From the NCBI GenBank assembly GCA_963682175.1, contig OY821791.1, positions 24,025,826 through 24,089,825 on the forward strand: a stretch of DNA of 64,000 bases, read 5' to 3'. The position numbers and the translations under genes are program-made. Shown piece after piece: positions 1 through 64,000 of the stretch (within the stretch, counting starts at the first letter, position 1; each line of letters opens with the position of its first letter). Source of the stretch: Triglochin maritima. Lineage: Eukaryota; Streptophyta; Magnoliopsida; Alismatales; Juncaginaceae. The notes below the pieces were generated by a model. The model did no database searches. It had not been told where the DNA came from and saw nothing but the letters and a program-made list of their open reading frames with translations.

Positions 1-139
1 CCAAACCCAACAGTAACCGGCCACCCTACTCCATCACCCATCACCAGCCCACTATTCACCTCCTCTTCCCCATGCTAATCCCCCACTAAACCCGGGATTA
101 GCCTAAGCATGGGTTAGGATCTAACATTATCACTACAAG

Positions 140-992
140 CATTCACTTTCAGAAGATGATTGTGATAATCTTGAACATATTTACAAGTTCCTTCAGCTGT
201 TTTATGATATCACAAAATTATTCTCCATCTCAAAGTATCCCACGACAAACTTGTACTTCCCGTAAGTTTTTATTGTGCAACACAACTTATCTACTTCGTT
301 GGAGGACCGTAATCTGTTAACTAAAGCAACAACTTCTCTAATGAAATTAAAGTTTGATAAATATTGGTCAGATTATTGTATAATTCTTAACATTGCAATT
401 GTTTTTTATCCTCAATACAAGTTGGAATTTGTGTAGTTTTGCTACGATAGTTGTATGGTCCTAAATCTTCTCCATTTGAACAACTTGAGATTAAGTTGAG
501 GTCACTCTTTGGGGTCTACAAGGATATTGTTCCTACACATCCTATTACTAAGGCATCTAGTTCAGCACGTTCCGCACCCAAACCTCATATTATTGTAGTG
601 GTTGTGTTGAGGGTAATGATCTCTCAAGTAGCTGTATTTAGTTTATTTAATTTTTTTGGTAATATGTAAGTAGTCTTCATATTTTTTATAGGAATTTGAT
701 GCAAAAAAGATCCAAACTCTTCCTCCTTGGAAAATCAGAATTTGATAGGTATTTGGAGGATAAGAGCCTTGAGAGACAAATTGATTTTGACATTCTTTCA
801 TATTGGAAGTCTCCTCAATATAGATTTCCAAATCTTGCTCTTATGGCTAGAGATATTTTGTCAATTCCTCCTATAACTACACTTGCTTTCGAATCCATTT
901 TTTTGCATTGTAGGAAAAGTCATAGATGAGGAACGAAGCTCTTTGTCATATGATATGTTGAAAGTTTACATTGTTCAAGAGATTGTGTATCC
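140..992 (+). pseudogene. hAT-superfamily transposase remnant
   Basis: This is a decayed piece of a hAT transposase (Ac-like, RNase H-fold DDE enzyme that cuts and pastes DNA). Reading through shifted frames, 185-440 shows family pieces such as FYDIT, SKYPT, NLYFP and KFDKYWSDY. At 451-560 the piece SSPFEQLE follows, and 696-990 holds the C-terminal dimerisation region (FDILSYWK, then FPNLALMARDIL, then a degraded SES box reading FES, then VIDEERSSL). Stops and frame changes show that it is dead. It ends abruptly at 993, where a CACTA end begins. Positions 1-139 upstream are pyrimidine-rich and show nothing I recognise. Sure of the superfamily, less sure of the exact boundaries. Confidence 0.8.
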
Positions 993-1022
993 CACTACTG
1001 CAAAATGGGGTTATTACGTCGG
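993..1022 (+). repeat. CACTA-1 left terminal inverted repeat
   Basis: Begins CACTACTGCAAAAT and continues to the TTATTACGTCGG motif. It pairs with 7638-7667 on the opposite strand and resembles the CACTA-2 end at 8110. Confidence 0.7.
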
Positions 1023-1560
1023 ATTTTTCAACATATCACATCGGGTTGACAGACCCTAGCAGACTAACATGTGTCCAAGGGACGTGGTAAAGGAGGGGAA
1101 TATCTTGTCGGCCAATATGCCGATGTGGTCTGTAGGTCAACCACTTCATTATTTACCAATAACACCGACGTGGTTTTTACAACATACCATGTCTCCCACA
1201 CCTTGACGGCCGACGTGGATGTCCCATTATTAAAACAAGAAATTCGGTAAACAATTCCAATAGTTGGACATACCACGCCAATTTGTTGGCAACTGAGCAA
1301 CGTCGGTTGAAACAAAAGACCAACGTGGTATGTCCAATTATTATAAAATAATAAAAAAAAGGTTCAAATAATAGAATATACCGCGTCGGTGAGTTGGCAA
1401 ACAACGTCGACGTGGTATGTCCTATTATTAAAAAAAGAATTTCAAAAAAAATCAAGTAATAGAATATACCACGTTGGTTAGTTAGCAAACAACCTCGATG
1501 TGGTATGTCCTTTTTCAATTGTGTTTTGTGAAATTCCACGTCGATTTCTATGAAAGAACC
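1018..1560. repeat. CACTA-1 subterminal repeat array of hairpin units
   Basis: Motifs of the form ACCACGTCGG or CCGACGTGGT recur in both orientations. Three units (about 1277-1333, 1376-1420 and 1463-1510) each begin ATACCRCGT and end ACGTGGTAT, with TTGGCAA/TTAGCAA-type sequence between, so each can fold into a hairpin with a stem of about 10 bp. They are separated by AT-rich spacers with A-runs. In CACTA elements such arrays are transposase-binding sites; that role is inferred here. Confidence 0.7.
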
Positions 1561-1797
1561 GACGTGTTATCTCCTTAAATGAATTTCATTGTTTATTTCT
1601 GATTTTATTTTTAATTTCACATAAAAATCCCTACAATTGAAAAAGAAATGCACCACATAAAATTCACTGCAATTAAAATAGGCATACACCACAACATTCT
1701 AATCATCGCATACAAATATGATTGTGTTCTACCCAATGTATTATTATATATATGTCGCTTTACATTAGGATCCTTGAAATGTATATACCAAAAATGT

Positions 1798-1844
<47 letters not shown>

Positions 1845-1976
1845 CAGTTAACCTATTACACATAAGCTCAAAATTTATAATATGTACATCCAACAGAAAG
1901 AGCGTACACATGCAAAACAATTGAACTTTGTAAGGTTGTTGAGGTGATGGAAGTGTTGTAGACAATCTTTGTGGTG
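1561..1976. other. AT-rich interior of CACTA-1, no gene seen
   Basis: AT-rich sequence with short meaningless ORFs, holding the CA/TA microsatellite at 1798-1845. I see no coding signal or known repeat otherwise. It ends at the TAAAT duplication beside the solo LTR. Confidence 0.5.
1798..1845. repeat. Compound (CA)n(TA)n microsatellite
   Basis: An uninterrupted CA/AC dinucleotide run passes directly into a TA dinucleotide run. Confidence 0.95.
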
Positions 1977-3136
1977 TAAATTGAAGGGAATGTGTTCTAA
2001 AAGTTTACTTTTATATGTCAATTTTTAGGAATTGGATGTGCAAACATTTTGTTCCTTGATTAATGTATTCGCCTTTTAGAAGTGTTAAGGAAGATACTCT
2101 TGGTCCTTAACTGTAGAGTTCTAGAAGATAATGGTTTACATAAATCAGAAATTATTCACAATCATGGTAATTGACATGGAACATCAATTACCGAGATAAG
2201 ATTGTCGTGTTGGTGGAAGAGTATTGTATCTCTACAAATATTTAACGACACGAGTATATAAAAGAGGAAAATGGTTAATTTTATATATTGAAGAGACCTA
2301 ACAAATGAAACATTATGGAATTGTGTTTAGTTCATTAGTGTTTCATTATGCCTTGAATCCTAAGATATGAGACTTATATCTTTTCACATAAGAAGTGTTT
2401 AATTTCATTAGTGTCAAAAGCTATCATTGAGTATAATGATAAATGCAATAGTTGGTTGAACATGACTTATGTTGAAAAAGATAGTTAGTCAAAAGATTAT
2501 CATTGCCCCTCTTGGCTTGAGTGATGATATTAGTGGGCCCTTGATAAAACAAAATGATGATGTGCACAATGTAACTTGTGTTAAGTTACATATTTATAAT
2601 TAGCTTAAGAGATCAAGAAATGAGTATATAATACAAAGGTGGCACATTTCTACTTTGTATAATACCATTAATATCATGAGGCAATAGATAGACACAAGTG
2701 ATGTTTTTACATCACTAAATGGATCGTGTTTAGTTCGAGTGAATAAGACATCTATGCTAATTGGGTAACTATAATGTGTAGCTAGATACTGCTTATAGTT
2801 TGTGATATTAAGTGTTTAATATCATTGCCAATATAGCTTAGATCCTCCAATAGGTCATACCACAAAACTGGGGAAAAAGAAGCTTGATTTTGTGTTTATA
2901 TGATGTATCAGATTTCATGTGAAATGAGATACATGTGGTGAATCGATAACATCAATGTCATGAAAATTGACATAATTAGAATCATAAATAAATTTATATG
3001 AGATGTATGTATTATGAGGTGTAATAGTTAGATATTACATAAGATAATATGTTAAATGATGTATGAATTTGCTAAAAACCCAAGGATCAAATTTTGTTGA
3101 ATGTAAATCCAAAATTTGATAAAGGCCAAAAATCAG

Positions 3137-3545
3137 ACGAAACGGTCGAACGTTTTCAGACACCGGTCGACCAAAAATTCACTGTAGCCATTATATATGA
3201 GAACAGACGACTGGATGGACTTGTTGGTCGACCGAAATATTCTAGGAACATTCTCTGGGATTAATCGGTCGACCGGTAGAAGTTGTGGTTTGATCGAAAA
3301 CCTCCAGGAGCTTCCGTGAATTTTTCTTGGTGGTAATCGATCGACTCACTTGTGACCTAGTCCGACCAAAATCTTCTAGTAGCCGTTTCTCATGTTGAAA
3401 CGGTCGACCGTATATGTGTTCTGTTCGACCAAAATATCACAGTAGCTTTAGTATCGTGTGGTGGGTCGAACGCTGGGTTTCATGGTCCAACCGAAACCAC
3501 GATTAATTGTCAATCAATCGACCGGTTGGTTAATCACGGTCAAAC
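3137..3545. repeat. CGGTCGACCG-type palindrome array in Cop-1 U3
   Basis: About ten imperfect copies of the palindrome CGGTCGACCG (for example ACCGGTCGACC, GGTCGACCG, CGGTCGACCGT) are scattered at irregular spacing. The array ends about 180 bp before the TATA box at 3725. Many copies have C to T or G to A changes. Confidence 0.85.
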
Positions 3546-3724
3546 GGTGACATGTTTTTTCCAGATTTATTAAGAGAATAATGTTGATCATTGACTGGAA
3601 TTATTCCAATTATGGCCAAACCTTTTTAAAGATGATTATGTGTCACTTTTTGATTGGTTTAATGGAGAGAAAAACAAGAGATCATGAGTTAGTGGGTAGC
3701 CCACGATGTGGGTGTTGGGAGAGC

Positions 3725-3734
3725 CTATAAATAG
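3725..3734 (+). promoter_or_regulatory. TATA box of Cop-1 LTR
   Basis: CTATAAATAG in the second half of the LTR, downstream of the palindrome array. This is the expected place for the retrotransposon promoter, marking the end of U3. Confidence 0.6.
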
Positions 3735-4274
3735 GTCTCCTCACCCTACTTGTTTAAGTTAATGCAAAAATATTTTCTCTCCCTAACCTCTCCACTAATC
3801 CATCCGAATTTCTCTTAATTATTTCAAGCTTTTGGAGATTGAATTCTCAGGGAGCTTTAGAGGGGTTATAAGCTAGATTCTAAGCTTGATTTAGAGATTG
3901 AATTGGCAAGTTCTTTTCTCTCTAATCTTGTTTAGAGTATGTTGAACACTTGGAGGCGATTCGACGAGCAACGCATCTCCGGATCTTCATAAAGGTTTTA
4001 AAGAACCTTTGGGTATGATCCTCTTCTATTTATTTTAATATAAATGTAGAGTACATGATATTATAATAAATATAAAATAATGTACATAAAATCTTTTGAA
4101 AATATGGTAATCTATCCTACATGCATGTATAATTTAAAAACAAATATATACATACATACAGGCACAAAATCCTACATAAATTGTGTTGGTGTTTGCGATG
4201 TAAATTATGTTCCATGAATTCAGCTACCTTCGAATTTCACGCTTTGGCTCGTCCAGTCACCACCAATCTCCTCC

Positions 4275-5933
4275 TCAAGCTCCTACAAGTGTAGATTTAG
4301 GTACCCAAACAACTTTGGGTCCTTGGACATTAGCTTTTGGGATCCAAACCATTTTGGTTTTGGGTGCCCACACACTTGAGGAACTAGACTTAACAAATAA
4401 ATGCTTGCCATTTAAAGTACTATGAGATACATGATTTTTCAAATGCACATTGTATCCTAAACCATGTTTAGCTAAGGATTGTCTTTGACTACTTAAAAGC
4501 ATATCAAGCATTTTTGTTCCTTTAGTGAACATTTCAAGATCTTTCCTTAATTGCATATTTGAAGCTCTAAGATCTAATTGTTCTTCAACAATCGGTGTTT
4601 TACTTAGACTAGCAAGTGATGATTCATTTGATTCAAGTCTAGCAACCACCTCATTCTTTTCATTCATGATTAATTCAATTTGGCATTTGAGATCATTTAT
4701 AGTTTTTCTAGGATTTTTGTTCTTTTTACAAATGATCTCATATTGTTTAACTAAATCATGAAATGCATTTTGTAGCTCATCATGTGTATATGATTCATCA
4801 TTAGCATTAGATTTAGAGCTAGCACTAGAATATGATTTGCTTGAACATGAATTACTTCTAGTGGAATAAGATTTTGAGGAGTTTGAAGCTACCTCACTTT
4901 GTTCATCTTCAATGGCCATAAAGCATGAATGGGCAACCTCTCTTCTACTTTGCAAGGAAGAGGATGATGATGATGGAGATGAAGAGTCATCCCAAGTGGC
5001 TTTGTGAGCTTCCTCCTTCCTTTCTTTCCTCTCCTTCTTCTCCTTTTCGCTTCTCCTCTCTCTTCTCTCATTTTTCTTCTCCCTCTCTTTTCTCTCATTT
5101 TCACTTTCCTCCTTCTCCTTTTCTTTTTCTCTTTTCTCACTTCTTCTACCTTTTCTTTCATTCTTTTCTCCCTTATCCCTCTTGAGGTATTTGAAGAAGT
5201 CTTGGGCAAGGACCTCGATGTCATCTTCTTCCACTCTCCTTGGCTCATCAAAGTTTGCATGCAATGCCACCGTGGAGTTTTTCTTGGATTCTTCCTTCTC
5301 TTTTCGATGACTCAATTGGAGCTCATAGGCCATGAGATTTCCAATGAGTTCCTCCATCTTCAATTTTGAAAGATCGTGCGATTCTTCAATTGCGACGACC
5401 TTGTCTTCCCAATCGTTGCTCAATGACCGGAGGAATTTTCGAGTCATCTCTCCTTCATTTTTCCTTCTTCCAAGAATCAAAAGAGAGTTAGTAATATCGG
5501 TGAAGCGAGTGTTCATGTCGCTTATATTCTCACCGATTTGCATAGAAAATATTTCATATTTATGCATGAGGAGACTTATCCTAGTTTCTTTAGTTTTACT
5601 ATCACCCTCATGATGCATTTGTAACCTATGCCATATTTCATTTGCACTTTCACAACCCCTAATTCTATTGTATTCTCCCTCATTAAGGCCACAATAAAGA
5701 ATGTTCATGATTTTTGAATTCATTTCAATTTCTTTCATTTGAGCCCTAGATAGAGAATCTAACTCATCTTCATTTGGGGGTATGTATGGATTTTGAATGA
5801 ATTTCCAATACTTAAGGTCATTTGATATTAAAAAGATTTTCATCCTATTTTTCCAATAATCATAGTTTGACCCATTAAGTAAAGGAGGCCTTGTGTTGCA
5901 TAAACCCTCTATGTGATTAGATGTTGAAGCCAT
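4275..5933 (-). CDS. SIRE-like Copia gag, open 552 codons, zinc knuckle absent
   Basis: This encodes the capsid protein that packages retrotransposon RNA into virus-like particles. Residues 12-210 match the DUF4219/UBN2 Copia gag region (NGSNYDYWKNRMKIFL near 20, then GESRI-like blocks up to EELIGNLMAYELQL). Residues 251-308 are almost only K, E and R. A Ser-rich stretch, ATWDD (about 313) and CFMA (about 337) follow, then a probable coiled coil (390-480) and WVPK-like motifs at the end. The family normally has a CX2CX4HX4C knuckle in the region now occupied by the charged tract, and none is seen. The start is the first ATG after the primer site. No pol follows, so the element cannot move by itself. 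Base composition of the charged tract is strongly purine-biased on the coding strand. Confidence 0.85.
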   Translation of the reverse strand: MASTSNHIEGLCNTRPPLLNGSNYDYWKNRMKIFLISNDLKYWKFIQNPYIPPNEDELDSLSRAQMKEIEMNSKIMNILYCGLNEGEYNRIRGCESANEIWHRLQMHHEGDSKTKETRISLLMHKYEIFSMQIGENISDMNTRFTDITNSLLILGRRKNEGEMTRKFLRSLSNDWEDKVVAIEESHDLSKLKMEELIGNLMAYELQLSHRKEKEESKKNSTVALHANFDEPRRVEEDDIEVLAQDFFKYLKRDKGEKNERKGRRSEKREKEKEKEESENERKEREKKNERRERRSEKEKKERKERKEEAHKATWDDSSSPSSSSSSLQSRREVAHSCFMAIEDEQSEVASNSSKSYSTRSNSCSSKSYSSASSKSNANDESYTHDELQNAFHDLVKQYEIICKKNKNPRKTINDLKCQIELIMNEKNEVVARLESNESSLASLSKTPIVEEQLDLRASNMQLRKDLEMFTKGTKMLDMLLSSQRQSLAKHGLGYNVHLKNHVSHSTLNGKHLFVKSSSSSVWAPKTKMVWIPKANVQGPKVVWVPKSTLVGA

Positions 5934-5972
5934 ACTAAAATTACGGTAAAGTAATGAAATTTAGCTAACAAG

Positions 5973-5984
5973 GCTTTGATACCA
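5973..5984 (-). other. SIRE primer-binding site (tRNA-iMet type)
   Basis: On the minus strand it reads TGGTATCAAAGC, one base from the usual TGGTATCAGAGC, placed 2 nt inside the LTR end. Confidence 0.85.
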
Positions 5985-6565
5985 AATGTAGGATCTCGTG
6001 TGGTCGGGTTAATCTAATCACTTTTACGCTAATCCCTAACTACTCAAACAATAAACGCAGCGGAAACAATTTAAAGACTAGTAGGGAAAACGAACAAGCA
6101 AACCACAAATCAACTTGGCATTTTTATAGAGGTTCGGCACCCCACCCGGGTCCTAGTCCTCTCTTGCAAGCTCCGCTCGACTCCGCGAGCTCCGCCTACG
6201 ACTTCACTATCGGCTCCTCGTTCCGGGCCGGGAGACAACGCCTTACAACCGTCAAACTCGCGAACGACCCTCGCCGAGCTTGGAATCCTCTTCTCACAAT
6301 CCGAGAAGGATCACTTCGGGCTCTCACCGAAGTCTATACTTGTGTCTTGGGCTATCACCAAGACCCTTGCTCTCTTGACAACAAATGTAACTTGAGTGGA
6401 ACTCACTCTCTAATTGAGCACACTTGAGTTGGATGAGGATATGATCACTAAGTGTGGATTTAGGTTTATGGAGTGAGATTGGGAGCTTTGAGGATTGAGA
6501 GCTTCTCTCTAATGAATTGGACAATTGGAAGTTGGAGAGTTGTTTTAACAACAGGTCTTGATCCT

Positions 6566-6575
6566 CTATTTATAA
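6566..6575 (-). promoter_or_regulatory. TATA box of SIRE LTR
   Basis: TTATAAATAG on the minus strand, about 85 bp downstream of the palindrome array. Confidence 0.6.
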
Positions 6576-6657
6576 GCTCCTAAAGATTTCTAGCCGTTTG
6601 GACAAGATTTGATTAGGTTTTGTGCAAAGCAGAAAATCGGGCTGCAAATCTGTCCAG

Positions 6658-7075
6658 AAACGGTCGACCGAAAGGTGCAACGGTCGACCGAAATATGGAA
6701 TGGTCGACCGAACTCTTAAGTTTGTTAATGAAATGGTCGACCGAACTGGGTTACCGATCGACCGAACCTTCGGTCGAAGGAAACTTTGATCGGTTGAACT
6801 AAATAGTATCGACCGATAGCAGGGAATTTTTGTCTGGATCAACCAGTCGACCAGAAAAGGGCAAATGGTTCGACTGGTTCTAAAGTATATGGGGGGTGTA
6901 TTTTGTTTTATACGAATACGACCGTTGATGAAATACGACAAAGGTAACGACCATAATAAAATCCGGGATCGGTCGACCGAAAAGGTAGAACCGGTCGACC
7001 GGTAGAGTTCGGTAAAATCACTGTGGAGAGTCTGTTACAAACCGGTCAAACTGAGAACTGGTTCGGTCGACCGGT
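6658..7075. repeat. CGGTCGACCG palindrome array in SIRE U3
   Basis: At least ten exact or near-exact copies of CGGTCGACCG, often within the 12-bp palindrome TCGGTCGACCGA or as ATGGTCGACCGA. Spacing is irregular, from about 15 to over 60 bp. The same motif family is found in the LTRs of the separate Cop family. Confidence 0.9.
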
Positions 7076-7452
7076 TCACACAGGAATTCTGGGTTTTAGG
7101 TTTTAAGTGATTTCCGACTAAGGTTTGCGTGATCTAATGGAGTCCAAATGATATGAGATTTTGTGTGTGACTCCTACAGGGAACCTAGCGTGAATGTGAT
7201 AAGTTTTTAGCTCTTGTATGCTCAATTTACACATGTTCCTAAGACTCAAAATAAAATCAAGATTACAAGTCTTCGTATAGCTTTATTACAAATCTTGACT
7301 TGATTTCCTTCCTTCCATAAGTCTTGATCACCCGTAGAGGTTAGCACATGCAATAAATATGCAATGCAATATGTGTACTACGCTACATTACCTATAATTA
7401 AGATTAGGTTGATTAAATCATCAAAACAAGGATTAAGGGCAAAAAGCCAACA

Positions 7453-7667
7453 AACATCACCCGATAAACTTACATTCATCAATTAAGTTACTAATATCAT
7501 ATGGCTGATGACAAAAGAAGACCACTTCTCTCGCGTAATGTGTATCTCTTCCTGAGAAAATGGTTCACATTGGATTTTACGTTGCCGACGTGGTTCACCT
7601 AGTCCCGCATAGGATTCTCGCATTCTGACGTGGTGAGGGTGACGTAATACCTTATTTTCCAGCAATG
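7453..7667. repeat. CACTA-1 right subterminal region and terminal inverted repeat
   Basis: Contains GCCGACGTGG and CTGACGTGG motifs like those of the left end. It closes with TATTTTCCAGCAATG, the partner of the left terminal repeat. Confidence 0.6.
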
Positions 7668-8109
7668 TACAATGTGATAGGTAAATTAAATACATATATC
7701 TTATTCAATCATACATTAACAAATTAACAGTTTAAGTACTCCTTCAACTTGTAGGAAATGTTGGAGCACCTACACCCATAGGACCACAACTAGACGACCT
7801 TACATAGGGCATTATAGCGCTCACAATCAATGAGAACTAAGTGAAAAACGAATCTAGTTTATTACATGGCTCAATTTGCACTACCACTCCTACATCAAGA
7901 CCCCAAGGTGGTATTTTTTATTTTTTATTAATCCATTCTCAATTGTTGAGTTGGAAATTAAAAATATAATAACATTGATGCTCATGTCTTGTTTATATTG
8001 TTAGATCTTTCATCAATTAATGTACAGAAAATGTAGAGGTTAGAGAATGAACCTATGGAGCTACGTATGCATGACATAAAGAGACAAAGGTTGAAGGAGT
8101 TAGAGAGTT
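7668..8109. other. Spacer between two CACTA ends, no gene recognised
   Basis: About 440 bp of AT-rich DNA. A short stretch at 8030-8100 reads NEPMELRMHDIKRQRLKELE in one frame and could be a coiled-coil tail of an old transposase, but it is too short to assign. Nothing else is recognisable. Confidence 0.4.
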
Positions 8110-8140
8110 CACTATTGGAAAATAAGGGTATTATGTTGTC
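8110..8140 (+). repeat. CACTA-2 left terminal inverted repeat
   Basis: CACTATTGGAAAATAAGG followed by GTATTATGTTGTC. It aligns base by base with the CACTA-1 right end read on the minus strand. Confidence 0.7.
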
Positions 8141-8199
8141 CACACTACGACGGAATGCAAGAATCAGATGTGGAACTAGGCGAACAGCATCGGTAGCTT

Positions 8200-8610
8200 A
8201 AAATCCAACATGATGTTAGACTTCCAACGTCGGCCGAAATATGTTCGATGTGCACGAACTTGGTTTTGGTTTATCACGTCGGCTAGTTTATGGCCGACAT
8301 GAATGTTCACGTTACCACGTCAGTCATTATATGTTCGACGTTCACCGACATAGTTTTAGGTTTATCACGTGAAATAATTTACGACCGACGTGAATGTTCG
8401 AGTTACCACGTATGTCGTATTATGTTCACAGAAAATTGACGTGGTATATTTTGTCCATCGTAGCACAATAAATCCCAAACATTTATCTTCTATTGACCAA
8501 ATGCCTTTCTATTGTCTGAACTAGTGATTCTAGTTAGCAGTTTCGGTGGAGAGAATTATGTTTGGTCGTCCGGTTAGCACGTTATGCCCAATAGGGATTA
8601 ACCACGTCGC
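8200..8610. repeat. CACTA-2 subterminal repeats
   Basis: Units of roughly 115 bp carry TATCACGTCGG or TACCACGTC motifs followed by GCCGAC or ACCGACGTGA, so neighbouring motifs are in inverted orientation and can pair. The motif core is the same as in CACTA-1, which suggests related transposases. Confidence 0.65.
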
Positions 8611-8925
8611 TGCTTAGGTTAAATAATGTGCTAAAATCTAAAAGTTTTTAGTAAATTCTAATATTGCATTGTCATATTTAATATTCAACTCAAAATCACA
8701 CACACAAACTAACATACCTAATTACGAGTTAGGTGTGCAAACCCCCATTTTCGTTCCCCATCCCCTTGTCAGCTCCACCCAACCGATCACCCCTTTCAGA
8801 CCAACCATCCCTGACTGATCATTCATCCCTTTGTTAGCTCCACCCCAACAATCGACCAGTTCAGACCGACCCGACCTATCACTCCTCCCATACTAGCCCC
8901 AACCATCTTTTACATCCATCACTTG
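8611..8925. other. CACTA-2 interior, pyrimidine-rich, no gene
   Basis: Includes two imperfect copies of a roughly 65-bp unit built around CAGCTCCACCC/TAGCTCCACCCC and TTCAGACC (about 8767-8895). No coding signal. It ends at the ACTTG duplication (8921-8925) of Ath-1. Confidence 0.5.
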
Positions 8926-10117
8926 TGATTGACATCATATCATGCATATATTTGTGTATTACATCCTCTATTTTTAACCTAAGCAATGTTAGGTAATGAG
9001 TTTTATATTTACGTTTCAGGAATAAAACAAGTGAGAAGAAGAGACACAAAAAGGACAAGAAAGCAAGGAAAAGGACTGAGTTGCAAGACTTATGGACTGA
9101 GGTGCAAGAGAGAAATACCACATGCTTTGGTCGGGTGGTGTACTATGTTGTTTAATGTCCATTTATAGTATGCAATTAGTCCCATACCGGGGGATTGTGC
9201 TGGATTACCTTTTTCCATGCCTATAAATAGAACTCTTCCTCTCCTTTTGTATTCACCCATTGCTTTGTGGTATTCTCTCTACTTGGAGTAAGCGTTGGAG
9301 AAAAACTCAAGGTGGAGAAGAATGGTACCTGTAATGTGAGTCATGTAAATAAAATAATTCTTCATAGTTTGTTTTAATGTTTTCCTCTCTTTTTAATTCT
9401 TTCATGCTTTGTTTCATTTCATTCTTTTCTTAATGAGTAGTTCCATTCCCATTTGGGGTGGAGGTAATGTAGAATATGTGATAGTGATGGGTTCTTTTAT
9501 TTATGTCATTTCATATGCTTAATATAGATCTATACTTGTAGTATGCTTAAACTTGTATTAGATGTGATAATGTCCACACTAGGTGCTTATCTCATGCTAG
9601 TTCAGAGTTTATCTTGTTGCTTGTTATGTTTTGATGGGAATGTCTTGTTATGTATGGATCCATATTTGGTGCACATTTACATGAATGATTTAGGTTGTAT
9701 TTAGGATTGATTGATATTCTAGTTGCGACATTAGGTACTTATTGCATGCTTGAGAATCTAAAATCAACCTCAACTTTTTCTAAGATATGCATGTTCATTG
9801 TTTGCCATGTAGTGTTGTGTATCCTACACTTAGATTCTACACTAGCTTCTATTTGTATGCCACACAAACTACACTTGTTCCTAATTGAAAAGAAGACCCG
9901 CTCACACGCACATACCTAAGCACACCTCCACTCCATGAGGGTCTAGTTTTATTGTTTGTTCGTTCATACTTTTGTTTAGTGTAATCACAACTTCTTCCCC
10001 TCTTTTTCCACTTGCCTTCGAACAAACCAGAATCGACACACCTCCCTGTGGATGGACCCCTACTTGCCCCATCTTCACCGACGGCCGTGCATTTTCCGTA
10101 TTAAAACTAACATATCA
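8926..10117 (+). repeat. Ath-1 5' LTR
   Basis: 1192 bp from TGATTGACATC to AACATATCA, with a TATA box at 9221. Compared with the 3' LTR it lacks a block of about 216 bp (the part matching about 14313-14528). That block contains the U3 palindrome. Confidence 0.9.
9221..9230 (+). promoter_or_regulatory. TATA box of Ath-1 5' LTR
   Basis: CTATAAATAG, conserved in position with the other Athila-like LTRs; the second copy is at 14630-14639. Confidence 0.6.
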
Positions 10118-10123
10118 AGTTTT

Positions 10124-10140
10124 TGGCACCGTTTCTAGGG
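10124..10140 (+). other. Ath-1 primer-binding site (degraded tRNA-Asp type)
   Basis: TGGCACCGTTTCTAGGG, a decayed form of TGGCGCCGTTGCCGGGG, starting 6 nt after the LTR end. Confidence 0.8.
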
Positions 10141-11248
10141 AGGTGCTCTGTCCAGACTCTGGTTTGGATGATTCGAGTGGTTTTACTCTTTTGTTTTTAG
10201 TTTTTGTTTGTTTCAGGGATATCTCGACATCCATGGGAGGCACCAGGAGAAATTCGGAGAAGAGGGCAACTATTTTGACCGCCAATCAGCGGTCTGGGAC
10301 AACCAATTGGTGGCCTGGTGAGCTTCTTTTGCTCCACATTTTCTTATGGTTGCTTTTTATTTCAATCTAGCGGTCTGGGAGCTCAGTTATGCATGTTGTG
10401 ACTTGTAGTTCTCTCCTAGATCAATCAATCCCCCTTTTTAAGACAACTTGGACCATAAAACTCAAAGCAAAAGATTAGACTAATTGCCATCTAGGTCATG
10501 CATCACGTGTAGACCTCGCGTGCACATTGTCTTTCAATTGCTTTAAATTCCTGTTGTCAATTGCTGGCGTGAGGTACGTGCACCCATTCTCTCATTCATG
10601 CATGGTTAGAGCATGCATTAGTTAGTAAGGTGCATTGTAACAAGAGTGAGGAGTGCTTGTTCGGTGAGTTGCCTAAGATTTCAAAACATTTAAGTGGCAT
10701 CACTTATAGTCTTCAAAGATAAGGTGGGGGATTTCATCACCCCTCCCTTAGCCCCAAAAAGCACACTCTAGTAAAGCCTTAATCTAAAGCAAGTAGACAT
10801 TGGCACTAGGACTCGGGCGCATTAGGAGAGTGATCCGGTCACGACCGTCAGGGCCTGATTGGTGTCGCCCACTTTGTCGATAGTAGGAGAGACGCGATCT
10901 CCGGATCTTGGGTCACTGGCTTGGCTCTATGGTCTTCGTCGTAGGGAGGTGAGGCGTGTTGAGGTCGTGTGACCTCGTAGTTAGGCATCGTCTAGGTGTA
11001 AGTAGTTTTAGTGACCATAGGCTGCTTGAGCCATGTTTGCTAGACTAGGCTTCTACCCTCACCCTTTACCCACGCTAGTTTAGGGATTCTTCCGTTCTCC
11101 TCTGAGTCATCTTCTTCTCACCTACTTCTACGTTCTAGTTTCCTCCCGTTTACACTCTTTGTTAGCGTTTTAGGGTCGAGTCGATCACTTTTTTGCAAGC
11201 TTGGCCTCGTGGTGGTGAGAGTGGTCGACTCGAGAGTTCTTTGGCGAG
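10141..11248 (+). other. Ath-1 untranslated leader
   Basis: No ORF of note. Segments are homologous to the leaders of Ath-2 to Ath-4, for example the GTCCAGAC...GATTCGAG block just after the primer site and the CTAGACGACGCC-like block near 10980. It holds the palindrome pair at 10277-10315. Start of the coding region is set by the ATG at 11249. Confidence 0.7.
10277..10315. promoter_or_regulatory. Leader palindrome pair of Ath-1
   Basis: GACCGCCAATCAGCGGTC (10277-10294) and GACAACCAATTGGTGGCC (10298-10315). They start 21 bp apart and lie 137 nt after the primer site. Confidence 0.75.
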
Positions 11249-12770
11249 ATGGATGGTTACATGGGCGACGATCCATATCATTGCTGGGACCAGGACTATT
11301 CTCCCTGGTACTCCAGACCTATGCATCCTGGGGTGCCTCAGACAGACACCCGGTATGGTTGGGCCAATCTTGATCGTGTGACTGAGCAGTCTTCAAATTG
11401 GGGGTAATATGAGAGAGGCACAAAATGCTAGACCACCATCTAGTTATGTCGAATCATATGTTGGTCAATAAACTGAAACATTACAAGAACCTTTGGCCTC
11501 TTTCATTCATGTGGTAGATGACATGAGTGCACCGGTAGCTCCTGTAGCTATACCGTGTGACTGTTGCGGGTTGAGTGGTCATGTTTTCGGGAATGTCCTT
11601 ATTATCCCCCAGAACTTGAGTATGAGCACACTTTTTCCCAAAATGCTCAATGTGACCCTTACGTATCCACGTACAGCCCGAGAGGGATGGATTCGTTGGG
11701 AGACAATTCTTATTCAAATTCTTATACATCATTTCCACCATAGTATCCTCCTCCTGAATACCCAGAATTCTACCAACACCCTACTCCAAATCATTGGACT
11801 CATTCTCAGCCCATAAACACCCAACCCCAAAATTTCCCAAACTCTGACTTGAGCCTCACAATTGACCACATACCTGATTCCTTGAAACAAAGTTTCCTTA
11901 CGTTCATGGAAACCACTCAACAGTCCATACAAAATATGGCAAATTAAGTGAGTCAAATGATGCAGCAATTACGTGAATGTGAGGAGGATAACTTTTCTTG
12001 TCAACATGACGATTTATCTTCTGAGATCGAACAACCACCACATCCACAAATTCAAAGCACAATCTTTCAAAGTCAAACTCCTAGTCAGTCTGAGGGACTT
12101 GGGGTTTCAATTCACGATCACATGGTGGGGGATTCGAACCACATTGAGAATAGCATGGGCCAGTTTCATTATGAGTCGGTACAGGATTATGCCTTACCTT
12201 TTTGTCCCATTTCCCCTGAGCCACATGATCTTGTTGTCGTGCCTCTTAAGGACTTACCTGTGGTGGAGCAAGAGCTCCCTAGTACCCTTAATTTCATACG
12301 ACCTGATGAGAGTTTGCCTCTCACTATTGTTCCTGATCATCTTGGAAATGAAGAGACATCAAATAATTACTTCACCAATGAGGGTATTGGGAGTGCCTTA
12401 GAGGATACCTTGGGTAAGAGACCCACCTTCTGTTCGCTTGGTGAGTCAGACATGCATAATGAGGTTCTTGACCTCGTTCCGACCCACCAGCTAGTTGGAT
12501 TGAGAGTTTGGATTGACGATTATAACTTCAATTCTGCAACGGTAGAAACTCTTCTTCCGTTGCACATTATGTCCCAAGCTTTTGAGAGGTTTAAGCTCTT
12601 TCAGTTTGATCCTTTGAATGAGACGCCTTTGCGTCTAATTCATGAACCTCTCCTTTCATCTTGTGCTCATTCTGAGGGGGGGGGGGGGTTCATACATTAA
12701 TATTCTGGCCCCGCATGGTGTCACGTTTCCATTCCAAGTGCATTGCCCCATTTTTAAGGTTCCCATTTGA
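11249..12770 (+). pseudogene. Ath-1 mini-polyprotein pseudogene (gag knuckle fused to pre-RT/RT start)
   Basis: Homologue of the Ath-5 ORF at 55988-57463. From the ATG it reads MDGYM then PYHCWDQD, and stops at TAA 11405. After a 1-bp shift it continues to a zinc knuckle (CDCCGLSGH, 11545-11580) whose last Cys is lost by another shift. A Pro/Tyr-rich part follows, and the long open part is 11948-12700 (pre-RT segment with LPSTLNF and DESLPLTIVPDHL, then GLRVWIDDYNF, a relic of the RT start motif WRVCIDYRKLN). A run of 13 G at 12676-12688 shifts the frame before the tail ending FPFQV. No RT catalytic core is present. Confidence 0.8.
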
Positions 12771-13078
12771 TGTCCTTTGACAAATGAAGATGGGAACTTA
12801 TTTTTGTACATAGTTATATTTCAAAAAATAATAATAATAAAAGACTCCACCAGTGAGCATTGATTGTTGTGGGCTCCAACCCTTGTGTATTTGGGCCCTA
12901 TTTCTTACATGTATTTGTATCCTTTCTTTAGCATCTCACTTGTTTTGAGAGAAATTCAGGTTTGTGCCATCAACATGACCATGAAAATTTACTTGTGCTT
13001 CACGTTGGTGAGATCTTGTCTTTTTCATGCATATATCCATGTAGAATCATGCTCACATTCATTGAGGACAAGCATGAA

Positions 13079-13096
13079 GTAACTGTGGGGGTGTTT
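13079..13096 (+). other. Internal polypurine-like tract of Ath-1
   Basis: GTAACTGTGGGGGTGTTTT, just after the conserved CATTGAGGACAA box. It resembles the true polypurine tract at 14108. Confidence 0.5.
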
Positions 13097-13956
13097 TACG
13101 TGTGTACATAGTCGAGTCTTTCTCATTTTGTTTTGTTTTCTTTTGTTTGTATTGTTAGGGTCAAGTTAGTGTGCTGCATTTAATATCGATATATTTGCTT
13201 GCCATGATCCTTGGGAAGGATGTCTTCTTTTGCTTGCCTAGTGCTTTAAATTTTTCATGTGTTTGCAAAAGAAAATGTTTTGTGGGTTTTGCGTGTGTTT
13301 GCCATGTGCAAAACCATGGAGAGGCAAATAAAAAGAAAGCTCCCAAAATTGTCTTGAACATGATGCACTAGGATATCTAGTATACTGGCTTTAGGTCTTA
13401 TTGAGTCGTAAGGATGCACCCTGGTCTTCCCTCGAAGGGCGAGTAATCATAGGGTTTCAGTACTCAAACTATTAAAGAAGTCCACTCTGAACCTACTGAG
13501 TCGAATAATTTGCATTTGTTAGTATAAGGAAGTTTGTTGTAGTGAGGGACCCTTAAAATCTTATTGTGAAACTTTAATGTAGGGGTTTTGGTTCCCATGT
13601 ATATAATAAATAAATAAGTAGTGTTCTCTCTTCTCGCACGACTCCTATCACTCGGGAAATTAGGTCCGAGAGGACTTAGTGCCTGGTACTTTCGAGTCAT
13701 CTGACTTTACACTTTGTATCACTAGAGGATGTGAAGGTTGTCCATGTCTTTCACTTAAGTCCTTAATTAACTTGCATGAATGATTCATTAGGCTAGGTGT
13801 GTGGACTGGATACATATATAGAGTCGGCCCGTAGGATTACCGTGTCCAATGATCGACAAAAAAAGTCCATCAAGTCGAGTTTCTAGATTGAATAATGCAT
13901 CTATGTTCGGATTTTGTGGGTGTATCCGCTTAAAACCCTCAAGAGACATCACTCCT

Positions 13957-14008
13957 CCTCCTTGGAGACAAGGGGTTCTAACGACTTGTTGCACGTGATA
14001 AGTGCAAC
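13957..14008 (+). other. Two-hairpin module in Ath-1 3' region
   Basis: First hairpin: arm CCTCCTTG (13957-13964), 4-nt loop, arm CAAGGGGT, with decayed pairing at the base. Second: arm GTTGCAC (13988-13994), 7-nt loop, arm GTGCAAC (14002-14008), perfect. Confidence 0.75.
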
Positions 14009-14107
14009 CGTGATTCCTACGAAAGTGAGTTATGATTTCTTGTTTTTCGTATGTTTTCCTTTCTTTCACTTTTCTCTTTCTTTGTTTTGCTCGAGACTAG
14101 CAAAAGT

Positions 14108-14123
14108 TAGGTGTGGGGATATT
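14108..14123 (+). other. Polypurine tract of Ath-1
   Basis: TAGGTGTGGGGATATT directly before the 3' LTR, the expected plus-strand primer site for reverse transcription. Confidence 0.8.
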
Positions 14124-15531
14124 TGATTGACATCATATCATGGATATATTTGTGTATTATATCCTATATTTTTAACCTAAGCAATGCTACGTAACGAGTT
14201 TTTTGTTTATGTTTGAGGAATAAAACAAGTGAGAAGAAGAGACACAAAAAGGACTTAACAGGAAGGAAAAGGACTGAGTTGCAAGACTTATGGACTGAGG
14301 TGCAAGAGAGAAGGATCCGGATGTAAAACCAAAAGGACTAATAAGGAAATCAAGAAGCTCCACACCATTATGAGGAGTATTTTGGCAATTAGATCCGGGC
14401 CTAACCATCAACAACTAAATCGGGTTCATCAAACATCGAGAAATCATACCAGAACCGAGCCACCAAACTCCAGACGCGATCACACATATATAGACCGCCA
14501 ATCAGCTATCCATATGTGTCCAAATGCCACATGCTTTGGTCGGGTGGTGGATTATGTTGTTTTATGTCCATTTATAGTATGCAAATTGTCTCATACCGAG
14601 GGATTGTCCCGAATTACCTTTTTCCATGCCTATAAATAGAACTCTTCCTCTCCTTTTGTATTCATCCATTGGTTGGTGGTATTCTCTCTACTTGGAGTAA
14701 GTCTTGGAGAAAAACTCAAGGTGGAGAAGAATGCTACCTATAATGTGAGTCCTGTAAATAAAATAATTCTTCATAGTTTGTTTTAATGTTGTCCTCTCTT
14801 TTCAATTCTTGTATGCTTAGTTTAATTTCATTCTTTTCTTAATGAGTAGTGAGTAGTTCCATTCCCATTTGGTGTGGAGGTAATGTAGAATATGTGATAG
14901 TTATGAGTTATTTTATTTATGTCATTTCATATGTTTAATATAGATCTATACTTGTCACATGCTTAAACTTGTATTAGATGTGATAATGTCCACACTAGGT
15001 ACTTATCTCATGCTAGCTTTAGAGTTTATCTTGTTGCTTGTTATGATTTTATGTGAATGACTTGTTATGTATGGACCCATGTTTGGTGCACATTTACATG
15101 AATGATATAGGTTTTATGTAGGATTGATTGATGCTCTAATGGCCACATTAGGTACTTATTGCATGCTTGAGAATCTAAAATCAACCTCAACTTTATGTGA
15201 GATATGCATGTTCATGGTTTGCCATGTAGTGTTGTGTATCCTACACTTAGATTCTACACTAGAGTCTACTTGTACGCCATACAAACTACACTTGTTCCTA
15301 ATTAAAAAGAAGACCCACTCACACACATACCTACACACCTCCACTCCATGAGGGTCTAGTTTTATTGTTTGCTCTTTCGTACTTTAGTTTAGTGTAATTA
15401 CAACCTCTTCCCCCTATTTTTCCCACTTACCTTCGAACAAACCAGAGTCGACACACCTCCCTGTGAATCGACCCGTACTTGCCCGTCTGTACTGGCGGTC
15501 GTGCATTTGCCGTATTAAAATGAACATATCA
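14124..15531 (+). repeat. Ath-1 3' LTR
   Basis: 1408 bp, TGATTGACATC to AACATATCA. It keeps the U3 segment missing from the 5' LTR. TATA box at 14630-14639. Confidence 0.9.
14482..14519. promoter_or_regulatory. U3 palindrome of Ath-1 3' LTR
   Basis: GACCGCCAATCAGCTATC (14493-14510), a decayed dyad, inside a longer hairpin with arms ACACATAT and ATATGTGT. It lies about 120 bp upstream of the TATA box. Confidence 0.6.
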
Positions 15532-15755
15532 ACTTGCTCACGAAGGTGAGATTAATGCTTCCATTTTTGCAACGAAATTTAATTACTCTAACTCGTTTTA
15601 ATTAGTGCCCAGGGAGTATATCAAAGTTTTATTTGTTTGAAATTTATAATGGAATGGTAATTTATGGACTCGAAATTGAAACTTTTAGAGGCCTAATAAT
15701 CAAATTTTATATCTATTTTTACATTTAGATTGTTTCTCTTGATGTGTAGAAAATT
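15532..15755 (+). other. CACTA-2 sequence upstream of the transposase
   Basis: Starts with the second ACTTG duplication of Ath-1. AT-rich, probably promoter or 5' UTR or intron of the transposase gene; no clear signal. Confidence 0.4.
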
Positions 15756-16289
15756 ATGGATCAAAAATGGTTTTTCGATAGTAGATGAGTGTTGAGCAAG
15801 AGGCTGATGAATTTCTACAATTTGCCATGAAGAATGGAGATACTAAATATGAGACAAAGGTCATATGTCTATGTAGGAGTTGTTTTATCATGTTCTTACG
15901 AGATGTAAAGGAGATAAAAGATCATTTGTTCGAGAAAGATTTTGACAAAAGATATACTCATTGGATATGACACGGTGAAAATGAAATAAGCACCAAAAAA
16001 GAAGGTGATCACAGTGACCAGTTAGAGGATATGATCCAAGATGTTGCCGACAATTATTGTGATAAGCCCGATGTACTTGGTAGTCTACTATCTGACAATG
16101 AAAAACCTTTGTATCTAGGTTGCACCGAGTTCAATAGGTTGTCCACAGTTTTAAGGTTATGAACCTTGAAATAAGCAAATGGTTGGAGTGATGTTAGTTC
16201 ACTACCTTGCTGAAGTTGTTGAAAGGGATACTTCCAGATAGCAGCAAACTTGCGAATCGTACGTATGAGGGTAAAAAGATATTGTGTCT
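15756..16289 (+). pseudogene. CACTA (TNP2-type) transposase, N-terminal part, broken
   Basis: From ATG 15756 it reads MDQKWFFDSR. After a 1-bp shift (ATG 15785) it continues MSVEQEADEFLQFA, KVICLCRSC, LFEKDF and YTHWI, which is the transposase-associated domain found before TNP2 domains. A TGA replaces a codon after THWI; the frame goes on with HGENE and later LYLGCTEFNRLS. In another frame LKLLKGILPDSSKLANRTYE then KKILC follow, the start of the TNP2 domain. It is cut at 16289 by Ath-2. Only the first 180 or so of many hundred residues are present, with nonsense and frame changes. Confidence 0.85.
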
Positions 16290-17669
16290 TGTTGAACGTT
16301 TTAATTAAACCGCAAGTGCACGGCGCGTTGAAGAGGTGGCAAATACGGGTCGTCCACAGGGAGGTGAGCAGCGCCTCGTTTGCACAAAATCAAGTGGCAA
16401 AAATAGGGAAGAGAGTTTTATTATCCTACTCTACGCTACACTACACTACGAAGTACGAAATGCGAAAGAAAGCAACTAACGATGAACTACCAAACTAAAC
16501 TAAGAACTAAATAAGTGCTCGAATTGAGAAATAGGAAACCCCTAATGGGTGAAGTGAGTGCACACATGCAAAGAGATGGGTGTTGAACACATTCTTTAAG
16601 CACAAATGAAGGTGGTGTTATCATGCATAGGAAATGTCTACATGTTATGGCAAAACCTATCAATCCATTCACCAACCTAGTTGATTAACATTTACATATA
16701 CAAGTTGTTTATTTCAGAACCTAAACAAGCATGAGAGGTGTCGAATCATTTTGGCAAAACTCATCAAGTTATAAATTCTATCATAAACAAGCAAGCATAC
16801 ATTCATGTTTTATCAACACATTGTAAATAAAGCATTCATTCCATTCTCTAATGCATGTATGAACATCAACTCCACCCCCCAAAGGGGATGAAACTACTCA
16901 CTACACATTAGACTAGTTATTAAACTAAGCAAGGAAAACATATTAACTAAGTTACTAAAACTAAAGAAATGAAATTAAACAAAGTAAAACAAGCAACATA
17001 ATAAAGAAAATTTTATTAAAATGACTCACAATTCAAGTAGAATCCTCCTACTTTAGTGTGTGCTTCAAGGCCTCACTTCTAGTAGGAAGAATAGCCACTC
17101 AAAATGTGAAGTGATTACAATAAAAGGTGAAGAGTTATATTTATAGCCAAAGAAAAAGGCAATCCGGGACAATCCCCCGATGTGGGACTAAACAAATACC
17201 ACAAATAGAATAAACATCCTCTATTACATGTGCTAGCGAAATTTGAGCGGATCCAGAAGGATCCATACCGCCAATTAGCAGTCCCAGACCGCCAATTGGC
17301 GGTCCATAAGATCTGAATCTGGTTGGAATTCGTTATGGGCTTTTCTGGTTTTCTTTGTCGGTCTTGGATGCATCTACTTCGCTTGTTGGAGCTCCGACCC
17401 GAATAGAATTGCCAAAATACTCCCCATGATGGTGTGGAGTATTTTTGTTTGCTCATTGGTCCTTCGATTTTTCATTCAGGTCCTTTGATCTTGCATCTTA
17501 GTCCTTGAGTCTTTCAACTCAGTCCTTTTTCCTTCTTTTGGGTCCTTTTATGCTTCTTCTCTTCAAACCTCTTTATTTCTAAAATTCAAACATAAACTCG
17601 TCACGTAGCATTGTTTAGGTGAAAGATAATGGATAAGATGCAAATATAAGCATGAAATGATGTCAATCA
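16290..17669 (-). repeat. Ath-2 3' LTR
   Basis: 1380 bp. On the minus strand it runs from TGATTGACATC to GTTCAACA. TATA box near 17135-17146 and a palindrome pair at 17266-17304. Confidence 0.88.
17266..17304. promoter_or_regulatory. U3 palindrome pair of Ath-2
   Basis: TACCGCCAATTAGCAGTC (17266-17283, decayed) and GACCGCCAATTGGCGGTC (17287-17304, a perfect 18-bp palindrome). They are 21 bp apart and 120-170 bp upstream of the TATA box. Confidence 0.85.
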
Positions 17670-17686
17670 AATACCCCCACACCTAA
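17670..17686 (-). other. Polypurine tract of Ath-2
   Basis: TTAGGTGTGGGGGTATT on the minus strand, touching the 3' LTR. Confidence 0.85.
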
Positions 17687-17765
17687 CTTTTGCTAGTCCT
17701 GAGCAAAACAAAGAAAGAGACATACAAAAAACAAGAAATCCTAACTCACTTTCGTAGGAATCACG

Positions 17766-17817
17766 GTTGCATTTAGCATGTGCAACAAGCCGTTAAACCT
17801 CCTTGTCTCCAAGGAGG
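17766..17817 (-). other. Two-hairpin module of Ath-2
   Basis: Arms GTTGCAT/GTGCAAC (17766-17786), then the perfect hairpin CCTCCTTGTCTCCAAGGAGG (17798-17817). Confidence 0.85.
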
Positions 17818-18645
17818 AGGAGTGTTGTCTCCTGAGGGTTTTCAGCGGATACACCCACAAAATCCAAACAAAGATGCATTAATCAATCTAGCTACACAAC
17901 TCGTTGGACTTATTTTGTCGATCATGGGACGCGGTAATTCTACGGGTCGACTCTATATATGTAATCGGTCCACACACCTAGCCTAATGAATTATTCGTGA
18001 AAGGTAGTAAAGGACTTAACTGAAAGACATGGGCAACCTTAACTTCTGAATGTGATACAATGTGTAAAGTCCATTAAGGAGCCGTGCGAGAAGAGAGAAC
18101 ACCACTTATTTATTTATCTACATGGGAACCAAAACCCCTACACTTAAGTTTCACAAAAAGAGATTAAGTGTCATTGACTACGACAAACTTCCTTATACTA
18201 AACATACACGAATTTTTTAACTCACTAGGTTCAGGGTGGACTTCTTTAAATATTTGAGTGCTGAAACCCTATGATTACACGCCCCCCGAGGGAAAACCGA
18301 GGTGCATCCTAACGACTCGATAAGACTTAAAGCCAGTAAACTAGATATCCTAATGCATCAAGTTCAAGACAATTTTGGGAGTTTTCTTTTTTACTTTGTC
18401 TCTCAACGGTTTTGCACATGCTAAACACACGCAAAACCCACAAAACATTTTCTTTCGCAAACACATGAAGATTTTGAAAGAAATGTGAAAATTTTAAGGT
18501 ACTAGGCAAGCAAAAGAAGACAAGTCACCCAAGGATCATGGCAAGCAGATATATCAATGTTAAATGTAGCACACTAACATGACCCTATCAATGCACACAA
18601 AAGAAAACAAAATCAAAGGAAAAGACTCAACTATGTACACACGTA

Positions 18646-18665
18646 AAACACCCCCCACACCTACT
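18646..18665 (-). other. Internal polypurine-like tract of Ath-2
   Basis: On the minus strand AGTAGGTGTGGGGGGTGTTT, immediately after the coding stop and nearly the same as the true polypurine tract about 980 bp downstream. Confidence 0.55.
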
Positions 18666-19154
18666 TCATGCATTGTCCTCAATGAATGTGACCAAGATAC
18701 TACATGGATTTATGCATGAAAAATGAAAGATCTCACTAGGGTTTAATTTCTCATCGAACAAAACCCTCCAACCAATAGGTGGGTGCATCGAAATGAGTTC
18801 CTCGCGCTCATTCGATGGATGCAGCAGACCTGCATCACTAAGAATAGGGCTTCTCCCCAAGTCATCCAACAAGGACCTCCCACCATCATTTATATCATCA
18901 AGCATAAGCTCGGTTGTAGGTGGGTCCTTGTTGGAATCAAGATGAAGCTCAAATGACTCAATGGCCAAGGGACATGAGATAGAGACACCTTCTGGTATAG
19001 GCATATGATGAGGTGTCTCACTAGTAATCTCAACTGAATCATGCAACGAACACTCCTTTTGGACATTCATGTTTGATGCCAGCTCACTCTGTTGCATTGC
19101 AAAGACAAGCAATGAGTTTTCGCTGGGCCCACAAACATTCTCAATGGGTTGCAT
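18666..19154 (-). CDS. Ath-2 C-terminal coding tail, pre-RT segment with RT-start relic
   Basis: Open 162 codons, probably the end of the Ath-2 polyprotein rather than a separate protein. It contains PLAIESFELHLDSNKDPP, matching the segment between protease and RT in Ath-4 (there VALEPLESNSESDKDPP), and PPIGWRVLFDEKLN, a relic of the RT motif GWRVCIDYRKLN. It ends in FIEDNA and a stop, right before the internal purine tract. The RT core is absent, so no polymerase activity is possible. It overlaps the end of the protease ORF by 14 bases in another frame. Confidence 0.6.
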   Translation of the reverse strand: MQPIENVCGPSENSLLVFAMQQSELASNMNVQKECSLHDSVEITSETPHHMPIPEGVSISCPLAIESFELHLDSNKDPPTTELMLDDINDGGRSLLDDLGRSPILSDAGLLHPSNEREELISMHPPIGWRVLFDEKLNPSEIFHFSCINPCSILVTFIEDNA

Positions 19155-19764
19155 TGGTGTTAGGGGGTGTTCGTTGATTTTGCGGTGCTTTCTCTGATTG
19201 GCGGATGAGATTGCGATTTAAAGGTTGGTCCATGGGTTCCTGTTGCCTACCAGAGTTGAACACATGAAACTCAACACTCATGTTACCGAATGAGAGCTTC
19301 ATGAGACCATTTCTACAATTAATTAAGGCGTTGGAAGTTGCCAGAAATGGTCTACCCAAAATCAAAGGTATTTGAGAGTGGGTGTTCGCAACAGGATTGG
19401 TATCGAGGAACACAAAATCGACTGGAAATATAAAATCTCCAATTTCGATAAGCATGTCCTCGATAATCCCCTTTGGAATACGAACGGATCTATCCGCCAA
19501 TTGGAGGGTGATGTTAGTTGGTTTCAATTCTCCCAAATTCAACTGTTGATAAACAGAAAATGGGAGGAGGTTGACCGCCGATCCAAAATGAAGCAATACA
19601 TTACTCATGCTAGTGTCCCCTATCGTACACTGAATAGTAAGACACCCAGGGTCCTTGTATTTTGTGTAGGCGGGATTGGACAAAAGTGAGCTTACATTTG
19701 CTGCCAAGAATGCTTTCTTAGGAACATTGGTCTTCCTCTTTGTTGTGCAGAGATCCTTCAACAC
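19141..19764 (-). pseudogene. Ath-2 retropepsin-like protease domain, catalytic Asp replaced
   Basis: 207 codons. The first part (KDLCTTKRKTNVPKKAF, KYKDPGC) and the domain LQLADRSV, PVDFVFLDT and ILGRPFLATSNALINCRNG match the Ath-3 and Ath-4 protease region. The active-site triplet is DLG in Ath-3 and Ath-4, but here residues 59-62 are HFGS (19588-19590 encodes His). Retroviral-type proteases need this Asp, so the product should be inactive. The frame breaks before the following tail ORF. Confidence 0.8.
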
Positions 19765-19871
19765 TTTGGCATATTAAGGTAGTTGTTGGATGACATCCAA
19801 CAAGGGGATGTTAACCTTCACTTGCTTGAACACCTCTAATACCTTATCCATTGTGTCACTCTGCTTTTTGG

Positions 19872-21532
19872 TTAACCTACTTCGATAGGGAATTTTGGCA
19901 GGTAGGTTTTCTGCGGTGCCTGAGAAGGAGGCGTTGGTGTATTACCCTCACCCTCAGCCTCTTCTTCACCACCATTCCCACTGAGGGGCTGCATAGATGG
20001 TGGTGGCAAGGAAATGTGATTGTCAACCCGCTTTCCATTCCTTAAGGTTACAATGGAATTGACATGGTGAACAGGTTCCTCCACATGGTTCACTTGCCGC
20101 CCCCGAGATACCACATTCTCATTTTGCATGTGTTGTTGTTGGTACATGCGGGGGTTAGCCTCAAGCTGGCTAGGAAGAGACCCTCTCTCTCTTTCATGTA
20201 CAGACTGAGCCAATTGCCCATCTAAAGCTCTAGAGATTTGATGGTCTGCTGATTTGAAGTGAGAATTTGACTTGTGGTTGATATAAAAATTTTCATTGAG
20301 TTTTCAAGTCCATGAGTCAAGGTCTCAAGCGAATTGAATCGGGTTTCCATATTATTGGAATTTGGGAAACCCGACTGATTGGTGATTTGAGATTTGGGTG
20401 GTTGATAAGATTGTGCATGCATGGGAGGTTGGTATGAATGGTTAGGTTGTCGAGAAGAGTTTGAAGGACCACCCGGGGCATTATTTTGGTTCCATGAAAA
20501 ATTGGGGTGGTTTCTCCATCCAGGATTATAAGATGATATGGGTCATTCCTAGCTCTGTCATAGATGGCGTTGACATGTTCCATCTCAGGAGGAATGGACG
20601 CACATTCGCTTTCTATATGACCTATCCTACCACATGAATGACAGGGAACTGGACCATATGTGGACATGTGAGGTGCACCTTATTGGTTTTGGAGCTCACT
20701 CAAATCCATACGGTGCATTAAGGCCGCCATTCGTGCCTCGGTGGCCGTAGTGGTATCGATAGCAAATGCAGCATCCGATCTAGTTGAGTTTGCATTCGCG
20801 ATCCTTGCTCCTATGCTAGATGATGCAGGTGGTTCCCTCACACTCTCCCAATGCATGATTTTTTCAGCGAGGTCTTCTAGGAAAGTCCATGCCTCCCTTT
20901 CATCTTTTCCTAAGAACTCTTCTTGACAGATGGACTCAAGGAGCATTCGGGACGGGATGTGAAGACCCTCGTAAACAATCTGACAAAGATGCCACAACTC
21001 AATGCCATGGTGAGGGCAAGAGGATAGTAGCTCCTTGAACCTCTCTAGATATGCATGACATGTTTCTGTCTCAAGTTGATAGAACGAATTGATTTCGTTC
21101 CTCAATTTTTGAGTCTGATGATTTGGAAAGTATTTCTTGAGGAATGCAGATTGAAACCCATCCCAAGTTCTAAAGGAATTTGCCTGGTTGCTGTACAACC
21201 ACTTCTTGGCATCAACCTTTAATGCGAAAGGAACAAGCCTAAGATGGATGGAGTATGTGCTAAGTTATTGCAGCTTGAACATAGCACAAACCTCCTCAAA
21301 TTCCCTGAGAAAGATATAGGGGTCACCTTCCCAGTAAATGAGGGAGCATGGAAATATACTGAGGCTTAACCTCAAAATGGTTCCCATTTGCCTCTGGTAA
21401 TACGATGCATGAGAGTAGAGTAGTACGGCTCGGGTAACATCGATCACATAGAGGTATAGGAGCGACAACATGAAGAATATGTGGAATAGGTGGGTCCAAC
21501 CACAGCTCCTCATCACGGAAATTAGCAGCCAT
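19872..21532 (-). pseudogene. Ath-2 gag, broken into several frames
   Basis: Probable start at 21532 (MAANFRDEELW, a start seen in Athila gags). The capsid part is spread over 21330-20680 (YIFLREFEEVCAMFKLQ, then a stop, then FRTWDGFQSAFLKKYFP and CPHHGIELWHLCQIVYEGL). The zinc knuckle CHSCGRIGHIESEC is in 20667-20317. A spacer region is open at 20422-20222 and 20213-19872. At least four frame changes or stops separate these parts. Homologous to the Ath-3 and Ath-4 gag, but divergent. Confidence 0.8.
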
Positions 21533-22689
21533 TTAACCCGGACTGTGTGCGACACGAGAGGAGGAAGGCGTCGAGAAGTCGACCACCAAAGCAGGGTTGA
21601 CAACGCTCCTCGTAAAACAACCACTCTCGTCTCGTGCCCACGAAAGAATGCACAAAGGAGCACACACACAAACCAAAACTTTTTTTAATGAAGAATGTGT
21701 GTGGAGGAGAAGACGGGGGAACACAGGAAAGAAAGAAGGACTCAGGAGAGAAGGGAAGAAATCCTTATTCTACGGCAGATGGGTACAGGTAGAAGCACAC
21801 AAGCAAAAAAGGCTCAAACAATCCTAAGGTCGCTCTAGGTCCTTACAGCTAGATGACGCCTAACTGCGAGGTCACACGGTCTCACCTCCCTACAACGAGG
21901 ACCACAAAGCCCAGCAAGTGAGCCAAGATCCGGAGATCTCGTCTCTCCTAGTATCGACATAGTGGGCAACGCCGATCAGGCCATGACCGTCGTCACTGGA
22001 TCACTCTCCTAATACGTCCGAGATCCTTAGAGCCAATGTCTACTTGATTTTAAAAATTAGGCTCTTGATTAGTGTGGTTTGTGGGGTGAAGGAAAGGGTG
22101 ATGGAATCCCCCACCTTATCTTTTATGGGACAACCCCTCCTTAGTAGCATTTTGAAGTCTTAATCTAACAATCAACTCTCCAAACAAACGCTCAAGTCAC
22201 ACCTTTTTCAATGCACTTCCTACTAACTAATGCATGTTCATACGAAATGCATGAATGAGAGTAGAAGGTGTGTACCTCACTCCAGCACTCAGCAACTGAA
22301 AATAAAACTAAAATAAAAGACAATCTACATACCTATGTCACATACATGATGCATGACCTAAACAAGAAAGAATGCCTAATCTTTTGCTTTGGGTTTTAGG
22401 GTACAAGTTGCTTAAAGGAAGTTGATTATTAATCTGGGAGCAATCTAAGAGTCAAAACATGCAAAATTGAGTCCCAAATTCCTAAATGAATTATGGAAAC
22501 AACACAAAGAAAGGAGAAGGCAAACAGATCTCACCAGACTGTTGATTGGCGGTCCAAATTGCCCAGGTTGCCTCCCAATTTCTCCAGTTGCCTCCCCTTG
22601 CCACTCCAAGTCTCCTGAAACAAAGAAAAACTACAAAACACAAATTAAATCCACTCGAATCATCCAAACAAGAGTCTGGAATGGCACCT
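21533..22689 (-). other. Ath-2 untranslated leader
   Basis: No ORF. Conserved blocks shared with Ath-1, -3 and -4 include CTAGATGACGCCTAACTGCG near 21850 and the CATTGGCTC-like stretch near 22030. One palindrome at 22537-22554. Confidence 0.7.
22537..22554. promoter_or_regulatory. Leader palindrome of Ath-2
   Basis: GACTGTTGATTGGCGGTC, one decayed dyad 136 nt after the primer site. The second dyad position is not recognisable. Confidence 0.6.
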
Positions 22690-22706
22690 CCCCGACAACG
22701 ACGCCA
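22690..22706 (-). other. Ath-2 primer-binding site (tRNA-Asp type)
   Basis: Minus strand TGGCGTCGTTGTCGGGG, two changes from TGGCGCCGTTGCCGGGG. Confidence 0.85.
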
Positions 22707-22712
22707 AAAATT

Positions 22713-23548
22713 TGTTGAACGTTTTAATTAAACCACAAGTACACGGCGGTGTTGAAGCGGTAACAAATACGGGTCGTCCACAGGGAGGTGAGCAGCCTCT
22801 CGTTTGCACGAAATCAAGTGGCAAAAATAGGGAAGTGAGTTTGATTATCCTACTCTACGCTACACTACGCTACGAAGTACGAAATGCGAAAGAAAGCAAC
22901 AAACGATGAACTACCAAACTAAACTAAGAACTAAGTAAGTGCTGGAATTGAGAAATAGAAAACCCCTAATGAGTGCACACATGCAAAGAGGTGGGTGTGG
23001 AACACATTCTTTAAGCACAAATGAAGGTGGTGATATCATGCATAGGAAGTGTCTAAATGTTATGACAAAACCTATTAATCCATTCACCAACCTAGTTGAT
23101 TAACATTTACATATAATAGTTGTTTATTTCAGAACCTAAACAAGCATGAGAGGTGTCTAATCATTTTGGCAAAACTCATCAAGTTATAAATTCTATCCTA
23201 AACAAGCAAGCATACATTCATGTTTTATCAACACATTGTAAATAAAACATTCATTCCATTCTCTAATGCATGTATGAACATCAACTCCACCCCCCAAAGG
23301 GGATGGAACTACTCACTACACATTAGACTAATTACTAAACTAAGCAAAGAAAGCATATTAACTAAGCTACTAAAACTAATGAAATGAAATTAAACAAAGT
23401 AAAACAAGCAACATGAAACAAAACAACATAATAAAGAAAATTTAATTAAAATGACTCACAATTCAAGTAGCATCCTCCTACTTTAGTGTGTGCTTCAAGG
23501 CCTCACTTCTAGTAGGAAGAATAGCCACTCAAAATGTGAAGTGATTAC
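22713..23548 (-). repeat. Ath-2 5' LTR, partial (split by Cop-2)
   Basis: 836 bp matching 16290-17120 of the 3' LTR. It ends at GTGATTAC, where the 3' LTR continues with AATAAAAGG. Cop-2 entered at this point (probable target ATTAC), just before the TATA box of this LTR, so its promoter is separated from the element. Confidence 0.88.
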
Positions 23549-24674
23549 TGAAAGGAATGTGTTCTAAAAGTTTTACTTTTATATGTCAATTATTATGAAT
23601 TGAATGTGCAAACATTTTGTTCCTTGATTATGGTATTCGTCTTTTGGAAGTGTTAAGAAAGAGGCGTTTGGTCCTTAACCGTAGAGCTCTAAAAGATAAT
23701 GGTTTACATAAAATCAAAAGTTATTCACAATCATGGTAATTAACATGGAACATTAATTACCGAGATAAGATTGTCGTGTTGGTCATCGATTGTTGTAGCT
23801 CTACAAATAATTGACGACACGAGTATATAAAAGACGAAAAGATTACTTTTATATATTGAATAGACCTAACAAGTAAAACATTATGGAATTGTGTTTCGTG
23901 TCATTAATGTTTTTACTGTGTCTTGGATCCTAACATATGAGACTTATATCTTTTCACTCAAGAAGTGCTTAATTTGATTATTGTCAAAAGCTATCAATGA
24001 GTATAGTGATAGAAGCAATAGTTGGTTGAGCACGACTTGTGCTGGAAAAGATAGATAGTCAAACGATTATCATTGCCCCTCTTAATTGTGTGATGATATT
24101 AGTGGGCCCCTTGATAAAGCAAAATTATAATGTGCACAATGTAACTTGAGTTAAGTTACATAGTTATAATTAGCTTAGAGAGATCAAGAAATGAATTTAA
24201 TACAAAGATGACACATTTCTATTTTGTATATATTCTTAATATCATGAGGCAAGGGACGGACACAAGTGGTGCACTTACATCGCTAAATGGATCGTGTTTT
24301 GGTTCGGGTGGAACAAAGACATCTATGCTAATTGGGTAACTATAATGTGTAGCTAGATACCGCTTATAGGTCACACCACAAAACTGGGAAACAAGAGGTT
24401 TGATTTTAAGTTCAAATGATGTGTCGGGTTTCATGTGAAAATAGGACACATGTGGTGAATGAATAAAATCAATATGTCATGAGAATTGACATAATTAGAA
24501 TCGTAATAAATTCATATGAGGTATATATATTATGGGGTGTAATAATTTAATATTACATATGATAATATATTATATAAGATGTGAATTTGCTAAAAACCCC
24601 AAAAGATCAAATTTTGTTGGAAATAAATCCAAAATTTGACAAAGGAAAAATCGGCGTCAAACACGGTGAACCGT

Positions 24675-25040
24675 TCATGGTTCGGTCGACCGGGGTATCT
24701 TCAAATTGGTTAACCGAACAGGGAACGAGTAAGCGCAATTGGTTGACCGAAATTGTCTGGAGTGCCTGGACAATCGGGTTCGGTTAACCGAGTGTGCACG
24801 GTCAACCGAGAAATAGTATTTTCGGTAGACCGAATGTGACACGGTCATCCGATGACTATGTCCCAGGAGCGATTCTGGTGGGTCAACGGTAGACCGAGTA
24901 AAAGACGTGGTTCGTCCGAATTCTTCTAGGGAATTTTTCTCATACGGATTCGGTCGACCGTTAAGCTCACGGTGCGCCGAACACGTGTTATAACCGAATG
25001 GTTCGGTTGACCAAATAATACTCGGTCTACCGAACAAGAA
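24675..25040. repeat. CGGTCGACCG-type palindrome array in Cop-2 U3
   Basis: About a dozen variants such as CGGTCGACCG, CGGTTAACCG, TTGGTTGACCG, CGGTAGACCG and CGGTCTACCG. Many are C to T or G to A versions of the SIRE form. The array ends about 170 bp upstream of the TATA box. Confidence 0.85.
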
Positions 25041-25210
25041 CGATTCTGCCTGAATTATTAAGAGATTAATTAAATCATGGGTGGATTAATTTTAGATTTA
25101 ATGAAAAAAAATTTGTGGGTGATTATGTGGAAATTAGTGATTAAATTTAGGAGAGAATAAGCAAGAGATCATGGCTAAATAATAGCTCTTGACAATGATG
25201 TTTTGGGAGA

Positions 25211-25219
25211 CTATAAAAG
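25211..25219 (+). promoter_or_regulatory. TATA box of Cop-2 LTR
   Basis: CTATAAAAG, aligned with CTATAAATAG of Cop-1. Confidence 0.6.
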
Positions 25220-25674
25220 TACCCCTACTCCTACTTGTTTAACAACTATTGCAAAAATTCTTTCTCTCATTAATCTCGCCCTAATCACCCCGAAAATCTC
25301 TTAGTAAATTTAAGTTTTAGAGATAAGAATCTCAGGAGCTTAAAGAGAGGTTATTAGCTAGATTCTAAACCTTGTTAGAGATTGATTGACTAGCTTCTTT
25401 CTCTCTAATCTTGTTTAGAGTTTGGTGAACACTCGGAGGCAAATCCGTGGACGATTCAACGGGCAACGCGACTCCGAATCTTCAAAAAGGTTTTAGAGAA
25501 CCTTTAGGTATGATTCTATCTTTGTGATTTATTTTAATAAATGTAGGATTGCATGTTATTAGAATAATCACAAAACTATGTACATAAAAAATGTTGAAAA
25601 TATGAAAATCGATCTTGTATGTTGTATTAAAATTTTAAAAATATATACATACATAGGGACACAAAATCCTACAG

Positions 25675-25686
25675 TGGTATCAGAGC
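25675..25686 (+). other. Cop-2 primer-binding site (tRNA-iMet type)
   Basis: TGGTATCAGAGC one nucleotide after the LTR end, a perfect match to the common plant Copia primer site. Confidence 0.95.
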
Positions 25687-27157
25687 TTTTAGTTCATATT
25701 TTCAATAATTAGACTATATAATTAATTTTAGTTTACCATCTACAATCGAAACAATTCACGTTCTATGTCTTTTTCGAGTTTTCCGATTGTTTTGTTGATT
25801 TAATTCCAATTGATTCTTTCGATAGTTTTAAATGTTTTGAAACACATCATGTGAATGTTAGAATTAAATTTAGACTTATGTCAAATTTATAGAATTTTCG
25901 TTTTTAATTAAATGATTATTTTATAAGGAATCGACAAAACGAAAGAGACATATGCTTATCTTTCTTTAAATTGTTATTTTTGGAAATTGGATAAACAACG
26001 GTTCAAATATTTTATGTTTTGAACTATGGATAAATAAAATCATTTTTAATAGATTTCAAATGATTTTAGAATTGTTTGATTTAGAGATGCATGATAAACT
26101 AAATCGAGTAATATATAATATATGTACATGCGTTGCTCGAGTTCTCTAATGCAGAGATATGTGAGTTTATATGTTCTGAAGAAGCCATGTGTGAATGAAT
26201 GAATGAATGTGTATGTTATTATTATTTAATCACAGGGGCTTATGCATATGTAAATGCCAAATTTCTATTTTTATGTATATGCATGCATATGAGAGGATTT
26301 TTACATAGGACTTGCACTAGACAATTTTCAAAATTGAGAGATGCATGTTTATATTTTTGCAATATCAACATCCATGGTGCAAGAGGAAGACACTGAAGAA
26401 GCGCAATGATCGAGGATCAAGGATCAAAGACGCGGGAACATATAAACTTACACAATGTGTGTGTGAACGGATTTATTTGTGTTTGTGTGCTTGATATATA
26501 TGTGATTGCATGGATGAATGTTAGGATGTGTATAGATGATAAATATGCATGATCACCTAAATTCTAAAATCACATATTAATGTTTAAATTGTCCAACCAA
26601 AAATGAAGAGTATCTTTCTTTCTTATTTCATCCACTAGCAGCCATCGATCGAGGGATATTCTGCTCGCCCTTAGCGGGAGATAGCTTCCTCCATCTTTGG
26701 GAATAGTGGGAGATAAAAGGTTGTCTATTGTTGTGCCACGAATAGATGTACGAGGTGCGCTTCACCCTTTGTGGACACCGAGTATATTTGTTTGTGAATA
26801 CAATGGATAAACATATCTCGTATCAAATGAAATAAGTTTTCTTAACAAGACTCGGAGCCCTAGCTCGGTTTTGAGAAAGAGATTATTTTCGTACGAGGAT
26901 CGGTCAAATTCCCTCTTAATTAAAACGACAAGAGTCATAAGAGTTTGAAAAAGCAAATGTTGCGATATTTCGAAATGTTTATGATTAGAAAATGTTTTCT
27001 TACCTTGATTTTATAGTATATCCGATAGCCCTTAGCTAGTTTATATTATAATTGATAGGATCATGGATTGCTGCATTTGTGGACAAATTTTTATTTACAG
27101 TATTGAATTTTAAAATATAAAATTGACATTAAATCCCATATAATTTATTTTGTAGAA
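25687..27157 (+). other. Cop-2 untranslated leader
   Basis: About 1.47 kb of AT-rich DNA between primer site and gag without a credible ORF. A short GC-richer stretch near 26640-26760 has no recognisable feature. Confidence 0.6.
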
Positions 27158-28060
27158 ATGTCGAATATTCAACCTATTGTGCGATATATGATTGAAAAAC
27201 ATCGTTTGGCAAATGATGGCTAAAACTTCATAAGCTGGCAACTCAAGCTCAATATCGTGTTGAAGTTTGAGAAACTATCTCATATTTTGGATGGTGAAAA
27301 CCCAAAATAAAATGAGAAGGCAACCGATAGCGAGAGAGAGGCAAAAGCCAAGTGGGAAGACCAAGAGAACCAAGGTCACGGTCTAATGTTGGCCTCCATG
27401 GGTGATTCGCTTCAAGAGAAATACTTGGATTCAAAACCCAAGAAGACCATGGAAGCTTTAACAAAGATGTTCATGGATAGTGCTTGAAAAGAGCGATATA
27501 AGACCACCATCGCACGCACAAGGTGCCACATGGCGGAGGGAACATCATTGTCCATTCATTTTCTCATGATGCAAGGAAACCTTGAGAAATTGTCGAAGCT
27601 CTCTTCCCCGATGCCCGATGACATTGCGGAAGATTTGATTCGTGGCTCTCTAGCCCCGTCCTACAAGGACATCATTATGCACTATCATGTGCGTCAGAAA
27701 GGGGTGAGTCTTGAGGAACTTCACAACGCTCTCAAAACGTCTGAAGTTGACATGGGCAAGGGTCGGGACAAGCACGTCCTAACCGTCCATGGAGGGAGCA
27801 AGAAGATCACCAAAGGTAAAGGCAAATTCACCAAAAATACGTCAATCAAAAGCAAGGGAGTAGGAGGTGCTCGTGCTAGTGCCTCAAGCGGGATTTCTTC
27901 GAAATCTCCGACTCCCAACCCGAAGTGCTTTCACTGCGGTGAAAAGGGACACATACGGCCAAATTGCCCCAAGTACAAGGAAGACATTGACAATGGAGTG
28001 ATTGAACGTAAACGCCCCAAAAAGGCCAAAGGTATATTTGTTATTGAGATAAATTTGGCC
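27158..28060 (+). pseudogene. Cop-2 gag with zinc knuckle, broken by nonsense codons
   Basis: One frame from ATG 27158 through the end of the protease region. In-frame stops occur at TAA 27221, TAA 27308 and TGA 27485; after that it is open. UBN2-type gag sequence is seen (KAKWEDQENQGHGLMLASM, then TSLSIHFLMMQGNLEKLSKL and IMHYHVRQKGVSLEELHNAL). The knuckle CFHCGEKGHIRPNC, a perfect CX2CX4HX4C, is at 27926-27967. It is a gag-pol fusion without a stop between gag and protease, as usual in plant Copia elements. Confidence 0.88.
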
Positions 28061-28474
28061 ACCTCTGTCCATGATTGGGTAATTGATACTGGATCTTGTG
28101 CTCACATAATTTCTAATGTCCAGCTATTAAAGGATAGGAAGGAACTCGTAAAGAACGAGATGATTTTGAAGGTCGGAAATGGTGCAAGCGTTGCTGCGAT
28201 TGCACAATGTTCTGTGGAGCTTCAATTATCTAGTGGTTTAAATTTATGTTTAAAGAATGTTTATCATGTGCCTTCGATTAGCAAGAACATTATTTCTGTA
28301 TCATATTTGGATATGGATAACTTTAATATAAATATTTCAAATTCTTGCTTGTATATATCGAAGAATGGTATTTTCTATGCAAATGCATTCGTGAGAAATG
28401 GTATCTATTTGCTTGAATTAAATATTAAACAAATCTTAAACATCAATAAAAAAGAGTTAAAACTACTCACGTGA
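28061..28474 (+). pseudogene. Cop-2 protease domain
   Basis: The active site DTGS is at 28085-28096, in frame with gag, followed by VGNGASVAAIAQCSVELQL and VYHVPSISKNIISVSYLDM. These are typical of plant Copia polyproteins. The domain itself is intact, but the frame is lost near 28460 before the integrase. Confidence 0.88.
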
Positions 28475-29200
28475 ATGATACACTCTTGTGACACTATCGT
28501 CTTGGTCACATAAATGAAAAACGTATCAAGAAATTGCAAGAAGCTAACCTTCTTGGTCAACTTGATTTTAAATCATTGGAGACGTGCGAACCTTGCCTAA
28601 TGGGCAAAATGAGTAAGAGGCCTTTCAAGAAGAAAGGACCGAGAGCAAATGACTTGTTGGATTTGATACATTCTGATGTATGTGGTCCGATGAGTACTAG
28701 TGCAAGAGACGGTTTTAGGTACTTCATTACGTTCACGGATGACTATAGTCGTTATGGCTATATTTATCTAATGAGAAACAAAAGTGAATCCTTTGACAAG
28801 TTCAAGGAATTCAAGAATGAAGTAGAGAACCAACTCAACAAGAAAATCATGTCTTTACGAACGGATCGTGGAGGTGAGTACTTAAGTACCGAATTTGACT
28901 CATTCCTAAAGGAGTGTGGTATTGTACCACAACTCACCCTCCCGGTACACCTCAGTGGAATGGGGTATCCGAAAGGAGGAATAGGACATTACACGACATG
29001 GCTCGATCAATGATGAGTCAAGTTGAATTGCCGTTTTACTTTTAGAGTTATGCACTAGAAGCTCCGGCTTACACACTAAAAAATGTTCCATCCAAATCCG
29101 TAGAGAAAACGGCTTATGAGCTATGGAGTGGTAAAACACCTAAGCTCAATTTTCTCAAGATCTGGGGTTGTGAGGCCTACGTTAAGAGATTGATGTCGAC
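28475..29200 (+). pseudogene. Cop-2 integrase, N-terminal and core part, broken
   Basis: The H2C2 pre-integrase finger is present (HYRLGHINEKRI at about 28490, CEPCLMGKM at about 28590). A TGA stands where Trp is usual before HYRLGH. The core has DLIHSDVCGPM, FITFTDDYSRYGY and LRTDRGGEYLS. A 1-bp loss near 28945 shifts the frame at the PGTPQWNG site. Reading the next frame gives SYALEAPAYTLKNVPSKS, KTAYELWSG and WGCEAYVKRLMS up to the TCGAC target site at 29196-29200. The frame continues at 53371. Confidence 0.9.
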
Positions 29201-30746
29201 TGATTAATCGTTTTATATTTAACCGCAAGTGCACGGCCGCGTTGGAGCGGTGGCAAATACGGGTCGTCCACTGGGAGGTGTGTCGACACTTGGTTTGTTC
29301 GAAGGCGAGAGGTAAAAGGAAGGGAAGAAAGATGTATTGATTACACTAAACTACACTAAGATGCAAATGGAAATGAAAAAGAAGCAAGAAAAACTAAACC
29401 CCAAAGGGGGTAGAGAAATGATGTGAACATAAAGAAGTGTGTGTGTGTGTGTGTTCATTAAGCATCTCACAACATGTAGTGCATGAAATCATAAAACTAC
29501 ATCCAACTTTGCCTCAACATGAATTAAGATAAGACTACATCATTAAAACATACAAGACAATAATTGGAATGAAGCTAAATGAACTCAAGTATAAAGACTA
29601 GACCCTACTATGCCTCCACATGAATTAAGATAAGACTACATCATTAAAACATACAAGACATTAGCTAAGGTAAAGGCAACAAGAGCACATACACTACAAA
29701 TTGTGTTTCCAATATTAATTCCTATCCATATCCTAACCTTATCATTCCCCATAAAATAGATCCACTAAGGAAAGCATAAGCTAAGCTTCATTCAAGAGCA
29801 TTAGCATATCAAAGATAAGAGTGGAGACCCATTAGATGGTTATGGAAATCATATAAAGCTCAAGGGATAAAGATAACACACACTTAATACACTACATGAT
29901 TATATCACATATTTCTCCACCCCCCAAATGGGGATGAAACTACTCACTACTCATTACACTATCTATATTAACAAAAGAAAGCATAATACTGAAATGAAAC
30001 TATACTAATCAAGCAAGAAATATTAAAGAAGCATAAAGCAAAACAAGCAACAAAGCAAACACATAAAAGGAAATCAACTAAGCAAGAATTAACAAGGTAA
30101 AGAAAACATCTATTATTAACTCACTCAAATTACAAGCAGCCCTTCCTCCACCAGAGTTTTGCTTCAAGGCTTCACTCTTAGTAGGGAAGATGCCACCAAA
30201 GAGAGAGATGGATACAATGGGAGGTGAAGAGTTCTATTTATAAGCATGGAGAAAGCTAATCCGGGACAATCCCCCGATGGGACTAAACCAATACCAAAAA
30301 TAGCCTAAACACATGATAATACAAGTCCAGGAGCGAGCTTAGCAGAGTTGGGCTCATCCAGACCACCAATTGGCGGCCTATAAGGCCCAGATCTGTCTGG
30401 GTTTTGTGTTGGGCTTCTCTGGAAGCATTTCTTGGTCTTTGATGCATCTACTTGGTTTGTTGGAGCTCCGACCCGAATCAAATTGCCAAAACACTCCCCA
30501 TGATGGTGTGGAGTTTCCTGTTTTGCTCTTAGGTCCTTCGGTCTTACGATCAGGCCCTTCTCCCTTGCATCTTAGTCCCCAGGTCTCACAATTAAGTCCT
30601 TTTTCCTGCTTTTGGGTCCTTTCATGACTCTTCTCTTCAAACCTCTTTATTCCTGAAAACTAAACATAAAACTCGTTACGTAGCATTGCTTAGGTGTAAG
30701 ATAATGGATATAAGACACAAATATAAGCATGAAATGATGTCAATCA
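29201..30746 (-). repeat. Ath-3 3' LTR
   Basis: 1546 bp. Contains a GT repeat near 29440, the TATA box at 30234-30243 and one U3 palindrome. Confidence 0.92.
30361..30378. promoter_or_regulatory. U3 palindrome of Ath-3 3' LTR
   Basis: GACCACCAATTGGCGGCC. Only one dyad is present, whereas the 5' LTR has two. Confidence 0.8.
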
Positions 30747-30763
30747 AATACCCCCACACCTAA
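30747..30763 (-). other. Polypurine tract of Ath-3
   Basis: TTAGGTGTGGGGGTATT on the minus strand, touching the 3' LTR. Confidence 0.85.
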
Positions 30764-30847
30764 GTTTTTGCTAGTCCCGAGCAAAACAAAGAAAGAGAAA
30801 AGCAAACGAGAAACACGAAATCCTAACTCACTTTCGTAGGAATCATG

Positions 30848-30899
30848 GTTGCACTTAGCACGTGCAACAAACCATTAAACCTCCTTGTTGCCAAGGAGG
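30848..30899 (-). other. Two-hairpin module of Ath-3
   Basis: Arms GTTGCAC/GTGCAAC (30848-30868) and arms CCTCCTTG/CAAGGAGG (30880-30899), both perfect. Confidence 0.85.
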
Positions 30900-31991
30900 A
30901 GGAGTGTTGTCTCCTGAGGGTTTTCAGCGGATATACCCACAAAATCCAAACAAGATGCATTATTCAATCTAGACCTCGACTCGTTGGACAAATTTTGTCG
31001 ATCATTGGACACAGTAATCCTATGGGCCGACTCTATATAGGTAATCAGTCAACACCTAGCCTAATAAACCATTCATGCAAGTTAAATAAGGAATTAAGTG
31101 AAAGACATGGACAACCTCAACATCCTCAAGTGATACAAAGTGTAAGGTCCATTAAGGTTCTTATTTGCATTACCATTTTTTTTTCTTTTTGTTTCTTTTC
31201 ACATATTTTTTTCTTTTTATTAGTTGGAGCTTCATTCTCTCAGGGTCAGGTTTCGTGCATCATTGCCCATCAGGACTTACACTATCACGTACACCTTTCC
31301 CCAAATCTCCACATAGGGCAATCCCTATCACCCGTGTAACGAGAGTTCGGTCGGCGCATCCCAAGTCAGATGACTCGAAAGTACCAGGCACAAAGTCCCT
31401 TCAGACCTACTTTCCTGAGTGATAGGAGCCGTGCGAGAAGAGAGAACACCTACTCACTTATTTCTTATCTACACATGAACCAAAACCCCTACACTTATGT
31501 CTCACAACAAGATTTAGAGGGTCCTTGACTACAACAAACTTCCTTAAGTTAACAGACACGAATTATTGAGTCACTAGGTTCAGGGTGGACTTCTTTAAAT
31601 GTTTGAGCACTGAAACCCTATGATTACTCACCCCCAAAGGAAAATTGGGGTGCATCCTAACGACTCGATAAATCCTAAAGTCACTGTACTAGATATCCTA
31701 ATGCATCAAGTTCAAGACAATTTTGGGAGCTTTCTTTTTACTTTGCCTCTGAACGGTTTTGCACATGCTAAACACACGCAAAACCCACAAAACATTTTCT
31801 TTCGCAAACACATGAAGATTTTGAAAGAAATGTGAAAATTTTAAAGCACTAGGCAAGCAAAAGAAGACAAGTCACCCAAGGATCATGGCAAGCAGATATA
31901 TCGATATTAAATGCAGCACACTAACATGACCCTAACAATGCACACAAAAGAACACAAAAACAAAGGAAAAGACTCGACTATGTACACACGT

Positions 31992-32013
31992 AAAACAGCC
32001 CCCCACACCTACT
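31992..32013 (-). other. Internal polypurine-like tract of Ath-3
   Basis: AGTAGGTGTGGGGGGCTGTTT-like tract on the minus strand, next to the conserved CATTGAGGACAATG box. Confidence 0.5.
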
Positions 32014-32248
32014 TCATGCATTGTCCTCAATGAATGTGAGCAAAATACTACATGGATGTATGCATGAAACAGAATAGATCTCACCAACCTGAAGTACACA
32101 AGGAAGTTCATGGCTATGTTGATGGACACAACCCAACTTCCCTCAAAATCTGTGAGATGCTAAAGAAGGGATACAAATATGTGAAAGAAATGGGGCCCAA
32201 ATACTCAAGGGTTGGGGCCCACTATAAGCGATGCTCACTGAAGGAGTC

Positions 32249-32306
32249 CTCTTCTTCTTCTTCTTCTTCTTCTTCTTCTTTTTCTTTTTTTTTATTAATT
32301 TTTTTT
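32249..32306. repeat. (TCT)n and T-rich simple repeat
   Basis: Triplet TTC/TCT run passing into a T-run. It sits at the place where the other Athila-like copies each have a different simple repeat. Confidence 0.9.
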
Positions 32307-32342
32307 AACATATATACAACAATGGGCTCCCATCTTCATATA

Positions 32343-34550
32343 TCAAGGGACATAAAATGGGAACCCGCCATCTCTCGAGCCAGAAATGCACCTGTATGGG
32401 CTCGCAACATACACAACAGAATTGCTTGACCACCTGACACCCTTATTAGCATTGTGGTCGTTCGATGCCTCTCGAGAGTTATCAAAAGAGGAGGCATGAA
32501 TGAGAGGTGAACCTCTACCAGGTTTAAGGGTATCAGGTGGTTGATTCTTAACCCACATGGGGTCCTCAGCAGATACAGAATGAAGAGTATGTGGCCTAGA
32601 GGCCATAAAATTGGTATCTGGTGGCTCAAAAGTCACGTGATCAAAAGGATGTGGCTCAAGGGCCACGAGATCAGAAGAATGTTGCTCAAGGGCCACAAGA
32701 TCAAAAGGAGGTGGCACTGAGGCCACATGATCAGAACATAAGGCACCTTCTTGTGCCAGCTCAGGTGAAACATCTTCACCACCTTCAGGATCATCATCGA
32801 ACAATTCTCTGAAGTACTTGAAGGTGCCCTAAACTTAACTCTCATCCATGCCCTGGATAAGGTTAACCCCAACAGGGTCAGTGAAGGCACCTGGCTTCTT
32901 GCCGATGGTGAAGATATTGAAATCCGCGCATTGACTACCATAAGTCAAGCACATCAGACCATTGCGACAATTGATTTATGCATTGGAAGTCGCAAGAAAT
33001 GGTCGCCCCAGAATGACAGGAATTTGTCCAAGTGGGTTTGGCACAGGTTCAGTATCCAAGACAAAGAAGTCGACTGGATAAATGAACTCTCCCACTTTGA
33101 TCAACACATCTTCCACCACACCCCTCGGTTTCTTCATAGACCTATCAGCCAATTGAAGAGTAGTCTTTGTTTGTTTGAGGTCTCCAAGACCGAGGTGGAC
33201 GTAGACAGAATATGGCAGAAGATTAACAGATGCACCAAGGTCCAATAAGGCTCGATGTATGGACACATCACCAATCACACAAGAGATAGTAGGACAGCCA
33301 GGGTCCTTGTACTTGACTTGCATGGGTTGTGCCAACAAGGAACTCACGTTAGCCGCAAGAAAAGCTTTCTTGGGAACATGAGTTTTTCTCTTCTTGGTGC
33401 ATAAGTCCTTGAGAACCTTGGCATAAGGTGGCATTTGCTGAATCACCTCCAACAGAGGGATGTTCACCTTAACTTGCCTAAACATCTCAAGCATCATGTC
33501 ATGCTGATCAGAGGTTTTCTTTTTAAGGCGCTCAGGGAATGGTGCCTTTAGGGCATAAGGATGTGAAGGCACCCCAGAATTCAGGTCCAAAGAAACATGA
33601 GTGGGGACCTCAGAATCTGGTTCCTTCGACACAAGAGGAGACAAGGGGACCTCAGGGTTCGGCCCCTTTGTCGAAGGAAATGTAGAAAGAACCTCAAGAT
33701 CTGGCTCCTTCCTGGAAGTATTTGTGGAGGGAGCCTCAGGATCCGGCTCCCTCAAAGATGGTGATGACAAAGAAGGTACCCCAATGTGGTTATCCACCTC
33801 CTTACCAGACCTCAAAGTATGAATCACATTAATATGATGGGTCGGTTCAGAGGTGGCATGAGGTAAAGGTGTCCTTCCTTGAGAATGGGTACCCCGAGGA
33901 TTCACCTCAGGTTGACTCGGGAACTGACCTTTCTCGCGTTCATGGAGTTGATGAGCCAACTGGCTAACCTGCATTTCCAAAACCTTGATTGTACTTTGCA
34001 ACGCTTGAAAGGTCGGATCACAAGAAGGGTCCTTAGGGTCAACCCGCTGGGGTGGTGGAGTCTGGTTGGAATAACCCAACGATGAGGCATGAGCATGTTG
34101 GTAATTTTGGTGCTGAGACCTTTGCTGTGGGGGTTGGTAGGTCGCCGATGGGCGTGGAGGTTGAGGTTGAGCGTGCGAGCTCTGACCGTGGCCTCCACTA
34201 GACCCCCAAGAGAAGTTAGGATGGTTACGCCATCCCGGGTTGTAGGAATGACTGTACGGGTCGTTTCGGAGGCTTTGTTGATACATCGCATTTGCATGCT
34301 CAGTATCCCTTGGAGCGTAAGCGCACTCCAAGTCATCATGTCCCGACAGTCCACACCTAGTACACCCGGGAGTAGCGACCTGAGCTACAGGAGCTCGATC
34401 CATCTCCAAACTCTCTATCCTACGCATGAGAGCAGCCATTTTCGCCTCAGACGCGATCGATGAGTCAACTTTATAAGATCCAGCTCGACCAGAAGACCTG
34501 GCGGCTGGTGGCTCTCTCATGGTATCCCACTCGAAGGTACGTTCAGCCAT
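32343..34550 (-). pseudogene. Ath-3 gag C-terminus, protease and expanded pre-RT tail
   Basis: One frame, in phase with 34566-35369. It contains the knuckle CTRCGLSGHDDLEC, long Pro/Gln/His-rich and PEVP-like spacers, KKRKTHVPKKAF, and a retropepsin-like domain with the active site DLGAS intact followed by NLLPYSVY and ILGRPFLATSNA. A TAA at 32976 replaces a Leu codon. After it the frame reads INCRNGL, further stops near 32830, and then an open tail (32804-32343) that includes a five-fold 30-bp repeat and ends FPFYVP. RT, RNase H and integrase are absent. Confidence 0.85.
32591..32740 (-). repeat. Five tandem 30-bp units inside the Ath-3 tail ORF
   Basis: Units start at 32591, 32621, 32651, 32681 and 32711, all exactly 30 bp long. 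Each encodes ten residues of the type HPFDHVALEP, and most include the inverted repeat GTGGCTCAAGGGCCAC. Ath-4 and Ath-5 have a single copy of the VALEP motif at this place. Confidence 0.9.
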
Positions 34551-34565
34551 GGACTCAAAAGTATC

Positions 34566-35385
34566 CTATGCCTCCTCGATGGGTTTCATTTGGAAGTCAC
34601 CCTGACACATCGACTCCAACAATGTGCGGGTGTTGTAGTTGATGCCCTCATAAGAAATTTGGCACAGCTGCCATAGCTCAAATCCATGATGAGGGCACTT
34701 CTGGAGAAGGTCCTTGAACCCCTCAAAGAAACAATGAAATGATTCGGTCTCGGTCTGATACATTTGATGTATCTGGTGTCGTATCTGTTGAGTTTTCCTT
34801 TGAGGGAAAAATCTCTTCAGAAAGACGGTCACAAAGTCATCCCGTGACCGAATCGAGCTCGCCGGGAGGCTATACATCCATTTCTTCGCATTATCCTTCA
34901 ATGTGAAAGAAATCATCCTCAACCGGACTGAATCCTCGTCAAGCTGTTGAAGCTTGAACATGGAGCATACTTCCTCGAATTCGCGTATAAAGATATACGG
35001 ATCCTCCTTATTGGCAGTAAAGGTTGGAAGCATGCTCACATATTGAGGTTTCAGCTCATAGTTGTTCCCGCGAGCAGGGGGAACAACTATGCAAGAAGGC
35101 TGCGCGGCCCGAACAGGATGGGTCCGCTCCCACAAAGTCATCGGTCTATCATGTCGAGCTACAGTTGGGGGTGCACCAAGAACTTGATCCTGACCGAATC
35201 CCCCTTCCTCTCGAGACAGAGGAGGAGGAGAAGGAGGTCTACGTGGTGGTGGGAACGGACCGAGGTAGTCCATGTATGGAACCCGGTCTCCCTCGCCACC
35301 ACGAGATGACTCGGCCTCTTGCTCCAAAGGAGCACGAGGCGGAGATGGTCGATCACCAAGATCTTCCATCTCAGAAATAAGCTGT
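34566..35385 (-). pseudogene. Ath-3 gag capsid region
   Basis: Encodes MEDLGDRPSPP onward: a Pro-rich N-terminus, YIFIREFEEVCSMFKLQQ, WMYSLPASSIRSRDDF and CPHHGFELWQLCQISYEG, the retrotransposon gag domain. TAG at 34566 replaces a Trp codon (EEAWDT in Ath-4), after which the frame continues. The true start codon is at 39305 on the other side of the TRIM composite, which entered 24 codons into the gene. Confidence 0.87.
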
Positions 35386-38373
35386 AACGCCCCCCAATCT
35401 CGCGGGTACGCACACTGGGAACCAACTCAAGTGTCGCGATCAGAGACCTCCGCGACGACCGAAGGAGTTACAAAAGACAGACCAAACGACGACTCGACAA
35501 TGCGTAGAGAGATCATACATGGATAGACTAACATAAAACATAACTGAAAAGTGTGAGATTATCCATATATGGTAACAAGGTCAAATACATTACATCGAGT
35601 TCAAAAGGGAGATACATCATAAATAATGCGGAAGCAAAAGAGAAACTGAAAAATCTGGTCGACGTGCCCCTCGTGTACAGAATCTTCGACTACTCGTCCA
35701 GTCTGCCCTGTGGAAACCTAAGTACCTGCAAGCACCGCATTAACAAATGCGTGAGTTTTCAATTAAGAAAACTCAGTATGCCCCTGTCCCAATCAGAGTT
35801 ATATGGAAGAATGCATGCAATCTATCAAGGACAAAAGCATCCCAAAACAGAAACAGAAAAGCACATAATGCATCAAAAGGCTACAACCCCAACAGTCGTG
35901 CCAATCGGGTAACACCCGCAGAAATCCCTCCAAGGGAGCCAGAATACCAACCATGCTGGTCAGAACATAACAAAAAGCATCAAATGCGACAGAAGGCTAC
36001 GACTCCATAAGTCATGCCGGTCGGGCGCACCCGAACCATTCCTCGAAAGGAACCAGAACACCAGCCTCGCTGGTCAAAGGCGGTCACTCGACAGTGACCC
36101 ACTGCTCGGCACAAAGCGGTGCGCCGGATAAGTGTCCCAAGTCGCGGCAAGTGACCTACATGGTGCCATCGCGAACTTGGGAACACCTACCCTGAGACAG
36201 AATGGCAGCGCGCCTGCCCAGGACTTATCTTAGGCCTGGCCTCCCAACGTGAAGGTCTTATGCGAATGGCCTCCGGAACTAGAGGACCCACTCGTGGCCC
36301 GTCGGCCCAGAAAACGGAACGTGCCCAGTATTATTAATCGGATTAAATGCAATGCAAGCTACTTAAGCATCTAAATCTAATGCATCTACAGTGTATGGAA
36401 CAAGCTCAAGGAGGAGTATCCGGATACCCTCCTAGCAGCCCTGAACCAACTCGGAAATCAGACATACCAATGAGGAATCAACCCACACTCACAATAGCAA
36501 GCAATCATAACTAGATCGACAATCAAGATAACAACTAATCGAGTCATCTACGGGTCATGATAAGGATGTTATAAGGTCTGAAATCCTATGCGTCATACAT
36601 ATCCACAACAACATACTTCATATCAGAAACATACATACGAAATAAGTAATAGAACATGCACCATAGAAGGAGGTATCATAAACCAACATCATAAGCTATC
36701 GATATCATGCATCATGAATTTCAGAACATGTGTATATGATAGGAACTTAGTATTCCAGACTAGATCAGAGATTATATGAATCAAATCATGAGACAATGCA
36801 TGAACATATGGTCTGAAACCAGCATATAATTTATAGGAGAACATCAGGATATAATCCGAAAGCAATGCTAGCACTTATGATATAAAATTTGCAAACCCCT
36901 TATGGAATATGGTCTGAACATAGACCTCAACTAACGCATGATTATGTGACTTATGATCAGCGTAAAATCATGGAACATTATGTGAATGAAATCGAGAAGT
37001 AATGCAAGCATACATGACCTAAAATCAGAAATCAAGGCATGGGATATGGTCTGAACATAGTCACGATTTATAGCATGGATACCCGATCTATATCAGCCAC
37101 TATGTCATGAAACACATCTGACTATCGTCACTAAGTAACACACGAATATATGTCTTATAACCAGCAACATGTCATGGGAGAATCTCCTGATAATGGCCAC
37201 CCAACCGTGCAAGACATATGATTAAACAAAAACAGAACGATTCATGCAATGTTCTTTGGACAAACAGCTAGATCACACATAGATCTAAGATCTGAAATCA
37301 GAGGCAATTCACGAGACTAATAACATAACAAGTCACAAGTTCATGCTAGAAAGAGATCTCACAAATCAGTGATGCATAAAAGAGAGGGAGCATGCTCCAG
37401 CAAAATAAACATGAAACAGATCCCATGAGATTTCGAGATCAACCACAAAAGTAGGGTTGCACCTCACGCAAGGTGCATGCAACAACCCTACCCAACCGTC
37501 TCCCTGCAGCCCAGCCTCCTCCCTACGAAGTTCTCCATCAAACCATCATGCAAAACATGGAGTGGAGGACGTGCAAGGAGAAGGAAAAACGTGGTCAGCC
37601 ACTGAAGATCCGAGTTGCACCACAGCTCACCCAATCGGTAGAATCTACTTGTGCAAACCGTGATCCTCATGACCGACCAGCCACTGGTGTTGTGCAGAAC
37701 TAAGCCCAACACCCACCCCCAGCTCCTAATCCAAAGGCTAGAGGCATACCTGAGCAGCAAGGAGGCACCTAAGCTGGCCGGAGATCTGCTGAAGTTCGCC
37801 TAGCTGCACACAAGGAAGTCTTTTGCTTCTTCTTCAATAGCTGCCGGATCTCCACCAGCAGGAAACCAGAAATGATGGTGGTGGTGGTGGTAAGAGTTTG
37901 TGGCGTGGAAGGGAGGAGAGGAGGTTGAGGTCGGCTGGTGTAGGGTTTCTCTAGTTTTTGTTTCAAGAAACATGCACAAAAGGCAATAGATCAATCTCCT
38001 TGAAGGCCCCATCAAAACTTTCCATAATGCACACAATTCAAATTTGCAAGGATTCTATGAGATCATCTCCTGGTGACGTGGCAACCAGGCCACCTCACCC
38101 ACATGCCAGCCCACAACATCCAATCCGAGCTCAACTAAAACCAAGCACACATACACACACGGTTTGCACCCGATCGGCCCGATTAAGCCACCGATTGCAA
38201 AAACCGCCCGATGGGTCGCACCAGACCACAAACCACATAAACTCGCCCCAAAAGGAAACTTTATCATGCCCGGGCATGAAGCTACAACACACACCAAGTA
38301 TGCCAAGAAGACCCCAAAATGACTAGAAGGATGGATAAAACTTTAATAATGTGGCAGGGGAGCGGGTCTTACA
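35386..38373. repeat. Long LTR-like block, probably a Gypsy-type solo LTR
   Basis: 2988 bp from TGTAACGCCCCCC to GGGTCTTACA. The terminal TGTAAC...TTACA and the length recall Tekay/Del-type LTRs, but I cannot confirm the family. No primer site or coding region. GC-rich on the left, AT-rich in the middle (36330-37400). It includes an imperfect tandem repeat near 35878-36085 (two units of about 115 bp with GGCTAC, CCAGAA and GCTGGTCA blocks). Confidence 0.55.
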
Positions 38374-38378
38374 ACAGT

Positions 38379-38571
38379 TGTAACGTCCCGTCCCCGAGTC
38401 CGCATCGAACCCGGGTTCCGGTCCGTCACCCATGTGCCCACTGGCCCACAACACCCACCTATTGCCACAAAACTTAAGTTGGTAAGTGTTATGGTAGTGG
38501 GCTCATGTCTTTATATCCCACCCCAACATTCTCATGTTAAGCAATGTGGGACTAAACTTGGGGGTTTTACA
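38379..38571 (-). repeat. TRIM LTR copy 1
   Basis: 193 bp, TGTAACGTCCC to GGTTTTACA. It contains the TAGTCCCACA-type motif common in plant LTRs and a TATAAA on the minus strand. Confidence 0.85.
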
Positions 38572-38721
38572 ACCTACCCCACTTGAACACCTGACGTCCT
38601 CGTCAGGGTCAAGCCACTCAGCCACCAGGCGTTGCGTTGTGGGATTCTAGAGGTGGCTCCCACCCTTTAGGTGTAGCACTTAGTTCCCACAATTTCGGTT
38701 GGTTCAGGCTCTGATACCATC
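38572..38721 (-). other. TRIM internal segment 1 (purine tract and primer site)
   Basis: About 150 bp. The minus strand has TGGTATCAGAGC (38708-38719, initiator tRNA-Met type) two bases from LTR copy 2, and a purine tract CAAGTGGGGTAGG next to LTR copy 1. This is the minimal cis set of a TRIM; there is no ORF. Confidence 0.85.
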
Positions 38722-38914
38722 TGTAACGTCCCGTCCCCGAGTCCGCATCGAACCCGGGTTCCGGTCCGTCACCCATGTGCCCACTGGCTCACAACACCAA
38801 CCTATTGCCACAAAACTTAAGTTGGTAAGTGTTATGGTAGTGGGCTCATGTCTTTATATCCCACCCCAACATTCTCATGTTAAGCAATGTGGGACTAAAC
38901 TTGGGGGGTTTACA
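38722..38914 (-). repeat. TRIM LTR copy 2
   Basis: 193 bp, nearly identical to copies 1 and 3, shared by two internal segments. Confidence 0.85.
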
Positions 38915-39060
38915 ACCTACCCCACTTGAACACCTGACGTCCTCGTCAGGGTCAAGTCACTCAGTCACCAGGCGTTGTGGGATTCTAGAGGTGGCTCCCA
39001 CCCTTTTAGGTGTAGCACTTAGTTCCCACAATTCCGGTTGGTTCAGGCTCTGATACCATA
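38915..39060 (-). other. TRIM internal segment 2
   Basis: Same content as segment 1, about 5 bp shorter, with the primer site at 39047-39058. Confidence 0.85.
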
Positions 39061-39253
39061 TGTAACGTCCCGTCCCCGAGTCCGCATCGAACCCGGGTTC
39101 CGGTCCGTCACCCATGTGCCCACTGGCCCACAACACCCAACTATTGCCACAAAACTTAAGTTGGTAAGTGTTATGGTAGTGGGATCATGTCTTTATATCC
39201 CACCCCAACATTCTCATGTTAAGCAATGTGGGACTAAACTTGGGGGTTTTACA
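39061..39253 (-). repeat. TRIM LTR copy 3
   Basis: 193 bp, ending TTTTACA directly before the TAAGC duplication. Confidence 0.85.
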
Positions 39254-39305
39254 TAAGCACTCTCTCGAGTCGAGCGCTCTCACCAGAACGAGCCCAACCT
39301 CGCAT
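39254..39305 (-). pseudogene. Ath-3 gag start, separated fragment
   Basis: ATG at 39305 and the first codons, matching Ath-4 MRGWARSGESARLERV. The composite insertion separates this from the rest of gag at 35385. Confidence 0.75.
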
Positions 39306-40344
39306 AAAATGCTCGAATCGACTCTAAACGACATACAACAGAAGGTGTACTAGAGGAGGAGACTATACGTAGAGAATAGATGAGGAGAGGACTCAGGTGA
39401 GGAGGGAAGAATCCCTAGAGCTAGCGTGGGTAGAGGGATCAGGAAGAAGCCTAACTAGCAAGCACGACTCAAACAATGTAAGGCAATGGGTCCTTAGGCT
39501 AGACGACGCCTAACTTCGAGGTCACTAGCCTCAACACGCCTCACCTCCCTACAACGAGGACCACAATGCCCAGAAAGTGATACCAGATCCGGAGATCCAG
39601 TACCTCCTACTATCGATAAGGTAGGCAACGCCGATCAGGTCATGACGGTCTCAACTAGAATACTCTCCCAGTGCGCCCGCAATCCTTAGGGCTAATGTCT
39701 ACTTGCTTTTAGTTAAGGCTTTATTAAGAGTGATTTTTGGGGCTAAGGAAAGGGTGATGATATCCCCCACCTTATCTTTTATGGGATAACCCCACCATAG
39801 TTGTGATTTGATCCTAGATCTAGCAATCAATCGCTCCAATCAAACGCTCTCTCACTCTTGTCCTGATGCAATTCCTACTAACTAATGCATGGGCATACGA
39901 GATGCATGAATGAGTGTAGGAAATGCGTACCTCACGCCAGCACTCAACAACTGAAAATAAAGCTAAAAGAAAAGACAACTATATGCCTAAGTCAATACAT
40001 GATGCGTGACCTAAACAAATAAGAACGTCTAGTCTTTTGCTTTGGATTTTAGGGCCAAGTTGATTAATGGGGGAGTGATTAATGATCTGGGAGCAAACCA
40101 GAAGTCAAAGCATGCAAAATAGGGCTCCCAGATAACAAAAATTACAGAACTAACTACCAGCAAAAATTTGAGAGCACGAATCCCTCACCAGGTCGCCAAT
40201 TGGCGGTCCTTTTGAAGCTTTTGTCCCTCAAACTTGTTCAGTAGCCTCCCCTTGATACTATGGTTCCCTGAAACTAAGACAAACTGAAAACAAAAAATTA
40301 GAAACCCCTCGAATCGCCCAAACCAAGGTCTGGACAGAGCACCT
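39306..40344 (-). other. Ath-3 untranslated leader
   Basis: Very similar to the Ath-4 leader (50674-51735). No ORF. Palindrome at 40191-40208. Confidence 0.75.
40191..40208. promoter_or_regulatory. Leader palindrome of Ath-3
   Basis: GGTCGCCAATTGGCGGTC, one dyad, 137 nt after the primer site. Confidence 0.8.
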
Positions 40345-40361
40345 CCCCGGCAACGGCGCCA
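40345..40361 (-). other. Ath-3 primer-binding site (tRNA-Asp type)
   Basis: Minus strand TGGCGCCGTTGCCGGGG, the exact consensus. Confidence 0.93.
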
Positions 40362-41400
40362 AACACTTGATTGATCGTTTTATATTTAACCGCAAGTGCA
40401 CGGCCGCGTTGGAGCGGTGGCAAATACGGGTCGTCCACTGGGAGGTGTGTCAACACTTGGTTTGTTCGAAGGCGAGAGGTAAAAGGAAGGGAAGAAAGAT
40501 GTATTGATTACACTAAACTACACTAAGATGCAAATGGAAATGAAAAAGAAGCAAGAAAAACTAAACCCCAAAGGGGGTAGAGAAATGATGTGAACATAAA
40601 GAAGTGTGTGTGTGTGCGTGTTCATTAAGCATCTCACAACATGTAGTGCATGAAATCATAAAACTACATCCAACTTTGCCTCAACATGAATTAAGATAAG
40701 ACTACATCATTAAAACATACAAGACAATAATTGGAATGAAGCTAAATGAACTCAAGTATAAAGACTAGACCCTAGTATGCCTCCACATGAATTAAGATAA
40801 GGCTACATCATTAAAACATACAAGACATTAGCTAAGGTAAAGGCAACAAGAGCACATACACTACAAATTGTGTTTCCAATATTAATTCCTATCCATATCC
40901 TAACCTTATCATTCCCCATAAAATAGATCCACTAATCAAAGCATAAGCTAAGCTTCATTCAAGAGCATTAGCATATCAAAGATAAGAGTGGAGACCCATT
41001 AGATGGTTATGGAAATCATATAAAGCTCAAGGGATAAAGATAACACACACTTAATACACTACATGATTATATCACATATTTCTCCACCCCCCAAATGGGG
41101 ATGGAACTACTCACTACTCATTACACTATCTATATTAACAAAAGCAAGCATAATACTGAAATGAAACTATACTAATCAAGCAAGAAATATTAAAGAAGCA
41201 TAAAGCAAAACAGGCAACAAAGCAAACACATAAAAGGAAATCAACTAAGCAAGAATTAACAAGCTAAAGAAAACATCTAATATTAACTCACTCAAATTAC
41301 AAGCAGCTCTTCCTCCACCAGAGTTTTGCTTCAAGGCTTCACTCTTAGTAGGGAAGATGCCACCAAAGAGAGAGATGGATACAATGGGAGGTGAAGAGTT

Positions 41401-41410
41401 CTATTTATAA
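41401..41410 (-). promoter_or_regulatory. TATA box of Ath-3 5' LTR
   Basis: TTATAAATAG on the minus strand, 120-167 bp downstream of the palindrome pair. Confidence 0.6.
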
Positions 41411-41529
41411 GCATGGAAAAAGCTAATCCGGGACAATCCCCCGATGTGGGACTAAACCAATACCAAAAATAGCCTAAACACATGATAATACAAGTCCAGG
41501 AGCGAGCTTAGCAGAGTTGGGCTCATCCA

Positions 41530-41568
41530 AACCGCCAATTGGCGGTTCCAGACCGCCAATTGGCGGCC
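41530..41568. promoter_or_regulatory. U3 palindrome pair of Ath-3 5' LTR
   Basis: AACCGCCAATTGGCGGTT (41530-41547, perfect) and GACCGCCAATTGGCGGCC (41551-41568). They start 21 bp apart. Confidence 0.9.
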
Positions 41569-41934
41569 TATAAGGCCAAGATCTGTCTGGGTATTGTGCT
41601 GGGCTTCTCTGGAAGCATTTCTTGGTCTTCGAGGCATCTACTTGGTTTGTTGGAGCTCCGACCCGAATCGAATTGCCAAAACACTCCCCATGATGGTGTG
41701 GAGTTTCCTGTTTTGCTCTTAGGTCCTTCGGTCTTACGATCAGGTCCTTCTCCCTTGCATCTTAGTCCCCAGGTCTCACAATTAAGTCTTTTTTTCTGCT
41801 TTTGGGTCCTTTCATGGCTCTTCTCTTCGAACCTCTTTATTCCTGAAAACTAAACATAAAACTCGTTACGTAGCATTTCTTAGGTGTAAGATAATGGATA
41901 TAAGATACAAATATAAGCATGAAATGATGTCAAT

Positions 41935-43504
41935 TGATTGATCGTTTTATTTTAACCGCAAGTGCACGACCGCGTTGAAGCGGTGGCAAATACGGGTCGT
42001 CCACTGGGAGGTGTGTCGACACTTGGTTTGTGCGAAGGCGAGAGGTAAAGAAAAGGAAGAAGGATGTATTACACTAAACTACACTACAATGCTAAACTAG
42101 AATGCAAAAGGAAATGAAGATAAGCAATAAAACTAAACCCCAAAGGGGGTAGAGAAATGATGTGAACATAAATATGTGTTTGTGTGTGTGTGTTCAATTA
42201 AGCTCCTCACAACATGTAGTGCATGAAATCATAAAACTACATCCAACTTTGCCTCCACATGAATTAAGATAGGACTACATCATTAAAACATACAAGACAT
42301 TAATTGGAATGAAGCCAAATGAACTCAAGTATAAAGACTAGACCCTACGATGCCTCCACATGAATTAAGATAAGACTACATCATTAAAACATACAAGACA
42401 TTAGCTAAGGTAAAGGCAACAAGAGTACATACACTACAAATTGTGTTTCCAATATTAACTTCATCCATATCCTAACCTTATCATTCCCCATAAAATAGGT
42501 CCACTAATCAAAGCATAAGCTAAGCTTCATTCAAAAGCATTAGCATATCAAAGATAAGAGTGAAAACCCATTAGATGGTTATGGAAATCATATAAAGCTC
42601 AAGGGATAAAGATAACACACACTTAATACACTACATGATTATATCACATATTTCTCCACCCCCCAAATGGGGATGGAACTACTCACACATATTTAAACTA
42701 ACTACTCTAACAAAAGAAAGCATTAATACTGAATTGAAATTAATCTAAGCAAGCAAGAAATATTAAAGAAACTAAAAGAACATGAGACTAAAGAAACATG
42801 CAAGACATTGAAATTAACTAAGCAATGTAAAAACTAAAGCAAACAACAATTAACTACAAAACTTCTATTATTACTCACTCCAAATTACAAGCAGCCCTTC
42901 CTCCACCAGAGTTTTGCTTCAAGGCTTCACTCTTAGTAGGGAAGAAGGCCACCAAGAGAGAGATGGTTACAATGGGAGGTGAAGAGTTCTATTTATAAGC
43001 ATGGAAAAAACTAATCCGGGACAATCCCCCGATGTGGGACTAAACCAATACCAAAAATAGACTAAGCACACATTAATACAAGTCCAGGACAAAATTAGGT
43101 GGATCTGGGCCAATCCAGACCGCCAATTGGCGGCCTATATGATCCAGATCCATCTGGATTTGTTTGTGGGCCTTCCTTGTTGTGTGTCTTGGTCTTGGAT
43201 GCATCTGGTTGGTTTGTTGGAGCTCCGACCCGAATCGAATTGGCAAAATACTCCCCATGATGGTGTGGAGTATTCTGTTTTGCTCTTAGGTCCTTCTGTC
43301 TTGCAATCAGGTCCTTCTTCCTTGCATCTTGGTCCCCAGATCTCACAATTCAGTCCATTTTCCCAGCTTTTGGGTCCTTTTATGCTTCACCTCTTCAAAC
43401 CTATTTATTCCTGAAAACTAAACATAAAACTCGTGACATAGCATTGTTTAGGTGAAAGATAATGGATATAAGATACAAATATAAGCATGAAATGATGTCA
43501 ATCA
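41935..43504 (-). repeat. Ath-4 3' LTR
   Basis: 1570 bp. TATA box 42989-42998, one U3 palindrome. Confidence 0.93.
43118..43135. promoter_or_regulatory. U3 palindrome of Ath-4 3' LTR
   Basis: GACCGCCAATTGGCGGCC, one dyad only. Confidence 0.85.
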
Positions 43505-43521
43505 AATACCCCTACACCTAA
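43505..43521 (-). other. Polypurine tract of Ath-4
   Basis: TTAGGTGTAGGGGTATT on the minus strand; one G is replaced by A compared with the other copies. Confidence 0.82.
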
Positions 43522-43606
43522 CTTTTGCTAGTCCTGAGCAAAACAAAGAAAGAGAAAAGCATATGAAAAAAACAAGAAATCCTAACTCACTTTCGTAGGA
43601 ATCACG

Positions 43607-43658
43607 GTTGCACTTAGCACGTGCAACAAGCCGTTAAACCTCCTTGTCGCCAAGGAGG
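43607..43658 (-). other. Two-hairpin module of Ath-4
   Basis: Arms GTTGCAC/GTGCAAC (43607-43627) and CCTCCTTG/CAAGGAGG (43639-43658), both perfect. Confidence 0.85.
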
Positions 43659-44753
43659 AGGAGTGTTGTCTCCTGAGGGTTTTCAGCGGATATACCCACA
43701 AAATTCTAACAAGATGCATTAATCAATCTAGCTACACGACTCGTTGGACTTATTTTGTCGATCATGGAATGCGGTAATACTACGGGTCGACTCTATATAT
43801 GTAATCAGTCCACACACCTAGCCTAATGAGTTATTCGTGAGAGTTAACTAAGGAATTAAGTGAAAGACATGGGCAACCTTAACTTCTGAATGTGATACAA
43901 CGTGTAAAGTCCATTTTGGTTCTTATTTGACTCTTCTTTTCTTTTTTTCTTTTTTTTCTTTTTTTTTCTTTTTCTTTGGAGCATTTATTGGTTGGTGTTT
44001 GATTCTCCCAGGGTCAGGTTTCGTGCATCATTGCCTATGAGGACTTACACTATCACGTACACCTTCCCCCAAATCTCCACATAGGGCGATCCCTACCACC
44101 CGTGTAACGGGAGTTCGGTCGGTGCATCCCAAGTCAGATGACTCGAAAGCACCAGGCACAAAGTCCCCTCAGACCTACTTTCCCGAGTGATAGGAGCCGT
44201 GCGAGTAGAGAGAACACCACTTATTTATTTATCTACATGGGAACCAAAACCCCTACACTAAAGTTTCATAAAAAGAGATTAAGGGCCCTTGACTACGACA
44301 AACTTCCTTATACTAACAGACACGAATTATTTGACTCACTAGGTTCAGGGTGGACTTCTTTAAATGTTTGAATACTGAAACCCTAGGATTACACGCCCCC
44401 CGAGGGAAAACCGGGGTGCTTCCTAACGACTCGATAAATCCTAAAGCCACGTACTAGATATCCTAATGCATCAAGTTCAAGACAATTTTGGGAGCTATCT
44501 TTTTACTTTGCCTCTCAACGGTTTTGCACATGCTAAACACACGCAAAACCCACAAAACATTTTCTTTCGAAAACACATGAAGATTTTGAAAGAAATGTGG
44601 AAATTTTAAAGCACTAGGCAAGCAAAAGAAGACAAGTCACCCAAGGATCATGGCAAACAAATATATCGATATTAAATGCAGCACACTAACATGACCCTAA
44701 ATGCAAACAAAAGAAAACAAAATCAAAAGAAAAAACTCGACTATGTACACATG

Positions 44754-44777
44754 TAAAACACCCCCCCCACACCTACT
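44754..44777 (-). other. Internal polypurine-like tract of Ath-4
   Basis: AGGTGTGGGGGGGGGTGTTT-like tract on the minus strand, next to the CATTGAGGACAATG box. Confidence 0.5.
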
Positions 44778-45071
44778 TCATGCATTGTCCTCAATGAATG
44801 TGAGCAAAATACTACATGGATGTATGCATGAAACAGAAGAGATCTCACCAACGTGAAGTACAGAAGGAAGTTCATGGCTATGTTGATGGACATAACCCAA
44901 CTTCCCTCAAAACCTGTGAGATGCTAAAGAAGGGACACTAATACGCGAAAGAAATTGGGCCCAAATACTCAAGGGTTAGGGCCCACAACAATCGATGCTC
45001 ACTGAAGGAGTCTTTTTGTTTGTTTTTTTTTAGTTTTTTTTTAACATATATACACATGAAAGCTCAACCAC

Positions 45072-46405
45072 TCATGTAGGAGCATGAATGGTTGAGTCCG
45101 AGGGAGGTTGATGAAGGAACATGACCTCCTCGACTTCGGCTGGTGCCCCCTCCAAGTAGGGTTTGAGGCGTTGTCCATTAACTTTGAACACACCCCCATT
45201 CCCTGGGTTCAAGATCTCAACCGCTCTATGAGGATAAACGGTTTGGACAATAAACGGGCTAGACCAGCGACTGCGGAGCTTACCCGCAAACAGATGAAGC
45301 CGGGAATTGTAGAGCAACACCTTCTGCCCGGCCGTAAACACCTTTCGCATAATCATGCGATCGTGAAACATCTTGGCTCGGGACTTATGAATTTTGGCAT
45401 TCTTGTACGCATCATTGCGTAGCTCTTCTAATTCCACAATGTCGAGCTTACGTTGTACTCCTGCTTGATCAAGATCCATATTCAGGTTCTTGATCGCCCA
45501 GAAAGCATGATGCTCAAGCTCGACGGGTAGGTGGAAAGCCTTGCCGTACACTACCCGATATGGGGACATACCCAAATTGGTCTTGTACGCGGTGCAGAAA
45601 GCCCACAATGCGTCATTCAACTTGGTAGACCAATCCTTCCTCGAGAACTAACCGTCTTCTCAAGAATTTGCTTTAATTAACGGTTAGAGATTTCGACCTG
45701 CCCACTAGTTTGCGGATGGTATGGGGTCGCAAGCATGTGGGTGATCGAATATTTCCTCATAAGCGCTTCAAAGGAGCGATTACAGAAGTGGGTACCCCTA
45801 TCGCTGATTATGGTACGAGGAGTACCAAATCGCGCAAAAATGTCCCTCAAGAATTTGGTGACCACCTTGTTGTCATTGGTCTTTGTGGGTATAGCCTCAA
45901 CCCACTTAGACACATAGTCAACGGCCACCAGAATGTAAACATTCCCGAACGAGTTCGGGAAGGGACCCATGAAATCGATGCCCCACACATCGAAGATGTC
46001 GACAACAAGGACATTTTGCAAAGGCATCATGTCACGTCGACCAATCCTGCCAAGGCGCTGGCACCTATCACATTGCTTACAAAAGTTGTAAGCATCCTTG
46101 AAAAGAGTGGGCCAGTAGAATCCAGATTGGAGCACCTTGGCAGCAGTTTTCTTTGCTCCAAAGTGTCCTCCACATGCCTTAGAATGGCAGAAGTGGAGTA
46201 CACTTTGGAACTCGGAATCTTGGACGCACCGCCTGAAAATTTGGTCAGAGCAGTATTTGAATAGGTAGGGGTCGTCCCAGTGAAAGAATCTGACATACGA
46301 TCTCAATTTGGATTGGTCAGATTTTGACCAACCCACAGGAAATTGCTCCGTCACGAGGTAGTTCACGATGTCGGCAAACCAAGGGTTATCTTCGATCGTG
46401 AACAA
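45072..46405 (-). pseudogene. Ath-4 integrase
   Basis: Integrates element cDNA into the genome. The H2C2 finger ([13 protein letters not shown] ... CKQCDRC), catalytic Asp in WGIDFMGPF, second Asp in IISDRGTHF and Glu in HPQTSGQVE are all visible. TAA at 45677 replaces the codon after EISNR, and a 1-bp loss near 45645 follows; downstream (45620-45072) the frame is open with [28 protein letters not shown] and [10 protein letters not shown], ending in a tail with no chromodomain. Closest to Athila integrases by these motifs. Confidence 0.9.
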
Positions 46406-46909
46406 CTGCTCGTCAGGAAATTTATCGTTAATGATTTGGTCCTGTGGGTTGGTCGTCTCTAGACGAGACAAGTGGTCAGCTACAACGTTTTCACACCCTT
46501 TTTTGTCCCGATTCTCGAGATCGAATTCTTGTAACAACAAGATCCACCTCAAGAGTCAGGATTTTGCATCTTTCTTCGCCATGAGGTGCTTGATGTCTGT
46601 GTGATCAGAATAGATAATCACGTGGGAGCCAATCAAGTACGACCGGAATTTCTCCAAAGCAAATATGATCGCTAAGAATTCCTTCTCGGTCACAGTGTAG
46701 TTCAATTGGGCATCATTGAGTGTTCTACTGGCATAGTAGATCACATGAGGCAATTTGTCCAATCGTTGCCCAAGCACTGCTCCCACAGCGAAGTCAGATG
46801 CATCACACATTAACTCAAAGGGTTCCGTCCACACCGGTGCCTTAATAATGGGAGCTGAAGTCAACTCTTTCTTCAAGGTCAAAAAGGCATGGTGGCAATC
46901 CGGTGTGAA
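46406..46909 (-). pseudogene. Ath-4 RNase H domain
   Basis: Degrades the RNA strand during reverse transcription. FELMCDASDFAVGAVLGQR carries the first acidic residue; NYTVTEKEFLAIIFALEKFR and IIYSDHTDIKHLM follow. TGA at 46556 replaces a codon of the [12 protein letters not shown] segment, and the frame continues with VVADHLSRL. The flanking TAG at 46910 separates it from RT in the same frame. Confidence 0.9.
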
Positions 46910-48640
46910 CTAAAAAATGGCATCCTTAGCCAACAACGCGGTGAGAGGTCGAGCGAATTTGCTAAAATCCCGAATGAACCGCCGATAGAATCCAGCATGC
47001 CCCAAAAAGGCGCGGATATCCTTCACATTACGTGGCGGTGGGAGATTAGCAATGATACCCACTTTGGCGGGATCGACCTCAATTCCCCTACTTGAGACCA
47101 CATGTGCAAGTACAATCCCTCGCTTCACCATGAAGTGACATTTCTCCCAATTGAGCGCGAGGTTCTTCTCACGGCATCGCTTGAGGACAAGGCTCAAGTG
47201 ATGAAGACACTCATCAAAGGAAGCGCCAAATATGGAAAAGTCGTCCATGAAGATCTCAAGGAAACGCTCAACCATATCGGAGAAGATGCTGATCATACAC
47301 CTCTGAAACGTTGCCGGCGCATTGCATAACCCAAAGGGCATGCGACGGTAGGGAAACGTGCCAAAGGGACAAGTGAATGTGGTTTTCTCTTGGTCCTCGG
47401 GGGCGATGGGAATTTGGTTGTAACCGGAGTATCCATCAAGAAAACAATAGTACTCATGTCCGGCCAACCTTTCCAACATCTGATCAATGAATGGCAACGG
47501 GAAATGATCTTTCCGCGTTGCCACATTGAGCTTGCGATAATCAATGCAAACTCGCCAGCCAGTTTGCAGGCGTGTCGGGATAAGCTCATTATGCTCATTC
47601 TCCACAACCGTCACGCCTGACTTCTTGGGAACCACATGGACAAGACTCACCCACGAACTATCAGAGATAGGATAGATTATGCCATGATCCAAGCACTTAA
47701 GAATCTCCTTTCGGACGGCTTCCTTCAGTACAGGATTCAATCTCCGTTGTGGGTCCCTGCGGGGCCGAGAATCCTCTTCCATGTGGATCCGATGCTGAAC
47801 AATACCAGGGCTAATTCCCTTGATATCCTTCAAGGACCACCCGATTGCCTCTTTGTTTTCAAAGAGTACTCTTTTGAGGGCAACCTCTTGATCTTTTTCA
47901 AGATCAGAAGCAATAATGAGTGGCAAGGTCTCATTATCCCCTAAAAAGATGTACTTTAGGTTATCGGGGAGCGGTTTAAGCTCGACCAGAGGTGGATCCT
48001 TGTCGGATTCCGAGTTACTTTCAAGTGGCTCAAGGGCCACAGGGTAAGAGGAGCAAGCACCCAGATGTGCCTCCTCGTCCAGAGATATGCTGGCGGATTC
48101 CTCAAGATCCTCTTCACTCGCAACCTGATCATTAGGCACCTCAATAATATGTCGATGTGAGTCGAACATGCCTAATGAGTCAGGCTCATCCGTGTCCTCG
48201 ATGAAATTGGCTCCGACAGTGTCGTCGAAGAGCCCAGGTTGCTTACCAAGAGTGAAGATGTTGAAATCCGCCGTGAGATTTCCAAAAGACAACCTCATCA
48301 AGCCATTGCGACAATTGATCAAAGCATTAGATGTCGCAAGAAATGGCCTCCCAAGGATCACAAGAATATGTCCTTGTGGGTTGGACACGGGTTCGGTATC
48401 CAAGATGATGAAATCAACTAGAAATACGAACTCACCCACTTTGATAAGGACATCCTCCACACTCCCTCGTGGGATTTTGACGGATCTATCAGCCAACTGG
48501 AGGGTTGTCCTCGTTGGTTTAAGATCGCCTATCCCAAGGTTGACATAGACTGAGTAAGGCAGGAGATTCACAGATGCCCCAAATCCAATAGAGCTTGAGA
48601 GATGGTCACATTCCCAATCATGCAAGAGACAGTTGGACAA
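46910..48640 (-). pseudogene. Ath-4 protease C-terminal part and reverse transcriptase
   Basis: Open 576 codons in one frame. It begins inside the protease (SVNLLPYSVY, LQLADRSV, ILGRPFLATSNALINCRNG), passes the pre-RT segment (VALEPLESNSESDKDPP, DNETLPLIIASDL, KGISPGIVQHRIHMEE), and holds the RT: HVVPKKSG, GWRVCIDYRKLN (47530-47570), FLDGYSGYNQI, MPFGLCNAPATFQR, the catalytic box FMDD (47240-47252) and FLGHAGFYRRFI. These motifs are typical of Athila RT. The 5' side is out of frame with gag by a 1-bp loss at the protease active site (about 48575), and TAG at 46910 ends it. Confidence 0.92.
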
Positions 48641-48810
48641 CCAGGGTCCTTGTACTTGACATTCATGGGTTGTGTCAATATGGAGCTCACATTGGCGACC
48701 AAGAAGGCCTTTTTAGGCACATTTGTTTTTCTCTTGGTGGTGCAAAGGTCCTTGAGGAACTTGGCATACGGTGGCATTTGTTGAACAACGTCCAACAACG
48801 GGATGTTCAC
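48568..48810 (-). pseudogene. Ath-4 protease N-terminal part with frameshift at active site
   Basis: MNIPLLDVVQQMPPYAKFLK, KRKTNVPKKAF, KYKDPGC and ALLDLG. One G is missing compared with Ath-3 directly after the DLG codons, so the frame runs into TGA. In phase with gag, separated from it by TAG at 48850. Confidence 0.88.
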
Positions 48811-48849
48811 CTTTACTTGCCTAAGTACCTCAACGATCTTATCCCAATG

Positions 48850-50673
48850 CTAATCACGTTTTTTAGTCAACCGATGAGGGAATGGTGCCTTGGGGACATA
48901 AGAATCACGAGGAGGAGTCTCAGAATTAGGTTCCTTGACAGGCTCAAGACTCTCCTCGGAAGTCTCGCCAACAGGGTTGGCTTCCGGCATGTTCACATTG
49001 TTGTCAACGACCCTTCCCGATCTCAAGGTATGAATAACATTAGCATGTTGGGAAGGGTCACTTTCAACATTGTGTACATTCTGCCTGGTATTAGCAGGCT
49101 GACCCCTGGGATTAACCACAGGTTGACTCGGGAACTGACCCTTCTCGCGTTCATGGAATTGATGAGCCAATTGGCTAACTTGCATTTCCAAAGCCTTGAA
49201 TGTACTTTGCATGCTCTGCATGAACGCTTGAAGGGTCGGATCACTAGAAGGGTCCTTGGGATCAACCCGCTGAGGTGGTGGAGTCTGGTTGGAATAACCC
49301 GACGATGAGGCATGAGCAGGTTGGTAATTTTGGTGCTGAGACCTTTGATGTGGGGGTTGGTAGGTCGCCGATGGGCGTGGAGGTTGATAGGGTGGAGGTT
49401 GAGGTTGAGCGTGCGAGCTCTGACCGTGACCCCCACTAGGCCCCCAAGAGAAGTTAGGATGGTTACGCCATCCCGGGTTGTAGGAGTGACTGTACGGGTC
49501 GTTACGGGGCCGCTGTTGATACATCGCATTTGCATGCTCAGTATCCCTTGGAGCGTAAGCGCATTCCAAGTCATCATGGCCCGTAAGTCCACACCTACCA
49601 CACCCGGGAGTAGCGACCTGAGCTACAGGAGCTCGGTCCATCTCCAAACTCTCAATCCTACGCATGAGAGCAGCCATTTTCGCCTCAGACGCGATAGTTG
49701 ACTCAACATGATATGATCCAGCTCGACCAGAAGACCTGGCGGCTGGTGGCTCTCTCATGGTGTCCCACTCGAAGGTGCGCTCAGCCATGGACTCAAAAGT
49801 GTCCCATGCCTCCTCGATGGGTTTCATTTGGAAGTCACCCTGACACATCGACTCCAACAATGTGCGGGTGTTGTAGTTGATGCCCTCATAAGAAATTTGG
49901 CACAGGTGCCATAGCTCAAGTCCATGATGAGGGCATTGCTGGAGAAGGTCCTTGAACCTCTCAAAGAAACCATGAAAAGATTTGGTCTCGGTCTGATACA
50001 TTTGATGTATCTGGTGCCGTATCTGTTGAGTTTTCCTTTGAGGGAAAAATCTCTTCAGAAAGACGGTCACAAAGTCATCCCAAGACCGAATCGAGCTCGC
50101 CGGGAGGCTATACATCCATTTCTTCGCATTATCCTTCAATGCGAACGAAATCATCATCAACCGGACAGAATCCTCGTCAAGCTATTGAAGCTTGAACATG
50201 GAGCATACTTCCTCGAATTCGCGTATAAAAATATACGGATCCTCCTTATTGGCAGTAAAGGTTGGAAGCATGCTTACATACTGAGGTTTCAGCTCATAGT
50301 TGTTCCCTCGAGCAGGGGGAACAACTATGCAAGAAGGCTGCGCGGCCCGAACAGGATGGGTCCGCTCCCACAACGTCATCGGCCTATCTTGTCGAGCTAA
50401 AGGTGGTGGTGCACCTAGAACTCGATCCTGACCGAATCTCCCTTCCTCTCGAGTCAGAGGAGGAGGAGAAGGAGAAGGAGGTCTACGTGGTGGTGGGAAT
50501 GGACCGAGGTAGTCCATGTATGGAACCCGGTCTCCCTCGCCACCACGAGACGACTCGGCCTCTTGCTCCAAAGGAGCACGAGGCGGAGATGGTCGATCAC
50601 CAAGATCTTCCATCTCAGAAATAAGCACTCTCTCGAGTCGAGCGCTCTCACCAGAACGAGCCCAACCTCGCAT
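48850..50673 (-). pseudogene. Ath-4 gag
   Basis: Start at ATG 50673 (MRGWARSGESARLE). A Pro-rich N-terminus, YIFIREFEEVCSMFKLQ, TAG at 50182 where Ath-3 has CAG, then LDEDSV-type capsid sequence (WMYSLPASSIRSWDDF, CPHHGLELWHLCQISYEG). The knuckle CGRCGLTGHDDLEC is near 49600. Gln/Pro-rich linkers and EANPVGETSEESLE-type acidic sequence lead to TAG 48850, which again stands where CAG is expected. One frame throughout, two nonsense codons. Confidence 0.92.
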
Positions 50674-51735
50674 GAAATGCTCGACTCGACTCTAAACGAC
50701 ACACAACAGAAGGTGTACTAGAGGAGGAGACTAAACGTAGAGAATAGATGAGGAGAGGACTCAGATGAGGAGGGAAGAATCCCTAGAGCTAGCGTGGGTA
50801 GTGGGATCAGGAAGAAGCCTAACTAGCAAGCACGGCTCAAACAATGTAAGGCAATGGGTCCTTAGGCTAGACGACGCCTAACTTCGAGGTCACTAGCCTC
50901 GACACGTCTCACCTCCCTACAACGAGGACCACAATGCCCAGCAAGTGATACCAGATCCGGAGATCCAGTACCTCCTACTATCGACAACGTAGGCAACGCC
51001 GATCAGGTCATGACGGTCTCAACTAGATTACTCTCCTAGTGCGCCCGCAATCCTAGGGCCAATGTCTACTTGCTTTTAGTTAAGGCTTTATTAAGAGTGG
51101 TTTTTGGGGCCAAGGAAAGGGTGATGAAATCCCCCACCTTATCTTTTATGGGACAGCCCCTCCTTAGTAGCGATTTGATCCTAGATCTAGCAATCAATCG
51201 CTCCAATCAAACGCTCTCTCACTCTTGTCCTGATGCAATTCCTACTAACTAATGCATGGGCATACGAGATGCATGAATGAGTGTAGGAATTGCGTACCTC
51301 ACGCCAGCACTAAACAACTGAAAATAAAGGTAAAAGAAAAGACAACTATATGCCTAACTCAATGCATGATGCGTGACCTAAACAAGTAAGAACGTCTAGT
51401 CTTTTGCTTTGGATTTTAGGGCCAAGTTGATTAATGGGGGAGTGATTAATGATATGGGAGCAAACCAGAAGTCATAGCATGCAAAATAAGGCTCCCAGAT
51501 AACACAAATTACAGCACTAACTATCAGTAAAAATTTCAAGGCCAGAAACTCTCACCAGGCCGCCAATTGGCGGTCTTCAACCGCTGATTGGCGGTCTGTT
51601 TAGCTCTTCTGTTCCCCAAATTTCTCCAGTAGCCTCCCCTTGTTCTGATGGTTCCCTGAAACTAAGAAAAACTGAAAACAAAAAATTTAAAACCCCTCGA
51701 ATCGTCCAAACCAATGTCTGGACAGAGCACCACCC
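50674..51735 (-). other. Ath-4 untranslated leader
   Basis: No ORF. Nearly collinear with the Ath-3 leader; palindrome pair at 51558-51596. Confidence 0.75.
51558..51596. promoter_or_regulatory. Leader palindrome pair of Ath-4
   Basis: GGCCGCCAATTGGCGGTC (51558-51575) and AACCGCTGATTGGCGGTC (51579-51596). Starts 21 bp apart, 140 nt after the primer site. Confidence 0.88.
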
Positions 51736-51752
51736 ATGCGGCAACGGCGCCA
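51736..51752 (-). other. Ath-4 primer-binding site (tRNA-Asp type)
   Basis: Minus strand TGGCGCCGTTGCCGCAT; the first 14 bases match the consensus and the last three have changed. Confidence 0.88.
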
Positions 51753-51995
51753 AAAACTTGATTGATCGTTTTATTTTAACCGCAAGTGCACGGCCGCGTT
51801 GAAGCGGTGGCAAATACGGGTCGTCCACTGGGAGGTGTGTCGACACTTGGTTTGTGCGAAGGCGAGAGGTAAAGAAAAGGAAGAAGGATGTATTACACTA
51901 AACTACACTACAATGCTAAACTAGAATGCAAAAGGAAATGAAGATAAGCAATAAAACTAAACCCCAAAGGGGGTAGAGAAATGATGTGAACATAA

Positions 51996-52027
<32 letters not shown>

Positions 52028-52821
52028 TCAATTAAGCTCCTCACAACATGTAGTGCATGAAATCATAAAACTACATCCAACTTTGCCTCCACATGAATTA
52101 AGATAGGACTACATCATTAAAACATACAAGACATTAATTGGAATGAAGCTAAATGAACTCAAGTATAAAGACTAGACCCTACTATGCCTCCACATGAATT
52201 AAGATAAGACTACATCATTAAAACATACAAGACATTAGCTAAGGTAAAGGCAACAAGAGTACATACACTACAAATTGTGTTTCCAATATTAACTTCATCC
52301 ATATCCTAACCTTATCATTCCCCATAAAATAGGTCCACTAATCAAAGCATAAGCTAAGCTTCATTCAAGAGCATTAGCATATCAAAGATAAGAGTGAAAA
52401 CCCATTAGATGGTTATGGAAATCATATAAAGCTCAAGGGATAAAGATAACACACACTTAATACACTACATGATTATATCACATATTTCTCCACCCCCAAA
52501 TGGGGATGGAACTACTCACACATATTTAAACTAACTACTCTAATAAAAGAAAGCATTAATACTGAATTGAAATTAATCTAAGCAAGCAAGAAATATTAAA
52601 GAAACTAAAAGAACATGAGACTAAAGAAACATGCAAGACATTGAAATTAACTAAGCAATGTAAAAACTAAAGCAAACAACAATTAACTACAAAACTTCTA
52701 TTATTACTCACTCCAAATTACAAGCAGCCCTTCCTCCACCAGAGTTTTGCTTCAAGGCTTCACTCTTAGTAGGGAAGAAGGCCACCAAGAGAGAGATGGT
52801 TACAATGGGAGGTGAAGAGTT

Positions 52822-52831
52822 CTATTTATAA
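52822..52831 (-). promoter_or_regulatory. TATA box of Ath-4 5' LTR
   Basis: TTATAAATAG on the minus strand, 120-158 bp downstream of the palindromes. Confidence 0.6.
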
Positions 52832-52950
52832 GCATGGAAAAAGCTAATCCGGGACAATCCCCCGATGTGGGACTAAACCAATACCAAAAATAGACTAAGC
52901 ACACATTAATACAAGTCCAGGAGAAAATTAGGTGGATCTGGGCCAATCCA

Positions 52951-52989
52951 GACCGCCAATTGGCGGTTCCAGACCGCCAATTGGCGGCC
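52951..52989. promoter_or_regulatory. U3 palindrome pair of Ath-4 5' LTR
   Basis: GACCGCCAATTGGCGGTT (52951-52968) and GACCGCCAATTGGCGGCC (52972-52989), 21 bp apart. Confidence 0.9.
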
Positions 52990-53365
52990 TATATGATCCA
53001 GATCCGTCTGGATTTGTTTGTGGGCCTTCCTTGTTGTGTCTCTTGGTCTTGGATGCATCTGGTTGGTTTGTTGGAGCTCTGACCCGAATCGAATTGGCAA
53101 AATACTCCCCATGATGGTGTGGAGTATTCTGTTTTGCTCTTAGGTCCTTCTGTCTTGCAATCAGGTCCTTCTTCCTTGCATCTTGGTCCCCAGATCTCAC
53201 AATTCAGTCCTTTTTCCCAGCTTTTGGGTCCTTTTATGCTTCACCTCTTCAAACCTATTTATTCCTGAAAACTAAACATAAAACTCGTGACATAGCATTG
53301 TTTAGGTGAAAGATAATGGATATAAGATACAAATATAAGCATGAAATGATGTCAATCATCAATCA

Positions 53366-53423
53366 TCGACCAAACTTCAACCAAAAGTGGATAAGTGTTT
53401 CTTCATAGGTTATCCTCGTGAGA
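53366..53423 (+). pseudogene. Cop-2 integrase fragment between Ath-3 and Ath-5
   Basis: Starts with the second TCGAC duplication and ends with the first TGAGA duplication. It encodes KLQPKVDKCFFIGYPRE, continuing YVKRLMST from 29200 without a frame break and leading into TRGYYFW at 59962. Confidence 0.92.
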
Positions 53424-54645
53424 TGATGAGAATTAAATTTATACCGCAAGTGCACGGTGTCAATGAAGACGTGGCAAATACGGGTCGAACACAAGGAGGG
53501 AGAGATTTGTTATTAGTGTGATTTCGATTGGGAGGAAGAGAGAGAGAAGAAATAAATGGGTTTTGAGATTTTTGGGTTTTAGTTATTTAGAGCAAGAAAC
53601 AAGAACAATTAAAACTAAAACAAGAACAAAGAAGTGAATTCCGTCGGGTGGAGGTTTAGATTTAGGGTTTAGATTAGAGAATTCAGAAACTTATAATAAA
53701 TCATATTAGTTATAAAGCATTACATGATAAATGATTTAACATAAACTCAAGTAATCAAAATATACTAACACGAAATTAAAATAATAACTTTTATTCTTCT
53801 TCTCTTCACCCTAAATCCGTCACCTCCACCCTTTGGAAAGAGTTAGAAACTAATGGAGGGAGGAAGAAGGGGTCCTAGAGGCATTACAAAAGAAAAGTAA
53901 AACAAGAAATAAAAGACAGAATTTTATTACTAAAATAAAGACAAATAAAAACAACAACTAAAAACTAGGTCTAAGGCCAAGGACCCTTCTAACATCGTTC
54001 TCGGGGCTATTTATAGTTGTTACAAGAGATCTAAGTATAGAATTGGAGAGTACACGTGTCCAGACACGACTGGACAAAATTGGAGCACACGGATCGCTAA
54101 GGGGGCGGCGTTTCCGCCGCACAAGGCATGTAATATGCGGCGATTTCGCCGCATAATATCCTCTGATTTAATCCGGATTTTTGCTGTGTGTTTTTGGTAT
54201 GATTTGATCCTCCTTTGCGCGTCTGGATTGATTCTTTCCATTCTTTTGAGCTCCAGATTAATTCCTTCATATATTTGGAGATCCACATTGATTTTTCTTT
54301 AGATTTTCTCCAAGATAATAAAAGCTACTCGTGATTTGCAATTAGGTCCTTGTCTTTTTGCAATTAAGTTCCCGGCTACTTTTGTGCTTAAGTCCTTGTT
54401 CTTTTTGTAATTAGGACTTGAATGCTTTTATGCTTGGATATATTTCCATTTGAAACCCGATAATCTTGAGCTTGGTCTTTATGATAGAAATGAGTCTTTT
54501 GCACGCGTTTATGCTCGGGATGTGGGTAAATTGCATTTAGGTCCCTGTATTCTGTAAATAAGATTAAACACATACCTTAGTAGCATTTATTGATGTAAAA
54601 GTAATCTAAATGAAAGACATATGATGCAATGTATGCAATGCATCA
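53424..54645 (-). repeat. Ath-5 3' LTR
   Basis: 1222 bp. TATA box CTATAAATAG at 54007-54016. Palindrome pair upstream of it. Confidence 0.95.
54105..54155. promoter_or_regulatory. U3 palindrome pair of Ath-5 3' LTR
   Basis: GCGGCGTTTCCGCCGC (54105-54120), then a 22-bp dyad at 54134-54155 with perfect 10-bp arms TATGCGGCGA/TCGCCGCATA. Centres 32 bp apart. Confidence 0.92.
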
Positions 54646-54661
54646 AATACCCCCACACCTA
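54646..54661 (-). other. Polypurine tract of Ath-5
   Basis: TAGGTGTGGGGGTATT on the minus strand, touching the 3' LTR. Confidence 0.87.
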
Positions 54662-54740
54662 GATTTTGCTAGTCCCTAGCAAAGCAAAATATAAGAAAAT
54701 GAAAACAGGGAAATCCTAACTCACTTTCGTAGGAATCACG

Positions 54741-54792
54741 GTTGCACTTAGCATGTGCAACAAGCCTTTAAACCTCTTTGTTTCCAAGGAGG
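54741..54792 (-). other. Two-hairpin module of Ath-5
   Basis: Arms GTTGCAC/GTGCAAC with one mismatch (54741-54761), then CCTCTTTG/CAAGGAGG with one G-T type change (54773-54792). Confidence 0.8.
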
Positions 54793-55660
54793 AGGAGTGT
54801 TGTCTCCTGAGGGTTTTCAGCGGATATACCCACAAAATCCTAAATCAACATTTCATTAATAGTTCTCAATATCCCTACCTCAACCTTATACATCTTACTG
54901 AGAATTCTTGCATGCTCATTATACAATTCTAACTCATTAAAAATATGACTTGGTCTTTGTTCCTCCAACATTCACACCACTAACCCTTCTAAACATGTTA
55001 TCACTTAAATTATTTTGCACGCCTCCTCTGGTGGTGAAGTATCATTTGGATCAACCATGGCATGGATCATTCTTTTAGCTTTGGGCCTTGAGTATCTTAA
55101 AGTATTTTTTCTTTTCCGTGATTCAACACATTTGCTTTTCCTTTTTGACACTTATACCCTTTTTGCATTCGTGTAGCGAGTTTGGTCGATAATCCCGAGT
55201 TGGAAGACTCAAGTTACCAGGTTTCAAGATACCCCTACGGGCCAGTGACTCGAAGGCTTGGGCTTTTGTAATCATTTTGCAAAATGTGCTTTCCTCACTT
55301 TATTTTTTTTTATTTTTTATTTTTATTTATTTATTATTATTTTTTTACTTTTATTTTCCTCAAGGCTTAATTGCTATTAGAAGTCCACACTTCCCGGTGT
55401 ATTTTCCTCAACCTCTGCTTTTTATCAACCACTTCGAAGATTTGATTCATCCAATTTAAGTGCATACATGTCTTAAAGGGCAATGGGTTATTTCTTTGGA
55501 ACTTAGATTTATGTCACAATTTCTACAAGCAGAACTATATAATAAGGAACAAAAACTCAATGCAATTTGTACACGGGTTTTAGCAGTTCAATCTTAAGCT
55601 ATGTCATGAAATATTGATTATTTTTTTAAATAGAAATATATATAGATAGATAGATACATA

Positions 55661-55680
55661 AACACTCCCCCACACCTAAA
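55661..55680 (-). other. Internal polypurine-like tract of Ath-5
   Basis: TTTAGGTGTGGGGGAGTGTT on the minus strand, almost identical to the true tract 1 kb downstream. Confidence 0.6.
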
Positions 55681-55987
55681 TCATGCATTGTCCTCAATGT
55701 ATGCGAGCAAGATAGTACATGGATTTATGCATGAAAAAAGAAAGATCTCACCAACGTGAAGTACAAAGGAAAGTTCATGGCTCTGTTGATGGACAAAAAC
55801 CCGCATTCCCTCAAAAACCTGTGAGATGCTAAAGAAGGGATAAATACAACAAATTTTATTTTATTATTATTATTATTTTTTTTTGGTTTTTTTTTTATAC
55901 TTATTGTTATACATATATAACTATGTACAAACATAAGTTCCCATCTTCATTTGTCAAGAGACATCAAATGGAAACCTCAAGAGTGGG

Positions 55988-57463
55988 TCAGTGCACCTGA
56001 AAAGGGAACATGACACCACGCGGGGCTAGAATATTCATGCGTGGGCCCCCTTCACAAAGAGCACAAGAAGAAATGAGAGGTTCATGAATTGGACGCAAAA
56101 GCGTCTCACACAAAGGATCAAACTGAAAGAACTTGAACCTCTCGAGAGTTTGGGAAATAGGGAGCAACGGAAGAAGAGTTTCTTCCGTTGCGGTACTGAA
56201 GTTATGATCGTCAATCCAAACTCTCCAACCAACTGGCTGGTGCGTCGGAGCGAGGTCAGGAGCCTCGTTAGGCAAGTCCGACTCACCGGGTAAACATAAA
56301 ATGGGTCTCATACCCAAGGTATCCTCCAAGGAACTCCTAATACCCTCATGAGCACTGTAGTCGTTTGATGTTCCATCATTTCCAAGATGATCAGGAACGA
56401 TAGTGAGAGGCAAACTCTCATCAGGTTGTTTGAAATTGAGGGTGCTAGGGAGCTCTTGCTCCACCGGAAGTGAGTCCTTAAGAGGTACAACATGAAGATC
56501 ATGTGGCTCAAGGGCCACGGGGCACGAAGATAAGGCACAATCCTGGGCCGACTCATGATGAAATTGGTCAATGTGTATCGAATCCTCCACTAAGTGATCG
56601 TGAATTGAAACCCCAAGTCCTTCAGACTGACTAGGAGTTTGGCTTTGACAGATTGTGCTTTGAATTTGTGGATGTGGTGGTGGTTCGATATCAAAAGGTG
56701 GATCCTCATGTTGACACGAAAAGTTACTCTCCTTACGTTCACCTAATTGTTGTATCATTTGACTCAAATGCGATGTTATATTTTGTACGGATCGTTGAGT
56801 GGATTCCATGTACGTAAGGAAAGTTTGTTCCAAGGAATTAGGTACGTGGTCAGCTATGAGGTCCAAGTTTGAGCTTGTGAAATTATGGGATTGGGTGTTG
56901 ATGGGCTGAGAATAATGATTTGACGTGGGGAGTTGGTAGAATTCTGGGTATTCGGGAGGAGGATACTGAGGTGAAAATGAAGTATAAGAATTTGGATAGG
57001 AATTGTTTCTCTACGAATCCATTACTCCCGGGTTGTACGCGGATGCGTAATAGTCATTTTGAGCGTTTTGGGAAAAAGTATGCTCATACTCAGGCTCTGG
57101 GGGAACATAAGGACATTCCCTGATAAGATGACCACTCAACCCGCAACAGTCGCACGGTACGGCTACTGGAGCCACCGGTGCACTCATGTTGTCAGCCCAA
57201 CGCATGAAGGAGGCAAAAGTTTGTTGTAATGTGTCAGTTCGTTGACCAGCATATGATCCAACATAACTAGATTGTGGTCTAGCCGTCGGTGCCTCTCTCA
57301 TGTTACCCCAATATGAAGATTGCTCAGTTATACAATTAGGATTGTCCCAACCATATGGGGTGTTAGTCTGAGCCACCCTAGCCTGCATGGCTTTAGAATA
57401 CCAGGAAGCATTGTCCTGGTCCCAACAATGATATGGATGGTTGCTCATGTAACCATCCATCAA
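55988..57463 (-). CDS. Ath-5 mini-polyprotein (zinc knuckle plus pre-RT/RT start), one internal TAG
   Basis: One frame of 491 codons from ATG 57463, interrupted only by TAG at 57011-57013. The first part reads MMDGYMSNHPYHCWDQD, then the knuckle CDCCGLSGHLIREC. After TAG come Tyr/Pro-rich sequence (QYPPPEYPEFYQ), a helical stretch around MDLIADHVPN (residue about 200), VALEPHDLHVVPL, LPSTLNFKQPDESLPL and GWRVWIDDHNF, a relic of the RT start GWRVCIDYRKLN. It ends in FPFQVH. The capsid domain and the RT core are missing. Ath-1 has Leu (TTG) at the TAG position. Function unknown; the retained knuckle suggests RNA binding (inference). Confidence 0.75.
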
Positions 57464-58716
57464 AACACTCTTGAGTCAAGTACTCTTACCCTTAGGAGGC
57501 TAAGCAAGCACAAGTTCTCGACTCGACCCTAAAATGCTAATAGAGAATGTAAAGGGGAGGAGACTAGAACGTATAAGTAGGTGAGAAGAAGATGACTCAG
57601 AAGAGAAGGGAAACTTAACTCTAAAGATAGAAAAGAGGGTCGGTCAGAGGTTTCCTAAGAAAGCACGGTTCAAACAATCCTAGACCTAGTGTCGCTTAGA
57701 TCTAGACGACTCCTAACTGGTTGAGTCGAATTGATTTGCTTGATTCACCTCCCTCACCAATCAAACCTAGTTGGCCAGTTAGTGTATAGCTAGTGGGGGC
57801 GCTTCCGACAGAGTCGGTGCCAATTAGACAACCACGTCGCTTGGAAGACTTTCGTCAACACAAAAACACTTTCTAGACACCAATTGAATTCAATTAGCTT
57901 CAGGTCATAGCAAGTCAAATCACTCTCCTCCTTAATTGAGTCCGAGTCCTTAGGGGCCAATGTCTAATTGATTTTAAATTTAGGCTTAGGTGACACTTAG
58001 GATTGTTGTTTGTGGGCCACGGAAAGGTGATGAAATCCCCACCGTATCTTTTCCTACGGAGTTGCCCTTAAAGTAGTTTAACTTAGATCTAGCAAAGATA
58101 GTCAAACAATGGTCTTTTTAATGGGGGAAATTGCAAGGTTGTATGCAACTAAATTATATGCTTAATGCAATCGATAAAAACTGCGATACGTACCTTGCCT
58201 CCAGCACTCTTCAACAAAAATAATTTGCAATAATTTAGCAAGAGTAATGCAAACAAAACATTATATGATGCATGCACTAAGGTCTTTCTAATCTTGCCAA
58301 TTTTAGGTCAGAGTTGAATTATTGCCAATTATGGAATTTAAACCCTAACACGTGCAATTCTACGAAAGGAAACTTTTCAACAATTCGGATTTTACAAGAA
58401 AGGCAAGAAAAGTTACCTCCGCAATGCTCAGTCGGGTTCGCCGCCCGCTCTTGGAGATTCCAGTAGCTCAATGCGACCACCCAGAAATGTAGACGACCCC
58501 AGAGAAAAATGAAGACCAGAGCCCTAGCTGGTGCGGCGATTCCGCCGCAAGTCCTCTTGAAGATGCGGCGATTCCGCCTCCCAAGTGCCTCAGAACGCTC
58601 CCGAATTTCGCCACGCGCTCTGTTGTCTCCTGCTACACAAATTCAAATACTTAGATCGCGCACAAGGTAGACAGGAAAATTCGAAAACACAAAAACTAAC
58701 GAAATCTTCGTCGCCT
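57464..58716 (-). other. Ath-5 untranslated leader
   Basis: About 1.25 kb without a credible ORF. Shares the CTAGACGACTCC-type block and general layout with other leaders. Palindrome pair at 58532-58581. Confidence 0.7.
58532..58581. promoter_or_regulatory. Leader palindrome pair of Ath-5
   Basis: TGCGGCGATTCCGCCGCA (58532-58549, perfect 7-bp arms) and TGCGGCGATTCCGCCTCC (58564-58581). Centres 32 bp apart, as in the U3 pair, and 136 nt after the primer site. Confidence 0.92.
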
Positions 58717-58733
58717 CCCCGGCAACGGCGCCA
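58717..58733 (-). other. Ath-5 primer-binding site (tRNA-Asp type)
   Basis: Minus strand TGGCGCCGTTGCCGGGG, exact consensus. Confidence 0.95.
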
Positions 58734-59322
58734 AAAACTTGATGAGAATTAAATTTATACCGCAAGTGCACGGTGTCAATGAAGACGTGGCAAATACGGG
58801 TCGAACACAAGGAGGGAGAGATTTGTTATTAGTGTGATTTCGATTGGGAGGAAGAGAGAGAGAAGAAATAAATGGGTTTTGAGATTTTTGGGTTTTAGTT
58901 ATTTAGAGCAACAAACAAGAACAATTAAAACTAAAACAAGAACAAAGAAGTGAATTCCGTCGGGTGGAGGTTTAGATTTAGGGTTTAGATTAGAGAATTC
59001 AGAAACTTATAATAAATCATATTAGTTATAAAGCATTACATGATAAATGATTTAACATAAACTCAAGTAATCAAAATATACTAACACGAAATTAAAATAA
59101 TAACTTTTATTCTTCTTCTCTTCACCCTAAATCCGTCACCTCCACCCTTTGGAAAGAGTTAGAAACTCATGGAGGGAGGAAGAAGGGGTCCTAGAGGCAT
59201 TACAAAAGAAAAGTAAAACAAGAAATAAAAGACAGAATTTTATTACTAAAATAAAGACAAATAAAAACAATAACTAAAAACTAGGTCTAAGGCCAAGGAC
59301 CCTTCTAACATCGTTCTCGGGG

Positions 59323-59332
59323 CTATTTATAG
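59323..59332 (-). promoter_or_regulatory. TATA box of Ath-5 5' LTR
   Basis: CTATAAATAG on the minus strand, about 90-140 bp downstream of the palindromes. Confidence 0.65.
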
Positions 59333-59420
59333 TTGTTACAAGAGATCTAAGTATAGAATTGGAGAGTACACGTGTCCAGACACGACTGGACAAAATTGGA
59401 GCACACGGATCGCTAAGGGG

Positions 59421-59471
59421 GCGGCGTTTCCGCCGCACAAGGCATGTAATATGCGGCGATTTCGCCGCATA
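59421..59471. promoter_or_regulatory. U3 palindrome pair of Ath-5 5' LTR
   Basis: Identical to the pair in the 3' LTR. Confidence 0.92.
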
Positions 59472-59961
59472 ATATCCTCTGATTTAATCCGGATTTTTGC
59501 TGTGTGTTTTTGGTATGATTTGATCCTCCTTTGCGCGTCTGGATTGATTCTTTCCATTCTTTTGAGCTCCAGATTAATTCCTTCATATATTTGGAGATCC
59601 ACATTGATTTTTCTTTAGATTTTCTCCAAGATAATAAAAGCTACTCGTGATTTGCAATTAGGTCCTTGTCTTTTTGCAATTAAGTTCCCGACTACTTTTG
59701 TGCTTAAGTCCTTGTTCTTTTTGTAATTAGGACTTGAATGCTTTTATGCTTGGATATATTTCCATTTGAAACCCGATAATCTTGAGCTTGGTCTTTATGA
59801 TAGAAATGAGTCTTTTGCACGCGTTTATGCTCGGGATGTGGGTAAATTGCATTTAGGTCCCTGTATTCTGTAAATAAGATTAAACACATACCTTAGTAGC
59901 ATTTATTGATGTAAAAGTAATCTAAATGAAAGACATATGATGCAATGTATGCAATGCATCA

Positions 59962-61476
59962 TGAGACAAGAGGATACTACTTTTGGCATATAACCTCCAA
60001 TCGAGTGATTGTAGAGAGGGATGCCGTATTTCTAGAAAAAGAATTTCTGGAAAGAAATAAAAAGTAGTTGGAGTAGAGTTGTGCTTGAGGAGACTCAAGA
60101 TACTCTACAAGATCATGATATGAATGACGATATTCAAGAACATGAAGGCTCAACCGAGGTTCCTTTGGTTAGTGGGAGCGTGAGTAAGAGACCCTCGCAA
60201 GAAATTGTGAGAGAAACTCAATCTTCCCCACCTAGTGTACGTTCGAGAATCGAACACGAACCAATTCCACAAGAAATTGTGGAAGAAGTTCGAGAAGTAC
60301 ACGTAGAACCAAAAGAACTTAGAAGGTCAACGAGGGAAAGGAAGAAACCCGATATGTATTTGGGACTTCATGAAATCATGGTACTAGATACCGATGATCC
60401 CTCGACCTTTCAAGAAGCAATGGAACGAAAGGACTCCAAACTATGGTTCCAGGCCATGGAATCCGAAATAGAATCCATGTATGATAATCAAGTGTGGAAC
60501 TTGGTTGACCTTCCTCAAGGGAAAAAGGCCATTCAAAATAAATGGGTTTTCTAGAGGAAGATGGACATGGATGGGAACTTGACAACCTACAAAGAGAGGC
60601 TTGTAGCAAAAGGTTTCACTCAAGTTCAAGGAATTGACTATGATGAAACTTTTTCACCGGTTGCCATGTTCAAGTCTATTCGGATTATGCACGCTATTGC
60701 CGCATTTCATGATTATGAGATATGACAAATGGATGTCAAAACGGCGTTCCTTAATGGGAACATGGAGGAGGATGTGTACATGGTACAACCTCAAGGTTTT
60801 GAAGATCCAAAGAATAGCGAGAAAGTATGCAAGCTTCAAAGATCCATTTATGGATTGAAGCAAGCATCAAGGAGTTGGAACAAGCGCTTTGACGAAGACG
60901 TGAAAAAGATTCACTTCGTCCAAAGTAAGGAAGAACCTTGTATATACAAGAAGGTTAGTGGGAGTCACATAGTGTTCTTGATCTTATATGTCGATGACAT
61001 ACTCCTCATGGGAAATTATATACCTTTGCTTGAGCAAACGAGAAGTTCATTGAAATCTGCATTTTCGATGAAAGATATGGGTGAGGCTCAATACATCTTG
61101 GGAATCAAGATATATAGAGATAGATCCCGTAGACTCATTGGCCTAAGTCAACGTACATACATTGACAAGGTCTTGGAAAGGTTCAGCATGAGCAACTCCA
61201 AAAAGGGCAATGTGCCAATGACTTGCACAAGACCCGATGTCTCGTTTGCTCTAAGCGTGACAAGTGGTCACCAATCCAAAGGTCCTGAGCATTGGACTGC
61301 GGTCAAGAATATTCTGAGGTACCTTAACCGGACCAAAGATAAGTTTCTTGTTTATGGGGGACAAATGGAATTAATAGCCGAGGGCTATTCAGATGCGAGT
61401 TTCATGAGTGATCCTGACGATAGAAGGTCGCAATTAGGATACGTCTACCTTCTGGGGGAGCTGTGAGTTGGCGTAG
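59962..61476 (+). pseudogene. Cop-2 integrase tail, reverse transcriptase and RNase H, broken
   Basis: Continues from 53423 with TRGYYFWHITSN and VERDAVFLEKEFLERN, then an acidic linker (60081-60330) and RRSTRERKKPDMY. RT motifs: FQEAMERKDSKLW, NKWVF then TAG 60552, GNLTTYKERLVAKGFTQVQG, YDETFSPVA, TGA 60723 for Trp, QMDVKTAFLNG, IYGLKQASRSW and the catalytic box YVDD (60987-60998). After KGNVPM the text jumps to TCTRPDVSFAL; compared with the family about 35-40 residues are missing in frame. RNase H goes to YSDASFMSDPDDRRS and GAVSW, where Ath-6 DNA begins. Apart from the two stops the frame 60081-61466 is open. Confidence 0.92.
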
Positions 61477-61488
61477 TTGGCGGTCTCA

Positions 61489-61506
61489 GGCCGCTGATTG
61501 GCGGTC
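61489..61506. promoter_or_regulatory. Leader palindrome of Ath-6
   Basis: GGCCGCTGATTGGCGGTC, 136 nt after the primer site. A half-dyad TTGGCGGTC (61477-61485) stands where the second dyad, 21 bp away, should be; the deletion junction cuts it. Confidence 0.8.
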
Positions 61507-62658
61507 CAAACTGCCTAGCTTTCCTCCAAATTTTTCCAGATGCCTCTCCTTTCGACTCCAAGTATCCTGAAACAAAGAAAAACTACAAAACAAAAATTAA
61601 ATCCACTCGAATCGTCCAAACAAGAGTCTGGACTGACACCTCCCCAGCAACGGTGCCAAAAACTTGTTGAACGTTTTAATTAAACCACAAGTGCACGGCC
61701 GAGATGAAGCGGTGGCAAGTACGGGTCATCCTCAGGGAGGTGAGCATCCTCTTGTTTATCCGAAATCAAGTGGCAAAAATTGGGGGAGAAAGATTGATTA
61801 TGTTACTTTACACTAAACTACGCTAAGAAGTATGAAATGCGAACGAAAGAAACAAACAATGAAATGACAACTAAGCTAAGAACAAAAGACGAATGCTGGA
61901 ATACAGAAATGGGAAAACCTCTAAGGGGTGGAGTGAGTGCACACAAGCAAAGGGGTGGGTGTTGAACACATTCTTTAAGCACAAATAAAGGTGGTGTTAT
62001 CATGCATCGGAAGTGTCTAAATGTTGTGGTAAAACCTATCAATCGATTAACCAACTTAGTTGATTAACATTTACATATGCAAGATGTTTATTTCAGAATC
62101 GAAACAAGCATGAGAGGTGTCTAATCATTTTGGCAAAACTCATCAAGTTATAAATTCTATCCTAAACAAGCAAGCATACATTCATGTTTTATCAACACAT
62201 TGGAAATAAAGCATTCAATCCATTCTCATTTGCATGTATGTACATCTACTCCACCCCCCAAATGGGATGGAACTACTCACTAAACATTACACTAATTATT
62301 AAACTAAACAAAGAAAGCATAATAACTAAGCTAATAAAACTAATGAAATGAGATTAAGCAAAGCAAAACAAGAAACATAAAACAAACAACATAATAAAGA
62401 AAACATGTATTAAAATGACTCACATTAAAAGTAGCATCCTCCTACTTTAGTGTGTGCTTCAAGGACTCACTCTAGTAGGAAGAATAGCCACTTAAAATAT
62501 GGAGTGATTACAATGGAAGGCGAAGAGTTCTATTTATAGCCATGGAAAAAGGCAAACTGGGACAATCTCCCGATGTTGGACTAAACAGATACCAAAAATA
62601 GCCTAAACATCCTCTAATACATGTGCTGGAGAAATTTTAGCGGATTTGGGCCAAAATG

Positions 62659-62676
62659 GACAGCCAATTGGCGGTC
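62659..62676. promoter_or_regulatory. U3 palindrome of Ath-6
   Basis: GACAGCCAATTGGCGGTC, one dyad about 120 bp upstream of the TATA box. Confidence 0.8.
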
Positions 62677-62745
62677 TAAAAAGTCCGGATCCATCTGGAA
62701 TTTGTGTTGGGCTTTGCTTAGTGTATTTGGTGGTCTTGGATGCAT

Positions 62746-64000
62746 TGATTGATCGTTTTATATTTAACCGCAAGTGCACGGCCGCGTTGAAGCGGTGGCA
62801 AATACGGGTCGTCCACTGGGAGGTGTGTCGACACTTGGTTTGTGCGAAGGCGAGAGGTAAAGAAAGGGAAGAAAGGTTGGTTACACTAAACTACACTAAG
62901 ATGCAAATGGAAATGGAGATAAGCAATAAACTAAGCCCCAAAGGGGGTAGAGAAATAATGTGAACATAAAGAAGTGTGTGTGTGTGTTCATTAAGCTCCT
63001 CACAACATGTAGTACATGAAATCATAAAACTACATCCAACTTTGCCTCTACATGAATTAAGATAAGACTACATCATTAAAACATACAAGACAATAATTGG
63101 AATGAAGCTACATGAACTCAAGTATAAAGACTATACCCTACTATGCCTCTACATGAATTAAGATTTCACTACATCATTAAAACATACAAGACATTAGCTA
63201 AGGTAAAGGCAACAAGAGTACATACACTACAAATTGTGTTTCCAATATTAACTTCATCCATATCCTAACCTTATCATTCCCCATAAAATAGGTCCACTAA
63301 TCAAAGCATAAGCTAAGCTTCATGCAAGAGCATTAGCATATCAAAGATAAGAGTGGAGACCCATTAGATGGTTATAGAAATCATATAAAGCTCAAGGGAT
63401 AAAAATAACACACACTTAATACACTACATAATTATATCACATATTTCTCCACCCCCCAAATGGGGATGGAACTACTCACTACTCATTACACTAACTATAT
63501 TAGCAAAAGAAAGCATAATACAGAAATGAAAGTTAACTAAGAAGGCAAGAAGCATTAAAGAAACATAAAAGGAAAGGAAAGACTAAACAAACATGCACAA
63601 ATTAAAAGACAAGATTTAAAGAAACTAGAAGAATTATTTTATTAACAAATGACTCACATTGAAGGTAGCATTCTTCTCCACCTTGAGTTTTTGCTTCAAG
63701 GCTCACTCCTTAGTAGAGAAAATGCCACCAAGCAATGGGTAATTACAATGGAAGGTGAAGAGTTCTATTTATAAGCATGGAAAAAGCTAATCGGGGACAA
63801 TCCCCCGATGTGGGACTAAACCAATACCAAAAATAGCCTAAACGAACATTAATACAAGTCCAGGAGAAATTTCGACGGATCCTGAGCAATATGGACCGCC
63901 AATTAGCGGTCCAAAATCTTCGGATCGTATTGGAATTTGTTGTGGGGTTTTCTTTCTAGTATTGTTGGTCTTTGATGCGGTTAATTGACTTGTTGGAGCT
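62746..64000 (-). mobile_element. Ath-7, Athila-like LTR running off the window
   Basis: LTR beginning TGATTGATCGTTTTATATTT on the plus strand, closest to the Ath-3/Ath-4 LTRs. Left target site TGCAT (62741-62745). TATA box at 63765-63774. The 3' LTR end and interior lie beyond 64000; orientation is inferred from the LTR alone. Confidence 0.88.
63894..63911. promoter_or_regulatory. U3 palindrome of Ath-7
   Basis: GACCGCCAATTAGCGGTC, extended by one G/C pair on each side; about 120 bp upstream of the TATA box. Confidence 0.82.

What the first reader, a model, noticed from the sequence alone, without database searches (positions are those of the whole stretch)
51558..52989. Paired 18-bp palindromes, phased at 21 bp, in both U3 and leader of Athila-like elements
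Seen directly: dyads close to GACCGCCAATTGGCGGTC occur in the U3 of Ath-1, -2, -3, -4, -6 and -7 and again in the leaders of Ath-1, -2, -3, -4 and -6. Where paired, starts are always 21 bp apart: 10277/10298, 17266/17287, 41530/41551, 51558/51579, 52951/52972. In U3 they lie about 120-165 bp upstream of the TATA box; in the leader the nearest dyad is 136-140 nt after the primer site in every copy. LTR and leader show no other similarity. 21 bp is two helical turns, which suggests a dimeric DNA-binding factor on one face of the helix. Alternatively the element RNA, which carries leader dyads at its 5' end and U3 dyads at its 3' end, may use them for dimerisation or end-to-end pairing.
Basis: partly seen in the sequence, partly recalled or inferred. 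Interest (0 to 1): 0.9.

Follow-up and report, generated by a model that had tools for sequence, protein, structure and literature searches.

The report
Paired palindromes in plant retrotransposon promoter
A very abundant plant retrotransposon family carries one or two copies of a short palindromic DNA site, 21 letters apart, both upstream of its promoter and just after its replication-priming site; the site changes more slowly than its surroundings and is more likely a landing pad for a host transcription factor than an RNA structure.

Summary
The window holds nested Athila-like Ty3 elements; all 15 near-matches to GACCGCCAATTGGCGGTC lie in their U3 or leader. The unit is a 21-bp tandem repeat (18-bp dyad, 3-bp spacer), 1-2 copies per site. 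In the 1.06-Gb genome it occurs at 68,107 places with up to 2 mismatches (reversed control 3). Of 1,956 exact pairs, 48 of the 50 listed are 21 bp apart. The left half follows the primer site within 125-153 bases at 5,263 places.

Dyads diverge 0.28-0.40 times as fast as flanks. They show no covariation beyond shuffles; leader units degrade mainly in the right half, mostly to A-C mismatches. This disfavours RNA pairing and favours DNA half-sites (ACCGCCAAT). The factor is unidentified.

Also found: the plant snRNA-gene USE lies 32 bp before the TATA box in 7 of 9 window LTRs that have one, and leader dyads end a putative small exon.

Closest precedent: Sirevirus U3 palindromes. New variant of a known kind.

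The parts
51558..51575 (-). E4 leader unit b, PBS-distal (GACCGCCAATTGGCGGCC in element sense)
   Evidence: starts 159 nt after the 18-nt PBS
51579..51596 (-). E4 leader unit a, PBS-proximal (GACCGCCAATCAGCGGTT)
52951..52968 (-). E4 5' LTR U3 unit b
   Evidence: 120 bp from TATA
52972..52989 (-). E4 5' LTR U3 unit a; exact reverse complement of leader unit b
43118..43135 (-). E4 3' LTR U3 unit (single; one 21-bp unit fewer than the 5' LTR)
41530..41547 (-). E3 5' LTR U3 unit b
41551..41568 (-). E3 5' LTR U3 unit a
30361..30378 (-). E3 3' LTR U3 unit (single)
40191..40208 (-). E3 leader unit (b type; unit a deleted)
17266..17283 (-). E2 3' LTR U3 unit b
17287..17304 (-). E2 3' LTR U3 unit a, perfect dyad
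22537..22554 (-). E2 leader unit (single)
10277..10294 (+). E1 leader unit a
10298..10315 (+). E1 leader unit b (decayed)
14493..14510 (+). E1 3' LTR U3 unit (decayed, CAATCA centre)
61489..61506 (-). E5 leader unit a; a partial second unit follows, where homology to other leaders ends
62659..62676 (-). E5 LTR U3 unit
63894..63911 (-). E6 LTR U3 unit
52863..52874 (-). AGTCCCACATCG, match to plant snRNA-gene USE, 32 bp upstream of TATAAATA (E4 5' LTR; also exact at 43030, 41442, 17178, 63806)
   Evidence: consensus RTCCCACATCG seen in PMC4448504
51556..51655 (-). putative small exon of the E4 leader between TTTCAG| and |GTGAG; the dyad array is its 3' end
   Evidence: sequence signals only, no transcript
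51758..53358 (-). E4 5' LTR
   Evidence: orientation from TATA and PBS
41934..43504 (-). E4 3' LTR; E4 lies inside the start of the E3 5' LTR with 5-bp target duplication ATTGA
40368..41934 (-). E3 5' LTR
29201..30746 (-). E3 3' LTR
46910..48712 (-). E4 open frame with reverse transcriptase domain
   Evidence: RVT_1 8.5e-30

Best explanation
The 21-bp unit is a host-factor binding site carried by the element. Two inverted half-sites, ACCGCCAAT and ATTGGCGGT, share the central AATT, and units are stacked 1-2 (rarely 3) times at 21 bp. In U3 the array is a distal activating element. It sits at a nearly fixed 120 bp from the TATA box, upstream of a proximal promoter made of a plant snRNA-type USE and a TATA box. 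In the leader the same half-sites, kept mainly in one orientation, act as an internal copy of the same element about 135 nt after the primer site. SHOWN: presence, tandem period, positions, genome-wide abundance, slower evolution than flanks, lack of covariation. SUGGESTED: better retention of at least one half-site. INFERRED: that a protein binds, that it activates transcription, and that the leader copy works as DNA. The binding family is a guess: E2F/DP-like (TTGGCGG), NF-Y-like (CCAAT) or ERF-like (RCCGCC).
For: Dyad p-distance against flanks of 60 bp each side: U3 0.152 v 0.407 (6 LTRs), 0.100 v 0.344 (5, without decayed E1); leader unit a 0.111 v 0.399 (4), leader unit b 0.148 v 0.371 (3). 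No 18-column flank window was as conserved in three of the tests, 6 of 103 in the fourth; permutation P 0.0001, 0.0003, 0.0007, 0.018. Position: 120 bp to TATA in 7 of 8 window LTRs, in 13 of 20 further LTR records (12 of 19 after removing a duplicate) and 119 in 3 (91-166 was allowed). Genome: 68,107 places v 3 control; 1,956 exact pairs, 48 of 50 listed at 21 bp. At least one CCAAT in 18 of 18 window units, 13.0-13.2 expected, P 0.001-0.007; at least one TTSSCGS in 17 of 18, 13.6-13.8 expected, P 0.02-0.06. At least one CCGCCAAT half in 24 of 34 distinct units, 18.1 expected, P 0.009. Substitutions do not keep pairing. In ten stretches not chosen for dyads (seven at round coordinates, three beside the window) 11 of 11 units lie in U3 or leaders of this kind.
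Against: No factor or binding data. The half-site enrichment is post hoc, modest, and its null ignores relatedness; CCAAT alone in the larger set is 27 of 34 v 23.3 (P 0.09). Ten of 51 units keep no intact CCGCCAAT half. The strict E2F consensus TTTSSCGSS is met by 0 of 18 window units. U3 has few indels upstream of the dyad as well, so the fixed 120 bp is weak evidence by itself. From LTR position 330 to the TATA box, 31 of 158 16-bp windows are at least as conserved as the dyad, mainly near the USE and TATA. Many copies are related by descent, so counts are not independent.
Confidence: 0.55

Rival explanations
1. RNA element: leader palindromes dimerise the genomic RNA, or leader and U3 units pair to bring the RNA ends together, as PAL and CYC5/CYC3 do in Ty1 and DS/PAL6 in Ty3.
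For: Placement just after the PBS and in U3 is like Ty1 CYC5/CYC3 (passages of PMC4974528) and palindromic dimer sites (passages of PMC11381356). E4 U3 unit a and leader unit b pair at 18 of 18 positions. The E4 leader folds better than shuffles, z -3.23. Distinct U3 units have somewhat more G-U than A-C cells (17 v 12, other mismatches 10). RNAalifold draws leader unit a as a 6-bp hairpin.
Against: No covariation beyond chance: paired cells 84.0% observed, 84.0% shuffled; covariation score reached by 130 of 500 shuffles. Matched U3-leader pairing 77 v 75.0 permuted, 12 of 120 as good. Distinct leader units: 25 A-C cells v 3 G-U. E1, E2, E3 leaders fold no better than shuffles. The covariation term of the consensus fold of the whole leader is unfavourable.
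Confidence: 0.15
2. Splicing element: the leader array is the 3' end of a small non-coding exon (79/80 or 100/101 nt) and tunes use of the adjoining 5' splice site, while U3 copies are incidental or serve otherwise.
For: TTTCAG|G acceptor-like site in 13 of 14 leaders; donor-like CTG|GTRAG in 12 of 14, one more GTAAT, one leader cut off before it (one locus is counted twice). Putative exon T content 0.12-0.22 v 0.61-0.76 upstream and 0.41-0.56 downstream; lengths differ by the 21-bp unit.
Against: Does not explain conservation of the same unit in U3; no transcript data; the donor-like motif partly overlaps the spacer TGG, which also follows several U3 units.
Confidence: 0.12
3. Inherited tandem repeat kept similar by slippage or gene conversion, with no function.
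For: Copy number is labile: both elements with two complete LTRs that keep dyads (E3, E4) differ between their LTRs by exactly one unit; spacing of 21 is also just the repeat period.
Against: The unit is conserved as an island between subfamilies whose flanks differ at 34-41% of sites; conversion would have to leave unit-specific differences (a/b, U3/leader) that are shared across elements.
Confidence: 0.13
4. Target of host silencing or chromatin factors rather than an activator.
For: A site in tens of thousands of copies could attract host repression (inference only).
Against: An element would be expected to lose such a site; here it is conserved.
Confidence: 0.05

Closest known systems
Sirevirus repeated motifs (RM), PMC2829016 (section 9 read in full)
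   Same: Short palindromes in U3 upstream of the TATA box, repeated, with a second cluster elsewhere in the element; function unproven.
   Different: Ty1/copia elements, at least 8 copies, CGG-CCG core (in all but one), second cluster upstream of env in those that have env. Here Ty3 elements, 1-2 units per site at 21 bp, CCG-CGG arms around AATT, second cluster in the leader. The paper calls the RM Sirevirus-specific.
Ty1 CYC5/CYC3 and PAL, Ty3 DS/PAL6 RNA sites (PMC4974528, PMC11381356; passages seen)
   Same: Located near the 5' end after the PBS and, for CYC3, at the 3' end; DS and PAL are palindromic.
   Different: No covariation or consistent fold here.
E2F sites amplified by plant transposons (Henaff et al. 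2014; known here only from passages of PMC11656987 and PMC12595863)
   Same: A transcription factor site multiplied by mobile elements.
   Different: Those are mostly in MITEs and Helitrons of Brassicaceae; our half-site ATTGGCGGT meets 7 of 9 positions of TTTSSCGSS (consensus seen in PMC5464667).
Plant snRNA gene promoter, USE + TATA (PMC4448504, PMC5079582, PMC6765143; passages seen)
   Same: Exact RTCCCACATCG and TATA at fixed spacing in the LTR.
   Different: Sits in an LTR retrotransposon here; use of SNAPc untested.
Leader enhancers of copia and Su(Hw) sites of gypsy in Drosophila (recalled; a copia reference title seen)
   Same: Protein-binding sites downstream of the PBS.
   Different: Unrelated sequence and host.

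Membership tests
Athila-like Ty3 LTR retrotransposons | gag, RT, integrase of Ty3 type close to plant elements | tested here: met
   Pfam Retrotrans_gag, RVT_1, Integrase_H2C2, rve; plant RT relatives, e.g. 74% identity over 44% of the query and 65-66% over 93%; no tree built
Athila-like Ty3 LTR retrotransposons | tRNA-Asp type PBS TGGCGCCGTTGCC after the LTR; LTR ends TG..CA, 5-bp target duplication | tested here: met
   duplication seen for E4 only; PBS type from a figure legend in PMC1142308 and recall
Athila-like Ty3 LTR retrotransposons | env-like ORF after pol | not tested
   not examined
Sirevirus RM | Ty1/copia host element | tested here: not met
Sirevirus RM | CGG-CCG palindromic core, 8 or more copies | tested here: not met
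   CCG-CGG arms, 1-2 units per site
Sirevirus RM | palindromes upstream of TATA in the LTR | tested here: met
E2F/DP binding site | TTTSSCGSS | tested here: not met
   0 of 18 window units; the shorter TTSSCGS is present on at least one strand in 17 of 18
NF-Y CCAAT box | intact CCAAT | tested here: met
   18 of 18 window units; 44 of 51 in the larger set; binding untested
ERF-like box (recalled) | RCCGCC | tested here: met
   17 of 18 window units on at least one strand; motif recalled, binding untested
LBD/AS2 site | GCGGCG | tested here: not met
   0 of 18 window units; consensus seen in PMC10118128
Plant snRNA-type promoter | RTCCCACATCG at fixed distance before a TATA box | tested here: met
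   of 9 window LTRs with a TATA box, 5 exact and 2 with 1-2 mismatches at 32 bp; E1 3' LTR has 4 mismatches, E3 3' LTR a shift. 32 bp in 17 of 20 further records, 16 of 19 without a duplicate, but those had been picked with a USE-like site in reach
Plant snRNA-type promoter | SNAPc-dependent transcription | not testable with these tools
   needs plants
Retroelement RNA dimer or cyclisation site | pairing conserved through compensatory change | tested here: not met

The most novel reading that the evidence does not exclude
These Athila-like LTRs use an snRNA-gene type promoter (USE at 32 bp from TATA, read by SNAPc), boosted by a stackable palindromic distal element that the element has also copied into its leader, so that one host factor controls both ends of the transcription unit.
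Probability: 0.25. Interest if true: 0.75.

Novelty: new variant of a known kind. Interest (0 to 1): 0.52.

Why it matters
It gives a specific, testable cis-element for an abundant plant Ty3 lineage, in a genome where the unit occurs at about 68,000 places. If a host factor binds it, such a load of sites could affect that factor's availability across the genome. The USE match would tie LTR transcription to the snRNA machinery. It also suggests that repeated U3 palindromes are not confined to Sireviruses.

Tried and rejected
RNA hairpin, dimer and end-to-end pairing: tested by covariation, matched pairing, folding of four leaders, consensus folding and mismatch types; not supported. A first covariation count used a wrong register and is replaced.

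Relatives outside the genome: viral contigs gave none. Genome contigs gave two plant-like contigs in bacterial assemblies (L001, L002). They match our elements mainly in pol, with a few short stretches elsewhere, and no CCGCCAAT or ATTGGCGG was found in them; whether they include U3 or leader is unclear. Rfam gave no hits at gathering scores. A paper search for GCCAATTGGC listed 16 papers, none with a title about a retrotransposon or such a motif. 'Athila', 'palindrom', 'LTR retrotransposon' and 'leader' together gave two papers. CCCACATCG with 'retrotransposon' gave five, none on LTR promoters by title. LBD sites considered and dropped.

Not achieved: a dyad-blind count of leaders and U3s genome-wide. 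The queries for PBS-GATTCGAG, USE-TATA and dyad-TATA did not complete.

Sampling caveats: 14 of the 24 fetched genome loci (L003-L016) were centred on exact dyads; the centring units were flagged and left out of the counts, but not out. L006 and L016 overlap, so one element is counted twice, and its two exact units, each a seed of the other locus, entered the non-seed set. In one search a unit was called U3 only if a TATA box (up to 1 mismatch) and a USE-like site (up to 3) lay in reach, and leader only if a PBS (up to 3 mismatches) did, so those features are not independent of the choice. The listings are capped and come from the first contigs. An earlier count said 49 of 51 pairs; the correct count of the listing is 48 of 50.

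Full report
WHAT IS THERE. The window lies at G000:C26:24025826-24089825 in a 1.06-Gb genome and is a nest of LTR retrotransposons. Self-comparison and orientation by PBS and TATA give six Athila-like units, my names E1-E6. E1 (+): LTRs 8926-10121 and 14124-15535. E2 (-): 3' LTR 16288-17669, truncated 5' LTR 22709-23548. E3 (-): LTRs 29201-30746 and 40368-41934. E4 (-): LTRs 41934-43504 and 51758-53358. E5 and E6 are partial LTRs at 61663-62745 and 62745-64000. E4 lies two bases inside the 5' LTR of E3 with the 5-bp target duplication ATTGA. Open frames include gag, RT and integrase of Ty3 type, with plant relatives.

THE UNIT. In element sense U3 and leader carry 18-bp dyads; where there are two, a 3-bp spacer separates them, so the array is a tandem repeat of period 21. 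Fifteen matches with up to 3 mismatches were found, against none in 100 shuffles. Eighteen window units were aligned; the partial second unit of the E5 leader was left out. Window U3 units are GACCGCCAATTGGCGGTC with 0-4 changes. Leader unit a is GACCGCCAATCAGCGGTC with 0-2 further changes in the four elements that keep it; leader unit b has C at position 17 in 3 of 3. E3 and E4 have two units in the 5' LTR and one in the 3' LTR, at LTR divergences of 1.9% and 0.8%, so unit number changes fast. The last U3 unit ends 120 bp before TATAAATA in 7 of 8 LTRs (118 in one); the first leader unit starts 134-138 nt after the PBS in 5 of 5.

GENOME-WIDE. GACCGCCAATTGGCGGTC with up to two mismatches occurs at 68,107 places; the reversed control at 3. 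Exact 14-bp cores with 0-30 bp between them: 1,956 places, control 0. Of the 50 places listed, 48 are 21 bp apart (two of them forming one triple array), one 42 with a broken unit between, one 30. Seven spacer variants occur among them. PBS followed by CCGCCAAT after 125-153 bases: 2,625 + 2,638 places, control 0; the listed places (about 100; lengths read from coordinates) all have gaps of 138-143. Twenty-four fetched loci gave 20 LTR and 9 leader records (19 and 8 without a duplicate): last unit to TATA 120 in 13 and 119 in 3 of 20, the rest 95-112; first leader unit 133-136 nt after the PBS in 9 of 9 (121-171 was allowed); 18 of 18 neighbouring unit pairs 21 apart. In ten stretches not chosen for dyads (L017-L023 at round coordinates, L024-L026 beside the window), 11 of 11 units with up to 4 mismatches lie in such a U3 or leader, one unclassified pair being U3 by similarity.

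CONSTRAINT. Between elements the dyad differs at 0.10-0.15 of sites, flanks of 60 bp each side at 0.34-0.41; permutation P 0.0001-0.018. In U3 it is an island; the other conserved block is around the USE and TATA.

DNA OR RNA. Covariation does not exceed shuffles. Leader units have 4 changes in the left core and 28 in the right core (19 units), and the broken pairs of distinct leader units are A-C, not G-U, in the RNA sense (25 v 3, other 1). U3 units change evenly (20 left, 21 right) with 17 G-U, 12 A-C and 10 other cells. What tends to survive is at least one half ACCGCCAAT/ATTGGCGGT: 24 of 34 distinct units against 18.1 expected. This is modest and post hoc, and 10 of 51 units keep neither CCGCCAAT half. 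Points for RNA are the position, the full complementarity of E4 U3 unit a with leader unit b and the stable E4 fold; E1, E2 and E3 do not share that stability. I put protein-DNA recognition at 0.55 and RNA at 0.15. The factor is open: the half-site fits 7 of 9 E2F positions, contains CCAAT and resembles an ERF box (recalled).

SPACING. 21 bp is two helical turns, but it is also the repeat period and is inherited. Spacer letters vary while length does not, which is compatible with phasing but does not prove selection on spacing.

PROMOTER CONTEXT. Of nine window LTRs with a TATA box, AGTCCCACATCG lies exactly 32 bp before it without mismatch in five, with one and two mismatches in two more; E1 3' LTR has four mismatches and E3 3' LTR a 2-bp shift. 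In the fetched loci the gap is 32 in 17 of 20 LTR records (16 of 19 without a duplicate), all picked with a USE-like site in reach. This is the plant snRNA USE, RTCCCACATCG (PMC4448504), part of SNAPc-dependent promoters (PMC6765143; PMC5079582; passages seen). That 32 bp fits the Pol II rather than the Pol III spacing is recalled, not looked up.

LEADER CONTEXT. Leader arrays are followed by a donor-like CTG|GTRAG in 12 of 14 leaders (one more GTAAT, one cut off), and TTTCAG|G lies about 60 nt upstream of the first unit in 13 of 14. Where both are found (12 of 14; 11 of 13 without a duplicate) the T-poor stretch between is 79-80 or 100-101 nt. No transcript was available.

VERDICT. A real, constrained, tandem palindromic cis-element in two places of an abundant plant Ty3 family; probably a host-factor site; closest to Sirevirus repeated motifs but failing their defining core, copy number and superfamily.

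Noticed in passing
17178, 41442, 43030, 52863, 63806 (-): Exact plant snRNA-gene USE (AGTCCCACATCG) 32 bp before the TATA box of the LTRs; near matches at 62571 (-) and 9178 (+).
   Followed up: partly
51556-51655 (-) and equivalent leader positions: Leader dyads lie at the 3' end of a putative small exon between TTTCAG|G and CTG|GTRAG; both signals in 12 of 14 leaders examined, counting one GTAAT and one duplicate locus.
   Followed up: partly
41934: E4 inserted two bases inside the 5' LTR of E3 with a 5-bp target duplication.
   Followed up: yes
30361, 41530-41568, 43118, 52951-52989: E3 and E4 each have two dyad units in the 5' LTR and one in the 3' LTR.
   Followed up: partly
38364-39316 (-): Tandem repeats of about 340 bp with a USE-like AGTCCCACATTG, TATAAAGA and TGGTATCAGAGC, resembling a small terminal-repeat element (recalled) inside E3.
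   Followed up: no
L001, L002: Nearly identical (99.7%) plant-like Athila contigs inside two bacterial genome assemblies, Solirubrobacter and Geminicoccus: likely contamination.
   Followed up: partly
51704-51723 (-): A second, nearly invariant hairpin GTCCAGAC..GTTTGGAC shortly after the PBS in all five leaders; its end pair is broken in E2.
   Followed up: no
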